Below, piece after piece: positions 1 through 64,000 of a stretch of DNA of 64,000 nt (position 1 is its first letter; each line of letters opens with the position of its first letter). The position numbers and the translations under genes were made by a program. The stretch is from Rhodospirillaceae bacterium. Lineage in GTDB: Bacteria > Pseudomonadota > Alphaproteobacteria > Rhodospirillales > Rhodospirillaceae. The notes beneath the pieces are model-generated. The model was not told the origin of the DNA. It searched no databases and saw nothing but the letters and a program-made list of their open reading frames with translations. The stretch lies in assembly GCA_019694335.1 (NCBI GenBank), contig JAIBCD010000011.1, positions 1 through 64,000 on the forward strand. The letters are read 5' to 3'.

Positions 1-239
1 CTGCACCTGGCGTGCGGGCGCCGGCTGGCAAGCGCCTGCTGGGATTGGAAACGGTGACCTGCACGCGCACCGACGAAGCGAACGATCGCTATTCCAAGGC
101 GTACGTGGCTTACAAGCCCGACCCGGTCAACCTGGAGGGGCGCGGATGCACCGTTGGGGCCTACGTTCACATCAAGAACAAGGAAGCCGCCGACCGGCTG
201 CTTGAACAGGTGGTGAACCTGCTCAAGCCCCTCGAATGA
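1..239 (+). CDS. Partial hypothetical protein (3' end only)
   Basis: The reading frame is open from base 3 to the TGA at 237-239, so the start lies outside the window. The visible 78 or so residues are soluble-looking, with two cysteines and a helical C-terminus; I recognise no family. It is convergent with the DUF983 gene, with only 16 bases between the two stops. The GTG at base 12 could act as a start but has no clear ribosome binding site, so a truncated longer gene is more likely. Confidence 0.45.
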   Translation, partial: APGVRAPAGKRLLGLETVTCTRTDEANDRYSKAYVAYKPDPVNLEGRGCTVGAYVHIKNKEAADRLLEQVVNLLKPLE

Positions 240-255
240 GCCGACACAGACCGAA

Positions 256-624
256 TCACTGCTGGTTGTCCTGGTCGCGCTCCACGTTGCGGTAGCGGTA
301 TTGGAGCGCGACCATGAGGGCTTTCACGCGCGGCAGCAGCCCGCCCACCACCAGGGCGATGAATGCCGGCCACACCACGATGTGTACCCACATGGGCGGC
401 TCGAATTTCACGTCCACCAGTAGCGCGGCCACGCAGGTGATGATCGACAGCGGCAGGATGATGAAGAACGCCGGCCCGTCGCCGGTGTCGTGGCCGGCGA
501 ACGACAGGCCGCACACCGTGCAGGCCGGGCGGACCTTCAGGTAGCCATCGAACAGCTTCCCCCGGCCACAGCGCGGGCAGCGGCAGAACAGGCCGGCCAT
601 GAAAGGCGGGATCGGCTTTTCCAT
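256..624 (-). CDS. DUF983 zinc-ribbon membrane protein
   Basis: A 122-residue protein with the DUF983 layout. Near the N-terminus are two CxxC pairs (CPRC and CTVC), spaced like a zinc ribbon. Two hydrophobic segments follow in the second half. Members of this family are often found beside cytochrome c oxidase genes, and this one lies directly downstream of ctaE in the same orientation; its biochemical role is not established. The ATG at 624 is preferred over an upstream in-frame start at 663, because the upstream start lies inside the terminator hairpin and 624 has a GAGAGGGA ribosome binding site. Confidence 0.8.
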   Translation of the reverse strand: MEKPIPPFMAGLFCRCPRCGRGKLFDGYLKVRPACTVCGLSFAGHDTGDGPAFFIILPLSIITCVAALLVDVKFEPPMWVHIVVWPAFIALVVGGLLPRVKALMVALQYRYRNVERDQDNQQ

Positions 625-642
625 TGCATTCCCTCTCTCAAT

Positions 643-677
643 AAAAAAGGGCCGGTGTCGCACCGGCCCTTTTTTTC
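643..677 (-). terminator. Rho-independent terminator after ctaE
   Basis: A perfect 9-bp stem (GGGCCGGTG / CACCGGCCC, 649-657 and 661-669) closes a 3-base loop. It has an A-run on the left and a T-run on the right, so it can terminate in either direction. For the leftward cox operon the U-tract is the complement of 643-648. The DUF983 start lies only about 20 bases further on, so DUF983 may depend on read-through. Confidence 0.85.
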
Positions 678-694
678 ATCCTATCCAAGACGTC

Positions 695-1525
695 TTAGAA
701 CGTCCGAACCGGCAGGCCCAGGATCCAGTACACCCAGACGAACAGGAACAGCCACACCACGTCAACGAAGTGCCAGTACCAAGCGGCGGCCTGGAAGCCG
801 ATGTGCTTCTCCGGCGTGAACTGGTCGGCCTGGGCGCGGAAGGCGCAGACCAACAGGAACACGGTGCCGACGAACACATGGAAGCCGTGGAAGCCGGTGG
901 CCAGGTAGAAGACCGAGGGGTACACGCCGTCGGTCAGCTTGTAGCCGGCGTGGATGTACTCATAGGCCTGGAGCGACAGGAACAGGGCGCCCAGGGCCAC
1001 GGTGATGAACAGCCACTTGGAGGCGGTCTTGTTGTCGCCGCGTTCCACCATCAGGTGGGCGCGGGTGACGGTGATGCCCGAAGTCAGCAGGATCACGGTG
1101 TTGTAGAACGGGATCGCCCAGGCATCGAGCACCTGGATGCCGGCGGGCGGCCACTGGTGGGTGGTGGTCGAGAAGCCCAGCGCGTTGTGGAAGAACGCCC
1201 AGAAGAAGGCGACGAAGAACATCACTTCCGAGGCGATGAACAGCACCATGCCCATGCGCAGGCCGTGCGCGGTCTCCGAGGTGTGGGCGTGATCGACCAC
1301 CGATTCCTTGATCACGTCGCGCCACCACATGGTCATGGTCAGGAGCACCATGAACAGGCCCGGCACCAGCTTGAATGCGCCGAGGTTCTCCATGCCGAAG
1401 ACCGGGGTCTTGTGGAAATACAGGATCGCCCCGACCGCGAGCAGCAGCGCCGAAAACGCGCCCGTGGCCGGCCACGGGCTCGGGTTGACCATGTGGAAGG
1501 GATGTTTGGCGGAGTGGGCGCTCAT
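695..1525 (-). CDS. ctaE: Cytochrome c oxidase subunit III
   Basis: A 276-residue integral membrane protein, the usual length for bacterial aa3-type subunit III. It has about seven hydrophobic helices and the family's typical segments (YWHFVDVVWLFLF near the C-terminus, FFVAFFWAFFH in the middle). Subunit III holds no redox centre; it stabilises subunit I and the proton-uptake path. It is the last core gene of the leftward operon ctaC-ctaD-ctaG-ctaE and is followed by a strong terminator. The gap to ctaG is 27 bases. Confidence 0.95.
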   Translation of the reverse strand: MSAHSAKHPFHMVNPSPWPATGAFSALLLAVGAILYFHKTPVFGMENLGAFKLVPGLFMVLLTMTMWWRDVIKESVVDHAHTSETAHGLRMGMVLFIASEVMFFVAFFWAFFHNALGFSTTTHQWPPAGIQVLDAWAIPFYNTVILLTSGITVTRAHLMVERGDNKTASKWLFITVALGALFLSLQAYEYIHAGYKLTDGVYPSVFYLATGFHGFHVFVGTVFLLVCAFRAQADQFTPEKHIGFQAAAWYWHFVDVVWLFLFVWVYWILGLPVRTF

Positions 1526-1552
1526 CGGCGTTCCTTTATGCTCGGTAAGGTC

Positions 1553-2176
1553 TCAGTTCAATTTGGTCTGCGGGGAAGCCCCGCTTAGCTTGGCTTGGTC
1601 GGCGCGGTTGGCGTTGTCCAGGTCGTCCTTGGCGCGCATGAACGTATAGGACAGCGTGATGGTGCGCACTTCCTCGGTGGTGCTGTCCTTGACCAGGGCG
1701 GGATCGACGAAGAACGTCACCGCCAGGTCGGCCTCCTGGCCGGGCGCCAAGGTCTGGCTCTGAAAGCAGAAGCACTCGAGTTTGTTGAAGTACTGCCCGA
1801 TCTTTTCCGGGGTGACGTTGAACAACGCGGTTCCGGTGATGGTTTGCTGGGACAGGTTCTTGACGTGGTAGCTGACGGTCTTGGTCTCGCCCAGTTTGAG
1901 GTCGACGGACTTCTGGTTGGGCTTGAAGGTCCAGGGCAGCATGCGGTCGGTGTTGGCGTCGAAGCGCACCGTCATCGGTACCGCGGCGGTCTGCTCGGGC
2001 GCGTGGGTTGCCACCTGCGTGGCGCCACCGAGACCCAGCTTCGTGCATACCAGCCGGTAGAGCGGCACCGAGGCGAAGGCAAACCCCACCATGCCGGCGA
2101 CGACGAGAAGCGCCGTCGCCGCCGTGATCAGTTTTCGGCGCTCAGAGGGCCTGCGCTGGATGGGGGCCTCAGCCAT
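1553..2176 (-). CDS. ctaG: Cytochrome c oxidase assembly protein CtaG/Cox11
   Basis: A 207-residue copper chaperone that delivers copper to the CuB site of subunit I. It has one N-terminal membrane helix (about residues 17-37) and a periplasmic beta domain carrying the conserved copper-binding CFCF motif (in LECFCFQSQ). Length and motif match Cox11/CtaG. The gene lies 7 bases downstream of ctaD, consistent with co-translation with its client subunit. Confidence 0.95.
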
Positions 2177-2183
2177 CGGTCGA

Positions 2184-3851
<1,668 letters not shown>

Positions 3852-3898
3852 TTACGTGACTGGACTTATTCTTTTGCGCCGAAGGCGCGTGTTTTTGT

Positions 3899-4753
3899 TT
3901 AGTGGGCGGGGGGCGCGGCGGGCGCTTCGGCCGGGGCCGCGGGCGCCTTCTTGCTGGCGACCCACGCGGTGTAGGCCTCCTTGCTCACCACATCCACCAC
4001 GATCGGCATGAACGAGTGGTCGACGCCGCACAGTTCGGAGCACTGGCCGTAGAAACGGCCGAGCTTGGTGGGGCGTACCCAGGTCTCGTTGGTGCGGCCG
4101 GGCACGTTGTCGAGCTTCACGCCGAAGGCCGGGATGGCCCAGGCGTGGATCACGTCGGTGGCGGTCATCAGCAGGCGGACGTTGGTTTCCACCGGCAGGA
4201 CGACGTGGTTGTCGGTCTCGAGCAGGCGGTGCTGGCCCGGCTTGATGTCCTTGTCGGGGGTCGCGATGGCGTCGAAGGTGATTTCGGTGTCGGGGTATTC
4301 GTAGGACCAGTACCACTGGTTGCCGACGATCTTGAGGGTCATGTCGGCCTGTTCGGTGCGGTCCTGGAAGTACAGGAGGCGGTAGGACGGCACCGCGATC
4401 AGGGCCAGGATCAGCACCGGCAGCGCGGTCCAGACCACTTCGATCATGGTGTTGTGCGACCACTTGGCCGGCACCGGATTGACGCGCTCGTTGTAGCGCA
4501 CGGCGCAGATCATCAGGAGCGCCAGCACGAACAGCGAGATCGCGGTGATGATGACCAGGAGCAGGTTATGGAACGAGGTCATCCGCTCCATGACCGGCGA
4601 CGCGGCGTTCTGCAAGCCCAGCTGCCATTCCGTCGGGAAGGAGGGGGTGGGCATTTCGTCCGCGGCCCATGCCGGCATCGAGACCGGGAGGGCGAAAAGC
4701 ATGCTCGAAAGGGCGGCGATCGCCTGGTTTACACGACTCACTCTGATCTCCAT
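3899..4753 (-). CDS. ctaC: Cytochrome c oxidase subunit II
   Basis: A 284-residue subunit carrying the CuA electron-entry site. It has a signal-like N-terminus, two membrane helices (about residues 60-85 and 105-125) and a periplasmic cupredoxin domain. CuA ligands are visible as DVIHAW and CSELCGVDHSFM (Cys-x3-Cys-x3-His-x2-Met). There is no C-terminal haem c domain; the tail is Ala/Pro-rich. It is the first gene of the leftward operon, so the region above 4754 should hold the operon promoter. The separation from ctaD is 71 bases. Confidence 0.96.
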   Translation of the reverse strand: MEIRVSRVNQAIAALSSMLFALPVSMPAWAADEMPTPSFPTEWQLGLQNAASPVMERMTSFHNLLLVIITAISLFVLALLMICAVRYNERVNPVPAKWSHNTMIEVVWTALPVLILALIAVPSYRLLYFQDRTEQADMTLKIVGNQWYWSYEYPDTEITFDAIATPDKDIKPGQHRLLETDNHVVLPVETNVRLLMTATDVIHAWAIPAFGVKLDNVPGRTNETWVRPTKLGRFYGQCSELCGVDHSFMPIVVDVVSKEAYTAWVASKKAPAAPAEAPAAPPAH

Positions 4754-5256
4754 TACAGGCGAGTGCCGCCGATTTGAACTTTCCGCCTCGGGCGTTTCGG
4801 CATTCGCGTTAGAAATTTCAAATCGATAAACGGCACTCGGTTTATGTATTTACTAGCGCCCGTTTAAGGTTTTCGAAGTTCGTAACGCAGGTCGTTACAC
4901 GAATCACGAACTTCGAAAACCCGGGCGCTAGAGTCTGGCCCCGTTTAAGGGGGGCAGACCAGGCGTTCAACTTGTTTTTTTCAGGTTTTTCAAAATTTTG
5001 CGCTACCGCCCCGAAGCGCCTTCGCGGTCGTGGAAACCCCTCCGGCGCCTGGCTTCCGGCCCCCCGGAAGCCCACTGCGCGGAGACTAGCCGAAGCCATC
5101 CATGGCGTCAAAGGAAGTGCCTCGCGGATTCAAGGGGTTCGGGGTGCGCGTTAAGCATGGTGAATCAGCCAATTTGACGGTTTCGCGACGCCCCCGGCTC
5201 GGTTACATCATCGCCCTATCGGTGCTGACATTGGAACTTTGCGAAGGAAGCTGGCC
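4754..5256. other. Divergent intergenic region between the two oxidase clusters
   Basis: About 500 bases without a convincing gene separate ctaC (leftward) from the rightward assembly cluster. It holds a large inverted repeat (4853-4931), a second short hairpin (4933-4959: GTCTG/CAGAC with an inner CCCC/GGGG), and a T-rich stretch near 4975-4995. Both hairpins contain the octamer GTTTAAGG. Promoters for both directions are expected here, but none can be assigned confidently by eye. Confidence 0.5.
4853..4931. repeat. Large three-tier inverted repeat upstream of ctaC
   Basis: Three nested arm pairs are visible. The outer pair is CTAGCGCCCG (4853-4862) with CGGGCGCTAG (4922-4931). The middle pair is TTTTCGAAGTTCGT (4870-4883) with its exact complement (4906-4919). 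The inner pair is GTAACG (4882-4887) with CGTTAC (4893-4898). The whole could fold as one long interrupted stem of about 79 bases. It lies 100 bases upstream of the ctaC start, so on the leftward transcript it would be a leader structure. Confidence 0.75.
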
Positions 5257-5379
5257 GTGGATCCCAAAAACCCGCCCCCCGACCGGAAAAAGATGATCCT
5301 GTTCGCGCTCATGCTCCTGGGCATTTCCGCGTTCATGTACGTGAGCTTCATCGTCAAGACGGCGGTCAGGGGCCCCTGA
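5257..5379 (+). CDS. Small oxidase-associated membrane protein (CoxF-like)
   Basis: A 40-residue protein starting at GTG 5257, with an AGGAAG ribosome binding site at 5243-5248. The N-terminus is polar (VDPKNPPPDRKK), followed by one membrane helix and the tail FIVKTAVRGP. Short single-helix proteins of this shape (charged N-terminus, then a helix ending near a V-K motif) occur in alphaproteobacterial cox operons, where they are called CoxF; that link is an inference from shape and context. The stop overlaps the next gene's ATG by one base (TGATG), which supports real translation. Confidence 0.6.
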   Translation: MDPKNPPPDRKKMILFALMLLGISAFMYVSFIVKTAVRGP

Positions 5380-5828
5380 TGCCGGTGTCTCTGGGGGCCT
5401 GGCTCACCGCGATTCTGCCGCATGTCAACGCGGTGCTGAACAGCTTGTCGACGGTGTTGCTGATCGTCGGGTTTGTCCTGATTCGCGGCGGTAACCGCGC
5501 ATTGCATCGCCAGGTGATGATCGCGGCGCTGATCGTCTCGAGCGCCTTTCTCGCCTGTTATCTGTTCTATCACTTCACCGCGCCGGTGTTCGTCTATCGC
5601 GGCCCGGATTGGTCGCGCCCGGTCTACTTCGCGCTGTTGATCAGCCATGTGATCCTGGCCACCGTCGTGACGCCGATGGTGGCGGTGACCGCCTGGCGCT
5701 CGCTGCACGGCGATTTCGTGCGCCACCGCGCCATCGCCCGCTGGACGTTGCCCATCTGGCTTTACGTCACGGTGACCGGCGTGGTGATCTATGCCATTCT
5801 TTACCACCTGACTCCGACGGCGGCATGA
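5379..5828 (+). CDS. DUF420 membrane protein (CtaM/YozB-like)
   Basis: A 149-residue protein with four predicted membrane helices and conserved membrane-embedded histidines (HVNAVLN, HRQVM, FYHF, ISHVILA). This is the DUF420 family; a Staphylococcus member, CtaM, is required for maturation of a haem-copper oxidase. The setting between a CoxF-like gene and ctaB supports an oxidase-assembly role here. It is translationally coupled to the upstream small gene. Confidence 0.8.
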   Translation: MPVSLGAWLTAILPHVNAVLNSLSTVLLIVGFVLIRGGNRALHRQVMIAALIVSSAFLACYLFYHFTAPVFVYRGPDWSRPVYFALLISHVILATVVTPMVAVTAWRSLHGDFVRHRAIARWTLPIWLYVTVTGVVIYAILYHLTPTAA

Positions 5829-5956
5829 GGGGGAGAACGCCGCCCGCGGGGGCTTCGCCGTACCGTCGCAGCGCCCATCCTCTCCGCAACCGGGTGATTG
5901 TTCGGTCGCATTTTTAGCGGCCGGACCGGTTTCCACTTCGGCCTAAAATGCTTTGA

Positions 5957-7423
5957 ATGGACGATAAAGAACTCATTGCCCGGTCGATGCCGCCGCCCAT
6001 GGACGTGGCGGTGGACGGCAATTTCGCCGGCAAGCTGACGCCGCACCTGATGGCGGAGCTGAAGGGCTGGATCGCGCTGCCCCTGATCGCGCTGGCACTC
6101 GCCGGACTGCTCGCGCTGCTGCTCGCGGCGGCCCGGGTGCCGGGCGCGGAGCACATCCTGCCCTGGACCGGCCCGGAAGCGTTCCGCCGCATCCTGGTGG
6201 TGCATGTCATTTTCGCTTTCGTGGTCTGGTACCTGGGCGTGCAAGGCCTGCTTACGGTGGTGGCGACGGCCCAGGCGATCGCGGAGCGGGGCACGGACAT
6301 CCGCCCGCTCGAGGCGTTCTTCGGCCGGGTCGCGATCTACGGCGCGGGGGCGAGTTTCGTGCTGTTGCTGGTGCCCGCGCTCGGCAATCTCGGCGTGCCG
6401 TCGATCAACAACTACATCCCGGTGCTGCTGCATCCGCTGTTTTACGCGGGGCTTGGCCTGCTGGCGGCCTGCGTGGCGCTGCCGATCCTCCGCCTGCTTC
6501 TGATCCTGGCCCGCCGGCGCAAACCCGACGCCGGGGTGTTCGGCGTGGCCTGCGCGGGGGTGATCTTCCTGATCGCCATGGTCTGTGTCGGCGCTGCCTG
6601 GCTCACGGTCCCCAAGTTCGTCGGTGTCGAGGGCGCGGCGGAATACGTGATGTGGGGCGGCGGCCACATACTCGAGTTCGCCAAGACGGCGCTGATGCTG
6701 TGCGGTCTCTATTTCATTATGCGGGTCGCCTTCGGCGAAACACCCATGACCGCGCCGTGGTTCAGCGCCGCCATGCTGATCCTGGTGGCGGGCGCGGGCG
6801 CCGGTCCGTTGCTGTATCTCACTTATGTCGGCGGCGACCCCAGCCAGCGCATGACTTTCACGTCGCTGTATTGGTGGGCGCTGCCGCTGCCGACGGTGAT
6901 GGTGATCCTCAATGTCATCGGCCTGTTGATCAGGCGCCGGCGCGACATCTGGGAGGGCGCCCCCGAGATCAAAGGCGTGATCGCGGCGCTCGTGCTGTTC
7001 GCCGCGGGCGGTTTGATGGGTTTCTTCGAGGGCTCGGTCGATACCCGCACGCCCGCGCACTACCACGCCATGCTGATCGCCGTGACTTTGGTGTTCATGA
7101 CGCTCTATTTCGGCTTGTTCCTGCCATTGGCCGGCCATCGCACGCAGCGCCGCAAGCTCCGGACCGCCATGTATGTGCTGTTGGGGCTGGGCCAGCTGCT
7201 GCATTCCGGCGGGCTCTATGTGGCCGGGATGCAAGGTGTCGTGCGCAAGGCCGGCGGCGCCGATCAAGACCTTGATAATGTGATGAAAATCGCTTCCATG
7301 GCGACCGAAGGCGTGGGCGGCCTGATCGCGGTGATCGGTGGTATAATCTTCATCCTGCTGGCGGCCAGATTGTTGTTGGCGGACAAGTCGGCGGGTGTTA
7401 TCCCCGGCCCCTCGTTGCGATAG
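5957..7423 (+). CDS. Haem-copper oxidase subunit I-like protein lacking the CuB His pair
   Basis: A 488-residue protein with 12 or more membrane helices, related to COX1/NorB/CcoN. Aligning by eye with the ctaD product of this window, haem ligands are kept: H83 (VVHVIFAF) and the AHYH pair H368/H370, plus a GMxxxxR-like loop after H416. The CuB site is not kept. HPEVY is replaced by HILEF (H237 retained, Tyr replaced by Phe), and the WAHHMYTVG segment aligns with PLLYLTYVGG, which has no His pair. It therefore probably binds haem but is unlikely to be a normal oxygen reductase. Automatic annotation would call it cbb3-type subunit I. It lies between DUF420 and ctaB, which suggests an assembly, regulatory or haem-handling role. 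Confidence 0.8.
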   Translation: MDDKELIARSMPPPMDVAVDGNFAGKLTPHLMAELKGWIALPLIALALAGLLALLLAAARVPGAEHILPWTGPEAFRRILVVHVIFAFVVWYLGVQGLLTVVATAQAIAERGTDIRPLEAFFGRVAIYGAGASFVLLLVPALGNLGVPSINNYIPVLLHPLFYAGLGLLAACVALPILRLLLILARRRKPDAGVFGVACAGVIFLIAMVCVGAAWLTVPKFVGVEGAAEYVMWGGGHILEFAKTALMLCGLYFIMRVAFGETPMTAPWFSAAMLILVAGAGAGPLLYLTYVGGDPSQRMTFTSLYWWALPLPTVMVILNVIGLLIRRRRDIWEGAPEIKGVIAALVLFAAGGLMGFFEGSVDTRTPAHYHAMLIAVTLVFMTLYFGLFLPLAGHRTQRRKLRTAMYVLLGLGQLLHSGGLYVAGMQGVVRKAGGADQDLDNVMKIASMATEGVGGLIAVIGGIIFILLAARLLLADKSAGVIPGPSLR

Positions 7424-7446
7424 AGCGACTTAGAGACTTCAAGAAC

Positions 7447-8322
7447 ATGCGTCTGCGCAGTTACATCGAGCTGATGAAGCTCCGCATCGGCTTCCTGATC
7501 GCCCTGTCCGCCATGGCGGGTTATGCGGCGGTCGCGAGCCATGTGGATGCGCGCCAGCTCGGCGTCCTGTTCGTCGCCATGCTGCTGGGCTCGTCGGGCT
7601 CGGCGGTGTTCAACCAGTTCTACGACCGCGACATCGATGGCCTGATGCCGCGCACCGCCAAGCGCCCGCTGGTCAACGGCTCCGTGGCCGATGTGCGCAA
7701 CGCGCTGCTGTTCGCGGGCGCCCTGCTGGTCGCGGGCTGCGCGCTCGCGGTGCTGGCCTTCAACTGGGTGGTGGCCGCGCACCTGTTCCTGGGCGCTTTC
7801 GTCTACGGCGTGGTTTACACCGTGTGGCTCAAGCGCCGGCACTGGACCAACATCATCATCGGCGGCGCCGCCGGCAGCTTCGCGGTGCTCGCGGGGGCGG
7901 CCGCGGTGGACCCGAGCCTGTGGCTGCTCCCGGCGCTGATGGCGATCACGCTGTTCCTGTGGACGCCGTCGCACTTCTGGTCGCTCGCCATCCTGATCAA
8001 GGACGATTACGCCAGGGCGGGCGTGCCGATGCTGCCGGTGGTGGCCGGCGACGCGGCCTGCGCGAAATGGATTCTCGGCAATACGGTGGTGCTGGTGGCG
8101 TCGGCGTTGCTGCCGGTGGCCTTCGGCCAGCTGGGCTGGCTCTACGCGGTGATCTCGACCGCGTTCGGGCTTCGGTTCCTGTGGCTCAATGTAAAGCTAG
8201 TCCAGAACCCATCGCCGGTCTGGGCGCGACGTAATTTTCTGTTTTCCATGCAATACCTGGCCGGCGTTTTCCTCGCGGTCGTGATCGACAAGCACGTCCC
8301 ACTGTCCGCCTGGCTCGCGTAG
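7447..8322 (+). CDS. ctaB: Protohaem IX farnesyltransferase (haem O synthase)
   Basis: A 291-residue UbiA-family prenyltransferase that farnesylates haem b to haem O, the precursor of haem A for aa3 oxidases. The first Asp-rich motif reads NQFYDRDIDGLMPRT, followed by KRPLVNG as in all CtaB/CyoE proteins. A second conserved segment is WTPSHFWSLAI. It has about nine hydrophobic helices. It is 24 bases downstream of the COX1-like gene, apparently in the same operon. No ctaA or surf1 is present in the window. Confidence 0.95.
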   Translation: MRLRSYIELMKLRIGFLIALSAMAGYAAVASHVDARQLGVLFVAMLLGSSGSAVFNQFYDRDIDGLMPRTAKRPLVNGSVADVRNALLFAGALLVAGCALAVLAFNWVVAAHLFLGAFVYGVVYTVWLKRRHWTNIIIGGAAGSFAVLAGAAAVDPSLWLLPALMAITLFLWTPSHFWSLAILIKDDYARAGVPMLPVVAGDAACAKWILGNTVVLVASALLPVAFGQLGWLYAVISTAFGLRFLWLNVKLVQNPSPVWARRNFLFSMQYLAGVFLAVVIDKHVPLSAWLA

Positions 8323-8470
8323 GCCGCCGCGGGCTGCGGGTCTCCGCCCGCTTTCCCATTCGTCTCTCGCTATTCCGCATGAAAATCTCCGCTGTCCGGC
8401 GGGGGTTCTAGGACCGTGCCCGGCCGCGAACCTTGATGCGCATCAAACATCCGGGTGCGTAGAAGTACGA

Positions 8471-8495
8471 ACGGCCGGCTTTGGGCCGGCCGTTT
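8471..8495 (-). terminator. Possible terminator hairpin
   Basis: A 9-bp perfect stem ACGGCCGGC / GCCGGCCGT (8471-8479, 8485-8493) with a 5-base loop, 25 bases downstream of the small leftward gene at 8518. The U-tract is weak in either direction, so the call rests mainly on stem strength and position between two genes. Confidence 0.4.
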
Positions 8496-8517
8496 CGCTC
8501 GCCTGGCGCGAAAAGAA

Positions 8518-8706
8518 CTAGGCGTGAGACGCCTTTTTCTTCTTTTTCTTCTTTTTGGCCTTGGTGTCCTTGGCCTGCGCGTCGGCGGCCTTGATCGCCC
8601 CCGAAACCTGCGACTTGGCGGCCACGGCGCTATGGGTGGCCGGTGTCGCCGCATGGGCGGACACGCCGAGGCCGAACATCAGCGCAAGCGCGAGTACATA
8701 CTTCAT
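8518..8706 (-). CDS. Small exported lysine-rich protein
   Basis: A 62-residue protein with a clear Sec signal peptide (MKYVLALALMFGLGVSAHA, cleavage after AHA), an Ala-rich middle and an unusual run of eight or more lysines near the C-terminus. The ribosome binding site AGGGGA is well placed upstream. Its function is unknown; small basic periplasmic proteins of this kind can bind polyanions, but that is speculation. The homopurine codon run at 8525-8560 is a possible slippage hotspot. Confidence 0.6.
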   Translation of the reverse strand: MKYVLALALMFGLGVSAHAATPATHSAVAAKSQVSGAIKAADAQAKDTKAKKKKKKKKASHA

Positions 8707-8812
8707 CTGTCGAGTTCCCCTAAACCGCCTCCGCGAAAGCGCGGAAGGCTCGAGAATCCCTGTAGATCAAATCCGGAGTCGCGGCAATTGGCGCGGTGTG
8801 AAATCGCTCAGA

Positions 8813-9205
8813 TCAGCTGAGATCGACAGCGTGGCGTTTGAGATCTGAAAGCTTCGCGTATTCTAGCGCGCCCTCGTGGGTGGCCTGGAGCACGACGCGC
8901 GGCGCCTGGCCGGCGTTGAACGCCTCCTGCCAGCGCGGCGCGCACAGGCACCAGCGGTCGCCGGGCTTGAGGCCGGGAAACCCGTACTCCGGCATGGGCG
9001 TCGAAAGATCGTTGCCGGCCTTGGCGCTGAAGGCGAGGAACGCGGCGGTCATCACGACGCAGACCGTGTGCGAGCCGACATCCTGCGGTCCGGTGTTGCA
9101 GCAGCCGTCGCGGAAGAAGCCCGTGACCGGTTTGGCCGAGCACAAGGCCAGCGGCCCGCCGAGCACGTTGCGCCCTGTGCGTTGCGGTTCTGCCATGTCG
9201 CGCAT
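8813..9205 (-). CDS. DUF2237 family protein
   Basis: A 130-residue soluble protein with the strong DUF2237 signature: NVLGGPL near the start, TGFFRDGCCNTG, GNDLSTPMPEYGFPGLKPGD and WCLCAPRW. The family is widespread in Proteobacteria, with conserved cysteines and no established function. The start at 9205 is chosen because a GAAAGGAC ribosome binding site sits 7 bases before it; a second ATG at 9196 is possible. Confidence 0.85.
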   Translation of the reverse strand: MRDMAEPQRTGRNVLGGPLALCSAKPVTGFFRDGCCNTGPQDVGSHTVCVVMTAAFLAFSAKAGNDLSTPMPEYGFPGLKPGDRWCLCAPRWQEAFNAGQAPRVVLQATHEGALEYAKLSDLKRHAVDLS

Positions 9206-9251
9206 CGCTTTTGTCCTTTCCAGAAACCCCAATCTTCAGAAACCAGAGTCT

Positions 9252-9830
9252 TCAGAAACCAGAGTCCGGCAGCGCCAGGAATTCCAGCTCCGCCGCGGTG
9301 CTGGTCCGCCCCAGCGCCGTGTTCCGGTGCGGGAACCGCCCGAACCGGCGGATGATATCCCAATGACGCCGCGCGTATTGATAGGGACTTCCGGGCGACT
9401 CCCAGCCGGGCAGGGCGTGGAACAGGGTCAGCGCCCGTTCCTGGCTGGCCATGTCCTCGGCATGCTCGAACGGAAGATAGAAGAACGTGGCGTGGATGTC
9501 GCCCGCCTGCCGGTCGAAGCCGGCCGCCACCGCGTGCCGCGCGCAGTCCAGGGCCTTGGCGTCGGTGGCGAAGGCGCGGGCGTCGTCGCGGAACAGGTTG
9601 CGGGGAAACTGGTCGAGCAGGATCACGAGCGCCAGGCACGCGAGCGGGGTTTTCTGCCAGTCGTCGTAAACGCCGTCGCGCGCCTTTTCGTAGTCGGACA
9701 GGAAGTGCGCGCGGATCGCGCCGTCGAAGTCGGGATCCTTCTTGAACCATGCCTCGCGCGGCTTGCCGTAGCCGGGCGAGGACGGCGGCCCGAACCAGAA
9801 GTCGAGGACGGCCTGGGCGCGCGGGTGCAA
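9252..9830 (-). CDS. DUF924 family protein
   Basis: A 192-residue helical protein of the DUF924 family, recognised by VLDFWFG near the N-terminus, LVILLDQFPRNLFR in the middle and FFYLPFEHAED in the second half. The fold resembles tetratricopeptide repeats; the function is unknown. Its stop codon lies in a 16-bp perfect tandem duplication (9233-9248 and 9249-9264) in the gap before DUF2237. The gene starts 5 bases after the cfa stop, so the two are probably co-transcribed. Confidence 0.85.
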   Translation of the reverse strand: MHPRAQAVLDFWFGPPSSPGYGKPREAWFKKDPDFDGAIRAHFLSDYEKARDGVYDDWQKTPLACLALVILLDQFPRNLFRDDARAFATDAKALDCARHAVAAGFDRQAGDIHATFFYLPFEHAEDMASQERALTLFHALPGWESPGSPYQYARRHWDIIRRFGRFPHRNTALGRTSTAAELEFLALPDSGF

Positions 9831-9835
9831 TTGGG

Positions 9836-11068
9836 TTACTCGCGCACCAGTTTGAACTGGCCGACGTTGATGGCCTGGGCGCGGAAGCCGCCTTCACAAT
9901 AGGCCAGGTACATTTCCCACATGCGCCGGAAACGCTCGTCGAAGCCCAAAGGTTCGATGCTGCTCCAGGCGGCCAGGAAGCGGTCGCGCCATTGGTGCAG
10001 GGTCGCGGCATAGCTGTCGCCGAACATCACCGCGCCGCCGAAGGTGAGCTTCGCTTGCGCGAACTGCGCCTTCAGGCGCTCCACCGAGGGCAGCATGCCG
10101 CCCGGGAAGATGTGGCGCTGAATGAAATCCGAATTCGTGCGGTAGTGCTCAAAGCGTTCCTCGGCGATGGTGATGATCTGCAACGCCGCGGCGCCGCCCC
10201 TGGCCAGGCGCTCCCGTACGGTGTCGAAATAGCGCGGCCAGTTGGATTCCCCGACCGCCTCGAACATCTCGATCGACGCCACGCGGTCGAAGGTGCCTGC
10301 GACATCGCGGTAATCCTGGAAGCGCAGGTCGACCTTGTCGGCCAGTCCCTGGGCCTGCAGGCGCTTTCCGGCGAACGCCAGCTGCTCTTTGGACAGCGTG
10401 ACGCCGGTGAGGCGGCACCCGTATTCCTTGACCGCGAATTCCGCGAAGCCACCCCAGCCGAAACCGATTTCCAGCACATGGTGTTCGGGCCGGAGGTCGA
10501 GCGCCGCCGCGATCCGCCGGTATTTTTCGATCTGTCCTTCGGGCAGCGACTGTCCGGGTGCGGCGAACAGCGCCGAGGAGTAGGTCATGGTCGGGTCGAG
10601 CCACTGCTGATAGAACGCATTGCCCAGGTCGTAGTGCGCGGCGATATTGCGCTTGGACCCGGCGCGCGTGTTGGCGTTGAGCAAGTGAACGATGCGGTGG
10701 CGCAGCTTGGAAATTTGTCCGCGCAGGCTGATCATGGAAAGGCCCCCGGCTGAAAGTCCGCGCGAGTTCAGCGCCGCCCACTCGATCACCGCTGCGAGCT
10801 CCGGGCTGCTCCAGTCGCCATCGACATAGGCTTCGAGGAAGGCGGTCTCGCCCTCGGTCATGAAGCGGCGGATGGCGCGCCAGCGGCGGCAATGGATCAC
10901 GGCGTGCAGATCGGGGCGCTTATCGGTGGAGGCAAGCGAGTATTGGCCGCCATCGGGAAAGTACAGCGTCAGGCGGCCCACGGTGCGGCCGCCGACCATA
11001 TCCAGCAGGCGCTGGACGAAGCGGTTGCCTATGCGGGACGTAATCGATGTGGGGTCATCCTGTTTCAT
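9836..11068 (-). CDS. cfa: Cyclopropane-fatty-acyl-phospholipid synthase family protein
   Basis: A SAM-dependent methyltransferase of about 410 residues, matching Cfa/CmaA enzymes that add a methylene bridge to unsaturated phospholipid acyl chains. The SAM-binding motif is VLEIGFGWGGFAEFA, followed by the family segments GVTLSKEQLAFA and IEMFEAVGESNW. A GSKRNIAAHYDLGNAFY segment precedes it, as in Cfa. The ATG at 11068 is taken as start; an upstream GTG at 11104 is also in frame, and neither has a strong ribosome binding site. It is the first gene of a leftward unit with DUF924 and perhaps DUF2237. Confidence 0.88.
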   Translation of the reverse strand: MKQDDPTSITSRIGNRFVQRLLDMVGGRTVGRLTLYFPDGGQYSLASTDKRPDLHAVIHCRRWRAIRRFMTEGETAFLEAYVDGDWSSPELAAVIEWAALNSRGLSAGGLSMISLRGQISKLRHRIVHLLNANTRAGSKRNIAAHYDLGNAFYQQWLDPTMTYSSALFAAPGQSLPEGQIEKYRRIAAALDLRPEHHVLEIGFGWGGFAEFAVKEYGCRLTGVTLSKEQLAFAGKRLQAQGLADKVDLRFQDYRDVAGTFDRVASIEMFEAVGESNWPRYFDTVRERLARGGAAALQIITIAEERFEHYRTNSDFIQRHIFPGGMLPSVERLKAQFAQAKLTFGGAVMFGDSYAATLHQWRDRFLAAWSSIEPLGFDERFRRMWEMYLAYCEGGFRAQAINVGQFKLVRE

Positions 11069-11131
11069 GCGGTTAATGTAGGGTTCCAGGACCGGCCAAG
11101 CCACCCCTCGCGCGAAGCGCGATTCTTTAAG

Positions 11132-11212
11132 ATTGCCGGCCGTCCGCCGGTTGATCTTTAAAAATTGCCGGCCGTCCGCCGGCGGGTCTTCAAATTGCCG
11201 GCCGTCCGCCGG
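11132..11212. repeat. Three direct repeats of a 19-bp GC-rich unit
   Basis: The 19-mer ATTGCCGGCCGTCCGCCGG occurs exactly at 11132-11150, 11164-11182 and 11194-11212, spaced 32 and 30 bases apart. Short AT-rich spacers (such as TTTAAAA) separate the copies. Each copy has CCGGC/GCCGG arms that can fold. It lies between the divergent cfa and histidine-kinase genes. Confidence 0.85.
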
Positions 11213-11302
11213 CGAGGATGCTCGCGAAGGCTTTCCGGGCGGCCTATGCTCGGGTTGCGCGTAAGTGTCCGCGGCCTGTACTTCTGAAAGGGGCCAAATC
11301 GC

Positions 11303-13273
11303 GTGAGCACGGCCGATAACCGCACCGCCGAGCCAGCTTTGGATTCATCCCGCCCGCAGGACGCGGCGGTATGGGCGGCGGTCAGCCACGAAATCCGCAC
11401 GCCGCTCATGGGCGTGATGGGAATGCTCGAAATTCTCGGCCACACCTCGCTGACCGAGGAGCAGCGGCGCATCATCGCCACCGCCGAGACCTCCTCCGTC
11501 GCGCTCATGCGCATCATCGACGACGTGCTGGATTTCGCGCGCCTGGAATCAAGTTCGGTGTCGTTGTCGCCCGTGTCCACGGATCTCGGTGCGCTGGCCG
11601 AGGACTGCGCGGTCTTCCTCGCCGGGCAGGCCGGCGCCAAGGGGCTGATCGTCACCTGCGAAACCGATCACCGCCTGCCGCTGGTGATGTGCGATCCGGT
11701 GCGGGTCCGCCAGCTGCTGGTCAACCTGGGCGGCAATGCCGTCAAGTTCACCGACCAGGGCATGGTGGCGGTGTCGGTGCAGATGACGGCCGCGACCTCC
11801 CGCGAGGTGTCCTTGCGTCTGACAGTCAGGGATTCCGGCATCGGCATCCCGGAGAACCTGCGCTCATTCCTGTTCCAGCCGTTCTCGCGTCTCGCGCAGG
11901 GCGATGCGCAAGGGACGGTGCGCAGCGGCGCGGGGCTGGGCCTCGCCATCTGCCGGCGGATCGTCGAGATCATGGGCGGCGCCATTTCCCTCGAGGCCGC
12001 CAGCAAGGGCGGATCGGTGTTCCACATCGATCTGATCCTGCCGGTCGCGGCCGCCGCCGGCGATGACAGCGGCGCGCTGGACGGCCTCGTGGTGCTCGCG
12101 GTCGAGGGCGACGCGGCAACCGCCATCGCTCTCACGTATCTCGAGGCGGCGGGCGCCGCGGTGACGCGCCTGGCTGGCCTGGGCGAGATCACGCTGCGGC
12201 TGGCCGCGGCGCGCGGTGCGCCGGAGCCGGTGCTGGTGCTGCTGGGCCCGGACTCCGAAGCCGAGGACATCGCCGCCGTGGACGGCGCTCTCAAGGCCAT
12301 GACGCACGCCGCGCCGTCGCTGTTGTGGCTGCGGCCGCGCACCGCGATTCCGGGTCAGGTGGCTGACAGCATCGGCGCGCATCCCTTGCGCCGGGCCGAG
12401 CTGCTGGCCAGGGCGCGCCGCGTCATCGATCCGTCCGCCGACACACAGGCCGTGGTCACGCGCCGCGCCGAGCCCGCCGGTTTCGCGGCCGTGCGCGAGG
12501 ACACCGCGGCGGCGGCGCGCGCGGAAGGACGCGTGGTGCTGGTGGCCGAGGACAACCCCATCAACCAGGATGTGCTGTGCCAGCAGCTGTCGATCCTGGG
12601 GTTCGACTGCGACATCGCCGAGAACGGCATCGCCGCGCTCAAGGCGCTCGACGCCGGCACCTATCCAGCCATGCTGTGCGATTGCCACATGCCAGGCATG
12701 GACGGCTTCGAGTTGACCAAGCGGGTGCGCGCGGCGGAGGCGGCAGGGACGCGGCCGCGCATGCCGATCATCGCGGTCACCGCCAACGCTCTGCCGGGCG
12801 AAGCGGCGCGCTGCCGCGCCGCGGGTATGGATGACTATCTCCCCAAACCGATCGAGATCCGCACCCTGAGCGCGATGCTGACGCGGTGGATTCCGGGCAT
12901 CGCGCCGTCGCCGGCCGCTTCCGGACCGGAGACCGCCGCCGCGGCGGTCGTGGACATCCGCAACCTTGAGGCCATCTACGGCAACGACCCCGCGCGCCTT
13001 CAACGGGTGTTGAGCGAATGGCGCACCGGCGTCGAGGAGGGCTTGCGCGTCATCAGCGGGGCCATTGGGAGCGGGCGCCTGGAGCCGGCGTTGGAGGCCG
13101 CGCACCGAATCAAGGGAAGCGCCGGGATCGCGGGTGCCTATGGATTGTCGGCGGACGCCGCCGTGCTGGAGACCGCCTTGCGCGCCGGTGACGCGGTGGC
13201 GGCGCGCGACGCCGCGCGCAAGATGGAAGCCACCGCGCGCGCGGCGATTCAAACGCTCAGGCAGGCGTCCTGA
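11303..13273 (+). CDS. Soluble hybrid sensor histidine kinase (HisKA-HATPase-REC-Hpt)
   Basis: A 656-residue multidomain phosphorelay kinase with no membrane helix and no obvious sensory domain. Order: HisKA with phospho-His in SHEIRTPLMGVMG (about residue 30), HATPase with N-box NLGGNAVKFT, G1 DSGIGIP and G2 GAGLGLAICR, a degenerate middle region, a receiver (VVLVAEDNPINQ, phospho-Asp in CDCHMPGMDG), and a C-terminal Hpt with AHRIKGSAGIAG. The GTG start has a GAAAGGGG ribosome binding site. Signals presumably come from a partner protein. It is convergent with the response regulator at 13277, with 3 bases between stops. Confidence 0.9.
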   Translation: MSTADNRTAEPALDSSRPQDAAVWAAVSHEIRTPLMGVMGMLEILGHTSLTEEQRRIIATAETSSVALMRIIDDVLDFARLESSSVSLSPVSTDLGALAEDCAVFLAGQAGAKGLIVTCETDHRLPLVMCDPVRVRQLLVNLGGNAVKFTDQGMVAVSVQMTAATSREVSLRLTVRDSGIGIPENLRSFLFQPFSRLAQGDAQGTVRSGAGLGLAICRRIVEIMGGAISLEAASKGGSVFHIDLILPVAAAAGDDSGALDGLVVLAVEGDAATAIALTYLEAAGAAVTRLAGLGEITLRLAAARGAPEPVLVLLGPDSEAEDIAAVDGALKAMTHAAPSLLWLRPRTAIPGQVADSIGAHPLRRAELLARARRVIDPSADTQAVVTRRAEPAGFAAVREDTAAAARAEGRVVLVAEDNPINQDVLCQQLSILGFDCDIAENGIAALKALDAGTYPAMLCDCHMPGMDGFELTKRVRAAEAAGTRPRMPIIAVTANALPGEAARCRAAGMDDYLPKPIEIRTLSAMLTRWIPGIAPSPAASGPETAAAAVVDIRNLEAIYGNDPARLQRVLSEWRTGVEEGLRVISGAIGSGRLEPALEAAHRIKGSAGIAGAYGLSADAAVLETALRAGDAVAARDAARKMEATARAAIQTLRQAS

Positions 13274-13276
13274 AGA

Positions 13277-14026
13277 TCAGTTTTGCGCAGATTGGTTCTG
13301 CGCGGGGACGACGTAACCCGTGCCGCGTACGGTCTTGATGATCGCCGGGTGGCGGGGATCGGCTTCGACCTTCTGGCGCAGGCGCGTGATGAGCACATCG
13401 ATGCTGCGGTCGAGCGGCGACCAGGACCGGCGCAGAACCTGGGTCATCAGGGCTTCGCGGTCCTGCGGTTGGCCGGCATGGCGCACGAGATGCGCGAGCA
13501 GGCGGCATTCGTGTCCGGTCAAGGTCTGGCCGTGGCCGTTGGCCTGGAGGAAGCCGTTGTCCGGGTCGAGCGTCATGCCATGGAAGGACAGTTGAACGCC
13601 GCCCGGCGCGGTGGCGGGCGCGGCGGCCTGTTCGCTCACCCGCCGCAGCACGCTGCGGATGCGCGCCAGCACCTCGCGCTCCTCGAACGGCTTGATCACA
13701 TAGTCGTCGGCGCCGCACTCCAGCCCCACCACCTTGTCCACGGTCTCATGACGCGTGGTGATGATGATGATCCCCACCTTGTGATGGGAGCGGAGGTAGC
13801 GTGTCAGCGTGAAACCGTCCTCGCCCGGCAGTTTGACGTCCATCAGCACCAGGTCGACCGGCTGCTCCGCCAGGCGCTCGCGCATCTCCTGGCCGCTGCC
13901 GGCGGTGGCCACGCGGTAGCCTTCGCTGCTGAGATAAATATCGAGAATGTCGCGCACGAACGGATCGTCTTCGACGATCAGAATCCGGGGTTTGGAGTCG
14001 GCAGGGGCAGGTTGTGAATCCAGCAT
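13277..14026 (-). CDS. OmpR/TorR-type response regulator
   Basis: A 249-residue transcription factor. The N-terminal receiver has the acidic pocket (VEDDPF) and phospho-Asp in LMDVKLPGEDG; the C-terminal winged-helix domain ends in RSIDVLITRLRQKVEADPRH and TVRGTGYV, typical of OmpR-family regulators. The 3' end nearly meets that of the hybrid kinase, a tail-to-tail arrangement that suggests but does not prove that they form a pair. Its start is divergent from the REC-Hpt gene at 14150. Confidence 0.92.
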   Translation of the reverse strand: MLDSQPAPADSKPRILIVEDDPFVRDILDIYLSSEGYRVATAGSGQEMRERLAEQPVDLVLMDVKLPGEDGFTLTRYLRSHHKVGIIIITTRHETVDKVVGLECGADDYVIKPFEEREVLARIRSVLRRVSEQAAAPATAPGGVQLSFHGMTLDPDNGFLQANGHGQTLTGHECRLLAHLVRHAGQPQDREALMTQVLRRSWSPLDRSIDVLITRLRQKVEADPRHPAIIKTVRGTGYVVPAQNQSAQN

Positions 14027-14149
14027 CGCGCGTGAAAATCTGGCTCAACACATATGATAAGGTTGATAGTGGGCCCAAATTATACAACCACCGATGAAAA
14101 TATCCACTCGACTTGCCAACCGCGTGTCGCGGTATCCTGGCCGGGTGGA

Positions 14150-14896
14150 ATGGGGTTCCCGGTGGAAAAAGGCGGCGATAAAGAGCCCGAAAATGCCCTG
14201 CGCGTGCCCCCCTTGAAGATAATGGTGGTCGACGACGATCCGTTCGTCCGCGATGTCGTGGTCACCGCGCTCGGCGCCGTGCCCGGCGTTCTGGTAACCG
14301 CCTGCGCCGGCGGCGCCGAAGCGCTTTCCGTCCTCGATAGCGCCGCGCCGGACATGCTCCTGCTCGACCTGGCGATGCCCGGCATGGACGGGCGCGCATT
14401 GTGGAGCCTGGTCCAGGCCAGGGATCACGCGCCGCGGCTGTTTTTCCTGACCGGCCGGGATGACCCTGCCACCCGCGCCGAGGTTATGTCACTGGGCGCG
14501 CAAGGGCTGATCGCCAAACCGTTCGACCCCCGTACGTTCGCCGCTGCGGTTCTCGCCGGCAGCGAAAAGGCCAAGACGCGGGACGCCAAACTCGAGATGC
14601 TGGCGCGCGACTTCGCGGCTCACCTGCCGGCCGCCGGGGCGGCCGTCACCCGCGCATGGCGCGGGACCGCGACGGCCTGGAACGCTTCCGCGGCCGAGGA
14701 CTTGCTCACGGAAGTCCATCGTATCGCCGGTGTGGCGCCGATGTTCGGCTTCGCCGCCGTGGGCCAGGCCGCCGACCGCGTGGAGGCGATCCTCCGTCCG
14801 CTGGTGAAAAACGGCGGCTGGCGGTCGGACGCGGAGCGGGCGGTGGCGGAGGACGCGGTCAAGGCGCTGACGGCGGCGGCCGAAAAGGGGCGGTAA
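14150..14896 (+). CDS. Receiver-Hpt phosphorelay protein
   Basis: A protein of about 248 residues with an N-terminal receiver (KIMVVDDDPFVRD, phospho-Asp in LLDLAMPGMDG, conserved Lys in IAKPFDP) and a C-terminal Hpt-like helical domain with a candidate phospho-His in EVHRIAGVAPMFG. There is no DNA-binding or output domain, so it probably moves phosphate between other proteins, perhaps the neighbouring hybrid kinase and regulator. The start is uncertain: ATG 14150 is used, GTG 14162 is an alternative, and the ATG at 14054 is unlikely as it gives an atypical N-terminus. Confidence 0.8.
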   Translation: MGFPVEKGGDKEPENALRVPPLKIMVVDDDPFVRDVVVTALGAVPGVLVTACAGGAEALSVLDSAAPDMLLLDLAMPGMDGRALWSLVQARDHAPRLFFLTGRDDPATRAEVMSLGAQGLIAKPFDPRTFAAAVLAGSEKAKTRDAKLEMLARDFAAHLPAAGAAVTRAWRGTATAWNASAAEDLLTEVHRIAGVAPMFGFAAVGQAADRVEAILRPLVKNGGWRSDAERAVAEDAVKALTAAAEKGR

Positions 14897-14932
14897 GAAG
14901 CAAGTTCCCGAGAGGCCGCATCAGCGGCACAG

Positions 14933-14951
14933 TCCCTCCGAGGGATTTTTT
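14933..14951 (+). terminator. Rho-independent terminator after the REC-Hpt gene
   Basis: Stem TCCCT/AGGGA (14933-14937, 14941-14945) with a CCG loop, followed by six T residues. A second short palindrome (TTTTTTCGC / GCGAAAAAA, 14946-14967) overlaps it and may serve the leftward tRNA. Confidence 0.75.
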
Positions 14952-14968
14952 CGCTCTCGCGAAAAAAA

Positions 14969-15043
14969 TGGTGCCGGATGAGGGGATTGAACCCCCGACC
15001 TTCGGTTTACAAAACCGCTGCTCTACCGCTGAGCTAATCCGGC
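14969..15043 (-). tRNA. tRNA-Thr (TGT)
   Basis: Complete cloverleaf on the minus strand. The 7-bp acceptor stem is GCCGGAT/ATCCGGC, the D-arm contains TAGCTCAGCGGTAGAGCA, the anticodon loop is TTTGTAA (anticodon TGT), and the T-arm is GGGGGTTCAATCCCC. The CCA end is encoded. It lies directly 3' of rlmB, as in other alphaproteobacterial tRNA clusters. Confidence 0.95.
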
Positions 15044-15095
15044 TCTTGGTCTCAAAAATCGCCGGGACGATAGGTCCGGCGGGTCAAAAGGGCAA

Positions 15096-16001
15096 CTATT
15101 TGCGCTTGGCTGCGATCTGGCGCGCTTTTTCGTACAACGCGACGGCGGCGGCGTTGGACACGTTCAGGCTTTCCATCGCGCTCGCGATCGGCAAGCGGGC
15201 CTGGTGATCGCAGGCCTCGGCCACCAGCCGGCGGATGCCTTCGCCTTCGGCGCCCAGCACCAGCGCGATCCGTCCACCGAGGTCGATGGACGACAGCGCC
15301 GCCGGCGCCGCGGCATCCAAGGCCACCAGCCAGAATTGCCTCTCCTTGATGAGTTCGATGGCGCGCACAAGGTTGACGGTCTTGACGTAAGGAATTTTGT
15401 CGAGCGCGCCCGAGGCCGACTTCGCCATCACGCCGGATTCATCCGGCGCGTGCCGGTCGGGCGCGATCACCGCGGCGGCGCCGAACGCCGCCGCGGACCG
15501 CAACACCGCGCCGGCGTTGTGCGGGTCGGTCACCTGGTCGAGCAGCACCAGGCAGGCGTCGGCCTTGCCTTCGAGCGTGCCGAGCACGTCCTGCAGATTA
15601 TGGTCCAAGGGCCGGACCAGCACGGCGATGCCCTGGTGCACGGCGTCCTTGCCGACCAGTTGATCGATGTCGCCGCGCCCTAAGGTATGCGTGCGCGCGC
15701 TGATGTCGGCCGGCACGGAGGAGTCTTCGCGCAACCGCGCGGCGGCTTCGGCGGTGGCGACGATGCGCAGGATCTTGCGCTGCGGATTGGCCAGCGCCGC
15801 GGCTGCCGGGTGATAGCCATAGATCCAGATCTCCTGGCGCGACGGTGCGTCGCGGCGCGGCGATTCATGGCTCTCCGGCCGGGATGGTCCCCGGCCGCCG
15901 GGTAAGGGCCGTTTTCCAGCCGGGGCCTGTCCGCCTGACTTATGCCCGCCCGGGGTGTGCCCGTCGCGGCCGCGCGGTGGCCTTGAATCCCGTCGTCCCA
16001 T
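15096..16001 (-). CDS. rlmB: 23S rRNA (guanosine-2'-O)-methyltransferase RlmB / TrmH family
   Basis: A 301-residue SPOUT methyltransferase. A basic, Gly/Arg/Pro-rich N-terminal extension (about 75 residues) is followed by a substrate-binding domain starting at IWGYHPA-like IYGYHPAAAAL. The catalytic knot has motif 1 DQVTDPHNAGAVLRSA, motif 2 LVLGAEGEGIRRL and motif 3 IASAMESLNVSNAAAVALYE. It likely 2'-O-methylates a 23S rRNA guanosine. The ATG at 15999-16001 is preferred over the longer form from 16115, whose extra N-terminus is not family-like. Confidence 0.92.
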   Translation of the reverse strand: MGRRDSRPPRGRDGHTPGGHKSGGQAPAGKRPLPGGRGPSRPESHESPRRDAPSRQEIWIYGYHPAAAALANPQRKILRIVATAEAAARLREDSSVPADISARTHTLGRGDIDQLVGKDAVHQGIAVLVRPLDHNLQDVLGTLEGKADACLVLLDQVTDPHNAGAVLRSAAAFGAAAVIAPDRHAPDESGVMAKSASGALDKIPYVKTVNLVRAIELIKERQFWLVALDAAAPAALSSIDLGGRIALVLGAEGEGIRRLVAEACDHQARLPIASAMESLNVSNAAAVALYEKARQIAAKRK

Positions 16002-16183
16002 TGAATTTTCGCCTTTAATGCTCGCGTGCGCGCGGTAAATGCGCACACCAAAAACGGATGCCGGCTCCGCCGGCAAGGGTGGGGCGCAAAGTGACAGGAA
16101 TTGCCACGTTGACAAGGCCTTCCCAACCCCCTACTTGGTCCGTCCGCCAAAGCGCCTTTTGCCTGTGGATACCAATGGCTTGG

Positions 16184-16269
16184 GGAGGGATGGCCGAGCG
16201 GTCAATGGCAGCAGACTGTAAATCTGCCGACTTATGTCTACGAAGGTTCGAATCCTTCTCCCTCCACCA
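16184..16269 (+). tRNA. tRNA-Tyr (GTA)
   Basis: An 86-base class II tRNA with a long variable arm. The acceptor stem is GGAGGGA/TCCCTCC, the anticodon loop is CTGTAAA (anticodon GTA), the T-arm holds GGTTCGAATCC, and CCA is encoded. It is divergent from rlmB and upstream of an FkbM gene on the other strand. Confidence 0.96.
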
Positions 16270-16315
16270 CCTTGGCTTTCCTCGCAGTGTGCGGCCGCCC
16301 CCACCGGGGGCCACC

Positions 16316-17026
16316 CTAGGCCAACGTCAGCAGCGCGTTGGGGAACATCACCCCCTCGACCTTGTAGCCCTGGCCTTGCAGGTAGGTCATGACCTCGGAC
16401 TTGTTGATGTTCATGACGTCGAGGTTGTTGACCTCGATCAGGATGATTTTGGGCCGGTAGCGCCTCCAATCGTTGGAGCGCAGGGCGCTCATCTCGCCGC
16501 CCTCCACGTCCATCGACATGAACTCGATCTCCATCCCGGGCGGCAGGCAGCGCTCGAAGATTCGTGAGAGCGGCAGGAACTTGAGCGGGATGGGTTCGCC
16601 GTCCTCGGGACCGAAGGCATCGCGGCTCATGGCGATGCGGCTGCCGGGCGCGTTCGGGGCCTTGGACCAGAACCCGGACCCGGCTTCGCCCACCGCCGCA
16701 TTGATGAACACGTCGCGCGGCCGGTAGGTGGCGTATTGGCTCTTGAACAGCGGGTCCGGGTTCGCCTCGACGCAAACGCCGCGCCAGCCATAGCGGTAGA
16801 ACAGATAGGAGTTGTTGCCGTAACGGGCGTCGTAGCTGCCGAAATCGGCGTAGAACCCGGGCACGCCGGACTTGAGCTTGCCTTTCAGGAGGACGCGCAG
16901 AATCAGATCCTCGCCGAACATGCTGTAGGACAGATTCCACAGCGGGAACTCGGCGGGATCGATCACGAAGTGCGGGTTTAGGATGCGCGGGCCCGGCTTG
17001 AAAAGTGTGTCGTCCGCCTGGTTCAT
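16316..17026 (-). CDS. FkbM-family methyltransferase
   Basis: A 236-residue SAM-dependent methyltransferase of the FkbM group. The glycine-rich region is FYADFGSYDARYGNNS, followed by GVCVEANPDP (acidic end of strand 2) and FMSMDVEGGEMSAL, the family's DVEG signature, then IILIEV. Substrates in this family are varied (often sugars or lipid-linked glycans), and none can be named here. It stands alone between two tRNAs. Confidence 0.88.
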   Translation of the reverse strand: MNQADDTLFKPGPRILNPHFVIDPAEFPLWNLSYSMFGEDLILRVLLKGKLKSGVPGFYADFGSYDARYGNNSYLFYRYGWRGVCVEANPDPLFKSQYATYRPRDVFINAAVGEAGSGFWSKAPNAPGSRIAMSRDAFGPEDGEPIPLKFLPLSRIFERCLPPGMEIEFMSMDVEGGEMSALRSNDWRRYRPKIILIEVNNLDVMNINKSEVMTYLQGQGYKVEGVMFPNALLTLA

Positions 17027-17152
17027 GGAATCATCCGGTCCTTGCCTGGTTGGCCCGTGTGAAGGCGGAAGAATCCTATCCGGGGCCGGCGCCGCTTGTC
17101 ATGGCCCGATCCCGGGCCTTATAAGGGCGCCCCGCACAACGCCCGAGCGACC

Positions 17153-17416
17153 ATGGCCGACACCCTACCCGACCGTCTTTCCAACGACCCCCGCAGCCCG
17201 CACCACGACGCCGCTTTGCTGGAACGCGGCGTTGGCATCCGCTTCAACGGCGTGGAAAAGACCAACGTCGAGGAATATTGCGTGAGCGAGGGCTGGATCC
17301 GCGTCGCCGCCGGCAAGGCGCGCGACCGCCACGGCAACCCCATGACCATCAAGCTCAAGGGCGTGGTCGAGCCCTATCTGCGGATTCCAACGGAATCCCC
17401 CACAGAATCCAAATAA
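17153..17416 (+). CDS. DUF3297 family protein
   Basis: An 87-residue soluble protein matching DUF3297: LPDRLSNDPRSPHHD, then RGVGIRFNGVEKTNVEEY, CVSEGWIRVAAGKARDR and TIKLKGVVEPYL. The family is common in Alpha- and Gammaproteobacteria and has no known function. The ATG at 17153 is chosen because the conserved domain begins immediately after it. It lies 57 bases upstream of tRNA-Gly. Confidence 0.88.
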   Translation: MADTLPDRLSNDPRSPHHDAALLERGVGIRFNGVEKTNVEEYCVSEGWIRVAAGKARDRHGNPMTIKLKGVVEPYLRIPTESPTESK

Positions 17417-17473
17417 AGCGGCCAAATAGTCCCTTGCCGGTCGCCCGGCCCGGTGCGTACAAAAGTGGCTGCC

Positions 17474-17547
17474 GCGGGTGTAGCTCAATGGTAGAGCAGA
17501 AGCCTTCCAAGCTTACGACGAGGGTTCGATTCCCTTCACCCGCTCCA
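17474..17547 (+). tRNA. tRNA-Gly (TCC), island integration target
   Basis: Complete cloverleaf: acceptor GCGGGTG/CACCCGC, D-arm TAGCTCAATGGTAGAGCA, anticodon loop CTTCCAA (anticodon TCC), T-arm GGGTTCGATTCCC, CCA encoded. Its last 46 bases (17502-17547, from the anticodon arm onward) are duplicated exactly at 50382-50427, marking it as the attachment site of the island. The tRNA is intact, so integration restored its 3' end. Confidence 0.97.
17502..17547 (+). repeat. att site at the integrase end (46-bp direct repeat)
   Basis: The 3' 46 bases of tRNA-Gly, identical to 50382-50427. Sequence outside the repeat differs at once on both sides (AA versus AC-type flanks at the left, TTC versus ATA at the right). 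Confidence 0.95.
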
Positions 17548-17591
17548 TTCTTTTCAATGACTTACCGGCGCACCACCTCCAGTTAGTGGCT

Positions 17592-17612
17592 TTTTTGGAG
17601 CAATTTGGAGCA
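17592..17612 (+). repeat. Integrase-proximal copy of a 21-bp repeat (possible arm-type site)
   Basis: A 21-base block made of two copies of TTTGGAGCA separated by an A, located 45 bases inside the att repeat and 38 bases before the integrase start. The identical block occurs at 50253-50273 near the other end. Short repeats inside both ends fit arm-type sites for a tyrosine integrase; this is inferred from position. Confidence 0.6.
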
Positions 17613-17649
17613 ATCTTGTCGAACCTCCAGGAACGACGGGAAGGCTTAA

Positions 17650-18726
17650 ATGCCCAAAATTCAGCAGCGCGGTCCTCACCAGTTTAGAGTGCAGTTTCGC
17701 CGAAACGGTGTTTCCGTCAGCGAGACATTCGAGACCCGGAAGGAAGCACAGGATTGGCTTCGCCTGACGGAAGGTAAGCTTACGGGTGGGGATTACGTTG
17801 ACCGTAAAGGTGCCCGTGCCACGACCTTACAGGAGGCCTGTGACTGGGCCATCGAGGGCAAGCATGCGGGGCTCGGCGCCAACGGCAAAAACCTCGAAGC
17901 TAAATGGCGCTATTGGAAGACCCAGGACCTGGGTCAATGGGCGCTCACCGCGATCCATGACTGGGACCTCATAGAATGGCGCAGGACGGTCCTGGACGAG
18001 GATAATGCCGAAGATGGGGAACTCGCCGGGCCGGAGGCTGATGGCGGTCCCCAGACCTGTATTCACCGCCTAAACGCCCTATCCAAACTGATCCAAATTT
18101 GGTCCCGGGCCCACAAGGTCCCCCTGGAGAACCCCGTCAAGCCGGGCGTTCGTCCCAAGAAACCCGACGGTCGTGACCGTAGGCTTTTCGAAGGAGAGGA
18201 AAAGCGCCTTTTAGACATTGCAAAAACGTCTTCACGTTCCTGGCTGCCCGCTGCGATTGCCATCTCTCTAGAAACCTGCGTTCGGCAGGGAGAACTCGCA
18301 GGGCTGGTATGGAGCCGGGTCGATCTCACATCCGCGCATCCTCACATCGATATTCCCAAGACCAAAAACGACCGCCCTCGACGCGTGCCTCTCTCAAAGA
18401 ACGCTGTAAAGGCTTTCAAGTCGATCATGCCGAAAGGTAAGTCTTCGGAATTCGCGGCAAAAACCGTTCTTGGTGTGGAGACGTCGAGGGGCATCATCCA
18501 CGCTTACCGCGAAGTCGTGAATGAAGAGAAATTTCCTGACTTCCGTTGGCATGATCTGCGGCATGAAGCGATTTCACGTCTCTTTGAAAATACCGATCTG
18601 CGTGACCACGAAATCATGGCTATCACCGGCCACCTCACCCCGGCGATGCTAGCGCGATACACCCATCTTCGTTCAGACCGTTTTGCCGCCCGACTGCCCG
18701 GCGGTAAACAACATCGGGCAGCTTAG
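17650..18726 (+). CDS. int: Tyrosine-type site-specific integrase
   Basis: A 358-residue phage-type tyrosine recombinase that would excise and insert the island at tRNA-Gly. The N-terminal half holds an arm-binding and a SAM-like core-binding domain. The catalytic domain shows the first Arg in ETCVRQGELAGLVW, HDLRHEAISRLFE (His-x-x-Arg) and ITGHLTPAMLARYTHL (second His and nucleophilic Tyr). All catalytic residues are present, so the enzyme may be active. It lies just inside the tRNA repeat, as is usual for tRNA-targeted islands. Confidence 0.95.
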   Translation: MPKIQQRGPHQFRVQFRRNGVSVSETFETRKEAQDWLRLTEGKLTGGDYVDRKGARATTLQEACDWAIEGKHAGLGANGKNLEAKWRYWKTQDLGQWALTAIHDWDLIEWRRTVLDEDNAEDGELAGPEADGGPQTCIHRLNALSKLIQIWSRAHKVPLENPVKPGVRPKKPDGRDRRLFEGEEKRLLDIAKTSSRSWLPAAIAISLETCVRQGELAGLVWSRVDLTSAHPHIDIPKTKNDRPRRVPLSKNAVKAFKSIMPKGKSSEFAAKTVLGVETSRGIIHAYREVVNEEKFPDFRWHDLRHEAISRLFENTDLRDHEIMAITGHLTPAMLARYTHLRSDRFAARLPGGKQHRAA

Positions 18727-18768
18727 GCAGGCCGCCGTGCACGGGATCGTATGCAATGCGCAGATTCA

Positions 18769-19290
18769 TCAGGCGGAAAAGGATTCCCGCTGCGCCTGAA
18801 CTTTCCGCCAGCCGTAGGGAGTAAGTCCTGCCGGCTTGAAAATCGACAGAACGACAGCCGAGAGTCCGACGACAAGCGCGCCCGCTGAGGCGACAATAAG
18901 TTGAATGCGTTGACCGTAGAATTGGTCTGGTGCCAAGGCCGAGACCTTTACCGCATCGGCCATCGCTGCGATTGGTTGCGTATGTAGCATTAGAACTGCA
19001 ACTGCGAGCATGGTAAGTGCGAGTTTGACCACGACCCAATAGTGGCGAATCAGGCCCCATGGCGTGAGCAAGGACTGGATAACGCCCGTCAAAAGAGCGC
19101 CGACACACAGCGGAACAATGACCGCCGTCGTGCCAACATTCATCGCAATATAGGAGGCGCGGACAATTTCAGAATCGCGGTGGAAAGCGCCGGCGATCGC
19201 GAGCGCCAGAAATACGCCGATAGCGCCTACCAGGCCGACCGAAGTGCTGACATGAAGGGTCAACAGAAATTTTGTGAGCCCACGTCTCAT
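18769..19290 (-). CDS. DUF2269-like integral membrane protein
   Basis: A 173-residue protein with four hydrophobic helices and short loops. Its N-terminus (KFLLTLHVSTSVGLVGAIGVFLAL) and HYWVVVKLALTML segment resemble DUF2269-like membrane proteins often found near metal-resistance genes. No catalytic or metal motif stands out. Its start overlaps the stop of the small gene at 19287 (ATGA), so the two are translated together. It is convergent with the integrase. Confidence 0.65.
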   Translation of the reverse strand: MRRGLTKFLLTLHVSTSVGLVGAIGVFLALAIAGAFHRDSEIVRASYIAMNVGTTAVIVPLCVGALLTGVIQSLLTPWGLIRHYWVVVKLALTMLAVAVLMLHTQPIAAMADAVKVSALAPDQFYGQRIQLIVASAGALVVGLSAVVLSIFKPAGLTPYGWRKVQAQRESFSA

Positions 19291-19454
19291 GGAGATGCGT
19301 GATGCTGCTCCAGGCCGCTGTGGTCAATCATGTGCGCCAGCCCGCCGCCACCAAAGAGGTGAATGCCAACGACGAGCGCGAGGGCAAGAACGGCAATCAC
19401 GCCTAATGCTTTCACCCAGCGAGGCGCGCCAGGATATTCAGGAGACGTTGTCAT
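19287..19454 (-). CDS. Small single-helix membrane protein
   Basis: A 55-residue protein starting at ATG 19454: short polar N-terminus with PGAPRWVKALG, one membrane helix (VIAVLALALVVGIHLF), a Gly run and a His/Met-rich tail (HMIDHSGLEQHHASP) that may bind metal. An AGGAGA-like ribosome binding site precedes it (complement of TCTCCT). Its TGA overlaps the ATG of the DUF2269-like gene. The function is unknown; the context is copper resistance. Confidence 0.6.
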   Translation of the reverse strand: MTTSPEYPGAPRWVKALGVIAVLALALVVGIHLFGGGGLAHMIDHSGLEQHHASP

Positions 19455-19477
19455 GTGGCTCTCCTTTCAAAAGAGCG

Positions 19478-19753
19478 CTAGCGGCTTGTTCTGCTGAGAA
19501 CATCGACCAATTCGGCGATCTTCTTTTTTTGTTCAGTGCTATTGCCAGAATCAATGGCGTGTTGAACGCAATGGCCGACATGATCGCGCAACACTTCCTC
19601 TTCGACCCTGCGCAGGGCGGCGCGGACCGCCGCAATCTGCGTTACGATGTCGATGCAATAGCGGTCTTCCTCGACCATGCCGGAGAGACCTCGGACTTGG
19701 CCCTCGATGCGGTTGAGGCGTTTGAGACAGGAGGCTTTGGTTTGTTTTTGCAT
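19478..19753 (-). CDS. csoR: CsoR-family copper-sensing repressor
   Basis: A 91-residue all-helical repressor of the CsoR/RcnR family. The [12 protein letters not shown] motif and the Cu(I) ligand set Cys-His-Cys are visible: Cys in RYCIDI, then His and Cys four residues apart in DHVGHC. This favours a Cu(I) sensor over RcnR or FrmR types. It probably releases the two operators at 19761-19815 when cytoplasmic copper rises, de-repressing the divergent copA gene. ATG 19753 is taken as the start because upstream codons run through the operator. Confidence 0.9.
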
Positions 19754-19760
19754 CCTTGAC

Positions 19761-19781
19761 ATATACCCCATGGGGGTATAT
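19761..19781. promoter_or_regulatory. CsoR operator 1
   Basis: A near-perfect palindrome, ATATACCCC-A-TGGGGGTATAT, of the known CsoR operator type (TATACCCC/GGGGTATA). It sits 7 bases upstream of the csoR start, placed for autorepression. Confidence 0.85.
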
Positions 19782-19796
19782 CTGGCAAGGGCAAAC

Positions 19797-19815
19797 ATAC
19801 CCCGTGGGGGTATAT
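19797..19815. promoter_or_regulatory. CsoR operator 2
   Basis: A second copy, ATACCCCG-TGGGGGTATAT, whose centre lies about 36 bases from that of operator 1 and 16 bases before the copA start. Two sites between divergent genes suggest joint control of csoR and copA. Confidence 0.85.
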
Positions 19816-19830
19816 GGACGGAGTCGACCA

Positions 19831-22266
19831 ATGGCTGGAAAGCACACGGATCACGATCACAGCGGGCATGCTCACCATGGGTATGACCACCACTCCCACA
19901 GCCATGAGCATCATGCGCCGCCCGCGCAAGCTAAGTCCGCGTGTTGCGCTCACCACGCTAAACCCGCGGCTCATGCGCATACCGTAAAGGACCCGGTGTG
20001 TGGGATGGATGTCGATCCCTCTACGGCCAAGCACAAAATGGATCACGCTGGCACGAGCTATTACTTCTGTTCGGCCGGCTGCCGCACGAAGTTTGAAAAC
20101 GACCCCGGCAAATATCTCGCCCCGCCCAAGCAAAAGGCTCCGGTTGCGGATGATGGCGCGATATATACCTGCCCGATGCACCCGGAAGTGCGTCAGGTCG
20201 GCCCCGGATCATGCCCGATCTGCGGCATGGCCTTGGAACCGCTAGCAGTAACAGCCGACAGCGGTCCTAATCACGAACTCGCCGATATGACGAAGCGCTT
20301 TTGGATTGGCTTGGTCCTGGCGCTCCCCGTCGTAGCGTTGGAGATGGGGGCACACCTCACGGACCTGCATCACATCATATCCGCGCAGCTTTCGACTTGG
20401 CTCCAGTTTGCATTCGCGACGCCTGTTGTGTTGTGGGCCGGATGGCCATTCTTCGTGCGCGGCTGGCAGTCGCTCCGTACGCTCAAGCTCAATATGTTCA
20501 CGCTCATCGCCATGGGTACAGGTGTCGCGTGGATCTACAGCGTGGTTGCGACTATTGCGCCCAACTTGTTTCCGGATGCTTTCCGTTCCGCGGAAGGCGC
20601 TGTTGCGGTCTATTTCGAGGCCGCGGCGGTCATCACCGTCCTCGTTCTTTTGGGTCAGGTCCTTGAGCTCCGTGCACGCGAGCAGACCTCCGGCGCCATT
20701 AAAGCCCTTCTGAAGCTCGCTCCGAAGGTTGCACGCAAGGTTCTCGCCGATGGCAGCGAAGAAGAAATCGACCTCGATCATGTGCAAATCCAAGATCGAT
20801 TGCGCGTGCGTCCCGGCGACAAGGTTCCGGTGGACGGAAAAGTCGTCGAAGGCCGCTCGGCTGTCGACGAAAGCATGGTCACCGGCGAGTCTATGCCTGT
20901 GACCAAGGAAGTCGGTTCTACCGTCATTGGCGGCACGATCAATCAATCTGGCAGTCTTGTGATCACTGCGGAGAAAGTTGGCAGCGAAACCATGCTCGCG
21001 CGGATCGTACAGATGGTCGCCGATGCGCAACGTAGCCGGGCGCCCATCCAGCGTATGGCCGATCAAGTGTCTGCGTGGTTTGTACCGCTCGTGATCTTCG
21101 TCGCAGCGGCGGCTTTCACCGCCTGGATGCTTTTTGGACCGGAACCGCGATTTACCTATGGGCTGGTCGCGGCGGTAGCCGTCCTCATCATCGCCTGTCC
21201 GTGTGCGCTGGGCTTGGCCACGCCGATGTCCATTATGGTGGGCGTTGGCAAAGGGGCGCAGCACGGTGTTTTGATCAAAAACGCCGAGGCGCTTGAGCGT
21301 ATGGAGAAGATCGACACGCTCGTTGTCGACAAGACCGGTACGCTGACGGAAGGCAAACCGAGCGTGACTTCGATCATCGCCGCCCAAGGTCACACGGAGA
21401 ATGATCTGCTGCGACTGGCGGCTGGCGTCGAACGTGCAAGCGAACATCCGTTGGCGCTTGCTATCGTGGCGGCCGCCGAAAAGCGGGGGATTACCATTCC
21501 CGCCGTCGCCGACTTTGACTCGCCGACCGGAAAAGGTGCTGTCGGCGTCGTTGATTCCCGGCGAATTGTCATCGGACAAGACGCCTTTTTGACAAGCCTT
21601 GGAATAAACGTGGCGGGCCTTCGTGCGCGCGCGGACGAGCTGCGCGCGGACGGTGCCACCGCGGTCTATGTCGGTGTAGACGGTCAGGCGGCAGGTATTC
21701 TCGCTATCGCCGATCCTATCAAGGCAACGACGGCGGAAGCCTTGGAAGCTCTGAAACAGGAGGGCGTCCATGTCGTGATGCTGACGGGCGACCACCGGAC
21801 GACGGCCGAAGCCGTCGCGCGCCGCCTCGGGATCACCGAGGTAGAAGCTCAAGTTCTGCCTGATCAGAAAAGCACCATCGTGCAACGCTTGAAAGCGCAA
21901 GGTCGTACCGTTGCCATGGCCGGCGACGGCGTAAACGATGCGCCGGCCCTTGCGGCTGCCGACGTTGGTATAGCCATGGGCACGGGTACAGATGTGGCCA
22001 TGGAAAGCGCTGGAGTCACGCTGGTCAAAGGTGATCTCACGGGAATTGTACGCGCGCGCCGCTTGTCGCAAGCGACCATGCGGAACATCCGTCAAAACCT
22101 GTTCTTTGCGTTTTTCTACAATGCAGCCGGCGTCCCAATTGCGGCTGGCGCGCTCTATCCCATGTTTGGGCTCTTACTCTCGCCCATCATCGCCGCCGCT
22201 GCGATGGCACTATCGTCTGTCAGCGTCATCGCCAATTCGCTGCGACTGCGTATGGTCAAGCTCTAG
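19831..22266 (+). CDS. copA: Cu(I)-exporting P1B-type ATPase
   Basis: An 811-residue copper-efflux ATPase. The N-terminus is His-rich ([21 protein letters not shown]), followed by a YHS domain ([10 protein letters not shown]...YYFCSAGC) and a heavy-metal-binding domain (YTCPMHPEV...[11 protein letters not shown]) instead of classical CxxC ferredoxin-like domains. The ATPase core shows TGES, the ion-binding [13 protein letters not shown], phosphorylation site [15 protein letters not shown] and [13 protein letters not shown] 19831 is chosen because the frame above it runs through the CsoR operators. Its end overlaps the convergent copD stop by 4 bases. Confidence 0.96.
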
Positions 22267-23177
22267 AGAAGTTCGTAGGAGCCGCCGTCGGTGCTGAGAA
22301 CGTGCGTCAGCGCCCGCGGCGGCTCAACCAACGTCAGAGAGACCGCTGCGCCAAGGATCAGAACGATCAACGCATACTCTATTCTGATCACCTGTCGAAG
22401 AGCCCGGGCACCGTCCTGCGCACCAAGTTCAATGCGGGGCGTAAGAACAAGTTTGTTGTAAGCGGCCAAGGCTATAAGGAGGGCAAAAAGGCCAACCTTT
22501 GCAATTAGGCGATATCCGTACGCCGTGGACGTGAGAGCTTGCGGTGTTGCGAGTTGAATCCAGCTAATAACGACACCGCTGACAACAATCGCGCTGACGA
22601 ACACTACGGCGCGATAAGAAAAAGCGGCGATAACGGACGCATTGCTCACGAGATCAAGGTCGCGCAGGCCTTTATGCAGAGGATATAGCGCGCCGATCCA
22701 ATACGCTGCTCCGGCGAGATGGACCGCGACCGCAGTAGCAGCGAGCCAGGTGGGGGTTGTCGTGGCGGCATGCCCCGTCAGGAGGAAGCTGGCGATGCCG
22801 CCGAGAGCGCCAAAAAGCCAAAGCGGCCGTAGCTGCCATCTGTGCCCGCCCCAGAGGATGAACATCGCGGGCACGCCGAGTGCGGCACTGTGGCCCAAGG
22901 AGGTGCTGGCGGCGAGCGACCACGTATCCGGCGACCAAAGCGTTTCCGGGCCGCCCGCCATCATCTCAGAGCCGCCGAGGCCGACGGACGCAAGGAAGGA
23001 GAAAGCTGCCAGCAATGAAGTCGGCTGCCCCACTGCGCTGGCTGCGTCACGCAGCCTTTGCGGAAGTGGCGTGAGCACAGCAAACAGCGCTGAACCGCTG
23101 GTAATGAGCATGAGCGCGTAAAGCGCCCAGCGGTTAGCGGCGGCAAGGACGGCCCAATATGACAGCTCAGAGTCCAC
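22263..23177 (-). CDS. copD: CopD-family copper resistance membrane protein
   Basis: A 304-residue inner-membrane protein with eight hydrophobic helices. The family pattern is seen in [26 protein letters not shown] and [18 protein letters not shown], where conserved His and Trp residues sit near membrane ends. CopD works with CopC in copper handling across the inner membrane. It is the last gene of a leftward operon (CusF-like, copC, ycnI, copD) with 4-29 base gaps. Confidence 0.88.
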
Positions 23178-23206
23178 GGACCGGCCTCGCTAAAAGGATA
23201 AGATTA

Positions 23207-23659
23207 CTACGGCGCTTTGAGCGCCGTAACGGAGGCTGGGCGCTTGCTGCCCTTCGCTTCGACCCAGTCAGCGCGTGTCCCGTCAGCGAAAAATTGATGC
23301 GCCTTCCACATGATCTCCGCTCCCGACGCAGGATTTTGAGCGACAAAGGTGAGTTCGGCGCGCTGTTCTGGCGGGATCGATGTTTTCCAGACAATGGATG
23401 TCACGCGATCGCCCGCTTTCTTCATCTCGTAAGTGTCCGCGGCACCGTTCACCGACACGATCATCACGCCCGCAGGGATTTCAAGTTCAACCGACGTCGT
23501 TGCGGACTGACCCTCGGTGGGCACGCGTACAGTATAGGTAGTCTCGGTTCCGGGTGGCGCTTCCGCTGGTCGCACCGTGACGTGGGCAAACGCCATTGGG
23601 ATAGCAACAACGAACGTGGCGAAGAGAGCTGCACAGGGCAGCTTGAGCGAGCGGATCAT
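23207..23659 (-). CDS. YcnI/DUF1775 family periplasmic copper-binding protein
   Basis: A 150-residue exported protein: signal peptide (SLKLPCAALFATFVVAIPMAFA) then mature HVTVRPAEAPPGTETTY. The mature N-terminal His after cleavage and conserved HVTV start are hallmarks of YcnI-like proteins, which bind Cu(II) in a mono-histidine brace. ATG 23659 is chosen so that the signal peptide is intact; the longer frame from 23893 overlaps copC. It is often paired with CopC and CopD, as here. Confidence 0.85.
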   Translation of the reverse strand: MIRSLKLPCAALFATFVVAIPMAFAHVTVRPAEAPPGTETTYTVRVPTEGQSATTSVELEIPAGVMIVSVNGAADTYEMKKAGDRVTSIVWKTSIPPEQRAELTFVAQNPASGAEIMWKAHQFFADGTRADWVEAKGSKRPASVTALKAP

Positions 23660-23684
23660 GGAATCTCCCTGTTTCCGTTTCTGT

Positions 23685-24035
23685 TTACTTCGCGGCGGTG
23701 AAGGAAATGGCGCTATTGATGGGATGGCTGTCCGGTCCCACCACACGGCAGCCCAAGCTATAGCGGCCCGGTGAGAGTGGCTTTGCGATTGGGATATGGA
23801 GAACCATTCCATCCGCGTGCGGTTTGCCAATACTCGCAACGTCCATTCCGTCGGCCATGGTGAGCTTGCATGTCGCAGGCTGAACAGCTTCATCGAAGGT
23901 CAGCGTGATTTCCTTCGCGGCAGCGGCAAGGGTGCCGTCATTGGCGGGGTCCGACTTCACCAGCTCGGCGTGCGCGAAGGCCAGCGCCGGCGCGAGCGTG
24001 AGGGCAATAACCGTCAGTCCAAAGTGCTTTTTCAT
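23685..24035 (-). CDS. copC: CopC-family periplasmic copper-binding protein
   Basis: A 116-residue exported beta-barrel protein. After the signal peptide (LTVIALTLAPALAFA) the mature chain begins HAELVKSDPANDGT, with the N-terminal His of the Cu(II) site; a second family segment is GRYSLGCRVVGPDSHPINSAISF. CopC shuttles periplasmic copper and commonly works with CopD. It starts 4 bases after the CusF-like gene and lies 25 bases upstream of ycnI. Confidence 0.92.
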   Translation of the reverse strand: MKKHFGLTVIALTLAPALAFAHAELVKSDPANDGTLAAAAKEITLTFDEAVQPATCKLTMADGMDVASIGKPHADGMVLHIPIAKPLSPGRYSLGCRVVGPDSHPINSAISFTAAK

Positions 24036-24039
24036 GGGA

Positions 24040-24411
24040 CTACTTCTTCACCGGCTGGATCGTCTGGATTTCCGGCAAGCCGTCCTTATTCATGCTGACC
24101 ACGAACTCAATCTGAGCACCGGCCTGAACCGCCTTCAGGTCGACCGAGGGCGCCACAGCGAAGTCCATCTTCATCGCGGGCCATTTCAGGCTCGGGATCG
24201 GCTCATGAGAGATGTTCAGTTTGTGACCGGCGGCGTCCACGGAATTGACCACCCCGCGACCTTTCGTGCCCATTGCACTCTGGGCACCATGGTCATGATC
24301 GTGGTCAGCCGCGACTTGGATCAGACCAGTCATGGGGCGGTCGGCCGCGAAGGCCGGTGCGGTACTTATGGCGGCGAGGATAGCCACGACAGCGGCAGTG
24401 TACTTTTGCAT
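24040..24411 (-). CDS. CusF-like periplasmic copper-binding protein
   Basis: A 123-residue exported protein with a signal peptide (AVVAILAAISTAPAFA), a His/Asp linker (DHDHDHG) and a small OB-type domain: GVVNSVDAAGHKLNISHEPIPSLKWPAMKMDF. CusF binds Cu(I) through His, two Met and a Trp; here H (ISHEP), W (LKWPAMKM) and both Met are present. It is the first gene of the leftward copper operon and lies under the minus-strand ECF-type promoter at 24458-24486. Confidence 0.88.
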   Translation of the reverse strand: MQKYTAAVVAILAAISTAPAFAADRPMTGLIQVAADHDHDHGAQSAMGTKGRGVVNSVDAAGHKLNISHEPIPSLKWPAMKMDFAVAPSVDLKAVQAGAQIEFVVSMNKDGLPEIQTIQPVKK

Positions 24412-24457
24412 GGGAAAGGTCCTTATTCAGGGTCAAATCGGGTTCCGTGATATAAGG

Positions 24458-24486
24458 AGTACGCAGCCCGCTGGTGGACCCCTCGC
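24458..24486 (-). promoter_or_regulatory. ECF-type promoter motif for the CusF-copC-ycnI-copD operon
   Basis: Minus-strand copy of the 27-base pattern GCGAGGGG ... GGGCTGCGTACT. It aligns without gaps to motifs at 24485 and 25857. The upstream element overlaps that of the divergent promoter through the palindrome CCTCGCGAGG (24481-24490). Confidence 0.65.
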
Positions 24487-24513
24487 GAGGGTTCCGGCCG
24501 GGAGCTGCGTACT
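24485..24513 (+). promoter_or_regulatory. ECF-type promoter motif for the cnrYXH-like operon
   Basis: Pattern GCGAGGG ... GAGCTGCGTACT, located 27 bases before the first gene of the sigma operon. It would allow the ECF sigma factor to drive its own operon. It matches the copy at 25857 in about 25 of 30 positions. Confidence 0.65.
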
Positions 24514-24539
24514 TGATATGAAACCAACCGTAGATCGCC

Positions 24540-24824
24540 ATGCTGGAAAACGACCTAGAAAGCCTTAGAAATTCCCTTGCCGCCCCAGGCCTTGAAGGCC
24601 TGGAAGCTGGTATTTGGCAGAAGGTCGCGGCCGACCAGGAAGCGGCGCGGCTTCGGAAGATCGTCCTGACCTGTCAGGCGAGTGTCGTCGCTATGGTCAT
24701 TGCCGGCGGTATCGCTTTAAGCGGTGTGGCGCCGCGCAACGCCCAAGCCTCAATGGGCTTCGACGCATTTTCGCTGCGGTCTATACCTGCGCCGTCCACG
24801 CTCCTGCTTGGTAGCCATCAATGA
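24540..24824 (+). CDS. CnrY-like anti-sigma factor
   Basis: A 94-residue protein with a charged cytoplasmic N-terminus (LENDLESLRNSLAAPGLEGLEAGIW), one membrane helix (VVAMVIAGGIALSGVAP) and a short periplasmic tail. Length, topology and gene order (anti-sigma, sensor, sigma) match CnrY of the cnrYXH system; sequence identity cannot be judged here. It would hold the ECF sigma factor at the membrane until the sensor detects metal. Its stop overlaps the next start (ATGA). Confidence 0.7.
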   Translation: MLENDLESLRNSLAAPGLEGLEAGIWQKVAADQEAARLRKIVLTCQASVVAMVIAGGIALSGVAPRNAQASMGFDAFSLRSIPAPSTLLLGSHQ

Positions 24825-25261
24825 ATACGGCCAGGACGGCCATCGCCGTCGTCGTCCTTACTGTCGTGGCCATGGCGGCCGGCATTTGGGTCGGAACGCG
24901 GATCGATCAACCACACCAACATGGGGCGGTAGACGTTCACACCATCCTGCACACGCAGCTCGGCCTTTCGCCGGAGCAGGAGAAGAAAATCGAAGCAATC
25001 GAGGCAAAGTTTGCCTTGGACCGCAAAGACCTCGACGTACAAATGCGCGCCGCGAATCTCGAACTTGCGCGGGCTTTAGAAGCCGAGCGCGCCTACGGCG
25101 ACGCCGCAAAGACGGCCATTTCCCATTTCCATGCTGCGATGGCGAAGCTCCAGGAGCTAACCGTTGTGCATATTCTTGAGATGCGCGCCGTGCTGAGCCC
25201 GGACCAGGCCAATACGTTTGATAAGACCGTCCGTGAGGCACTCTCTGCGGACCCGCCCTAA
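24821..25261 (+). CDS. CnrX-like periplasmic metal sensor
   Basis: A 146-residue protein: one N-terminal membrane anchor (residues 7-25), then a helical periplasmic domain rich in coiled-coil pattern. Candidate ligands H40, H44, E61, H117 and M121 (VHTILHT, IEAKF, VVHILEM) fall at exactly the spacing of the published CnrX site (H42, H46, E63, H119, M123), offset by two. CnrX senses Ni(II)/Co(II), so the metal sensed here may not be copper even though the neighbours are copper genes. The stop and the sigma-factor start overlap (TAATG). Confidence 0.8.
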   Translation: MNTARTAIAVVVLTVVAMAAGIWVGTRIDQPHQHGAVDVHTILHTQLGLSPEQEKKIEAIEAKFALDRKDLDVQMRAANLELARALEAERAYGDAAKTAISHFHAAMAKLQELTVVHILEMRAVLSPDQANTFDKTVREALSADPP

Positions 25262-25836
25262 TGTCGGCGGCGGATCAGCCTGATGCGGTTCTGGCAAGTG
25301 ATGCTCAGAACGGCAACAGGCGGGCATTCGACCTGCTTGTCATTCGCCACAAGGCGCAAATCTACCGCATTGCCCGCCATTACATCGGCAACGCCGCCGA
25401 CGCTCTGGATATCGTGCAGGATACCTTCGTCGCGGCTTGGCTCGCGCTCGGAAGTTACGATAACGGACGGGACTTTGGCGCATGGCTGCGCACGATCGCA
25501 CTTAACAAATGCCGCGATTTCGGACGCCGTCAGGCGGTTCGGCGCAACGTAACACGGTTGTTCGGGCTGCTGGATGTTCGCGAGCGCACGGAACCCAGTG
25601 CAGATGTAATTGCCGAGAACGCTCAAACCGACAATCTACGGCTCCAAGCGCTCGATCGGGCAGTCGCAACTCTTCCCGCCGCACAGAAAGAAGTGATTGT
25701 CCTGACTGCTTTCGCCGGCCTCAGCCAGCAAGAGGTGGCCGCACAACTGGGGACCTCCGTGAAATCGGTGGAAATGAAGGTCAGGCGCGCCAAACAGCGC
25801 CTCGAGGAACTTCTGCGAAGCGACGGGATTCAATAG
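25261..25836 (+). CDS. CnrH-like ECF sigma factor
   Basis: A 191-residue sigma-70 family ECF factor. Region 2 is seen in AFDLLVIRHKAQIYRIARHY and DALDIVQDTFVAAWLAL; region 4 in LPAAQKEVIVLTAFAGLSQQEVAAQLGTSVKSVEMKVRRAKQRL. It lacks extra domains, is coupled to the sensor gene, and is followed after 120 bases by the multicopper oxidase, whose upstream region carries the same promoter motif as the sigma operon. Confidence 0.93.
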   Translation: MSAADQPDAVLASDAQNGNRRAFDLLVIRHKAQIYRIARHYIGNAADALDIVQDTFVAAWLALGSYDNGRDFGAWLRTIALNKCRDFGRRQAVRRNVTRLFGLLDVRERTEPSADVIAENAQTDNLRLQALDRAVATLPAAQKEVIVLTAFAGLSQQEVAAQLGTSVKSVEMKVRRAKQRLEELLRSDGIQ

Positions 25837-25856
25837 ATCCACGAAATGCTTTGCGC

Positions 25857-25885
25857 GCGAGGGGTTCGCCCGCGAGCTGCGTATT
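25857..25885 (+). promoter_or_regulatory. ECF-type promoter motif for the multicopper oxidase operon
   Basis: Third copy of the motif (GCGAGGGG ... GAGCTGCGTATT), directly after the sigma-factor gene and about 75 bases before the oxidase start. Spacing between the two conserved blocks is the same as in the other two copies. Confidence 0.65.
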
Positions 25886-25958
25886 TAAGGTAATGGGCTT
25901 GCAGGACGTGGGCGCCGGCCGCCGACGCTTTGCCTCAAATGTTAATGTGGATGCCGAT

Positions 25959-27776
25959 ATGAAAAACATGAATCGCCGTGGCGTGCTCGCATTAAGTGCT
26001 GCGGCGCTAGGCTCCGGGCTCTTGCCTGCGTGGGCGCAAACCAACAACCGCGGCACAGCCCGTGTTCTGCCATCGCTCAGCGGACCCAATGTTGATCTGA
26101 CCATTGGCCATACTTCTTGGCCAATCGGTAGACGTTCCGCCCATGCCGTGACCATAAACGGCACGATCCCCGGTCCGCTCCTGCGGTTGCGGCAGGGCAC
26201 TAACGTGCGCCTTTCCGTCACCAATAGGTTGGACGAAGAGACGTCGATCCACTGGCACGGGGTGTTGTTGCCGTTCCAAATGGACGGCGTGCCGGGCGTC
26301 AGCTTTCCGGGCATCAAGCCCGGCGAAACCTTCGTTTACGAATTCCCGATCAAGCACGCCGGTACGTTTTGGTATCACAGCCATTCCGGTCTTCAGGAAC
26401 AGATGGGTCACTACGGCCCTTTGATTCTGGACCCCGCAGACGCCGATCCCATCGCATACGACCGCGAGCACGTGATCGTGCTGGCGGATTTCAGCTTCAT
26501 GCATCCCCACACAATCTTCAAACGCCTGAAGCAGCAGCCGGGCGTTTTCAACTTTCAGAAGCAGACTCTCGCCAGCCTGCTTGCGGGAAAGGATCTTCCA
26601 CTCAAAGACCGACTCATGTGGGCGCAGATGCGGATGGACCCCACGGACATCTCCGACGTTACGGGCGCCGCTTACACCTATCTCATCAACGGCCACGCAC
26701 CCGAAGACAACTGGACGGCGCTTTTCAAACCGGGAGAGCGTGTGCGTCTGCGGTTCATCAATGCCGCAGCGATGACGAATTTCAATGTGCGCATTCCTGG
26801 ACTGACCATGACGGTCGTGCAGGCCGATGGCGAAAATGTGCGTCCCGTGGACGTGCAGGAATTCCAGATCGGTGTTGCCGAAACGTATGACGTTGTCGTG
26901 CGTCCGGCTGATCAGGCCTACACGCTCGTCTCTGAAGCCGTGGATCGTTCGGGCATGGGCGTTGCAACGCTGGCACCGCGCGAAGGAATGATTGCCGCAG
27001 TGCCGCCGCTCCGCGAACGGCCGATCCTCACCATGAAAGACATGGGGATGGATATGGGCGGCGGTGCCATGCCGGGCATGGATCATGGCGCGATGAGCGG
27101 TATGGATCACGCCGCCATGGGGCACGGCGACGCTGCGCCAATGGATCATTCCAAGATGGATCACGGCGCAATGCCCGGAATGGACCATTCCGCGATGAGC
27201 GGGATGGACCATGGCGATATGGACATGCGCGATCCGAAAAATGCTCCGCAGGTCAAGATGGGACCCGGCGTGCAGATGATCGCTCCGATGGCGAAGGACC
27301 GCCTCGGCGAGCCCGGTATCGGTCTGGAGAACGTCGGGCACAAAGTTCTCGTCTACACCGATCTCGTTGCGCTTCACCCTAATCCCGACACGCGCGCACC
27401 GACGCGGAGTATGGAAATCCATCTCACGGGGAACATGGAACGCTTCATGTGGGCGTTTGACGGAGAGAAGTTCAGCGAGGTGAAAGCCCCGATTGCCTTC
27501 CGGATGAACGAGCGCGTCCGCGTGACACTCGTGAACGACACCATGATGGCGCACCCCATTCATCTTCACGGGCACTTTTTCGAATTGGTCACCGGCAACC
27601 CGGGACATCATCCGCGCAAGCACACGGTGAATGTTGCGCCCGGTGGGAAAGCGACCTTCGACCTGACTGCGGATGCGCCAGGCGACTGGGCTTTCCACTG
27701 TCATTTGCTCTACCACATGCACGCTGGCATGTTTCAGGTAGTCAGCATTCGTCCGCTCGCAGGAGAAGCCCTGTGA
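25959..27776 (+). CDS. Multicopper oxidase, CopA/PcoA type
   Basis: A 605-residue periplasmic oxidase that likely oxidises Cu(I) and sequesters copper. It has a Tat signal (NRRGVLALSAAALGSGLLPAWA) and the copper-site motifs IHWHGVLLP, WYHSHSG, HPIHLHGHFF and HCHLLYHMHAGM. A Met/His-rich stretch of about 60 residues (MGMD..., repeated M-x-x-MDH) lies between domains 2 and 3, as in PcoA/CopA. The ATG at 25959 is chosen because the Tat signal follows directly; an ATG at 25892 is possible. Its end overlaps the GTG start of copB. Confidence 0.93.
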   Translation: MKNMNRRGVLALSAAALGSGLLPAWAQTNNRGTARVLPSLSGPNVDLTIGHTSWPIGRRSAHAVTINGTIPGPLLRLRQGTNVRLSVTNRLDEETSIHWHGVLLPFQMDGVPGVSFPGIKPGETFVYEFPIKHAGTFWYHSHSGLQEQMGHYGPLILDPADADPIAYDREHVIVLADFSFMHPHTIFKRLKQQPGVFNFQKQTLASLLAGKDLPLKDRLMWAQMRMDPTDISDVTGAAYTYLINGHAPEDNWTALFKPGERVRLRFINAAAMTNFNVRIPGLTMTVVQADGENVRPVDVQEFQIGVAETYDVVVRPADQAYTLVSEAVDRSGMGVATLAPREGMIAAVPPLRERPILTMKDMGMDMGGGAMPGMDHGAMSGMDHAAMGHGDAAPMDHSKMDHGAMPGMDHSAMSGMDHGDMDMRDPKNAPQVKMGPGVQMIAPMAKDRLGEPGIGLENVGHKVLVYTDLVALHPNPDTRAPTRSMEIHLTGNMERFMWAFDGEKFSEVKAPIAFRMNERVRVTLVNDTMMAHPIHLHGHFFELVTGNPGHHPRKHTVNVAPGGKATFDLTADAPGDWAFHCHLLYHMHAGMFQVVSIRPLAGEAL

Positions 27777-28948
27777 GAACGATTGCTTTCATCGCGGCGC
27801 TAACGGTTGCTCACGTAGCTTCTGCGCAGGACCATGATCACAGCGCAGCTCCCGCGGCGAAGCCCGCACAAGCCGCGCCGGCTCACGATCATGCGGACCA
27901 CGCCAAGCCGGCGGTTACAACGCCTGCGGTCCCTGACCAACATGACCATGCAGATCACGCAGCGGCGCCCGTCGCAGCAGCGCAAAGCAAGGGCCGCATC
28001 CTTTACTATAAGAACCCTATGGGCGAACCGGACACATCGCCGGTCCCCAAGAAGGACTCCATGGGGATGGACTACATCCCTGTGTACGAGAGTGATGCGC
28101 CTGCGCCACAGGATAAGGGGCGCGTGCTCTACTATAAGAATCCGATGGGCGAGCCGGACACGTCTCCGGTGCCCAAGAAGGATTCCATGGGCATGGACTA
28201 TATTCCTGTCTACGAAAGTGAAGTCCCGCCCACTATCACAGATCATGCGGCGGATAAATTCTATGACCGCAACGTGATGGCTGGAGCGCGTGCGCTTCTA
28301 AAACAAGAACACGGCGGCGAGCCCGTATCTCTCTTCTCACTCAACATTTTTGAGCTGCAAGCCCGCAAAGGTAATGAAGGCTATCGCTGGGAAGGTGAAG
28401 CCTGGTACGGCGGGGACTCCCATCGCGCCGTAGTCAAGTTCAAGGGCGAAGGCGAGTTTCAGGGTAACCTCGGTGAAGCGGAAGTTCAGGCGCTCTACGC
28501 CAAGCCCATCGGTCCGTATTTCAATCTGCAGGCGGGCCTTCGGTACGACATCGAACCAAATCCGTCGCGCGGCTATGGCGTGCTCGGCGTTGAAGGACTC
28601 GCGCCGTATTGGTTCGAAGTCGGCGGTGCGCTGTTCGTATCAAATAAGGGCGATGTTCATGCCCGCGTAGAGGGCTACTACGACTTGAACGTGACGCAAC
28701 GGTTGGTCCTTCAGCCGCGCGCCGAAATCGATATCGCGGCGCAGGACGTGCCGGAACTTAACACCGGCGCGGGCATTTCCACCGTGGAGGCCGAGTTGCG
28801 GCTGCGATACGAGATCCGCCGAGAATTCGCGCCCTACATCGGCATCAGTTTCGAGCGCAAGGTCGGTCAGACGGCCGACTTGGCACGCGCCGCAGGGGAG
28901 CACGTCAGTTCGACGAGTTTTGTCGCCGGGGTGCGTCTGTTCTTTTAA
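27773..28948 (+). CDS. copB: CopB-family outer-membrane copper resistance protein
   Basis: A 391-residue protein: signal peptide (ends ASAQ), a His/Ala/Pro-rich linker (DHDHSAAP..., HDHADHA), two tandem Met-type metal-binding motifs (YYKNPMG...KKDSMGMDYIPVYE, residues about 77-108 and 116-147), then a C-terminal beta-barrel of about 230 residues with CopB features (NIFELQARKGNEGYRWEGEAWYGGD, ending in the outer-membrane-type VRLFF). It partners the multicopper oxidase in copper resistance. The GTG start overlaps the oxidase stop. Confidence 0.9.
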   Translation: MRTIAFIAALTVAHVASAQDHDHSAAPAAKPAQAAPAHDHADHAKPAVTTPAVPDQHDHADHAAAPVAAAQSKGRILYYKNPMGEPDTSPVPKKDSMGMDYIPVYESDAPAPQDKGRVLYYKNPMGEPDTSPVPKKDSMGMDYIPVYESEVPPTITDHAADKFYDRNVMAGARALLKQEHGGEPVSLFSLNIFELQARKGNEGYRWEGEAWYGGDSHRAVVKFKGEGEFQGNLGEAEVQALYAKPIGPYFNLQAGLRYDIEPNPSRGYGVLGVEGLAPYWFEVGGALFVSNKGDVHARVEGYYDLNVTQRLVLQPRAEIDIAAQDVPELNTGAGISTVEAELRLRYEIRREFAPYIGISFERKVGQTADLARAAGEHVSSTSFVAGVRLFF

Positions 28949-28989
28949 GTCAAAGCCTGTTGTGGGGGTGAACCTGTGGAGAGAGAACC

Positions 28990-29454
28990 ATGAAGCACGA
29001 CCACGATATGAAGCATCACCACTACACGCATCTCATCGTCACAACACTGATCAACGCCGTCATCATGTATGTCGTGATGTACACGATGATCGCTGGCCTT
29101 CCGGACTTTTATAATAACATTAACCAAATCTATATGGTGCTCATGATGGCCGCGCCGATGGTGATCATCATGCTCATCGATATGAAATCCATGTTCACCG
29201 ACAAGAAGCTCAATCTTATTCTGCACGCCGTGGCGGCGGCATTACTTGTCCTTGGCTTTATCGGTATGCGAACGCAAGCGGCCATCGGCGACAGTCAGTT
29301 CCTGCGCGCGATGATTCCCCACCACTCGGGGGCCATTCTCATGTGCCGGGAGGCCAACATTACCGACCCCGAGATTCAGAGCCTCTGCCAGACGATCATG
29401 AAGTCCCAGCAGGCGGAAATCGACCAGATGAGGGCGATCCTTGCCCGCCAATAG
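28990..29454 (+). CDS. DUF305-like membrane protein
   Basis: A 154-residue protein with a His-rich start (KHDHDMKHHHYTH), three membrane helices and a C-terminal DUF305-type segment: RAMIPHHSGAILMCREA and KSQQAEIDQMRAIL. DUF305 proteins are often linked with copper resistance; the HH and Met residues could bind metal. The ribosome binding site GGAGAG is visible at 28978-28983. The precise role is unknown. Confidence 0.8.
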   Translation: MKHDHDMKHHHYTHLIVTTLINAVIMYVVMYTMIAGLPDFYNNINQIYMVLMMAAPMVIIMLIDMKSMFTDKKLNLILHAVAAALLVLGFIGMRTQAAIGDSQFLRAMIPHHSGAILMCREANITDPEIQSLCQTIMKSQQAEIDQMRAILARQ

Positions 29455-29494
29455 TGGATTTCCTCCGGCGGGCGCGGAGTGCTAGACTTAGGCC

Positions 29495-29827
29495 ATGCGC
29501 GTGCGGTCCAAATTCGTTTCGGTCGTGATGGTGGCGGTGATGCTGATGCTCACCGTTGGCGTGGCGAACGCTTTCGCGGGCATGTCGCAAAAGCACGAAA
29601 CCCCGCACGCCGGCATGGACTGCCCGTGCCCCGATAAAGCCAACTGCCCGGACGAAACGCCGTGTCAGGACGTGAGCGCCTGTATCGCCGGGTGTTTGCA
29701 CTTTTTCACCATCGACCTTGTGTCGGTCGTTGCGCGGGTTGCCCAGCCACAAGACTACGCTCAAGCGCCGATTGTCTTTGCGGGTGGCTTGACTCGGCCA
29801 CCGCCGCTTCCCCCTCCCACCGCTTAA
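29495..29827 (+). CDS. Small exported Cys-rich protein
   Basis: A 110-residue protein with a signal peptide (VMVAVMLMLTVGVANAFA) and a cysteine-rich core (MDCPCPDKANCPDETPCQDVSACIAGCLHFF, given here only in part as eight Cys within about 45 residues), then a Pro-rich tail. It looks like a periplasmic metal-binding protein, but no family is recognised. It lies between the DUF305 and CusC genes, probably within the copper operon. Confidence 0.6.
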   Translation: MRVRSKFVSVVMVAVMLMLTVGVANAFAGMSQKHETPHAGMDCPCPDKANCPDETPCQDVSACIAGCLHFFTIDLVSVVARVAQPQDYAQAPIVFAGGLTRPPPLPPPTA

Positions 29828-29953
29828 ATCCATAAGCACTTAGCCACTGTCATTCAGCAGCGATGATTGAACGCGCTGTTGTGTAGGCATTGGAGCTTTA
29901 GGTCGTATGCCCCCAAGGCATGCGTCGACGCTTCGCATTTATGGATTGCGGTC

Positions 29954-31222
29954 ATGACCTCTTTATCATTGCTTCGCAGCGTCTGGTTTGGACTGCTGCT
30001 GATACTGCCCTTTATTTTCTCCGCGCGTGCGCAAGATGCGGCACTCGGCACTGACGTTGACGGCCTTGTTGCCGAAGCGCGCCGACTTAGCCCGGACCTT
30101 AGCGCGGCGGCACTGCAGGCCGAGGCGGCCCTGGCACGTGCCCAAGGCGCCGGAACGCTCCCCGATCCGACCTTTCGGTTACAGCTTAAGGACATTGATC
30201 GCGCGCGTGGGAGCGTGGAACCCACACGGGTTAACCGCATCGACTACACCGTCGAGCAAGAATTCCCGCTCTGGGGCAAACGCGGTCTGGCGCAATCCGT
30301 GGCTGGCGCCAACGCTGCTCAAATTGTTGCCAGCCGCGATCAGACCGCACTTGAACTGGTGGCTGCCGTAAAAACCGCTTACGGCGACTATTACGGGGCC
30401 TATGAAGCCAGCCGAATTACCACCGAAATCAAACAGACACTCGATTTGATGGCGCAGGTGGCGCAGCGGCGTTACGAACAGGGACTTGGATCGCAGCAAG
30501 ACGCCATTCTCGCCAACGTCGAGGCGGCCCATCTGCAAACCGAGCTTCTGCGACGTGAGACGGACCAGCGGCGCGCAACCGCACGTCTCAATGCGCTGCT
30601 TAATCGTCCCATCAATTCTCCCTTTGCAGCTCCGGGCTTGCTACCCGCGCCGCCGCCAGCCGAGACCCTCGTGCTTCCCGCCTTGGTTTCGCGTTTGGAG
30701 AACGCCAATCCGATGCTCAAGGCACAGGACGCGGCCATTGCGGCGGCCTCGGGCTCGCAGTCGCTTGCACGAAAGAGCTGGTATCCGGATGTAGCGGTTG
30801 GGTTGTCGGTGGTGGACCAAAACCGCCGCTGGCAAGGCTACGAGGCGATGGTGTCCGTGAAGATCCCACTTAACGGGACTTTGCGGCGCGCGGAGATCAG
30901 TGCCGCAACGTCGGAACTCGCGGCCGCGCGCGATCGCCGCGAAGGCGTCTTGGCTCGTTCACGTGAACAGCTTGAAGCGGCTTATTGGGATTTCGAGGAA
31001 GCTTCGCGCATCTCTGTCATTCTCCATGAAACCCACATTCCGCAGACCGAACTCGCGATGAAGTCCGCCGCAACGGCTTACCAGCAGAACCGCATCGACT
31101 TCCTCACACTCTTGGAGGCGCAGCGGCGCGCTCTCCAAAATCGGCTTGAGCACCTAACATTCCTGGTCAATCAGAACCGCGCGTTGGCCCAAATCGAGAA
31201 ACTGGTGGGAGGCACCCTATGA
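29954..31222 (+). CDS. cusC: CusC/TolC-type outer-membrane efflux protein
   Basis: A 422-residue outer-membrane channel of an RND efflux system. A signal peptide (LLILPFIFSARAQ) precedes two outer-membrane-efflux repeats with long helices (DYTVEQEFPLWGKRGLAQSVAG, shown by its EFPLWGKR segment, and QRRYEQGLGSQQDAILANVEAA region). ATG 29954 is chosen for the intact signal. It overlaps cusB by 4 bases, and cusB overlaps cusA by 4, giving a tight cusCBA operon. Confidence 0.92.
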   Translation: MTSLSLLRSVWFGLLLILPFIFSARAQDAALGTDVDGLVAEARRLSPDLSAAALQAEAALARAQGAGTLPDPTFRLQLKDIDRARGSVEPTRVNRIDYTVEQEFPLWGKRGLAQSVAGANAAQIVASRDQTALELVAAVKTAYGDYYGAYEASRITTEIKQTLDLMAQVAQRRYEQGLGSQQDAILANVEAAHLQTELLRRETDQRRATARLNALLNRPINSPFAAPGLLPAPPPAETLVLPALVSRLENANPMLKAQDAAIAAASGSQSLARKSWYPDVAVGLSVVDQNRRWQGYEAMVSVKIPLNGTLRRAEISAATSELAAARDRREGVLARSREQLEAAYWDFEEASRISVILHETHIPQTELAMKSAATAYQQNRIDFLTLLEAQRRALQNRLEHLTFLVNQNRALAQIEKLVGGTL

Positions 31223-32565
31223 TGCGCAACATAATCGCACTCGGCTTCGTCGCGATCCTCGCCGGCGGTATCTACTGGTTTGGCTTCCGCGATCATGAGG
31301 CACCGACGCCCGAGGCGCGCAAAGTCCTGTACTACAAAGACCCTATGGGTGGCTCAGACACATCTCCTGTGCCGAAGAAAGACTCCATGGGCATGGACTA
31401 TTTGCCGGTCTATGCGGCCGAGGCTCAGAAACCCGCCGCATCTGACACCGGCAAAGGCAAGGTGCTCTACTACCGCAATCCGATGGGGCTGTCCGATACG
31501 TCGCCCACGCCCAAGAAAGACTCGATGGGGATGGATTACATCCCCGTTTATGAAAAGGACGTGGCGTCTCCCGGTACGGTGCAGATTGACACCGGACGTT
31601 TACAGCGCGCCGGCGTTCGCACCGAAGCAGCCATGTCGCGGCAGGTCGCTAGCGAAATTCAGGCGGCGGGCGTCGTAGCGTTAGACGAAAGCCGGTACGC
31701 CGTTGTTGCGCCGCGTATGGAAGGTTGGATTGAACGCGTTCATGTCGGCGCCTCTGGCCTTGCCGTCCAAGCCGGCGCTCCGCTTGTGGACGTCTATAGC
31801 CCCGAACTCGTCCAGCTTCAGGACGAATACCGCCTCGCCAAAAGTGCCGGTGGTGAGACCGCTAATGCTCTGGCCGAAGGCTCGCTTACGCGGCTTCGTA
31901 ATCTGGGCATTTCGGCAGCGCAAATTCGCGATATCGCCGGAGGCAATGCGCGTCGAAGCTTAACGGTGAGCGCCCCGATTTCAGGCATCGTCGTAAAGAA
32001 GTCCGCGGTCCTCGGCCAGCGCTTTATGCCCGGCGACCAGCTCTATGAGATTGCCGATATGAGCCAAGTCTGGATTGTCGCCAAAGTCTTTGAACATGAC
32101 CTGCCAGCCCTGAAAATCGGCAGCACCGTTGGTATTTCCGTTACCGCTTTGCCGGATCGCCGCTTTAACGGAAAAGTTTCGTTCATCGCCCCGCAGATCA
32201 GCCCCGAAACGCGTACGGCCGATGTCCGCATTAGTGTCGTCAACACGGACGGGGCATTGCGCGCCGATATGTTTGCTGCGGTTACTATCCCGACATCCGA
32301 AGCGAGGGCCGAGATTGCCATACCAACATCCGCGATCATTGATAGCGGCACACGCCAGGTTGTCTTGGTCGCCAAGGGCGACGGCCGCTTCGAGCCCCGG
32401 CAAGTCACGCCCGGCGCGCGAAGCGCGGGTTACACCGCCATTCGCGAGGGCCTTAAGGAGGGCGAAGACGTCGTCGTCGAGGCCGCCTTCCTCATCGATG
32501 CCGAAAGCAATCTGCGCGCGGCGCTGCAGTCGTTCGCGCCTCAGCCGGCGGGGGCCAAGCCATGA
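31219..32565 (+). CDS. cusB: CusB-type RND periplasmic adaptor
   Basis: A 448-residue membrane-fusion protein. After an N-terminal anchor, two Met-type metal-binding motifs (YYKDPMGGSDTSPVPKK..., and YYRNPMGLSDTSPTPKK..., each ending MGMDY) precede the barrel-sandwich and beta-barrel domains (VVAPRMEGWIERVHV, APISGIVVKKSAVLGQR). It links the CusA pump to the outer-membrane channel and may pass metal to it. The motifs are near-copies of those in CopB upstream. Confidence 0.93.
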   Translation: MMRNIIALGFVAILAGGIYWFGFRDHEAPTPEARKVLYYKDPMGGSDTSPVPKKDSMGMDYLPVYAAEAQKPAASDTGKGKVLYYRNPMGLSDTSPTPKKDSMGMDYIPVYEKDVASPGTVQIDTGRLQRAGVRTEAAMSRQVASEIQAAGVVALDESRYAVVAPRMEGWIERVHVGASGLAVQAGAPLVDVYSPELVQLQDEYRLAKSAGGETANALAEGSLTRLRNLGISAAQIRDIAGGNARRSLTVSAPISGIVVKKSAVLGQRFMPGDQLYEIADMSQVWIVAKVFEHDLPALKIGSTVGISVTALPDRRFNGKVSFIAPQISPETRTADVRISVVNTDGALRADMFAAVTIPTSEARAEIAIPTSAIIDSGTRQVVLVAKGDGRFEPRQVTPGARSAGYTAIREGLKEGEDVVVEAAFLIDAESNLRAALQSFAPQPAGAKP

Positions 32566-35500
32566 TCGGAAACGTCATCCGCTGGTCGGCACGTCATGTT
32601 GTGCTGGCTGCCTTATTAGCCGTCGCGCTGGCGGCTGCCGGTCTCTACGCCGTCAGCCGCATTCCTCTCGATGCGATCCCAGACCTCTCTGACACACAGG
32701 TCATCATCTATACCGAATTCCCTGGGCAGGCGCCCCAGGTCGTCGAAGATCAGGTGACATATCCACTAACGTCGGCGCTCCTCAGCGTCCCGCGCACCAA
32801 GGCCGTGCGCGGCCTTTCGTTCTTCGGCGTTTCCTTTGTCTATGTAATTTTCGAGGACGGTGTCGATATCTATTGGGCGCGTAGTCGAACGCTCGAATAT
32901 CTCAACACCGCGGCCCAGCGATTGCCAGCGGGCATCGCCCCGGCGCTCGGGCCGGACGCCAGCGGCGTCGGCTGGGTTTATCAATATGCGGTGATCGGAG
33001 CGCAGCAAAGCCTCGCTGAACTTCGCACACTACAGGATTGGTATGTGCGCTACGCGCTGGCAAAGGCGCCCGGTGTCGCCGAAGTCGCTAGCGTTGGCGG
33101 ATTCGTCAAACAATACCAGGTGATCGTCGATCCTCGGCGACTTCAAACGTATGGCATCACACTTGCGGATGTAGAGAACGCCGTTCGCGCGAGCAGTGGC
33201 GAAGTCGGCGCGCGCGTTATCGAGATGGCCAGCACCGAGTACATGATCCGCGGGCGCGGCTATGTGGCCTCGCCGGCAGACCTTGAACAAGTCGTCGTGC
33301 GGGCCAGTGGTGGTACGCCTCTGCTTCTCCGCGACGTGGCTCAGGTCGTTATGGGACCGGAGGAACGCCGGGGTATCACCGAATTCAACGGCGAAGGCGA
33401 GGCTGTCGGCGGCATCGCGCTGCAACGCTACGGCGCTGACGCGCTCGACGTCATTGCCAACATCAAAGCCAGTATCGCGGAGCTCGCCCCGAGCCTGCCG
33501 AAAGACGTACAGATCGTTCCCGTTTACGACCGGTCAGAGTTGATCGGGCGCGCGATCGATACGCTCAAGCGGGTCCTGATCGAGGAAAGTGTGATCGTGG
33601 CCCTGGTCAGCCTCTTGTTCCTCTTTCATCTGCGCAGCGCGCTCGCGGCCATTGTCATGCTGCCGATCGGCGTATTGATGGCTTTCATTCCCATGGAAGT
33701 ACTCGGCATCAGCTCCAACATCATGAGCCTCGGCGGCATCGCCATCGCTATCGGCGCCATGGTGGATGCGGCCATTGTCATGATCGAGAATGCCCATAAG
33801 CACTTGGAGCGGTCCGACGGCACGTCTCGCCGCGACGCGATAGTTGCCGCCGCGGTTGAAGTCGGGCCGTCACTGTTCTTCAGCCTGCTAATTATCACTG
33901 TGTCCTTCCTGCCAATCTTCACTCTCGAAGATCAGGAAGGGCGTCTATTTAAGCCGCTCGCCTACACGAAAACATTTGCCATGGCGGCCGGAGCGTTTCT
34001 TTCGGTGACGCTTGTTCCGGCCCTTATGGTTCTCTTTATCCGCGGCAAGATCCGTCCCGAGGCCGACAACCCCGTTAATCGCTTTCTCATGGCGGTCTAT
34101 CGACCGGTGATAGCCGCCGCGCTCAAGGCCCGATGGTTGGTTATTGGCGCCGCCGCCGTCGTGTTTGCCGTGACCGCGATCCCCGCTGTGAAGATCGGCA
34201 CTGAATTCATGCCGACGCTCAACGAGGGCACCCTGTTCTATATGCCCGTCAGCTTGCCGGGTCTTTCCGTGACGAAAGCCGCCGATCTTTTGCAGACCCA
34301 GGACCGCATCATCCGTGGTTTCCCCGAAGTTGCGTCGGTATTCGGTAAGGCGGGCCGCGCGGCGACCGCGACCGATCCCGCGCCTACGGAAATGACCGAG
34401 ACGGTGATTAATCTCAAACCGCGCGACCAATGGCGTGCTGGGATGACAATCGACAAGCTCATCGCCGAGATGGATCAAGCGCTACAGTTTCCTGGCGTGA
34501 CTAACGCCTGGACGCAGCCCATCAAGGCGCGCATCGACATGCTCTCGACTGGCATCCGGACGCCGGTTGGCGTGAAGGTCTATGGCGCAAACCTCGCCGA
34601 TATCCAAAAGGCCGCCTCGGACATCGAGCGTGTCATCGACAAAATTCCCGGCACGGCGAGTGCGTTTGCCGAACGCACCACAGGCGGGTTCTACCTCGTC
34701 ATCGATCCAGACCGCGGCGCGCTCGCGCGGCTGGGCTTGCGGGTGAAGGACTTGCAGGACACCGTTGCCATCGCCATCGGCGGCGAACCTGTTACGACTG
34801 TGGTTCAGGGGCGTGAACGCTACACCGTGAACATCCGTTACCCCCGGGACTTCCGCAGCGATCCCCAGGCCATCGCCGCCGAAGTGCGCGTACCGCTGCC
34901 AACGGGCGGCGTCGCGCCGCTGGGCGAAGTGGCGCGAATTGCCGTGGAACAAGGCCCGCCCGTCATCCGCACAGAGAATGCCCAACTTGCCGCGTACATC
35001 TTTGTGGATACCCGCGAGGGCGATTTGGGCGGATATGTCCGCCGCGCGGCGCGTGCCGTTTCTGCCGAAGTCACGTTTCCACCTGGCGTTTATGTCCAGT
35101 GGAGCGGGCAGTTCGAATATCTGGAGCGTGCGCAGGCACGGCTTCAGATCATCGTGCCGGTGACGCTTGCTGTGATCTTCTTGCTCCTTTACCTCAACTT
35201 TGGCCGGGTCACCGAAACCGTGATTGTGATGCTCTCGGTCCCATTCGCCCTGGTGGGTGGTCTGTGGTTGATGTTTGTCCTTGGTTACAACATGAGCGTC
35301 GCTGCCGCCGTTGGATTTATCGCGCTGGCGGGCGTCGCAGCGCAGACCGGCGTCGTGATGCTGCTGTACCTCGACCGTGCTTTGGATGAAGCCCGTGTCC
35401 GCTGCGAAGCGGAACGGCGCGGGTTGACGCTAAGCGATCTGCACGCAGCCATCATGGCCGGGGCAGTTGACCGCGTGCGACCGAAGATGATGACCGTCAC

Positions 35501-35729
35501 CGCCATCATTGCCGGCCTGCTGCCCATCCTCTGGTCGAGCGGGACCGGCGCGGAGGTTATGAGCCGGATCGCCGTACCGATGATCGGCGGGATGCTGTCC
35601 TCCGCCGTCTTAACCCTCATCGTCATTCCGGTCGTCTTTTTGCTCGTGAAATCACGCGCGCTGCAGCGCCAGGCCGGGGAGGTAGAGGTCGGTACGCATG
35701 AGGACGTGCAGGTGTCTAAGCCGCTTTAG
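32562..35729 (+). CDS. cusA: CusA-type heavy-metal RND efflux pump
   Basis: A 1055-residue inner-membrane proton-driven pump of the heavy-metal RND group. It begins with IRWSARHVVLAALLAVALAA (first helix) and IPLDAIPDLSDTQVIIYTEF, has the TM4 segment GGIAIAIGAMVDAAIVMIENAHK with its proton-relay acidic residues, and two large periplasmic domains. Family length and order are normal, with no visible break. It exports Cu(I)/Ag(I) in known Cus systems; other divalent metals are possible. It is convergent with DUF2285, with ends overlapping 14 bases. Confidence 0.95.
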   Translation: MIGNVIRWSARHVVLAALLAVALAAAGLYAVSRIPLDAIPDLSDTQVIIYTEFPGQAPQVVEDQVTYPLTSALLSVPRTKAVRGLSFFGVSFVYVIFEDGVDIYWARSRTLEYLNTAAQRLPAGIAPALGPDASGVGWVYQYAVIGAQQSLAELRTLQDWYVRYALAKAPGVAEVASVGGFVKQYQVIVDPRRLQTYGITLADVENAVRASSGEVGARVIEMASTEYMIRGRGYVASPADLEQVVVRASGGTPLLLRDVAQVVMGPEERRGITEFNGEGEAVGGIALQRYGADALDVIANIKASIAELAPSLPKDVQIVPVYDRSELIGRAIDTLKRVLIEESVIVALVSLLFLFHLRSALAAIVMLPIGVLMAFIPMEVLGISSNIMSLGGIAIAIGAMVDAAIVMIENAHKHLERSDGTSRRDAIVAAAVEVGPSLFFSLLIITVSFLPIFTLEDQEGRLFKPLAYTKTFAMAAGAFLSVTLVPALMVLFIRGKIRPEADNPVNRFLMAVYRPVIAAALKARWLVIGAAAVVFAVTAIPAVKIGTEFMPTLNEGTLFYMPVSLPGLSVTKAADLLQTQDRIIRGFPEVASVFGKAGRAATATDPAPTEMTETVINLKPRDQWRAGMTIDKLIAEMDQALQFPGVTNAWTQPIKARIDMLSTGIRTPVGVKVYGANLADIQKAASDIERVIDKIPGTASAFAERTTGGFYLVIDPDRGALARLGLRVKDLQDTVAIAIGGEPVTTVVQGRERYTVNIRYPRDFRSDPQAIAAEVRVPLPTGGVAPLGEVARIAVEQGPPVIRTENAQLAAYIFVDTREGDLGGYVRRAARAVSAEVTFPPGVYVQWSGQFEYLERAQARLQIIVPVTLAVIFLLLYLNFGRVTETVIVMLSVPFALVGGLWLMFVLGYNMSVAAAVGFIALAGVAAQTGVVMLLYLDRALDEARVRCEAERRGLTLSDLHAAIMAGAVDRVRPKMMTVTAIIAGLLPILWSSGTGAEVMSRIAVPMIGGMLSSAVLTLIVIPVVFLLVKSRALQRQAGEVEVGTHEDVQVSKPL

Positions 35730-36552
35730 AGCGAACTTTCGTGGGACGCGCTAAAATCTTGAGGTAGTCACGATCTATCATCGCATGGCCTGCTTCAAGC
35801 AGGCGCCGAACGCGGCTGCGCCGCCAATCCGTCGCAAAACTGCCGCGGCTCCCGCTCTCATAGAGCTGCGCGGCGATGTCGGCATGGCTCAAGCCTGCCG
35901 CTTCCAATTCGATGGCTTTGAGGGTGAGAAGCCATCTGTCGGCCTGTGGCTCGGAAGGAAAGAGCGACGCGGGAAACCGACCGCGCTCGAGCACGGCGCC
36001 AAGTCGTTCGAGGGTTACGGTGTGATGATTGAGCCTGCCAAAATCTTCGAGGACATAGGCAAGCCGGACCGGGCCGTCGAGCAACGTTCCCTCAACGACG
36101 TGGAGTTGGATGGCATTTACGCCATCGCAAAGCTGAAGATGTTGATCACCTTCATGCCGCACCAATACCGTTGCTGCGACTTTCAAGTGCGCCGGATCGA
36201 ATAAGCGGGAATCTCCGCTGTTCCGTGATGGCACCGCAGCGACGGGACATACCGACGCGTCAACCGCGGCGTCCCAGAACACTGCGGCGCGCTGAAAAGG
36301 GCGATCGGCGTCCTCAGTGAAGCACAACCCCCATGCGTCGTCGGCTTCGCGGCCGGACTCAATCACCGTCAGCAAAGGCCGTTTGCGCTCGACGCGCCGG
36401 TGAACGGCCACGCCAATGCCCGGGCTTTCGCGATACTTGCGATTATGCCGTAGCCACTCCCACGCCCAGCCGGAGCGGCACATACGCAGTAAGGCCGCGT
36501 CGGTCGGCGGCCTGTCTCGGTCAACAGGTCTTCTTCCCACCGCTGCCTCCAC
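35716..36552 (-). CDS. DUF2285 domain protein (mobile-element regulator type)
   Basis: A 278-residue protein with the ICE-associated layout: an N-terminal segment SGWAWEWLRHNRKYRE typical of the DUF6499-like domain, a variable middle and a C-terminal DUF2285 domain (LKAIELEAAGLSHADIAAQLYE, then a helix-turn-helix-like RRLLEAGHAMIDRDYLKIL). Such proteins are common in alphaproteobacterial integrative elements and are considered DNA-binding regulators. The GTG start at 36552 is tentative. Confidence 0.75.
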   Translation of the reverse strand: MEAAVGRRPVDRDRPPTDAALLRMCRSGWAWEWLRHNRKYRESPGIGVAVHRRVERKRPLLTVIESGREADDAWGLCFTEDADRPFQRAAVFWDAAVDASVCPVAAVPSRNSGDSRLFDPAHLKVAATVLVRHEGDQHLQLCDGVNAIQLHVVEGTLLDGPVRLAYVLEDFGRLNHHTVTLERLGAVLERGRFPASLFPSEPQADRWLLTLKAIELEAAGLSHADIAAQLYESGSRGSFATDWRRSRVRRLLEAGHAMIDRDYLKILARPTKVRSKAA

Positions 36553-36994
36553 ATTCTTTTGAGACCGGTGACAAGTTCCAGGTTGATGAGCTCAACCACG
36601 CTTGCCGCAGCGACGGGCTTTCAGGAGCCAGCCGTAGGGTCGGCTTGTCGTTCTCGCGCCACGCGCTGGAACGGGCGCAGCTTTTACCGACCACAGCCAT
36701 AAATAGTATAGGTTTAGAATTACACCTATGCGAGTCGAAATTATCTGTATCCCTCAGATAGTTATGAGGAATTCTCTCAACTGATAGCGGAAAATGCCGT
36801 CTGACTTGAATTAGAGGCGTGAGGCTTAGGCTGCGCATCGATGCTCGACGCCTGCGGCAGATGCCGCTCCGGCCCTTCAACCAGCCGAAAAGCAGCAGTG
36901 TAAGCCGGACCGCACACAAGACACCTCAGGCGGTGGCGTGCTGATTGCCGTGGTCGGTTCAGGCATTGCAGCCGAACGTCCTAGTACCGGTGGA
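36553..36994. other. Intergenic region between DUF2285 and the repair operon
   Basis: About 440 bases in which I see no convincing gene. The part from 36690 to 36820 is clearly more AT-rich than its surroundings and could hold the DUF2285 promoter. Open frames here lack family signals and acceptable starts. Confidence 0.45.
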
Positions 36995-37249
36995 CTACGC
37001 CGCCGCTTGGCCTTCCTGCACCTTTTCGAGGTAGTCGGCGACGGTATGCCATAGATCGCGCATAACCTGGCCGCCACGGCGTTCGACCAGCTCGCCGTCG
37101 ATGTGGTTTAGGATCGCTTGCACCCGTTCAATCGTGCGCTCGCTCTGGCCGATATTTCGCTCCAGGCTCTTAAGCACGTCTTCGGTCGCCATCGGTTCGG
37201 ACAGCGATTTTGTGACAATGGCGTTCACCCATTCGCGCGGACTGAGCAT
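36995..37249 (-). CDS. Small helical protein of unknown function
   Basis: An 84-residue, highly helical soluble protein (heptad pattern in EDVLKSLERNIGQSERTIERVQAIL). An AAGGAG ribosome binding site stands 6 bases before the ATG. It is the third gene of the leftward unit after the Y-family polymerase and the zinc-ribbon gene (20-base gap), so SOS control is likely. I recognise no family. Confidence 0.6.
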   Translation of the reverse strand: MLSPREWVNAIVTKSLSEPMATEDVLKSLERNIGQSERTIERVQAILNHIDGELVERRGGQVMRDLWHTVADYLEKVQEGQAAA

Positions 37250-37269
37250 GGCTTTCTCCTTGGCTGGTG

Positions 37270-37524
37270 TTAAGGCATTCCGCCGACAAAGCCGCTGGTG
37301 TCCTCGCCTTTGACCAGCGCAAGACGCACGCCGACGTGGCGGCAGTGCGGGCGCGGACAGGCAAGGTTCTTCGCGACTTCATCGAGGTTGACGTTGCGGT
37401 GTTCGACCTTGATGAGAAGCTGCACGGGACTTTGGAGCCATACATAGCGGCAACGCATACACGTCGCTTCCAAGAGCGCTGTGTCGTCCAAGTCGCGCAA
37501 ATACATATCCTCAAGCCACGTCAC
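37270..37524 (-). CDS. Small zinc-ribbon-like protein
   Basis: An 84-residue protein with four potential zinc ligands: CMRC in the first half and CPRPHC in the second. The GTG start overlaps the polymerase stop (GTGA), arguing for translational coupling. Length and Cys spacing suggest a zinc ribbon; function unknown. Longer in-frame starts lie inside the polymerase gene and are not family-like. Confidence 0.65.
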   Translation of the reverse strand: MTWLEDMYLRDLDDTALLEATCMRCRYVWLQSPVQLLIKVEHRNVNLDEVAKNLACPRPHCRHVGVRLALVKGEDTSGFVGGMP

Positions 37525-38774
37525 CAGAAGTCCTCCGCCGATGGAATGCGGTTGTAAGCAATCTTGCCGCCGGCGTAGCCGCCGGGTGGCGGTGTCCAAG
37601 GTCCGACCGTGACCACGCGCTTCCCGAACTTGCGGTTCAGCGTGTCGATGGTGTCGGTGATGCGCTCGCATTTCTGGCGGTCACTATCGTCGTTGAGCAG
37701 AAGATCGAGCTGGCGTTCATTCGCGGCCGAAAGCTCGGCCAGCGTCACGCCGACGCGCACGATTTCCGCGCGCGGCGCGATCTCGCGGCGTGCGCGTTGC
37801 CAGAGCCGCTTAAGGCCATCGAGACAGGCGTGGTCGTCTTTGACGCTCGGAAGGTCGTGCGTTCCGAACCACGCGCTGTTGCGTATATCGAGCCAGAGCC
37901 AAAGCTTGCGCGCAAAGAAGCCGTCGCGCCGCATCCGTCGCGCGGCCTTTGTTAAGAGCAGTCTGGAGATTTCCTCCGCCTTGCCGGCATCGCGCCAGCC
38001 TGGTGGTAGGACGCGGCCGTGGCCGAACATGCCGCGTGCTGTCGGCTGCGCGTGAAGATCGTAGCCGTGCAGCGCATACCACATGCGCTCGCCGTTCACG
38101 TTGCCCCAGAGCGCCCGCAAGTGTTTGGGTTGCGTCTTCCAGAGCGCGTCCATGCTCGTGATGCCGGCGGCACGGAGACGTTCCTCCATCCGGCGTCCGA
38201 CGCCGGGAATTGTCTCCAGCGGCAGCGGCAGGAGCGGTTGCGGCATATCCTTGGGATGCCAGATCGTTGTCCCGTTGGGCTTGTCGATCTTGCACGCGAT
38301 CTTTGCCAGCAGGCGATTGGCGGCGAAGCCGATCGAGCAAGTGATTTGATCGCCGACATTGCGTCGCAGTCGGTCCTTGATCCGCAGCGCCAGCGCCTCA
38401 GGCGCCGCAATGGCGCGGGTGTCGAGAATGCAGCACAGCTCATCGATGGATTTGACGGTCTCCACCGGGATCTCACAGGCGATCTCGTTGAGCAGCGTAT
38501 TGTGAGCGCGCCGGAACAGGTCCGGGCGCTGTGTCACCAGGATCAGGTCGGGACAGAGCGCCTTGGCTTCGGGCACCCGCATGACGTTCGAGCACCCGGC
38601 GGCTTTGGCTTCCTTGGAACAGGCGATGACCACGGTCGTATGCGCCGCGGACGTGTCGAAGGGGATCACGCCGACCGGCTTGCCCCGGAGCTGGGGCATG
38701 GCCTGCTGCATGACGGAGGCGAAAAAGCCGTCAAAATCGAGATACAGTCGCTCTATGGTCGCGGGCTGGCGCAT
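37521..38774 (-). CDS. Y-family DNA polymerase (DinB/UmuC-like)
   Basis: A 417-residue translesion polymerase. Catalytic acidic residues are visible in RLYLDFDGFFASV (palm start) and KSIDELCCIL (SxDE motif), with SIGFAANRLLAKIA and the helix-hairpin-helix TIPGVGRRMEERL following. A C-terminal extension of about 60 residues lacks a clear beta-clamp motif by eye. It heads a leftward three-gene unit opposite an SRAP gene, with a LexA box between them, so it is probably SOS-induced. Confidence 0.93.
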   Translation of the reverse strand: MRQPATIERLYLDFDGFFASVMQQAMPQLRGKPVGVIPFDTSAAHTTVVIACSKEAKAAGCSNVMRVPEAKALCPDLILVTQRPDLFRRAHNTLLNEIACEIPVETVKSIDELCCILDTRAIAAPEALALRIKDRLRRNVGDQITCSIGFAANRLLAKIACKIDKPNGTTIWHPKDMPQPLLPLPLETIPGVGRRMEERLRAAGITSMDALWKTQPKHLRALWGNVNGERMWYALHGYDLHAQPTARGMFGHGRVLPPGWRDAGKAEEISRLLLTKAARRMRRDGFFARKLWLWLDIRNSAWFGTHDLPSVKDDHACLDGLKRLWQRARREIAPRAEIVRVGVTLAELSAANERQLDLLLNDDSDRQKCERITDTIDTLNRKFGKRVVTVGPWTPPPGGYAGGKIAYNRIPSAEDFW

Positions 38775-38800
38775 GGGGTTTCCTCTGGGGGCGCGGATGA

Positions 38801-38815
38801 GAACAAAAAGAGAAC
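38801..38815. promoter_or_regulatory. LexA (SOS) box, GAAC-N7-GAAC
   Basis: Exact match to the alphaproteobacterial LexA box (GTTC-N7-GTTC on the other strand): GAAC at 38801-38804, seven bases, GAAC at 38812-38815. It lies between the divergent polymerase and SRAP genes (26 and 30 bases from their starts), so one box may control both. Confidence 0.85.
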
Positions 38816-38845
38816 TCTTGAGTCAAGCGATCATCCGGGGGATGC

Positions 38846-39523
38846 ATGTGTAATCGCTACGAAATCCGGGGTTCTATTAGCCAGATCAGGGCCTTAGCGA
38901 ATTTGCTCGCGCGCGAGCTTTTTACGACCCCGGCCACGGGCAACCTGGAGCCCCGCGACAGCGTCTATCCGGATCAGGATGCGCCGATCCTAGTGAGTCG
39001 GCCGGAGGGCGGCCTGGAACTGCGGCTTGCGCGATGGGGCTTCCCGCCCATCACCGGCAAGTCCGACGTCATCACCAACATCCGTAATCTCAAGAGCAAG
39101 TGGTGGAAGGACGTGAACCGCGAATGGCTCACGGCGCCCGCGTACCGCTGCCTTGTGCCGTTCACGGCCTTCGCCGAGCCAGTGCGAAATTCGACCTGGT
39201 TCTATACGCCGGCGGCCGAAGTCCCGTGCTTCGCCGGAATTTGGCGCCCGTGGAGCGGCGAGCGCCTCATGGCGACGGGCAAAGCGCGCCGCGAGCGCGT
39301 CCACCGCGACGATTGGCACCTGTACGCATTCCTCACGACAGAACCGAATGAGTTGGTGCGCCCGATCCACGAACGCGCCATGCCCGTCATTCTCGTCGAT
39401 CCCGCCGAGCAAGAAGAATGGCTGGCGGGCGGCGAGGCCAGCCTTCGCTTACAACGCACGTTGCCGGATGCAGACCTCCGAGTGAGGACAACGGTGCCCA
39501 CGTCGGAAGCGACGCGGGTATGA
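38846..39523 (+). CDS. SRAP-family protein (YedK/HMCES-like)
   Basis: A 225-residue protein of the SOS response-associated peptidase family, which forms covalent crosslinks with abasic sites in single-stranded DNA through Cys2. The start MCNRYE with Cys2, the segment RLARWGFPP, NIRN, RCLVPFTAFAEP and FLTTEPNELVRPIHERAMPVIL are typical. The divergent LexA box upstream fits SOS regulation. Its stop overlaps the start of the next gene (ATGA). Confidence 0.93.
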   Translation: MCNRYEIRGSISQIRALANLLARELFTTPATGNLEPRDSVYPDQDAPILVSRPEGGLELRLARWGFPPITGKSDVITNIRNLKSKWWKDVNREWLTAPAYRCLVPFTAFAEPVRNSTWFYTPAAEVPCFAGIWRPWSGERLMATGKARRERVHRDDWHLYAFLTTEPNELVRPIHERAMPVILVDPAEQEEWLAGGEASLRLQRTLPDADLRVRTTVPTSEATRV

Positions 39524-40065
39524 CGACGCGCCGAAATACCGGCAAGGCCGACACCGGCGCACCCGTCGTCTCCGAGGACGTGCCGTTACTGTCGTCCATG
39601 ACACCCTCAAACCTGTTGAACCTTCACGCGCGCATTATTGACGAGTTGCGCGCCCGCGAATTGATCCGCACATCTAACAATCCCGTCGGTGATTTCGCCG
39701 AATATCTCTTTTGCAAAGCCTTCGGCTGGAACCGGACAGGGAACTCGAATGCCCATCTCGATGCGATCGATAGCGACGGCAAGCGTTATCAGATCAAGGC
39801 ACGGAAGATTACCTCCCATAATGCTTCACGTCAGTTAGGCGCGCTTCGCGATCTTGAGCACGGCCATTTCGATTTTCTCGCCGGCGTTCTTTTTTCTGAA
39901 AGGTACGAAGTCCGGCGCGCCATCATTATTCCCCACGCTCTCATTGGCCCGCGCGCGAAGTGGGTTGCCAAAACCAACAGTCACAAATTCTTTCTCCGTG
40001 ACGAGGTGTGGACGTGGAACGGCGTGACGGACGTCACCGCGGAATTGCAGGCAGTTGATTTTTAG
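39520..40065 (+). CDS. Putative PD-(D/E)xK nuclease-like protein
   Basis: A 181-residue soluble protein. The segment NPVGDFAEYLFCKAFGW is followed by HLDAIDSDGKRYQIKARK, which fits a D...QxK variant of the PD-(D/E)xK nuclease core, as in DUF6998-like proteins. The nuclease role is inferred from this motif alone. It is translationally coupled to SRAP and presumably shares the LexA-controlled promoter. The longer frame from 39418 overlaps SRAP and is not preferred. Confidence 0.6.
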   Translation: MTTRRNTGKADTGAPVVSEDVPLLSSMTPSNLLNLHARIIDELRARELIRTSNNPVGDFAEYLFCKAFGWNRTGNSNAHLDAIDSDGKRYQIKARKITSHNASRQLGALRDLEHGHFDFLAGVLFSERYEVRRAIIIPHALIGPRAKWVAKTNSHKFFLRDEVWTWNGVTDVTAELQAVDF

Positions 40066-40464
40066 CGCCTGCGCCGCTTCTTTCGTTAGCAGTAGAATAT
40101 TATTCACAGTCATCGGGGTACGGGCGCCTGGGCTTCGCCCACCGTCGTGCTCGTGAACCGAGCCCGCGAAGGGCGGTCTCGGCCCTCCGGGCTTCGCCCA
40201 ACTGGCGCAAGCAAGATCCAATGCCATCGCGCTGCCGCGCGCTGAGATTGTTGGTGGCCTGACGCCGCGAAAGCGGGGTGGCGGCGCTCCCTTCTAGTCC
40301 CGCCCGGTCGGGCGGCAACCCTCACTACGTTCGGGTGCTCCACTGCGTTGCGCCCCTGCGGGTGCCATCCCTCCCTCAATGGCGGGCCTCTGCGGTCGCT
40401 TCATCGCCGCCACCCCTCTTTCGGGGTCAGGTGCGCGGTTTTTAGTGGCGCAGGAGGTCAGCAG
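40066..40464. other. Intergenic region before ardC
   Basis: About 400 GC-rich bases without a convincing gene. It contains several short hairpins built on GGGCTTCGCCC-like stems (near 40130, 40190) and the CCCGCCCGGTCGGGCGG stem near 40302-40318. Such regions upstream of ardC in conjugative elements can act in single-stranded promoter use, but that is inference. Confidence 0.4.
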
Positions 40465-41391
40465 ATGCGTTCAGACAACACACAGCGAGCCCGTGGTGAG
40501 CGCGGGAATCTTTATCAGGAAGTCACCGACAAGATCGTTGCGGAACTGGAACAGGGGCGCTTTCCCTGGGTGCAGCCGTGGGGCGCGGCCAATGCGGGAT
40601 TAGGCTTGCCCAAGAACGCCGCCACATCGCGCCGCTACAGTGGAATCAATATCCTGATCCTTTGGGGGGCTGTCCACGATAAGCAATTTCGTGGACAAAA
40701 CTGGCTCACGTTTCGCCAAGCGTTGACCCTCGGGGGATGCGTTCGCAAGGGCGAGAAAGGCACCACGGTTTTCTATGCCGACCGTTTCATTCCCAAGAGC
40801 GAACTGGAACGCGCGCAGAAGACGGGAGACGAAGCGAACGCCGTTCCGTTCCTCAAACGCTTCACGGTGTTTAACGTCGATCAATGCGACGGATTGCCGG
40901 AAACGGCCTTCGCAGGAATTGCCCCGCTCCCGGAACGCGAAGCCATCCCGCATGCGGAAGACCTGATTAAAGCCACGGGCGCGGACTTTCGCATAGGTGG
41001 CGCGCGCGCCTTCTATCAGACGGCGGAGGACTTTATCCAAGTCCCGCCGCAGCCCGCGTTTCATCAGCAGATTGATTACTACCGGACGTGCTTTCACGAA
41101 CTCGGGCACTGGACCGGAGCCAAGCACCGCTTGGCACGCGATCATTCCGGGCGGTTTGGTTCCCATCCTTACGCGCGCGAGGAACTGGTGGCGGAAATGT
41201 CATCGGCTTTCGTGTGCGCGGCGCTTGGGATTATTCCGACCGTGCGCCATGCGGATTACCTCGCGTCCTGGCTGGAAGTCCTGAAAGAGGACAATCACGC
41301 GATCTTTCGCGCCGCGTCGCACGCGAGCAAGGCAGCGGATTTCATCCTCGCTTTTGATGCGGGTGCGATGCCCGAGAGCGAGGCCGCATGA
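40465..41391 (+). CDS. ArdC-type antirestriction protein
   Basis: A 308-residue protein: N-terminal ssDNA-binding domain (NLYQEVTDKIVAELEQGRFPWVQPW and LTFRQALTLGG...GEKGTTVFY region) and a C-terminal metallopeptidase domain with HELGHW (HExxH) and a downstream EELVAEMSSAFVC. ArdC proteins protect incoming DNA from restriction during conjugation. A strong AGGAGG ribosome binding site precedes ATG 40465. The stop overlaps the DUF2958 start (ATGA). Confidence 0.9.
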   Translation: MRSDNTQRARGERGNLYQEVTDKIVAELEQGRFPWVQPWGAANAGLGLPKNAATSRRYSGINILILWGAVHDKQFRGQNWLTFRQALTLGGCVRKGEKGTTVFYADRFIPKSELERAQKTGDEANAVPFLKRFTVFNVDQCDGLPETAFAGIAPLPEREAIPHAEDLIKATGADFRIGGARAFYQTAEDFIQVPPQPAFHQQIDYYRTCFHELGHWTGAKHRLARDHSGRFGSHPYAREELVAEMSSAFVCAALGIIPTVRHADYLASWLEVLKEDNHAIFRAASHASKAADFILAFDAGAMPESEAA

Positions 41392-41801
41392 TCGTCATTC
41401 CGCAACATCTTTACGCGCGCCTCGTTGCGAACGGCCAAGCCCCGGACGGCACTGACCATGTGCCCGTCATCAAATTCTTTGATCCGGCGGGCGCGGCGAC
41501 GTGGCTTATCACCGAAGTCTCGCCCACCGAACCCGACGCGCTTTTCGGATTGTGCGACCTCGGCCAGGGCTTTCCCGAATTGGGATACGTGAGCCTCACC
41601 GAACTTAAATCCGTCAAGAACCGGCTCGGTATTCCGTTGGAACGCGACCTGTTCTTTTCCGCCCGTTACCCGCTTTCGGTTTACGCCGAGGCCGCGCGCC
41701 GCGCCGAACGCATCACCGAAAACGACACCGATCTTGCCGAGGCCGCGAAGGTTCTCGGCCAAGAGGCGTCCCCCGACGCCGATCCCCCCGCGACCGCCTA
41801 A
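41388..41801 (+). CDS. DUF2958 protein
   Basis: A 137-residue soluble protein with the DUF2958 signature: VPVIKFFDPAGAATWLITEV, GLCDLGQGFPELGYVSL and IPLERDLFF. The family accompanies ardC and parB-like genes on integrative elements and plasmids; the function is unknown. It starts within the ardC stop codon, indicating coupled translation. Confidence 0.85.
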   Translation: MIVIPQHLYARLVANGQAPDGTDHVPVIKFFDPAGAATWLITEVSPTEPDALFGLCDLGQGFPELGYVSLTELKSVKNRLGIPLERDLFFSARYPLSVYAEAARRAERITENDTDLAEAAKVLGQEASPDADPPATA

Positions 41802-41824
41802 CCCCCTCAACACGGAGTATCACC

Positions 41825-42334
41825 ATGACCCTCGCTCATATCGCCCTCGACAATCTTTCGGTTTCCCCGCTCAACATGCGCCATGCCAAAAAAGCCCCGG
41901 ATACTACGGACCTGCTGCCGAGCATCCGCACGCGCGGCATTCTCATGCCGCTCTTGGTACGACCCAACGGCTCGCCCGACACTTTTGAAATCGTCGCGGG
42001 ACGGCGGCGGTATTTTGCCGCGCGCACCGTCAAGGAGGAACGCGGCGACTTTCCAATTCCTTCCACCCGCGAAGGCCACACCTGGCAGCTCGTCAAAGGT
42101 GTTGCGCTATCTACACTGCTTGGGGTCGGAACGGAAATTGGCTTTGGCGACGACGAAGGTGACTTCATTCGCGCCCTGCGTGAATCCACGCAATCGAATG
42201 TGAACCGCGCCGGCCAGCGGATTGTGGGGCGAAATCTCGACATCCAGCCGACCATCACAGTGCGGCAGGGCTGGCCGCTCCGCGTCATCGTTCACAAGGA
42301 TCTCATCCTACGACCCTATCGAGGCAGGAGGTAA
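41825..42334 (+). CDS. Chimeric ParB-like / TrbI remnant
   Basis: A 169-residue frame made of two unrelated pieces. Residues 1 to about 78 are a ParB/Srx N-terminus (SVSPLNMRH, GILMPLLVRP, VAGRRRYFAARTVKEERG). From about residue 83 on, the sequence is the C-terminus of the conjugation protein TrbI/VirB10 (LLGVGTEIGFG, QSNVNRAGQRIVGRNLDIQPTI in part, GWPLRVIVHKDLIL, PYRG). The fusion keeps frame and removes everything normally found between parB and trbI, i.e. most of the transfer operon. A functional product is unlikely; it marks a large deletion. Confidence 0.78.
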   Translation: MTLAHIALDNLSVSPLNMRHAKKAPDTTDLLPSIRTRGILMPLLVRPNGSPDTFEIVAGRRRYFAARTVKEERGDFPIPSTREGHTWQLVKGVALSTLLGVGTEIGFGDDEGDFIRALRESTQSNVNRAGQRIVGRNLDIQPTITVRQGWPLRVIVHKDLILRPYRGRR

Positions 42335-42336
42335 GC

Positions 42337-42567
42337 ATGGCCGACATGAAACTCGCAAAGCTCCCCGACCGTACACCCGTGAAGATCAATCTGGTTGTAA
42401 GCCCAGAACTGAATGCCAATCTTCAGGACTACGCCACGCTGTATCAGAAAACGTATGGGCAAGAGGAATCGTTGCCTGAGTTGATCCCATTCATGCTGCA
42501 AAGCTTCCTGGATGCCGACCGGAGCTTTGCGAAAGCACGCCGGCTTAAGCTGGAATCCGCCCGATGA
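42337..42567 (+). CDS. DUF2274 protein
   Basis: A 76-residue protein matching DUF2274 (KLAKLPDRTPVKINLVVSPELNANLQDYA, shown in part). In intact conjugative elements DUF2274 lies directly after trbI, and here it follows the trbI fragment by 2 bases, confirming that reading. It looks ribbon-helix-helix-like. Its stop overlaps the next start. Confidence 0.82.
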   Translation: MADMKLAKLPDRTPVKINLVVSPELNANLQDYATLYQKTYGQEESLPELIPFMLQSFLDADRSFAKARRLKLESAR

Positions 42568-42872
42568 GCGAAGCGTTAGCGTCAGCCCAGCCAACACCTG
42601 TCCTCGTGAAGGTTCAACGGGCGGCAGAACTATCGGGCTATCCGAAATCATTCATTCGGAAGACGTTCATATGCGAAGCGAAGCGACCAAAAAACATTCC
42701 GCCGCCGCCGCCACATCAACACCGGGGTCGTGCCGTGTACATCTACGCAGACAAGATCCGGGATTGGGTTCTGGAAGTTGAAGTGTTTCTCGCGAGACAA
42801 GGTCGGAAAAGCAGCCGCGGGCGACCTACGGTAGCCGAGCGGATCGCACGAAGAAGCAGCTGTTCAAGCTAA
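42564..42872 (+). CDS. Putative excisionase/AlpA-like DNA-binding protein
   Basis: A 102-residue protein whose N-terminal half looks like a small winged helix-turn-helix (VKVQRAAELSGYPKSFIRK, then GRAVYIYADKIRDWV), the pattern of AlpA/excisionase-type proteins that recognise a DNA site and end in a basic tail (RKSSRGRPTVAERIARR). Family membership is inferred by eye. ATGA overlap with DUF2274 indicates co-translation. As an excisionase it could partner the integrase. Confidence 0.5.
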   Translation: MSEALASAQPTPVLVKVQRAAELSGYPKSFIRKTFICEAKRPKNIPPPPPHQHRGRAVYIYADKIRDWVLEVEVFLARQGRKSSRGRPTVAERIARRSSCSS

Positions 42873-43132
42873 CGCCCTAGCGCCGATGCCATTCGAACGC
42901 GCCAGAATCGAATAGTTAGTCGCGAGTAAGTCAGGAGGCAGCCTTCGAGCTGGGGCGGGTCGTCGACGTCCCGGTTCGACCGAAAGCTGCTGACCATGGA
43001 AAACGGGGCGATTCCACTCGCTAACGTTCTGCGCCGACTGTTAACGTCCGGCGAGCGACAAGCAAAATGCGCTTTCTCCAAACGTAATCAATAGCTTATG
43101 CGATTTAGTAAAAAAACTTGCGCCAGTTCGAG

Positions 43133-43149
43133 GGTAAGATTATCTTACC
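43133..43149. promoter_or_regulatory. Palindromic operator upstream of the nucleotide cassette
   Basis: A perfect palindrome with 7-bp arms, GGTAAGA-TTA-TCTTACC, 19 bases before the ACP-like start at 43169; a further half-site-like GTAAGG follows at 43154. Its position next to an operon encoding an XRE repressor suggests autoregulation. Confidence 0.6.
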
Positions 43150-43168
43150 AAATGTAAGGAGCGCGAGC

Positions 43169-43462
43169 ATGACCCACGACGACGCGAAAAAGGCACTTTT
43201 ATCGGTGTTAGAGAACATCCAGACCGTAAGTGGTCTCGATTGCCCGCCTTTGCAAGGGACGGATATCCCCACCAAGGTCCTCCCCAAATTCGACAGCACC
43301 ATATGGCCCGTGGCTACCACCCTCGTGGCACGCAAACTCGGCGTCTCCATTCCCAACAACGTACATATTTTTGGTGGCGAACATGGAGCACCCCTTTTGT
43401 CGGTAGATCAAATCGCCTCGGCGATCTGCAAGCAGTCCAAGCCTCTCCCGGCCGCAGCATGA
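43169..43462 (+). CDS. Acyl-carrier-protein-like small protein
   Basis: A 97-residue protein that resembles an acyl/peptidyl carrier domain. A first helix (DDAKKALLSVLENIQTV) and a loop lead to LPKFDSTIWPVATTLVARKLGVSIP, in which D42-S43 matches the phosphopantetheine attachment motif (Asp-Ser) at the start of helix II, followed by the typical LGVxIP turn and a last helix (LLSVDQIASAI). The assignment is by pattern, not by search; the usual Leu after DS is Thr here. An AAGGAG ribosome binding site precedes ATG 43169. An AcpS-type transferase lies 4 kb away in the same locus. Its stop overlaps the XRE start. Confidence 0.55.
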   Translation: MTHDDAKKALLSVLENIQTVSGLDCPPLQGTDIPTKVLPKFDSTIWPVATTLVARKLGVSIPNNVHIFGGEHGAPLLSVDQIASAICKQSKPLPAAA

Positions 43463-43818
43463 GCACAGACGAACAATCTCGCCGCAAAGCGATGGCCGAG
43501 CGACTAAAGCAGGCCCGTCGACTTTCCGGGTTGAGTCAAGGACAGGTGGCTCAACGCATGAATCTGCATCGACCGTCGATTTCGGAGATCGAAGCCGGCA
43601 ATCGTCGTGTCAGCGCCGAAGAGCTGAGCCAGTTCGCAGAAATCTACGACGTGAGCCTGTCGTACCTCGCCGGCGAGGGTGACGATTCTCTCGCCATTGA
43701 AGACCCGCGCCTCAAGCTTGCCGCTCGCGAATTGAAGAAGTTGTCGCCTGAGTCGCTGGACAATCTTCTCAAGGCGCTTGCCGCCATGCGCGCCAGCGAT
43801 GAGGACGCCAAAGAGTGA
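43459..43818 (+). CDS. XRE-family transcriptional regulator
   Basis: A 119-residue protein with an N-terminal helix-turn-helix (AERLKQARRLSGLSQGQVAQRMNLHRPSISEIEAGNRR, shown in part as LSGLSQGQVAQRM) and a helical C-terminus. It lies immediately before an ImmA/IrrE protease gene with overlapping codons; such pairs work as repressor and its cleaving protease. It probably binds the palindrome at 43133 and controls the whole downstream operon. Confidence 0.9.
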   Translation: MSTDEQSRRKAMAERLKQARRLSGLSQGQVAQRMNLHRPSISEIEAGNRRVSAEELSQFAEIYDVSLSYLAGEGDDSLAIEDPRLKLAARELKKLSPESLDNLLKALAAMRASDEDAKE

Positions 43819-44669
43819 CCGATCGCAAAGGCCTTTTCCGCCAAGCCGTCGCTGCGGCTGTCGAGTTGCGCGACAAAACGGGCTTCGACCAATTCGGTCC
43901 CGCCGACCCGTACCTTGCTGCACAGAAGCTTGGCGTGAAGGTCCTTTTTCTCGACGTGAGCATGGAAGGGTTTTACTTCAAGGGCGCCGCACCGCGAATC
44001 CTGTTGTCGGCGTTGCGGCCGCTTCCTCGTCGGGCTTTTACCTGCGCCCACGAACTTGGCCACCATCACTTCGGTCATGGCTCCACGATGGACCAGCTTC
44101 AAGCCGACGAACGCGCGGACTCCAACAAGCCCGAAGAAATCCTTGCCAACGGCGTAGCCTCTTTCTTCCTCATGCCCACTGTCGGCCTTCGCGGTGCCTT
44201 CGCGCGGCGGGGCTGGTCCATCGCCAAGCCGACACCTCTCCAGCTTTACACGGTCGCATGCGAATTCGGTGTTGGCTACGACACGCTGTTGAATCACCTG
44301 AGCTACACACTCAAGGAGATCGGATCTGCGCACACGGCCGAACTCGACCGATGGGCGCCGCAGCGCATTCGCCAGCAACTGCTCAAGGATGATTTCGACT
44401 CCTTTGTGGTGGTCGATGCCGAAAGCCTGGCGCAGCACTACGATGTTGAACAAGGTGCCGCCATCATCCTCCCACTCGATGTGGATGTGGAGGGCCGCGC
44501 CTTGGAGCATCTGGGCTCTTACACGAATTTTGATCTGTACGGCGCCGTTAAGCGCGGAAAGGCCACCGCATCCTGGGGAAAGAAAGTCTGCACTATCAGA
44601 GTTCAGCCCAAGGCCTACGTTGGAGCTGCTGTGAACCGCTTTGAGGAGGATCCCGATGAAGACGATTAG
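43815..44669 (+). CDS. ImmA/IrrE-family metallopeptidase
   Basis: A 284-residue protein with an HExxH zinc motif, H79-ELG-H83, in CAHELGHHHFGHG, and the downstream region ILANGVASFFLMP typical of the ImmA/IrrE family. It has a C-terminal extension of about 120 residues without a recognised domain. Members cleave partner XRE repressors, often after DNA damage or phage signals. The GTG start overlaps the XRE stop, and its 3' end overlaps the next start by 14 bases. Confidence 0.88.
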   Translation: MTDRKGLFRQAVAAAVELRDKTGFDQFGPADPYLAAQKLGVKVLFLDVSMEGFYFKGAAPRILLSALRPLPRRAFTCAHELGHHHFGHGSTMDQLQADERADSNKPEEILANGVASFFLMPTVGLRGAFARRGWSIAKPTPLQLYTVACEFGVGYDTLLNHLSYTLKEIGSAHTAELDRWAPQRIRQQLLKDDFDSFVVVDAESLAQHYDVEQGAAIILPLDVDVEGRALEHLGSYTNFDLYGAVKRGKATASWGKKVCTIRVQPKAYVGAAVNRFEEDPDEDD

Positions 44670-45456
44670 CGCGTTGCTCGAAGCCGACAACCTGTCGCTT
44701 GGTTGGGCGAAAGTTGTCGATCAGTTATCGCGGCCCGGCGTCGAACGCATCGCGCCGTTGACGCTGTCGATCTCCGGCTTCGATGACAACGGCGTCGCTG
44801 CCGAAATCCCGGAAATCCGCCAAGCCGTCGATGCCTTTCTCGAGGCTCAAGGCAAACGCGATACCGAGAATGTTGCCTGGACGATCTTCCCGGAACGCTA
44901 TCACCAGATTGCGGGCGGTGACCGCGAGAAGTTCTTCGAGCTGTTCATCGAGAGCTTTCAACGCGTCCAGGACTTCAACGCCCGCAATAACAAGCGGGGA
45001 TCGTACTTTCAGCGCCTCGTTGACTTGAACGGCAACGGCAAAGGCCCCAATCAGCTCAAGTGGATGCTCGATGACTACGATGAGCATCCGAAGGCGCGCC
45101 GCACGTCGAAGTTCCAGGCTACCACTTTCGATCCTGCGCGCGACTATACCTCGACCGGTCAGTTGGAGTTTCCCTGCCTCCAACAGGTCAGCTTTGTGCC
45201 TGACGACGGTGACCTCTATGTGAACGCATTTTATGCCACGCAGCAGATCGCCCGTAAGGGATACGGCAACTATTTGGGCCTTGCCCGTCTCGGAGCCTTT
45301 ATGGCGCGCGAAATGGAACTGCGCCTAACCCGCCTCAACATCTTTGTCGGTGTCGCCAAGATGGACGTCGGCAAGACTGAAGCCGACTTTCAGGCCTTGC
45401 TTGCGGTCGCGAAGAAACATCTCGCCGCGCAGAAAGGCGCCGCGGTTGCCGCGTGA
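44656..45456 (+). CDS. Thymidylate-synthase-like protein
   Basis: A 266-residue protein whose C-terminal half follows the thymidylate synthase pattern: LEFPCLQQVSFVPDDG matches the catalytic LPPCH...FY region (Cys174), AFYATQQIARKGYGNYLGLARL matches the phosphate/substrate-binding R-Q-R-S...N segment (Asn205). The N-terminal half is divergent. TS homologues can methylate or hydroxymethylate dUMP/dCMP; which reaction applies here cannot be told. The ribosome binding site GAGGAGG supports ATG 44656. It is followed at once by a HMUDK-type gene. Confidence 0.7.
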   Translation: MKTISALLEADNLSLGWAKVVDQLSRPGVERIAPLTLSISGFDDNGVAAEIPEIRQAVDAFLEAQGKRDTENVAWTIFPERYHQIAGGDREKFFELFIESFQRVQDFNARNNKRGSYFQRLVDLNGNGKGPNQLKWMLDDYDEHPKARRTSKFQATTFDPARDYTSTGQLEFPCLQQVSFVPDDGDLYVNAFYATQQIARKGYGNYLGLARLGAFMAREMELRLTRLNIFVGVAKMDVGKTEADFQALLAVAKKHLAAQKGAAVAA

Positions 45457-46502
45457 AACCCTCCCGCGAAGCTACGCCGCGTTCGACGGCGCTGACAAAA
45501 CTAAAAACTACGACCGTCTATGATCTTTATTGGCGGTTCGCCGTCGAGCGCCAAGACGTCTACTTTCGGCGCCTCGAGGGCGAAGCTCCGCCCTGGACCG
45601 GCGATGCGATTTTGCAGCAGTTCAAGTTCACCAATGCCTATCGCGCGGCGGACCGGGTGAGCCAGTACCTCATAAGGAACGTCATCTACCGCAAAGACTA
45701 TCCCGATTCGGCGAAGGAGGTCGTCTTTCGCATCCTGCTGTTCAAGCTGTTCAACAAAATATCGACGTGGCAGCTCCTGGAGGATCAAGTCGGACCTCTG
45801 CATTGGCAGAGTTTCGATTTCGAGGCCTATGACGCGGTGTTGTCCAAGGCCGCCAAGAAAGGAAGCAAACTCTATTCTGCGGCCTACATCATTCCGCCTG
45901 TGAGCCTTAGCAGCTCCGGCATCAAACATCATGGTCACTTGCGTCTGATCGAGATGATCCTCCGCGGCGACTTTGTGCCGCGTCTGCAACAGACGCAAAG
46001 CCTGCAAGAGGTTTTCGCGCTTCTCAAATCCTTCCCGTCGTTGGGCGATTTTCTCGCCTTCCAACTCGCGATCGACTTGAACTATGCGACCGTGATCAAT
46101 CATGACGAGGCTGAGTTTGTAGTCGCGGGACCTGGCGCAAGGGACGGCCTAGCCAAAACTTTCGTGGGCGTAGAGGACGTGGACCCGGTGGACCTAATCC
46201 GCCTGATGATGGATCGCCAGGAGGCAGAATTCGCGCGGCTTGGTTTAAACTTCAAGACACTTTGGGGACGGCGTCTTCAGCTCATCGATTGCCAAAATCT
46301 GTTCTGTGAGATCAGCAAGTACACGCGTGTCTCGCATCCGGAAATCCAGGGTCTCTCGGGCCGCACGCGCATTAAACAGATCTTCCGGTCCGAGGCGCAG
46401 CCGGTTCAGCCATGGTTCCCGCCGAAGTGGGGTTTGAACGACCGCATTCCAAGTTATCCGGCCGCGCAAGGTTCGCGCGATTTGTTGGGAGGAGCAAAAT
46501 GA
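45453..46502 (+). CDS. HMUDK/aGPT-PPlase-type helical-domain protein
   Basis: A 349-residue protein with the conserved start of the family described computationally around hypermodified thymine in phages (5-hmdU DNA kinase helical domain; alpha-glutamyl/putrescinyl-thymine pyrophosphorylase group): YWRFAVERQDVYFRRLEG, then PPWTGDAILQQFKFTNAYRA and DRVSQYLIRNVIY. Annotation pipelines often name such proteins nucleotide kinase domain-containing. The activity in bacteria is not established. Its start overlaps the TS-like stop, and its stop overlaps the MazG start (ATGA). Confidence 0.7.
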   Translation: MKPSREATPRSTALTKLKTTTVYDLYWRFAVERQDVYFRRLEGEAPPWTGDAILQQFKFTNAYRAADRVSQYLIRNVIYRKDYPDSAKEVVFRILLFKLFNKISTWQLLEDQVGPLHWQSFDFEAYDAVLSKAAKKGSKLYSAAYIIPPVSLSSSGIKHHGHLRLIEMILRGDFVPRLQQTQSLQEVFALLKSFPSLGDFLAFQLAIDLNYATVINHDEAEFVVAGPGARDGLAKTFVGVEDVDPVDLIRLMMDRQEAEFARLGLNFKTLWGRRLQLIDCQNLFCEISKYTRVSHPEIQGLSGRTRIKQIFRSEAQPVQPWFPPKWGLNDRIPSYPAAQGSRDLLGGAK

Positions 46503-47416
46503 ACTTCGCTGACTATCAGCAAAAGGCGCTGCTGACCGACCGCACGCCGACGCTGGAGGGCGATCCAGAGGCCTCGCGACTCATCCCACTTTTGGGCCTA
46601 TCTGGTGAGGCCGGCGGGCTGCTCACGGAATACAAGAAACGCCTGCGCGACGGGCCGAGCCATGTCCGGTTCGTTGAACGCGTAGCCGAGGAACTGGGCG
46701 ATATTCTTTGGTATGTGTCGAACCTCGCGAGTAAGTACGACCTCGCCTTGGAGGATATTGCCGCGCAGAACCTCGCCAAGGCCGCCGACCTTCATGGCAC
46801 GAACGCATCTGCCGGCGCGGATACAACAACCGCCCAGGATAGCGAGAAGTTCCCGCGGCAGTTTACAATCACGTTCACGGAGGTGCAGGAGCGGGGACGA
46901 GTTGAGGTGCGTGCGCAAATGGATGGGCGCCTGCTCGGGGCGGAGCTCACCGACAACGCTTATGATGACGATGGCTATCGCTTCCATGACGTGTTCCATA
47001 TCGCCAATGCCGCGATTCTCGGGTGGTCGCCGGTACTACGCGGGCTCATGCGTATCAAGCGCCGCAGCGTCCCGAAGATAGACGAGGTCGAGGACGGCGG
47101 ACGCGCCGCCGTGATCGAGGAAGGCGTCGTTGCTCTTGCCTTCGACTATGCACGGGGTCATCAGTTTCTCGAAGGCGTGTCCGATATTGATACGCAGGTA
47201 CTGCGCACGATCCAAGGCATGTGCGGCCACCTGGAAGTGGCCTCACGGCCGCTGACCTTGTGGCGTAAAGCCATCCTCGAAGGCTTCAAGGTCTGGCGCG
47301 AAGTCGTGAAGAATCGCGGTGGCATTGTCCATGCCGACTTGGACGGAGGCGAAATCCGTTATCTCGGTATCGCACCGAGTGCGACCACCACGGCCGCAAC
47401 ACTCGTGTCCGAGTGA
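46499..47416 (+). CDS. MazG-type nucleotide pyrophosphohydrolase with C-terminal domain
   Basis: A 305-residue protein. The N-terminal MazG-like helix bundle has E37 and E44 in GLSGEAGGLLTEYKK and E65-x-x-D68 in RVAEELGDILWYV; the usual second Glu of the first ExxE is Gly here. A C-terminal domain (YRFHDVFHIANAAILGW, LRGLMRIKRRSVP, AAVIEEGVVALAFDYA) looks like the MazG C-terminal region found in nucleotide-centred conflict systems. It likely removes pyrophosphate from a (modified) NTP. Its last 58 bases overlap the convergent AcpS gene. Confidence 0.82.
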   Translation: MNFADYQQKALLTDRTPTLEGDPEASRLIPLLGLSGEAGGLLTEYKKRLRDGPSHVRFVERVAEELGDILWYVSNLASKYDLALEDIAAQNLAKAADLHGTNASAGADTTTAQDSEKFPRQFTITFTEVQERGRVEVRAQMDGRLLGAELTDNAYDDDGYRFHDVFHIANAAILGWSPVLRGLMRIKRRSVPKIDEVEDGGRAAVIEEGVVALAFDYARGHQFLEGVSDIDTQVLRTIQGMCGHLEVASRPLTLWRKAILEGFKVWREVVKNRGGIVHADLDGGEIRYLGIAPSATTTAATLVSE

Positions 47417-47760
47417 GAAAAGCTGCACAGTAGTGAGGAGATGCCCGCCTCTGCGGCTGCAATCTTCGCTGCGCCATGGAGCATCAGGATCGGTTTTCCG
47501 GACGGCTCCGATGAAACGACGATGTCCGTGTGAGCAACGCCTTTGGGTCCACCGAGTGCTTTGTAGGTGGCTTCCTTGGCGGCGAACCGCGCCGCTAACC
47601 GCGCTAGCCTGTCAACGCCGGTGCCAACAGACGTGAGCTCGTCGTCGCTGAAGCAGCGACGCAGAAGTTCCACGTCGTCCGCGCCGTACAGCTGTCGGAA
47701 TCTTTCAAGTTCGATAAGGTCGAGACCCAGGCCTACAAGTGTCGTCGGACCGGGTGCCAA
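47359..47760 (-). CDS. AcpS-type 4'-phosphopantetheinyl transferase
   Basis: A 133-residue protein that would attach phosphopantetheine to a carrier-protein serine. The two family motifs are visible: GLGLDLIELERF (metal-binding Asp14) and ARFAAKEATYKAL (Glu63, Lys). Length fits a trimeric AcpS. The start is a TTG directly after the stop of the upstream 66-residue gene, with no gap. As an extra AcpS in a mobile island it probably serves a local carrier protein, the obvious candidate being the ACP-like product at 43169. Confidence 0.82.
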   Translation of the reverse strand: MAPGPTTLVGLGLDLIELERFRQLYGADDVELLRRCFSDDELTSVGTGVDRLARLAARFAAKEATYKALGGPKGVAHTDIVVSSEPSGKPILMLHGAAKIAAAEAGISSLLCSFSHSDTSVAAVVVALGAIPR

Positions 47761-47961
47761 TTAGCGCGCGGCGCTGCGGCGCAGGGCGGCGTCGGGAATC
47801 TTCTCAAGCGCGTCCTTACGGTCGTCGGCAAACTTCTTCGCGTCGCGGACAACGCGGGTCATTTCGGATTCATGCCGGCCCTTGAGGACAGTCTTATAGG
47901 AACCGGACTCAGACCCGCTTTTCTGCGTATTAACGTTATACGTGCGGCTCTTGAGGCCCAT
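47761..47961 (-). CDS. Small basic protein of unknown function
   Basis: A 66-residue, Lys/Arg/Ser-rich protein (start MGLKSRTYNVNTQKSG), predicted helical in its second half. It overlaps the patatin gene by 26 bases and abuts the AcpS gene, so it is tightly embedded in the leftward operon. No family recognised. Confidence 0.5.
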   Translation of the reverse strand: MGLKSRTYNVNTQKSGSESGSYKTVLKGRHESEMTRVVRDAKKFADDRKDALEKIPDAALRRSAAR

Positions 47962-49552
47962 TGGAATCCTCCAAGTCTTTCAACTCCTTCAATACCAGAT
48001 CGAAGAAGTCTTTTACAGCTCCCTCAACGACATCCATTGCAGTGGCTGTCGCATCGTCTTGATTTAACGGCGAATTTCCGTCCAGCTGTACCAGGAGCCG
48101 CGGTTCGCCCGTACTCTTATCTAAGATCGGAATACACATTATCCAGGCCGAAGAGGGCCACCTGACCTTACGCCGCAGCCGATTCCCGTCCCCCGGAAGG
48201 TCGAAAAACGGCTGCAAGGGGTAGATTTCCAGCCGGCTCTCCTTGTCCGCCCACGCCAAGCCGGCGACCGAACCCTCCAAGGGGACCAACATGGCCTCAT
48301 CGGCGTCATCGTCAAAACCGACGCAATAGGAGAAGCGGAGAGATCGAGTATAACCGCGGTCCAAACGCCCTACCGCGACCCGTACACGGTGGGCGGTGCC
48401 TCTTCCGCCGGGGGACAAGCCAAGGCCGTCCTCCGCCAGAGATTGGGCGACTTGGCACGCGTCGCGGTAGATCGCCGGCAATCGAGTGAGCCGTTTGGCC
48501 AACCAAACCTTTGCGGCTTGGGAAACATTCTTAACCTCGCGCCGCGCCATCTCACCCGTGACGTCAAAGTCGAGTACGTCGATCTTCGTCGGTAGCGCCA
48601 GCCGCTCGGTCGGGCCTGAGACGCGGGTATTCAATTCACCGGAGCCGAAGAGCGCTGTTCGGACTGCGGCGCCCATCCATTGATGGGGATGAACCGCGTC
48701 GGTATCCGGGGCGTCTTCGATTTCAACAGCGATCGTGATCGCGCCGGGATCCAATTCACGCTCCTCGTCAAACGGCCATGCCGGCAAATTCGAAACGATG
48801 CCTCCGTCGACATGCAGTTCGTTGTCGATAGGCCAAGGCGCGAAGATGATCGGAAGACAAAGCGATGCAGCGACGGCATCGGCTACGGGAGTTAACGGTG
48901 TTCGTTCCGGCGAAAAAAGGTGAAGACGCCCCTGTGAAAGGTTGGCGCTCACGATCTTCAAGGAAGGTAGGTCGCCGCGCCCGAAATCGGACATACGGAC
49001 CACGCGGTCCTTCTCCTGAGGAAACATCTTTTCTTGAAGAAGTTGACCCAGCGCCGTTCTCAATTTCGACAGGTTCGCCAGGCCGCCGACGATTCTGCGG
49101 TACACGAACCATACGGCCGTACCGATCACGACAAAGCTGATGCAGGCTACCCAAAAGGTATAGCTCGGCGCGATCTTGGTTGCGGCCCACGTGAGCAACA
49201 AGGGAAGAACCCATGCTCCAACTAACGCGGTGCCGAATATCCAGCGGTGCCGTGTAAGCCACCGAAAGACCTTGATCCTGGCCCACCCGCCGCGCCCAAA
49301 AAGATCGGTCACGCGCTGGATACTGGTATCGATCGTCGTCAACTTTGCGAGGATCGTGTGCTCGTTGCCCGGGTTTATCAGATCGTCGGCCGTGAACCCC
49401 GCGGCCGCAAGCGTGGCCACAATCGATCCGGCGGACGTACCCGCCAGGCCCGCAAACTGAACTGCGCTTTGTTCAAGGGCCTTGAGCGCTGCGACATGGA
49501 CTATGCCCTTGGCGCCACCTCCCGAAAACGCAACAAAAACCCGTTGCTTCAT
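47936..49552 (-). CDS. Patatin-like phospholipase with membrane insert and possible GAF-like domain
   Basis: A 538-residue protein. The patatin core shows the oxyanion motif SGGGAKG (residues 10-16), nucleophile elbow GTSAGS (Ser40) and the catalytic dyad Asp in HVDGGIVSNLP. An insert with two hydrophobic helices (around residues 100-150) should anchor it to the membrane. The C-terminal 150 residues (from about 390: YTRSLRFSYCVGFDDD, GSVAGLAWADK, SSAWIMCIPILDKSTGEP) follow the strand pattern of a GAF-type sensor, an inference. Patatins in defence systems act as membrane-damaging effectors; no cyclic-nucleotide cyclase is nearby. Confidence 0.85.
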   Translation of the reverse strand: MKQRVFVAFSGGGAKGIVHVAALKALEQSAVQFAGLAGTSAGSIVATLAAAGFTADDLINPGNEHTILAKLTTIDTSIQRVTDLFGRGGWARIKVFRWLTRHRWIFGTALVGAWVLPLLLTWAATKIAPSYTFWVACISFVVIGTAVWFVYRRIVGGLANLSKLRTALGQLLQEKMFPQEKDRVVRMSDFGRGDLPSLKIVSANLSQGRLHLFSPERTPLTPVADAVAASLCLPIIFAPWPIDNELHVDGGIVSNLPAWPFDEERELDPGAITIAVEIEDAPDTDAVHPHQWMGAAVRTALFGSGELNTRVSGPTERLALPTKIDVLDFDVTGEMARREVKNVSQAAKVWLAKRLTRLPAIYRDACQVAQSLAEDGLGLSPGGRGTAHRVRVAVGRLDRGYTRSLRFSYCVGFDDDADEAMLVPLEGSVAGLAWADKESRLEIYPLQPFFDLPGDGNRLRRKVRWPSSAWIMCIPILDKSTGEPRLLVQLDGNSPLNQDDATATAMDVVEGAVKDFFDLVLKELKDLEDSNGPQEPHV

Positions 49553-49701
49553 TGCTCCCCGCAGCCAACCAAGTTAAACGCACGATCATGCTCAGCTCGC
49601 CATAAAAGTGCCCACAGCTCGATTTTGCACGTCATTTATTGTTTCGGCCGTGTCTTCTTGCCCAGGATATGCCAGATATTCCGCAAGGGAGTGTTCCGGC
49701 T

Positions 49702-49959
49702 ATGTCCCGCGTAACTGTCGGAAAATGGGGAAAGAACTTGGCGATTCGGGTTCCCGTTAGGCTGGCGAAGACCTTAGGTCTCAGCGCGGGGGACGAGGTC
49801 GAAATTGAGGTCAAGGACGGGGATATCGTTATTCATCGTCCCGCTGCCCTCAATCGCGCCGACGCGATAAAAGCGGCCGAGGACATTCTCAAGAACGCGA
49901 AGGGGCATTCGCTGGGCGGGTCTTCAATAAAGGAACTGATTAACGAGGGTCGCCGGTGA
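49702..49959 (+). CDS. AbrB/MazE-like antitoxin (VapB type)
   Basis: An 85-residue protein with a swapped-hairpin AbrB DNA-binding domain at its start (SRVTVGKWGKNLAIRVPVRLA, shown in part as GKWGKNLAIRVP, and LGLSAGDEVEIEV) and a C-terminal toxin-binding tail. ATG 49702 has an AAGGGAG ribosome binding site. It overlaps (GTGA) the broken vapC gene, the normal order for VapBC modules. Confidence 0.88.
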   Translation: MSRVTVGKWGKNLAIRVPVRLAKTLGLSAGDEVEIEVKDGDIVIHRPAALNRADAIKAAEDILKNAKGHSLGGSSIKELINEGRR

Positions 49960-50143
49960 CGCTCATTCTCGACGCCTGGACCGGCTTGCCGTCCAGATCG
50001 ATCGGGAGACCGACAAGCGCGGTTGGGGGAAGACGCGAGACCTGTCCGTCCTGTGCGGCCTTTCCATTTTCGATGCGGCATAACTAGAGCTGGCATTAAG
50101 ACGCCGGGCGATCCTTGCGACGCAGGGCAGAAAGCGGGAATAG
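49956..50143 (+). pseudogene. vapC (PIN-domain toxin) remnant
   Basis: The GTG at 49956 begins the usual PIN start (TLILDAW), but the gene is only about 190 bases, and the C-terminal PIN piece lies in another frame. There, LSVLCGLSIFDAA-stop-LELALRRRAILAT matches the conserved LSxYDAAYLELALRR core, with a TAA (50081-50083) where Tyr is expected. The middle of the toxin is deleted. The antitoxin is intact. Confidence 0.8.
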
Positions 50144-50252
50144 AAGTAGTGTATGATCGCTGAAACGGAGCACCTACCTAAGCGTGTGTGATGCTTGGAA
50201 ATTTTCGTTGACACGTTTTTGCGCGTCGTAAGCTTCGATATCTTTCGGAAAT

Positions 50253-50273
50253 AGTTTTTGGAGCAATTTGGAG
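50253..50273 (+). repeat. Distal copy of the 21-bp repeat (possible arm-type site)
   Basis: Identical to 17592-17612; a tandem pair of TTTGGAGCA units 108 bases inside the distal att repeat. The flanking sequence differs apart from a few bases. Confidence 0.6.
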
Positions 50274-50381
50274 CACTGTTGAGGAATCTCGGGGAATTTC
50301 GGTGACACTCAGGGAACCAAGAAAGGCCCGAGAAATAAGGCTTTCTGAGATTTCTCCAATGTTATCAAAACCCCAAAATTC

Positions 50382-50427
50382 GCCTTCCAAGCTTACGACG
50401 AGGGTTCGATTCCCTTCACCCGCTCCA
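50382..50427 (+). repeat. Distal att site (46-bp direct repeat of tRNA-Gly)
   Basis: Exact copy of 17502-17547 without the 5' half of the tRNA, so it cannot encode a tRNA. It marks the right end of the island; chromosomal sequence resumes at 50428. Confidence 0.95.
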
Positions 50428-50721
50428 ATAAAATCAATAATTTACGCTTCGGCCATCCAAAAGCGTGGTCCGCACCGGGCCCGCGTGCCGGAACCGCGTG
50501 CCAGAACCGCGTGTAAGTGTGGCGCAGCGGGAACTGTCTCACACGGACCTTCGATAGCCTTCGGGAGGTTCAGGAATGCGCGTGGATCGCCGAGGGTAGG
50601 GGGGGCGACGTCCCTGCTCCCGGGCAGGCAGGCCGATAACCCTGGCGCAGGGCTGCGTGGGCGATGGCGGGAAAGCACGCGGGCGTCTCCGCTAATTGTA
50701 TCAATCCGCGCTCTGGGTCCG
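50428..50721. other. Chromosomal spacer right of the island
   Basis: About 290 bases without a supported gene. Open frames exist, but the longest one starts inside the island and runs through the att site, so it is not accepted. Confidence 0.4.
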
Positions 50722-51017
50722 ATGACGAAAAAATCCGCTCGGGTTGAGGGTGATCCGGCGACCGCAGCTATCGACGGTCTTGGTCCCAGCAAAAACCTGT
50801 CCTCAAACGGACAGTGCGCGCGATGAGCCATTTAACGTTCAATCGAAAGCGCATAATCGTCGGAATCGTTTGGGCGACAGCGATGCTTTGCCTGGCAAGC
50901 TTCTTCCTGGAATGCGGGTTGTTTGGCGAACGCGATAAAGCGCTCTTTCTGGGAAGCTTGGTTTTGCTTACTATCCGTTTGCGGTACGTGGGGCCACCTC
51001 TTCGCGCATTGCAGTAG
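50722..51017 (+). CDS. Two possible overlapping small genes (34 and 64 residues)
   Basis: A 34-residue frame (50722-50826) overlaps a 64-residue frame (50823-51017) through ATGA. The second, starting SHLTFNRKRIIVGIVW, has two hydrophobic stretches and could be a small membrane protein. No family is recognised and there is no clear ribosome binding site, so the call is weak. They lie between the island end and the receptor gene. Confidence 0.3.
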
Positions 51018-51308
51018 ACAAACACGGGCGAGGGGTGAGGGCCGAAACGGCTGGTTGCCGACCATTTCGAACGCGCGGGACAACGAGGCCCGATGAGCGG
51101 TCTGCTAGATAGTTTAAACATAAACCGTTCTTGCGCGGAAAACGATTTAACCATAAAGTAATATTGGCATTGATTTTTCGGCGGTGCCGAATGACTCGAT
51201 CTTTCGGGGGCGGGATTGAGTTCATAAAGATTAGTTTGTTCCCTTTGTTTAACAGGTAACGGCGCCAAGTCCGCTGTTGAAGTCGTCATTCGCGCACGGG
51301 GGATGCAT
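51018..51308 (+). promoter_or_regulatory. Upstream region of the TonB-dependent receptor
   Basis: About 290 bases with no gene; 51100-51250 is distinctly AT-rich against a GC-rich background and likely holds the receptor promoter. A GGGGG ribosome binding site stands just before the start. Confidence 0.45.
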
Positions 51309-54209
51309 ATGAATCTGGGTTCTAATCAAGTCGTTTTGGGCTCGAAGATAAAGGCGCGGACCTGGGCGGCCATGCCGCTTGCGGCCACACCCATCATGGC
51401 CGCGATCCTCGTGGCAGGCGCCGCGACCAGCGCGCGGGCCCAGCAAACGGCGCAATCGCAATCTGCGCAGATCGAAGAAGTTGTCGTCACGGGGACGCGC
51501 ATCGTCCGCGACGGCTACGAAGCCCCGACCCCGGTCTCCGTCATCGGCGTCGAGCAGATGCAGAACCAGGCGACATCGAACCTCGCCGACTTTGTGAACA
51601 CACTGCCGAGCCTCGCGGCCAGCGCCACGCCGCAGTCGGGCGCCGCCACGGTCACCAGCGGGCGCGCGGCGGTCAACAGCCTCAACCTGCGCGGCCTCGG
51701 CTCCGAGCGCACCCTGACCTTGCTCAACGGCAAGCGCGTCGTGGGCGGCATCATCACCGGCGTTGCGGATATCTCGGAATTTCCGCAGCAGTTGATCACG
51801 CGCGTGGACGTGGTCACCGGCGGCGCTTCGTCGGCTTACGGCTCCGACGCCGTGTCGGGCGTGGTGAACTTCATCCTCGACACCGAATACCAGGGCGTGA
51901 AGGGCGAACTGTCGGGCGGCGTCACCACCTACGGCGACAACCGCAACTTCAAGATCGCCATGACCGGCGGCACGGCATTTGCCGAAGGCCGCGGCCACTT
52001 CCTGATCAGCGGCGAAATGGCCAACGACGACGGCATCCTCGTGCCCAACCGCGCGTGGAACCTGACCGGGTCGTCCTATCTGACCAATCCGGCCTATACC
52101 GCCACCAACGGCCAGCCGCAGCTGATCCGTCGCGACCAGACCGGCCTCGCGGTCGCGACCCTCGGCGGCCAGATCGCGGCCGGCCCGCTCAAGGGCGTCG
52201 CTTTCGGTCCCGGCGGCACCCCGTACAACGTGGTGTTCGGTTCGCTCATCTCCTCGCCGATGATGCAGGGCGGCAGCTGGGTGTCGTCCTCGCACAAGGG
52301 CATTTTCGGCACCGCGCTCCTGCCGCGGCAAGAACGCCAGAATGTCTACACCTACGCGTCGTACAAGGTCAGCGACAACTGGAAGGTGTTCGGCGAAGCG
52401 TCCTGGGCGCATATGAATTCCGAATCGCGCAGCACGCCGGTGTTCTATCCCGGCAACCTGACCATGAAGTCGGACAACGCTTTCCTGCCGGCGTCCCTGT
52501 CGGCGGCGGCGATCGCGGCCGGGCCCACGTTCGCCTTCGGCACCATGAACGGCGACCTCGGCGCCCAGCAGCCCTTGTACGACCGGCGCATCCTGCGATT
52601 CATGGTCGGTACCGAAGGGGTCATCGACGCCTTCGACACGGTCTGGAAATTCGACGCCCACGTGTCGTCGGGCTTCAATATGAGCACGACGATCTCCGGC
52701 AACACTATCAACGTGCCCAAATACCTGCAGGCGATCGACGCGGTTCGCAACCCGGCCAACGGCACGATTGTCTGCCGGTCGACGCTCACGGCGCCCACCA
52801 ACGGCTGTGTGCCGCTCAACCTGTTCGGCCGCGGCGTGGCGAGCCAGGCGGCGAAGGACTACGTCCGCGCCGATCCGTACAACATCATCCGTCTGAAGCA
52901 GCAGGTGGGGGCGTTCAACTTCAGCGGCGAACCCTTCTCCACCTGGGCCGGCCCGGTGGCGGTCGCCTTCGGCGCCGAGCACCGCGAAGAGAGCACGCGT
53001 CAGGCGGCGGACCCCGGTGTCTACAACACCAGCCTCTATTTCTTCCAGGTCGGCATTCCGTTCTCCGGCAAGTACACGGTGAATGAAGGCTATGTCGAAG
53101 TCGCCGTGCCGCTGGCGAAGGACGTGGCCTGGGCGAAGGCGTTCGACCTGAACGGCGCCGTGCGCGCCACCGATTATTCCACGTCCGGCTACGTCACGAC
53201 CTGGAAGATCGGCGCGACCTACAGCCTGATCGACGATATCCGCTTCCGCGGCACCTATTCTCGCGACATCCGCGCGCCGCACCTGGCCGACCTGTTCCAG
53301 GCCGGCACCACGTCGCCGAACACCATCCGCGATCCTTTCAACAACAACGTCAACGCCAATAACCGCGTCACCACCACCGGCAATCCGTTGCTGGGGCCTG
53401 AAAAGGCCAACACGCTCGGTCTCGGCGTGGTGCTGCAGCCGTCGTTCTTCCCGCGGTTCAGCCTGTCGTGGGATTACTATCGCATCAACATCAAGGACGC
53501 GATCAGCAGCCTGAATGCGCAGCAGCTGATCGACCTGTGCTACACCGGCGTGCAGTCGGCGTGCGACAAGTTCACGCGCATCATCGATGCTGGCAGCCCG
53601 CTGATCGTGTTCACGCAGAGCCCGCTGAACTTCGCCACCGAGAAGGCGGCCGGCTACGACATCGAAATGAGCTACCGCCAGCCGCTGGAGGAATGGTCGC
53701 CGAACTGGCAGGGTGACCTGACCTTCCGCGGTCTCGCGACCCACTACATCAAGGACGTGCTGGCCAGCGGCGTCATCGGCTCGATCCCGAACGACCAGGT
53801 CGGCCAGCTCAGTTCCTCGAAGCCGTCCTGGCGCTGGGATCTCGGCGTCAACTACACGCTCAACCCGGTCAGCGTCTCGTTCAACGCGCGCGGCTTCAGC
53901 GCCGGCGTGTTCAACAACAACTACATCCAGTGCTCGAGCGGCTGCCCGGCCTCGACCACCAACAACACCACCATCGACGACAACCACCTCGATGGCGCTC
54001 TCTACTTCGACTTGTCCGCGACCTACCGGCTGCCGGTCGAGGCGGCGCAGACCGATCTGTTCTTCAGTGTCCGCAACCTGACCAACCGGGACGCCGGGAT
54101 CGTTCCTTCCGGCCCGGGCGCGTCGGTGTTCTCGACCAACGAGTCCAACTCCGCTCTTTACGACTTGATGGGGCGCGCCTTCCGCGTCGGCGTACGGTTC
54201 AAGATGTGA
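51309..54209 (+). CDS. TonB-dependent outer-membrane receptor
   Basis: A receptor of about 966 residues importing an unknown large substrate in a TonB-driven manner. Order: a long signal peptide (hydrophobic stretch MPLAATPIMAAILVAGAATSARA), plug domain (EEVVVTGTRIVRDG, LNLRGLGSERTLTLLNGKR, DVVTGGASSAYGSDAVSGVVNFIL in part), then a 22-strand barrel ending in FRVGVRFKM with a terminal hydrophobic-aromatic pattern. ATG 51309 fits the ribosome binding site better than 51303. It resembles receptors of the Sphingomonadales/Caulobacterales-type oar-like or sugar/peptide importers; the substrate is unknown. Confidence 0.93.
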   Translation: MNLGSNQVVLGSKIKARTWAAMPLAATPIMAAILVAGAATSARAQQTAQSQSAQIEEVVVTGTRIVRDGYEAPTPVSVIGVEQMQNQATSNLADFVNTLPSLAASATPQSGAATVTSGRAAVNSLNLRGLGSERTLTLLNGKRVVGGIITGVADISEFPQQLITRVDVVTGGASSAYGSDAVSGVVNFILDTEYQGVKGELSGGVTTYGDNRNFKIAMTGGTAFAEGRGHFLISGEMANDDGILVPNRAWNLTGSSYLTNPAYTATNGQPQLIRRDQTGLAVATLGGQIAAGPLKGVAFGPGGTPYNVVFGSLISSPMMQGGSWVSSSHKGIFGTALLPRQERQNVYTYASYKVSDNWKVFGEASWAHMNSESRSTPVFYPGNLTMKSDNAFLPASLSAAAIAAGPTFAFGTMNGDLGAQQPLYDRRILRFMVGTEGVIDAFDTVWKFDAHVSSGFNMSTTISGNTINVPKYLQAIDAVRNPANGTIVCRSTLTAPTNGCVPLNLFGRGVASQAAKDYVRADPYNIIRLKQQVGAFNFSGEPFSTWAGPVAVAFGAEHREESTRQAADPGVYNTSLYFFQVGIPFSGKYTVNEGYVEVAVPLAKDVAWAKAFDLNGAVRATDYSTSGYVTTWKIGATYSLIDDIRFRGTYSRDIRAPHLADLFQAGTTSPNTIRDPFNNNVNANNRVTTTGNPLLGPEKANTLGLGVVLQPSFFPRFSLSWDYYRINIKDAISSLNAQQLIDLCYTGVQSACDKFTRIIDAGSPLIVFTQSPLNFATEKAAGYDIEMSYRQPLEEWSPNWQGDLTFRGLATHYIKDVLASGVIGSIPNDQVGQLSSSKPSWRWDLGVNYTLNPVSVSFNARGFSAGVFNNNYIQCSSGCPASTTNNTTIDDNHLDGALYFDLSATYRLPVEAAQTDLFFSVRNLTNRDAGIVPSGPGASVFSTNESNSALYDLMGRAFRVGVRFKM

Positions 54210-54237
54210 CCGGGGTACGCCTGCCTCCCGACAATAA

Positions 54238-54273
54238 GATGGCGCCGGCTCGGTCCACGAAGCCGGCGCCATC
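54238..54273 (+). terminator. Strong hairpin after the receptor gene
   Basis: A 13-bp perfect stem (GATGGCGCCGGCT / AGCCGGCGCCATC, 54238-54250 and 54261-54273) with a 10-base loop, 29 bases past the stop. A T-run is missing, so its terminator role rests on stem strength and place. Confidence 0.55.
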
Positions 54274-54358
54274 GCCGTACGGGTAACAACGACAGCGCGT
54301 TTCGTCCTGATGCGTAACAGGCGGATTGACGGCCGGCGGGAATGTTCGGTCTCAAGTG

Positions 54359-54919
54359 ATGGAACATTCCATGGCCTCGACCCCCAACAATCTGGCGCAG
54401 GTGGCGGATTTTGAGGAAGCCGGCGCGGGCCGACACGAAAACCTGCGGTTCTGGCTGCGATTGCTTACCTGCACAATGCTCATACAAACGAAAATTCGTG
54501 GGCGCCTTGATCTCCAGTATTCGGTAACGCTTCCGCAATTCGATCTCCTGGCCCAACTTGACCGTATGCCCGAGGGTTTGACGATGAGCGGGCTGAGCGA
54601 GCGCCTGATGGTCACGAATGGGAACGTCACCGGGATTGTCCAGCGCCTGGAAGCCGAGGGGCTTGTAGATCGGCAGATTTCGAAGACCGACCGTCGTGCG
54701 GTTTCGGTTCGACTGAGCCGAAAGGGCCAGCTTCTATTTCGCGAGATGGCGCGGCATCATGAAGAATGGATAAACCAGATTCTTGCTGATATTCCGGCGG
54801 CAGATATTGATCTCATGATGAGCCTCCTGGCCCGCACGAAGGAAGCCGTGCGCGCCGCCGACTTGGGCCCGGCGCCGGTCAAGCATGCGAACCGCACGCA
54901 TGGCCGCGCGGCACGCTGA
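54359..54919 (+). CDS. MarR-family transcriptional regulator
   Basis: A 186-residue winged-helix regulator: dimer helix at the N-terminus (LRFWLRLLTCTMLIQTKIRGRL, in part), recognition helix in MSGLSERLMVTNGNVTGIVQRLE, and the wing DRRAVSVRLSRKGQ typical of MarR. It acts as a ligand-responsive repressor. Its position between the receptor and the export cluster makes either a possible target. The start at 54359 is used because the family domain begins soon after. Confidence 0.9.
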   Translation: MEHSMASTPNNLAQVADFEEAGAGRHENLRFWLRLLTCTMLIQTKIRGRLDLQYSVTLPQFDLLAQLDRMPEGLTMSGLSERLMVTNGNVTGIVQRLEAEGLVDRQISKTDRRAVSVRLSRKGQLLFREMARHHEEWINQILADIPAADIDLMMSLLARTKEAVRAADLGPAPVKHANRTHGRAAR

Positions 54920-54943
54920 GGCAGCCTCAGCCCCCGGCGCCGT

Positions 54944-55165
54944 CACATTGACGCCGCGGGCATCGTCTTCCATCCGCGCTATGTCGATATGGCCGGCGAA
55001 GTTGCCGAGCGACGGCTCGTGGAGGACGTCGGCCGAACGTCTCTGAAGGCGGCGATCTCCCGCACCTGCGGGCGGGCGGCGCGGCCAGGAACGGTGGTCG
55101 TTCCCGCGCGCGTGTCGCGTCCTTTGCCCCGGCACACGGGCCGAAGGCCTTGCGCGGAAAGGTGA
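54944..55165 (+). pseudogene. 4HBT-type thioesterase remnant
   Basis: An open stretch with no start codon whose first residues (HIDAAGIVFHPRYVDMAGE) match the conserved start of acyl-CoA thioesterases (D-x-A-G-I-V-F-x-P-R-Y). The following residues lose the pattern. It follows the MarR gene by 24 bases. Probably a truncated copy of a thioesterase gene; only the N-terminal signature supports this. Confidence 0.5.
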
Positions 55166-55422
55166 ATGAGCGCACCAATCATGCGAACGAAGCGCAAGTC
55201 GTAGCGTGAGGGGCCGGGGGTGGGTTAGCCCATATGATGTCGGAAAAGCGTTGTTACCCGAAAGCCCGGTGGGGTCCGTGCACGCCGCCGGGAATGCGGC
55301 AATCGCCAAAGGGATAATATTTGCGTTGAATATATTTTATACATATAGCAAATTTTCACGGGCTGATTTTCCGTTAGACGTGCGCGTGCGCAGCGTACTG
55401 CGCCGCGGTTAGGAGCGAGTCG
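55166..55422 (+). promoter_or_regulatory. Upstream region of the DUF1592 cluster
   Basis: About 260 bases, with a marked AT-rich block (55310-55370, including GATAATAT and TATATTTTATACATA) that would suit a promoter for the gene at 55423. No gene seen. Confidence 0.45.
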
Positions 55423-57141
55423 GTGAGAAGAGTGCCCGAAATGCCGCTGCGTCAATTTTCGAACCGGCGCCTTTTTTCCATGGCTGGCACGATTGTCGCG
55501 TGTTTCGCGACCGCAAATTGCTCGCAGCCTCCCACCGCGCACCGGGTGGCGGCGGTCGCCCAACAAGCATCGCCACCAGTGACGTCGGAGCGCCGCCTGC
55601 GTCTCCTGACCTCGGATCAATACCTCAACACCCTCGCTTATGTGTTCGGGCCGAATGTGCGCCCCGATGCGCGGTTCGCGCCGCTGCAACGAACGGACGG
55701 CCTGCTCACCGTCGGCACCTCGATCGCGGGTGTCACCGCCGCGCAGATGGAAGTGTATCAAAAGACCGCGGTGTCGGTGGCGACGCAGGTCGTCAATCCC
55801 GAGAACCGGAAATTCCTGATCCCCTGCACACCGAAGTCGGAAACGGCGCGTGACGACGCCTGCGCCCGCATGTTCCTGAAAAAGGTCAGCCGTTTCCTGT
55901 ATCGCCGTCCGCTCGACGAAAAGCGCCTCGAGGAGTGGGTCGTCCAGGCCGGCGACGGCGCCGACCGCCTGAAGAACTTCTACACCGGCCTCGGCTCCGC
56001 GCTCGAGGGCATGCTGTTCAATCCGCAAGTCTTGTTCATCTCCGAGCGCCTCGAGGCCGACCCGAGGACGCCCGGCGCCATGCGCCTCGATTCCTATTCC
56101 CTGGCCGCGCGCCTGAGCTTTTTCCTCTGGAACGCCGCGCCGGACGATCTGCTCCTGAAGGCCGCGGAGAAGGGCGAGTTGCATACGGACAAGGGGCTGG
56201 CGGCTTCGGTCGACCGCATGCTCGCGAGCTCGCGCCTCGAGTTCGGAGTGCGGGCCTTCTTCGACGATATGCTCCAGTTCGACCTGTTCGATACGCTGGC
56301 CAAGGACGGGACCATCTATCCGAATTTCACCGCGACCACGGTGCTGGACGCGCGGGAACAGACGCTGCGCACTATCGTCGATCAGCTGATCGTCAAGAAA
56401 CGCGACTACCGCGATCTGTACACGACCCGCGAAACCTTCCTTTCCCCGTCGCTGGCGGCGCTCTACCGGCTGCCGAGCACCGGCGGCTGGGTTCCCTACG
56501 AGTTCCCCGCCGACAATCCGCGCATGGGCATGTTGACCCAGATCAGTTTCCTGGCGGGCCACTCGCATCCAGGCCGCAGTTCCGCGACCTTGCGCGGCAA
56601 GGCCTTGCGCGAATTGCTGCTGTGCCAGCCGGTTCCGCGCCCGCCCGCCAACGTAGATTTCTCGGCCGTGGAGAACCCCAAGTCGACCCACCGCACCGCG
56701 CGCGACCGCGTCACCGCGCATCTCGCGAACCCGGTCTGCGCCGGCTGCCACAAGATCACCGATCCCATCGGTCTCGCGCTGGAGAATTTCGACGGCGCCG
56801 GCCGCTACCGCGCCACCGAGCGCGGCGCCGTGATCGACGCCAGCGGCAATCTTGACGGCAAGGCGTTCACCGACGTCACCGGCCTGGCGCGGGCGCTGCA
56901 CGATCATCCGGCACTGACCAGCTGTGTCGTGAAGCGCGCCTACGCCTACGGGACCGGCGGCCCGGCGGACGAGGGCAGCCGCACCGTGCTGGAGGCCCTC
57001 GACAAGCAATTCGCGGCGGACGGCTACAGGATTCCCAACTTGTTGCGCGCGGTCGCGACGTCGCGCGCGTTCTCGCAGATCGCGACGAATTCCGCGGCAA
57101 CGGCGGATACTTCGTCGCCTGCCGGCACCGCCGTAAAGTGA
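55423..57141 (+). CDS. DUF1592/DUF1588/DUF1585-type haem-binding exported protein
   Basis: A 572-residue protein of the kind first noted in Planctomycetes: DUF1592-like core (LTSDQYLNTLAYVFG, FLYRRPLDEKRL, RLSFFLWNAAPDD), DUF1588-like (FLAGHSHPGRSSATLRGKALRELLLCQPVP in part) and DUF1585-like end (SRAFSQI). A c-type haem motif CAGCHKITDPIG is present, and a lipobox-like TANC follows the signal segment. GTG 55423 has an AGGAG ribosome binding site. It is paired with a DUF1552 gene, the usual partner; the reaction is unknown. Confidence 0.88.
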   Translation: MRRVPEMPLRQFSNRRLFSMAGTIVACFATANCSQPPTAHRVAAVAQQASPPVTSERRLRLLTSDQYLNTLAYVFGPNVRPDARFAPLQRTDGLLTVGTSIAGVTAAQMEVYQKTAVSVATQVVNPENRKFLIPCTPKSETARDDACARMFLKKVSRFLYRRPLDEKRLEEWVVQAGDGADRLKNFYTGLGSALEGMLFNPQVLFISERLEADPRTPGAMRLDSYSLAARLSFFLWNAAPDDLLLKAAEKGELHTDKGLAASVDRMLASSRLEFGVRAFFDDMLQFDLFDTLAKDGTIYPNFTATTVLDAREQTLRTIVDQLIVKKRDYRDLYTTRETFLSPSLAALYRLPSTGGWVPYEFPADNPRMGMLTQISFLAGHSHPGRSSATLRGKALRELLLCQPVPRPPANVDFSAVENPKSTHRTARDRVTAHLANPVCAGCHKITDPIGLALENFDGAGRYRATERGAVIDASGNLDGKAFTDVTGLARALHDHPALTSCVVKRAYAYGTGGPADEGSRTVLEALDKQFAADGYRIPNLLRAVATSRAFSQIATNSAATADTSSPAGTAVK

Positions 57142-57159
57142 CACACAGGAGGAGGTCTC

Positions 57160-58497
57160 ATGATTGACTTCAGTCGGCGGCGCGTCCTGAGGGGCGTTCT
57201 GGACGGCGGCGCCGTCACGGTGGCCCTGCCGCTGCTCAATTGCTTCCTGAACGGCAACGGCACCGCCATGGCCGACGGTTCGGCGATGCCGGTACGCTTC
57301 GGCACCTGGTTTTGGGGGCTGGGGATGGCCAAGAACATCTTCGTGCCGAAAAAGACCGGCGCGGACTTCGACTTGCCGGAAGAAATCGCGATGCTGGCGC
57401 CGGTGCGCAAGGACATCAATCTGTTCACCAACATGCAGGCGTTCCGCGACACCGAGGCGAACCGCTGCCATTTCACCGGCTGGGTCATCAATATGACGGG
57501 CGCCGCGCCGAAGAACGGCCAGAACACGCCCGGCGAAACCATCGACATGACGGTCGCGAACCAGATCGGCCGCACCACCCGATTCAAGACGTTGAATGCG
57601 ACGGCGACGGGCGATCCGCGCTCGACGGTGTCCTATGAAGGCCTCAATGCGCCTTCGACCGCCGAATTCTCGCCGATGAATTTTTACACGCGCCTGTTCG
57701 GGCCGGACTTCCAGGATCCCAACGCGCCGGACTTCAAGCCCAATCCGCAAACCATGGTCCGGAAAAGCGTGCTTTCCGGCATGCTCGACGACGTCAAGGC
57801 GCTCGAGCGGGACGTCGGGCCGGAAGACAGGGCCAGGCTCGACCAGTACCTCACCGGATTGCGGCATATCGAGCAGCAGTTCCAGCAGCAACTCACCAAG
57901 CCCGAGCCGCGCGCGGCCTGTGTCGCGCCGAAGGCGGTGACGCGCGAGCCCGCCGCCGGCGGCGACGCGGAACTCTACAAGGCGCGCCACGAGATGCTGA
58001 CGAACCTGATGGTCATGGCCGTGGCTTGCGACCAGACCCGCGTGTTCAACATGAACTACTCGGCCGCGTCGGCGAACACGATCAAGGCGGGCTACGAAAA
58101 GCCGCACCACACCACCACGCACGAGGAACCCGTGGACGACAAGCTTGGCTACCAGCTGAATTGCTCGTGGTTCACGCGCCGGGCGATGGAATCCTGGGCC
58201 TACTTCGTGAAGGCCTTTGGCGACATGAAGGAAGGCGACGGCCGTCTGATCGACAACGTCCTGATCTATGCCGTAACCGACCATGGCTTCGCGCGGGTGC
58301 ATTCGCTGGACGGCATGCCGGCATTCACCGCCGGCCGCGCCGGCGGACGCGTAAAGACCGGCGTCCACGTCGCCACGGATAACGCCACGGTGGCGCGCCT
58401 CGGTTACACCGTGCAGCGTGTCATGGGGCTGGACATCCCCTCGTGGGGCACGCGCAGCAACAACACGTCCAAAGAGTTCGGTGAAATCCTGGTTTAG
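57160..58497 (+). CDS. DUF1552 family exported protein
   Basis: A 445-residue protein with a Tat signal (FSRRRVLRGVLDGG) and the DUF1552 pattern: RFGTWFWGLGM, HFTGWVINMTG, DQTRVFNMNYSAASA, THHEEP-like HTTTHEEP and GDGRLIDNVLIYAVTDHG. DUF1552 proteins resemble sulfatase-like/DUF1501 enzymes but have no assigned reaction. It is 18 bases downstream of the DUF1592 gene with an AGGAGG ribosome binding site, as in planctomycetal pairs. Confidence 0.9.
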   Translation: MIDFSRRRVLRGVLDGGAVTVALPLLNCFLNGNGTAMADGSAMPVRFGTWFWGLGMAKNIFVPKKTGADFDLPEEIAMLAPVRKDINLFTNMQAFRDTEANRCHFTGWVINMTGAAPKNGQNTPGETIDMTVANQIGRTTRFKTLNATATGDPRSTVSYEGLNAPSTAEFSPMNFYTRLFGPDFQDPNAPDFKPNPQTMVRKSVLSGMLDDVKALERDVGPEDRARLDQYLTGLRHIEQQFQQQLTKPEPRAACVAPKAVTREPAAGGDAELYKARHEMLTNLMVMAVACDQTRVFNMNYSAASANTIKAGYEKPHHTTTHEEPVDDKLGYQLNCSWFTRRAMESWAYFVKAFGDMKEGDGRLIDNVLIYAVTDHGFARVHSLDGMPAFTAGRAGGRVKTGVHVATDNATVARLGYTVQRVMGLDIPSWGTRSNNTSKEFGEILV

Positions 58498-58505
58498 GGT
58501 GCGAT

Positions 58506-59885
58506 ATGCGACGTTTCCCCAACGCGACGCTGACCTTGGCGCTGGCGGTTTTCGCCGTCGCTTCCGGCCTTGGCGCGCACCCTGCCCATGCACAGCGCGC
58601 GGCCGAGCGGGAGACCTACGAGCCTGTGCCGATGCCGCCCGGGTTCCAGGTGACCAACACCGAACTCGAGGGCCCGGTGTTCGCCGACGCACAGGGGCAC
58701 ACCCTTTACGCGTGGCCGCGAGGCGGACAGCGCAACGGCGATGCCGGCGAACAGAAGGGCCGTCCGACCTGCGACGACACCAGATACACGGTCACTTCGG
58801 GCCTCATGAGCCCGTATCCCGCCGGCCTGGAATTGCCGGAGCTGGATACGCGCCCGACCTGCGTGCAGATCTGGCCGCCGGTGCTGGCGGCGGCCGACGC
58901 GAAGCCGGTGGGGAAATGGACCATCGTCGACCGCAAGGACGGCGCCAAGCAGTGGGCCTATGACGAGTATGCGCTCTACACGTCCGTCCTTGACGAAGTC
59001 CCCGGCGATACGCGTGGCGGCCGCAAGGTTTCGGGCCGCGGCGGCGCTGGCGGCGACGGTGGAACCCCGCGCGTGGTCGTGGCGCCGCCATCCGACGTTC
59101 CGGCGCAGTTCGGCGTTTTCTCCGTTAGGTCCGGCCGCCTGCTGGCGCTCTCGACCGGTTTCTCGGTCTACGCCTACGATAAGGATACCCCGTCAAAATC
59201 CGGTTGTACCGGGGCCTGCCTGCGCGATTGGATTCCGGTGCTCGCCGGCGAGACCGCGGTTTCCAAAGGGGATTGGACCGTTTTGGAGCGGGAACCGGGC
59301 GTAAAGCAGTGGGTGTTCCGCAAGAAGCCGCTCTATACCCGGCTCGCCGACGATACCGTGCGCAGTCTGGAAGGCGCGGACGAGCCCGGCTGGCATAACG
59401 TCTATACACAGGCCTGGCCCGCGCCGCCGAAAGAATTCACGGTTCACGATTCTTATGCCGGCCAGGTTCTGGCGGATGCACGGGGTCATGCGGTCTACAT
59501 CTATAACTGCATCGACGACGCCCTCGATCAGCAGTCGTGCGATCACCCCGGTGCCCCCCAGGCCTATCGCCTCGCGGTTTGCGGCGGCGGCGACGCCGCG
59601 CGGTGCCTGACGACCTTCCCGTACGTCTTGGCGCCGAAAGACGCGAAAAGCAACAACCGCACCTGGACCGCGGTCGACATCGATCCGAAAACCGGCCGTC
59701 ATGCCGCGCCCGGGCAGGCGGATGCGCTGCATGTCTGGGCTTATCGCGGACGCCCGGTTTTCACGTATGCCGGCGACAAGAAGCCCGGGCAGGTGGGCGC
59801 CGACGGCTGGGGTGAATTTCACGGCACGCGCAACGGCTTCAAGGCGTTCTGGTTGCGCGACGATTTCAAGGGAAACGCGGGTTGA
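58506..59885 (+). CDS. Lipoprotein_15 (secreted repeat) family protein
   Basis: A 459-residue exported protein. Signal peptide (ALAVFAVASGLGAHPAHA), then three or so repeats of the Lipoprotein_15 type: a strand ending LADARGHAVYIY, a Cys-containing loop (GACLRDWIPVLA) and KQWVFRKKPLYT/KQWAYDEYALYT/HVWAYRGRPVFTY. These proteins are extracytoplasmic with no known enzyme role. It starts 8 bases after the DUF1552 gene, in the same operon. Confidence 0.85.
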   Translation: MRRFPNATLTLALAVFAVASGLGAHPAHAQRAAERETYEPVPMPPGFQVTNTELEGPVFADAQGHTLYAWPRGGQRNGDAGEQKGRPTCDDTRYTVTSGLMSPYPAGLELPELDTRPTCVQIWPPVLAAADAKPVGKWTIVDRKDGAKQWAYDEYALYTSVLDEVPGDTRGGRKVSGRGGAGGDGGTPRVVVAPPSDVPAQFGVFSVRSGRLLALSTGFSVYAYDKDTPSKSGCTGACLRDWIPVLAGETAVSKGDWTVLEREPGVKQWVFRKKPLYTRLADDTVRSLEGADEPGWHNVYTQAWPAPPKEFTVHDSYAGQVLADARGHAVYIYNCIDDALDQQSCDHPGAPQAYRLAVCGGGDAARCLTTFPYVLAPKDAKSNNRTWTAVDIDPKTGRHAAPGQADALHVWAYRGRPVFTYAGDKKPGQVGADGWGEFHGTRNGFKAFWLRDDFKGNAG

Positions 59886-59911
59886 GAAGCGCCCGATCTG
59901 GAGATCATCCG

Positions 59912-61003
59912 ATGACACATATGCTGCAGACTTCGCTGCTCGCCGCCGGTTTGCTGTTGGCGCCGGCCGCTGCTTCCAGTGCGCGGGCGCAGGACGACAG
60001 CCAGCCGGTCATCCGCAACCGCTCCATCGCATATGTCATGACGACGGAAGAATGGGCGATGCACAAGACGCCCGGCGCGAAAGCCGAGTGCCCTAACGGC
60101 ATGAACGAAGGGCCGCGCGAGCAGTTCAAGGTTCTGTTTCCGGAGGACGGTCCCAAGCGCACCGTGATCGGAACGCAGCTCGCCCGCGAGGCGCAGATTT
60201 ATTTCCCGACGCCGGAAAAGGAGGCCATGCCGTTCAAGGAAGCGGTGGGGCCGGTCGTGCCCGGACTAAATCTCGACGGCAAAGTGGGCCCGAACGATTT
60301 CACGAGTCCGGACGGCGTCAAAGGCATCGACAACCAGTTTTTCAGGGTGATCGGCTGCGTGAGCAGCTACCGCGACGTGGCGGCCCTGATGGTCACCAAA
60401 TGGCGCGTGGACAATTCCTTCAACCGCGTCGTGATCGAGCTCACCGATGTCGACGATCTCGGCAACGACCCCGACGTTACGGTCACCACCTATCGCGGCC
60501 TCTCGCCGATGCTGCCCGATGCAAGCGGAAGCGGCTATATGCCCGGGGCGTCGCAGAAACTCGATATGCGCTTCGGCAAGGACTTCATCTTTTCCTTCAA
60601 GGGCAAGATCGTCGACGGCGTCCTGACCACCGAGGCCGGCGACTACCTGATGCCATACCAGGCGCTCGTTAACGTCTCGACCTTGCTTTTCCGCGGCCTC
60701 AGATTCGAACTGCGCCTGACCCCGGATGGCGCCGAGGGCTACATGGGCGGCTACATCGACATCGCGTCATGGTACGCCCAGCGCCAGGAAAGCATTTCCA
60801 CGCATCACCAGAGTTACGGGCAGGAGTCGTCGCCCACGATTTATAAGGCGCTGACTCGCCTGGCCGACGGGTACCCGGACCAGGCCGGCCGCAACACCGC
60901 GATCTCGGGCGCCCTGCGCGTGCGTTTCACGCAGGTGTTTGTGGATCATCCGGCCAAGGCCACGGCGCAAGCCGGTGGGGCCGCCGCTCCCGCCAACCGT
61001 TAG
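59912..61003 (+). CDS. Exported protein of unknown function
   Basis: A 363-residue protein with a signal peptide (MLQTSLLAAGLLLAPAAASSARA). The mature part has no recognised domain; MTTEEWAMHKTPGAKAECPNG near the start and NQFFRVIGCVSSYRD suggest a conserved family that travels with DUF1592/DUF1552 clusters. It is the last gene of the four-gene operon starting at 55423. ATG 59912 is chosen for the signal peptide. Confidence 0.65.
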   Translation: MTHMLQTSLLAAGLLLAPAAASSARAQDDSQPVIRNRSIAYVMTTEEWAMHKTPGAKAECPNGMNEGPREQFKVLFPEDGPKRTVIGTQLAREAQIYFPTPEKEAMPFKEAVGPVVPGLNLDGKVGPNDFTSPDGVKGIDNQFFRVIGCVSSYRDVAALMVTKWRVDNSFNRVVIELTDVDDLGNDPDVTVTTYRGLSPMLPDASGSGYMPGASQKLDMRFGKDFIFSFKGKIVDGVLTTEAGDYLMPYQALVNVSTLLFRGLRFELRLTPDGAEGYMGGYIDIASWYAQRQESISTHHQSYGQESSPTIYKALTRLADGYPDQAGRNTAISGALRVRFTQVFVDHPAKATAQAGGAAAPANR

Positions 61004-61112
61004 AGGCTCGCCCGCTTCCGCCGTCTTGCACGTAGGCGCGCGGCGGAAATTATTATATGATTAAAACAATTATGGAGCCCGAACGGGCCCCAATGACCTG
61101 GAGAACGTTCTG

Positions 61113-62282
61113 GTGAAGTGGCCTGCGAACCGTATTTCGTCGAGCTCGCCCAAAAGCTTCGGCATGTATGAAAAGGCATCGAAACTCTATGCCGGCGTAG
61201 ACCTGATTCATCTCGAGGTGGGGCTTCCGGGCTCGGACACGCCGCAGCATATAAAGGACGCGGCGATCGCGGCCTTGCAGGCGGGGAAAGTGCATTACAG
61301 CGCGTTCCCGGGCACGATCGAGCTTCGCCGGGCCATCGTCGAGCGGCTGAAAACGCACAACGCCTTGAAGGTGACCGAAAACGAAGTTGTCGTCACCAAT
61401 GGCCTGACGCATGCCTCCTACGCGGTGTTCATGGCGGCGCTCGACCCGGGCGACGAGGTGATTCTCCTCGAACCCTATTATCCGCAGCACATCAACAAGA
61501 TCGAGATGGCCGGTGGAAAAGTGGTGCTTGCCCCGCTCGATCGGGCCAGGGGTTTCGCCATGGACCCGGCGGCCATCGAGGCCAGGATCACGCCGAGGAC
61601 GCGCATGATTTCACTGGTCAATCCGGCCAATCCCACCGGCCGCGTGTTCTCGCGCGACGAGTTGAGCGCCCTTGCCGCGCTCGCGATCAAACACGACCTG
61701 CTGATCGCCTCCGACGAGGTCTACGAGCAGATCGTCTACGACGGGAACAAGCACATCAGCATCGCCTCGTTGCCGGGCATGTTCGAACGCACGTTCAGCA
61801 TGTTCGCCTTCACAAAGGCGTACGCCATGGATGGCTGGCGCATCGGTTATGTGGCCTGCCACGAACGCTTCATACCGGCGATCCTGAAGATCACCGCCAA
61901 CGACGTGTCTCATGTGAACACCTTCATCCAGGACGGCGCGCGCGCGGCCTTGCAGGGCCCGCAGGATGCCATCGCCGACATGCTCGCCAACGACAAGAGG
62001 TGCCGCGACATGGTGGTTGCACGCATGAATCAGATGTCAGGCGTGAAGTGCGAGATGCCGCAGGGGTCGATCTACGCATTTCCCGATATATCCTCGACGG
62101 GCAAGGCCAGCCAGCAGGTGGCCGATGAAATCCTCGAGAAGTGCCATGTCGTGACGGAAGCCGGTACGTTCTACGGCGCCGGCGGCGAGGGACATTTGCG
62201 GGTCTGTTTTGGGGCCGAGCCCTATGAGCGGATCGAGGAAGCCATGCGCCGCATGGCGCGGTACTTCTCCGGAGACGCCTGA
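61113..62282 (+). CDS. PLP-dependent class I/II aminotransferase
   Basis: A 389-residue fold-type I aminotransferase. Motifs: NGLTHASYAVFMAALDPGDEVILLEPYYP, NPANPTGRVFSRDEL, SDEVYEQIVYDG, the PLP lysine in FAFTKAYAMDGWRIGY and the substrate-binding Arg in HLRVCFGAEPYERIEEAM. The substrate is unknown; the next gene, a PrnB-like protein, starts 2 bases later and suggests a joint role in amino-acid-derived metabolism. The GTG start at 61113 is the best available. Confidence 0.92.
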   Translation: MKWPANRISSSSPKSFGMYEKASKLYAGVDLIHLEVGLPGSDTPQHIKDAAIAALQAGKVHYSAFPGTIELRRAIVERLKTHNALKVTENEVVVTNGLTHASYAVFMAALDPGDEVILLEPYYPQHINKIEMAGGKVVLAPLDRARGFAMDPAAIEARITPRTRMISLVNPANPTGRVFSRDELSALAALAIKHDLLIASDEVYEQIVYDGNKHISIASLPGMFERTFSMFAFTKAYAMDGWRIGYVACHERFIPAILKITANDVSHVNTFIQDGARAALQGPQDAIADMLANDKRCRDMVVARMNQMSGVKCEMPQGSIYAFPDISSTGKASQQVADEILEKCHVVTEAGTFYGAGGEGHLRVCFGAEPYERIEEAMRRMARYFSGDA

Positions 62283-62284
62283 CC

Positions 62285-63463
62285 ATGAGCGCTGCAACCG
62301 ACAGTTTCGAAGCGTGGATCCGCTCGGCGTTCCGTCAAATGAACACCGAGTTGGAGAACCTGTACTTTGCGCAAGCGGACCGCGCCAACGTGGATGGCGT
62401 GGGCGACCCCATCAAGAAGGCCCTGACCGACGAAGGCCTCGCCCTGATCCGCCCGCTCGTGGCGGAAGGCAATACCAACGAGGGATTCGAGCGTACCTTC
62501 GGCACGCTCGGCAACCTGGGCATGTTCTTCGCGGCCTTGCGGCGGCACGAGCTCACCAACCCCGCGCGCGAGCACAAGTCGCCCTTCGACGATGCCTCGG
62601 CGCTGGGCATGCATATCGGGGCGTCACTCGGAGTCGTGCCGCGGTTCGCCAATGTGCATCTCAATCACCACAACCGGGCCGTCGATGGACTTCCCAAGAG
62701 CTTCACGACGCTGGTCGATGAAAAGATTTTCAACGACTACAACACATTTTCAATTCTTTGCTATCAGCGGGCAGGTGACGCGCTGGCGCGGATTCCGGCC
62801 CTCGGCATCTCCAACCCGGCGGCGGCACTGCTGCTCGCCGACGCGCGCGCCGCGCTGGACGAGGTGTTCAAGTACAACGAATTGCTGTTTCAGAAGCTCA
62901 ATCCCGACCGGTTCTTCTATTGCGTGCGACCATACTTCAAGCCGTACCGGGTCGGGCGGCAGGAATACCGCGGCGCCAACGCCGGGGATTTCTCGGCCAT
63001 CAACGAGATCGACCTGTTGCTCGGACTATGCCGCGGGAACGATCCGTACTACTCCCAGCTTCTCGTCGACAAGATGCTCTACCTGACGCCGGAAGATCAG
63101 GCGCGGCTGCGCGGTTGCCTCACGCATCGCCCGTTGCTGAGCGAGTTCGTGGACGCGATCGCGGCGTCGGCGAAGCAGGACTGGTTCAAGACCAACGCAC
63201 CCCTGTTCCTCGATGTCTGCGCCGCCCATGGCCGTGCCGCGGCACAACACCACGACAGGCTGGTCAATACCTTCATCGTCAGGAAGACGCTTGAACTCGA
63301 ACAGCGTCATATGGCCCAGATCACCGCCAGCGGGCCGCCGCTGCCGGTGTTGATCAAGGCCCTGGAGAAGTTGCGCGACTTGCGCCTGGCGGCGCCCAGC
63401 CAGGAATTCGAAACCGCCCACGGCGAGATTGCGCGTCTCAAAGAAGCGCTGGGCCGCGCCTAG
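62285..63463 (+). CDS. DUF1864 / PrnB-like protein
   Basis: A 392-residue protein resembling the monodechloroaminopyrrolnitrin synthase PrnB family (DUF1864), haem enzymes of the indoleamine/tryptophan dioxygenase superfamily. Conserved-looking segments are GLGNLGMFFAAL-type GTLGNLGMFFAALRRHE, RFANVHLNHHNRA, RFFYCVRPYFKPYRVGRQEYRGANAGDF (in part) and NEIDLLLGLCRGNDPYYSQ. Distal His residues in the HLNHHN segment may relate to haem binding. Recognised by memory of the family; no halogenase or other prn gene is nearby. Confidence 0.72.
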   Translation: MSAATDSFEAWIRSAFRQMNTELENLYFAQADRANVDGVGDPIKKALTDEGLALIRPLVAEGNTNEGFERTFGTLGNLGMFFAALRRHELTNPAREHKSPFDDASALGMHIGASLGVVPRFANVHLNHHNRAVDGLPKSFTTLVDEKIFNDYNTFSILCYQRAGDALARIPALGISNPAAALLLADARAALDEVFKYNELLFQKLNPDRFFYCVRPYFKPYRVGRQEYRGANAGDFSAINEIDLLLGLCRGNDPYYSQLLVDKMLYLTPEDQARLRGCLTHRPLLSEFVDAIAASAKQDWFKTNAPLFLDVCAAHGRAAAQHHDRLVNTFIVRKTLELEQRHMAQITASGPPLPVLIKALEKLRDLRLAAPSQEFETAHGEIARLKEALGRA

Positions 63464-63472
63464 CGACGCCCC

Positions 63473-64000
63473 TTAAGGCGCCTTGAACCGGAATTCCCGC
63501 GCCATCAGCCGGCTCTTGTCCGCGTCTCCGCGCGGGCTGAATTTCTGGATGCGGTTGTTCCAGGTGTCGGCGACGTAGTAGTTGCCCGCGTCGTCGATGG
63601 CGAAGGCGTGCAGATTGTCCGCCGACCCCGGTGCATCGCCAAAGGTGCCCCAATAGGTCAGGAGCTTGCCGTCCGCGTCGAACTTGGCGATCCGGCTGTA
63701 GGCGGCTGAGCTGACCCACACCGCCTGGTCCTCGGTCACGACGACGCGCGATGGCATGCGGATGTTCGGCCACTGGTCCAGGAACTTGCCGTTCTCGTCG
63801 AACACCTGGATCCGGTTGTTGCTGCGGTCGGCAACGTAGACGCGCTTGTTCGCGTCGACCGCCACCGAGTGCACGAGGTTGAACTGGCCGGGGCCGGAGC
63901 CCTTGGTGCCCCATTCCAGGAGGAATTTGCCGTCCTTGTCGAACTTCACGACGCGCGAATTGACGTAGCCGTCCGCGACATAGAACGAGCCGTCGGGGAG
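63473..64000 (-). CDS. NHL-repeat protein, 5' end outside the window
   Basis: The 176 visible residues are the C-terminal part of an NHL-type beta-propeller: repeats built on F(D/N)xxGKFLxxWG, ...VAVDANKRVYVADRSNNRIQVF, ...FAIDDAGNYYVADTWNNRIQKF. The frame stays open to base 64000. Such proteins act as scaffolds or as exported ligand-binding proteins, often near DUF1592-type genes. It is convergent with the PrnB-like gene, with 9 bases between stops. Confidence 0.9.
   Translation of the reverse strand, partial: LPDGSFYVADGYVNSRVVKFDKDGKFLLEWGTKGSGPGQFNLVHSVAVDANKRVYVADRSNNRIQVFDENGKFLDQWPNIRMPSRVVVTEDQAVWVSSAAYSRIAKFDADGKLLTYWGTFGDAPGSADNLHAFAIDDAGNYYVADTWNNRIQKFSPRGDADKSRLMAREFRFKAP

Follow-up and report, generated by a model that had tools for sequence, protein, structure and literature searches.

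A recurring acyl carrier protein-like, HMUDK_hel and MazG cassette on a tRNA-Gly island of a Rhodospirillaceae bacterium as a candidate modular defence system

The window analysed here, a stretch of 64,000 nucleotides, carries a cassette of nine intact genes (43169-49552, every frame open and stop-terminated), which could well be a mobile, inducible and modular abortive-infection system, in which a pyrimidine-nucleotide core controls an exchangeable effector; our confidence in this is middling. Defence is the best reading because the core recurs in unrelated genomes together with different effector-type neighbours. The occurrence of relatives beside other killing genes in distant bacteria suggests an antiviral defence that is incompletely described. 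The preliminary description of this DNA had left the choice between a nucleotide-centred defence and a DNA-modification cassette; the nucleotide-centred character stands and defence is favoured, whereas modification lacks its key enzyme.

Organization of the cassette and its island

Six overlapping plus-strand genes encode, in this order, the ACP-like, XRE, ImmA/IrrE, TS-like, HMUDK_hel and MazG+MazG_C proteins (Table 1). Their overlaps amount to 4, 4, 14, 4 and 4 bp, within the 4-14 bases reported before, and the operon is opposed by minus-strand genes for the patatin, a 66-aa protein and AcpS, in agreement with the two facing operons of the preliminary description. The convergent MazG and AcpS genes share 58 bp at their 3' ends. 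The operon start given earlier (43133) lies inside the longer TTG frame; the ATG listed in Table 1 is the likely start of the ACP gene.

The cassette is located on a tRNA-Gly island, at its attR end, and the island is chromosomal as judged from the att sites. Its assignment to the distal end of a mobile island was borne out by the repeats and the integrase-like gene, and the toxin-antitoxin remnant suspected nearby includes a real MazE-like gene, which adjoins the cassette and was confirmed by family search. The attR location beside this antitoxin gene, and the plasmid carriage of related cassettes, would also fit an addiction module for island or plasmid maintenance, in which loss of the element or damage releases the patatin. 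We consider this highly improbable, as the number of enzymes is high for such a module and the 66-aa protein is the sole antitoxin candidate for the patatin.

Table 1. Features of the island and cassette, with positions in the window.
Feature	Position	Strand	Characteristics
attL	17502..17547	+	tRNA-Gly 3' end
Putative tyrosine-integrase-like gene of the island	17650..18726	+	assigned by eye
ACP-like carrier protein, 97 aa	43169..43462	+	Ser43 in 'FDS' at the expected phosphopantetheine site; TTG start at 43118 possible
XRE-type repressor, CapH-like	43459..43818	+	HTH_3 4.9e-14 (Pfam); capH 4.6e-14 (PADLOC)
ImmA/IrrE metalloprotease, CapP-like	43815..44669	+	HELGH at residue 79; Peptidase_M78 4.2e-18; capP 8.1e-11 (PADLOC)
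Thymidylate-synthase-like (TS-like) protein, 266 aa from ATG	44656..45456	+	TIGR03283 3.7e-11, below cut-off; TTG start at 44641 possible
HMUDK_hel protein (5-hmdU DNA kinase helical-domain family)	45453..46502	+	PF18723; conserved residues
MazG + MazG_C nucleotide pyrophosphohydrolase, 305 aa from ATG	46499..47416	+	PF18722 4.6e-74; PF03819 1.3e-4
AcpS	47359..47760	-	PF01648 (ACPS) 3.7e-11
66-aa protein	47761..47961	-	recurs between patatin and AcpS side
Patatin phospholipase	47936..49552	-	PF01734 1.9e-27; GTSAG (Ser40), DGG (Asp249)
attR	50382..50427	+	46-bp exact direct repeat of attL

Regulator pair and nucleotide core

The Pfam check proposed in the preliminary description returned HTH_3, Peptidase_M78, HMUDK_hel, MazG_C/MazG, ACPS and patatin, in line with the identities assigned to these proteins; the ACP-like and TS-like proteins were not matched. 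The XRE repressor is adjacent to an ImmA/IrrE protease with an HExxH motif, the arrangement that marks CapH/CapP-type pairs. Both are common families which other models also match, including other XRE models of PADLOC, and this counts against the abortive-infection reading. A hidden I42 inhibitor in the tail of the window's ImmA was considered and dropped; variant I and II tails gave 24% in hhalign, mostly ahead of the I42 part.

The thymidylate synthase identity stood in its key residues and is weaker in its family scores. Cys179 and Asn210 (numbered from 44641) are invariant in all 23 aligned rows, for which three of the 25 non-window matches were left out as partial pieces. The two residues are 31 positions apart and presumably correspond to C146 and N177 of the E. 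coli enzyme; the protein thus has the catalytic Cys and the dUMP-reading Asn of a thymidylate synthase. The match to TIGR03283 of NCBIfam reached 42.9 bits at a cut-off of 174.55, Pfam gave nothing at E<=1, PF00303 included, and a PDB sequence search gave weak matches, the best of which (E 0.14) is a thymidylate synthase. Catalysis is uncertain because the phosphate-binding Arg, which we take to be R166 in E. coli, is lost in the window's clade: this clade reads YATQQ, with Ala in the window, and the Arg is kept in the actinobacterial rows (YRSH) and some others.

The protein called HMUDK-type before contains the helical domain PF18723 over the whole profile (1-281 of 281; 354 bits, gathering cut-off 25; 7.7e-106), but no kinase family was matched in the profile searches of the window proteins, and a PDB sequence search found no relative (best E 1.2). 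A helix-hairpin-helix (HhH) DNA glycosylase fold had been suspected from a 'PSLG...A' stretch and is not claimed. The MazG-type hydrolase combines its family scores with an acidic metal site, E66 and D97 being present in 24/24 and E94 in 23/24 aligned rows (matches below 300 bits or 60% coverage were left out of the HMUDK_hel and MazG alignments).

With only the helical domain and no kinase family match, the cassette lacks the key enzyme for DNA modification, and we consider it very unlikely that the cassette hypermodifies DNA against restriction, with a modified thymine shielding island or plasmid DNA. Transferase and polymerase genes are missing from the cassette as well, the effector genes and the XRE/ImmA pair would be left unexplained, and the window's island is chromosomal. 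On the other hand, the cassette is carried on conjugative plasmids, plasmids of Erythrobacter and Sphingosinicella carry stand-alone HMUDK_hel genes by dnaQ/exonuclease and dnaE genes, and a phage homologue occurs in a likely modification cluster.

dCTP deaminase and dGTPase defences act by nucleotide starvation, and dNTP pools are the target of the MazG, dCTP-deaminase-like (DCD) and TS-like families. The core could accordingly deplete or poison the thymidine/uridine nucleotide pool after infection, the patatin operon being an independent neighbour. A DCD-like gene is found in 7 of the 24 core loci described below. We regard this alternative as distinctly unlikely, since three genera, and two copies in Aminobacter, keep the patatin, the small protein and AcpS together with the core, and the window is devoid of the DCD gene which Aminobacter and Sphingobium carry between AcpS and the small protein. 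Two DCD-family matches are located on other contigs of the same genome.

Carrier protein and effector

The ACP-like protein had no family match of its own in profile searches, PF00550 included, and no useful match in a PDB sequence search, so that this identity is weaker than the preliminary description implied. It rests on relatives in the same operon slot, of which four out of ten score above the cut-off for PP-binding (PF00550), one below and five not at all; the L099 protein is below the cut-off. Ser43 is conserved in 13/13 rows, preceded by Asp, or by Asn in L003 and L004. Hhalign gave 46.6% against slot ACPs plus AcpP (ten controls at most 0.8%) and 12.4% against AcpP alone, a weak match that stood at 2.5-2.7% before L064 joined the query and AcpP the target. 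The AcpS identity was confirmed. Two ACPS-family genes were found in the genome, the other copy being on contig C95, and an AcpP gene is present elsewhere.

The patatin phospholipase also proved correct, with retained active-site motifs and a hydrophobic stretch at about residues 106-152 (read by eye). Its C-terminal tail may be GAF-like. Against a GAF profile built from 24 of 30 fetched loci, hhalign gave a weak match of 37% (E 3.5e-4, 106 columns; ten tail controls at most 0.4%), and Pfam gave no GAF match for the tail. The ACP and GAF assignments are hence tentative, both resting on weak profile matches. The patatin reached 45.3 bits with the PADLOC phospholipase effector and 34.4 bits with the cGAMP-activated CBASS lipase NF041079, far below its cut-off of 200. 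The 66-aa protein is situated between the patatin and the AcpS side wherever the three occur together, in five loci (window, L010, L011, L062, L094), and L095 gave a weak match of 20 bits. The patatin is also found apart from the core, in Komagataeibacter together with the small protein and AcpS.

Recurrence and exchange of parts

Recurrence of the gene order in unrelated genomes, a check named in the preliminary description, was observed. XRE, ImmA and TS-like genes lie beside HMUDK_hel in 24 of the 44 loci examined, from alphaproteobacteria, cyanobacteria and actinobacteria; the 20 loci without this core count against the abortive-infection reading. Of the 24, 13 have AcpS, 13 a member of the ACP family, 19 MazG and 7 DCD; the respective numbers for the other 20 are 0, 0, 9 and 2. 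In the remaining eleven core loci, the stretch fetched contains no AcpS gene. These 44 loci do not represent 44 independent events, since several are near relatives (L006/L020, L009/L021, L003/L004 and L014/L063 in a tree without support values). The sampling leans on plasmids (17 of 22 plasmid records with HMUDK_hel fetched), because the scan of genome contigs, done with one protein instead of an alignment, gave only 4 loci. Of the ten plasmid records outside Streptomyces in which the sole TS-like match was a more distant one (H81-H90), three were looked at.

The recurrence of gene order rules out a chance cluster. A phage origin of the whole cassette was likewise rejected: only 3 of 18 viral-contig HMUDK_hel loci have XRE, ImmA and TS-like genes, and an alignment search found no patatin relative in viral contigs.

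The complete set with patatin is present in Aminobacter (HMUDK_hel 73% identical) and Sphingobium (71%). A second, divergent Aminobacter copy (L062) has a patatin 46% identical to that of the window and no MazG. Two conjugative plasmids, from Sinorhizobium and Rhizobium, retain the same six-gene order and AcpS, and Lamassu-type genes on the AcpS side replace the patatin there; the LmuB SMC ATPase is present beside the same core in L003 and L004. In all three sister loci looked at, a uracil-DNA glycosylase (UDG) replaces HMUDK_hel; a C1 peptidase was found in two of the three, an I42 inhibitor domain on ImmA in both loci scanned for it, and the neighbouring gene is Shedu or of the caspase family. 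CBASS lipase and TIR genes are effector-type neighbours of further HMUDK_hel loci, and the cyanobacterial loci L016 and L017 have no obvious effector adjoining the core. Lamassu, Shedu and CBASS genes next to the core could simply be the usual company in a defence island.

The equivalent places of HMUDK_hel and UDG in otherwise similar cassettes are also what would be expected if HMUDK_hel recognized hydroxymethyluracil, or UDG uracil, in modified phage DNA and triggered the effector, with the TS-like and MazG proteins keeping the base out of host DNA. PMC6449724 describes phages with hmdU-derived bases, and a HMUDK_hel homologue belongs to a run of TS and two glycosyltransferase genes in phage LuckyBarnes. 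We nevertheless think such a reader unlikely, because it would be limited to a minority of phages and would leave ACP/AcpS and the GAF-like sensor unexplained; moreover, HMUDK_hel reached 0.8% against a HhH-GPD glycosylase profile (12 of 21 fetched loci used), with the best control at 0.6%.

Comparison with known systems

CBASS with CapH/CapP and the CapV patatin shares the XRE/ImmA regulator pair and a patatin with the cassette, and in the cyanobacterial HMUDK_hel-MazG locus L005 a CBASS lipase gene is directly upstream. In contrast to CBASS, the window has the TS-like/HMUDK_hel/MazG core, and its patatin may have a GAF-like tail. None of the nine proteins matched a CD-NTase cyclase in Pfam, PADLOC or NCBIfam, and profile searches matched no second-messenger synthase family among the window proteins. 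Lamassu and Shedu genes lie on the AcpS side of this core or of its sister form (L003, L004, L099), but the window's nine proteins include no hallmark protein of either, LmuB being absent according to PADLOC.

HMUDK_hel relatives occur in 490 phage records, and LuckyBarnes, in a likely thymidine-hypermodification cluster, combines a TS-family enzyme with HMUDK_hel. Clusters for thymidine hypermodification are also known from the phages ViI, M6 and phiW-14 (in part from PMC6449724). Unlike such clusters, the cassette is carried on chromosomal islands or plasmids, includes XRE/ImmA, ACP/AcpS and effector genes, and has no kinase, glycosyl- or aminotransferases.

The cassette parts are not all new, because DefensePredictor (2026) already names several of the domains as defensive: the E. 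coli defence systems newly validated there include thymidylate synthase and 5-hydroxymethyluracil kinase domains, and its predicted ones include aGPT-Pplase, MazG and MazG-C, with a 2015 study cited (PMC13092281). UDG and HTH appear in a legend of predicted systems; the text sections compared name no acyl carrier protein, ImmA or patatin (PMC13092281). The whole composition was not found among the titles and abstract openings of the matches listed; the claim of an undescribed system may hold for the complete set, but not for all of its domains.

Proposed mechanism and outlook

We infer each functional step of the following abortive-infection model, chemistry included, around parts whose conservation, recurrence and exchange are observed. 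Infection would expose ssDNA, upon which ImmA may cleave the XRE repressor, by analogy to CapP, which is activated by ssDNA and cleaves CapH (PMC10904395), and both operons would be derepressed. Next, the TS-like, MazG/MazG_C and HMUDK_hel proteins would act on a deoxynucleotide or base of the uracil/hydroxymethyluracil type; in relatives, a dCTP-deaminase-like protein would join this core or a UDG stand in for HMUDK_hel. In this way the core would either produce a pyrimidine cue or read one. The role proposed for the ACP is that the dedicated AcpS converts it to the phosphopantetheine form, which would gate or join the core step. The cue would then act on the exchangeable effector. In the window this is presumably a patatin lipase that is anchored in the membrane and has a GAF-like sensor, and it would cut the membrane of the cell itself. 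The mechanism is directly testable because natural swaps exist, i.e. UDG for HMUDK_hel and Lamassu-type genes for the patatin.

A bolder version, which we regard as unlikely, is that the ACP, carrying phosphopantetheine, together with the TS-like, HMUDK_hel (or UDG) and MazG proteins makes a hypermodified, possibly acylated, pyrimidine deoxynucleotide alarm sensed by the GAF-like domain of the membrane lipase, and that other lineages wire the core to other effectors, which would constitute a new modular class of immunity. Carrier-protein (ACP/AcpS) or deoxy-pyrimidine immune signalling was not found among the titles and abstract openings surveyed. If the proposed defence reading is right, deoxy-pyrimidine chemistry and ACP/AcpS carrier-protein switches would become part of bacterial immune signalling, and the bacterial HMUDK_hel and MazG_C proteins, at present listed in databases as 'nucleotide kinase domain-containing' and 'nucleoside triphosphate pyrophosphohydrolase', respectively, would acquire a function.

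Gene content and family assignments

The cassette comprises nine genes, all intact, in two convergent groups (table). As the preliminary description had stated, the six plus-strand genes form a tight operon, with overlaps of 4, 4, 14, 4 and 4 bp, and the facing operon of patatin, 66-residue protein and AcpS was likewise confirmed; MazG and AcpS overlap tail-to-tail by 58 bp. Strong Pfam scores were obtained for HMUDK_hel (the helical-domain family of 5-hmdU DNA kinase, PF18723; 354 bits), MazG_C (248.5), patatin (97.2) and Peptidase_M78 (65.8), and HTH_3 and ACPS were matched clearly as well. In PADLOC, the regulators resembled capH (XRE, 4.6e-14) and capP (ImmA, 8.1e-11), among further models, and the patatin a phospholipase effector (1.8e-12); the thymidylate-synthase-like (TS-like) protein reached only 10.9 bits, and HMUDK_hel, MazG, AcpS and the 66-aa protein had no match at E<=1.

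Coordinates of the cassette, its surroundings and related loci (L numbers denote loci fetched from other genomes, plasmids or phages)
Feature	Source	Position	Strand
Nine-gene cassette	window	43169-49552
ACP-like, XRE repressor, ImmA/IrrE protease, TS-like, HMUDK_hel, MazG+MazG_C, in this order	window		+
Patatin, 66-aa protein, AcpS	window		-
tRNA-Gly island with copper-resistance-type genes (P-type ATPase, multicopper oxidase, RND pump; read by eye)	window	17502-50427
Genes we take to resemble Y-family polymerase, YedK-type SOS protein, ArdC-like anti-restriction protein	window	37521-41391
MazE-like antitoxin gene between patatin start and attR; adjoining toxin not recognised	window	49639-49959
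Exact repeat of tRNA-Gly end	window	50382-50427
Papain-like gene and ImmA-I42 pair	L099	5180-6882
Papain-like gene and ImmA-I42 pair	L101	5255-6885
Papain-like gene and ImmA-I42 pair	L051	12229-13922
Papain-like gene and ImmA-I42 pair	L012, L018, L053
Patatin, small protein, AcpS	L094, Komagataeibacter plasmid	8007-10290
HMUDK_hel, dnaE region	L007, Erythrobacter plasmid	6294-11664
HMUDK_hel, dnaE region	L015, Sphingosinicella plasmid	6351-12263
TS to HMUDK_hel run	L071, Brevibacterium phage LuckyBarnes	2828-6843
TIR to HMUDK_hel run	L021, Sinorhizobium chiapasense plasmid	253-8053
TIR to radical SAM run	L019, Parabacteroides plasmid	5883-8973

Cys179 and Asn210 of the TS-like protein are invariant (23 of 23 rows) and lie 31 residues apart, the spacing of C146/N177 in E. 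coli TS; the phosphate-binding Arg is substituted in the window's clade and retained in actinobacterial and some other rows. The acidic residues of MazG, the HELGH of ImmA and the patatin motifs GTSAG and DGG are retained. The earlier assignment of an HMUDK-type protein holds for the helical domain only: HMUDK_hel has many invariant charged residues, but searches gave no kinase family match and no solved relative by sequence. The patatin contains a variable hydrophobic stretch within its lipase domain, and its last 179 residues matched a GAF profile (24 sequences from related genomes) with 37% probability over 106 columns (10 control comparisons at 0.4% or less), which is suggestive, not proof, of a putative GAF-like domain.

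The putative ACP/AcpS step is the most unusual element of the cassette. The ACP-like protein by itself had no family match, while four of ten relatives in the same slot (L063, L006, L014, L064) scored above the cut-off for PP-binding, the ACP family PF00550, one scored below and five had no match; L064 falls within the window protein's own profile family. Ser43 is invariant in 13/13 rows. The first profile comparisons gave 2.5% and 2.7% (controls 0.4% or less). The value was 12.4% with AcpP as sole target and, once L064 had been added to the query, 46.6% with the slot ACPs and AcpP together as target; in this comparison the DS motifs were aligned and 10 controls stayed at 0.8% or less. AcpP and another ACPS-family gene are present elsewhere in the genome; therefore, the cassette AcpS represents an extra copy.

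Genomic island and recurrence

The last 46 bp of tRNA-Gly, followed by an integrase-like gene (read by eye), are exactly repeated, which places the cassette at the attR end of an approximately 33-kb island with a G+C content mostly below that of the left flank.

HMUDK_hel is a rare protein, present in 2 of 99 relatives, 9/386 genomes of the class, 5/397 of the phylum, 7/396 of the phylum of Mycobacterium sp. ST-F2 and 4/347 of Aminobacter's order, each count including the window's own or the centre genome as one match, and in 0/14 control genomes every time. We scored 44 HMUDK_hel loci (17 of 22 plasmid records, 4 loci from genome contigs, 22 other genome stretches and the window) with profiles from the window proteins plus the dCTP-deaminase-like (DCD) gene of locus L010. 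XRE, ImmA and TS-like genes occurred together in 24 loci, accompanied by MazG (19), AcpS (13), ACP family (13), DCD (7) and patatin (4); the other 20 loci had MazG in nine, DCD in two, and no AcpS, ACP or patatin.

The preliminary description had left open whether the gene order recurs in unrelated genomes. It does so, with patatin missing, on conjugative plasmids of Sinorhizobium fredii and Rhizobium rosettiformans and on Allocoleopsis and Nostoc plasmids; on three Streptomyces plasmids and in Mycobacterium sp. ST-F2 the genes are rearranged. The complete set including patatin and small protein is found in Aminobacter anthyllidis and Sphingobium boeckii; a divergent second Aminobacter copy (L062) is without MazG and retains patatin, small protein and AcpS. 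These three loci and the window form one clade of the HMUDK_hel FastTree tree, which was printed without support values. On the Komagataeibacter plasmid, patatin, small protein and AcpS have no gene of the nucleotide core near them in the 17.5 kb that were fetched; the trio is a remnant or, alternatively, a sub-module sufficient in itself.

HMUDK_hel also occurs in other settings. On the Erythrobacter and Sphingosinicella plasmids it stands alone between a dnaQ/exonuclease gene and dnaE, which suggests a separate role in modified-DNA replication. Phage LuckyBarnes carries consecutive TS, two glycosyltransferase and HMUDK_hel genes, likely a thymine-hypermodification cluster. In S. chiapasense, three TIR genes precede a 532-aa thymidylate synthase, a TylF-type methyltransferase and HMUDK_hel, and the Parabacteroides plasmid has a tight run of TIR, hypothetical, HMUDK_hel and radical SAM genes.

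Exchange of parts

Patatin and the small protein occupy the AcpS side in the window, Aminobacter and Sphingobium. The latter two additionally bear a DCD-like gene on this side (in L010, DCD 1.2e-16 and a C-terminal hydrophobic stretch read by eye), which the window lacks. Sinorhizobium and Rhizobium plasmid loci (L003, L004) carry Lamassu-like genes instead (LmuB 1.5e-122 and 2.3e-39, respectively), and L004 a SIR2_2 match. In cyanobacterial L005 a CBASS lipase gene lies immediately ahead of HMUDK_hel-MazG and a TIR gene after; the cyanobacterial cores of L016 and L017 have no recognisable effector alongside.

On plasmids of Bradyrhizobium, Sphingomonas and S. fredii GR64, a sister form combines XRE, ImmA, TS-like and MazG genes; none of the three gave an HMUDK_hel match, and an annotated uracil-DNA glycosylase gene adjoins MazG (Pfam UDG confirmed for L099). 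Its neighbours include Shedu (9.1e-155) and an annotated caspase-family gene, the latter with no PADLOC match. A papain-like gene adjoins ImmA in two of the three sister loci and in HMUDK_hel loci L012, L018, L051, L052 and L053. In such loci, each of the six ImmA proteins that were scanned bears a chagasin-type I42 domain C-terminal to the protease domain (four above and two below cut-off). I42 domains are a class of inhibitors of papain-like proteases, and the pair possibly represents a built-in protease/inhibitor switch.

A possible immune function

The locus is mobile, rare and patchy, combines a damage-type regulator and nucleotide enzymes with effector-type genes that differ between lineages, and keeps company with Lamassu, Shedu, CBASS and TIR genes. 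This pattern fits an immune cassette better than an operon for modification or metabolism. More specifically, our preferred reading, at about even odds, is a regulated abortive-infection cassette, in which the core (TS-like, HMUDK_hel, MazG) would produce or read a pyrimidine cue and the effector in the window would be a membrane lipase, the patatin, gated by its putative GAF domain. The exact chemistry of such a core is proposed with less confidence than this reading as a whole.

The preliminary description knew of no described system of this composition, and in literature on ACP/AcpS and nucleotide domains the composition was absent, by titles and abstract starts, among the matches listed. 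The domains are not all new to defence: the DefensePredictor study (PMC13092281) lists thymidylate synthase and 5-hydroxymethyluracil kinase with the domains whose defence role in E. coli it newly validated, and for predicted systems it names aGPT-Pplase, MazG and MazG-C, with reference to a 2015 survey. Thus, the cassette appears as a variation on modular immunity and not as something entirely new in kind.
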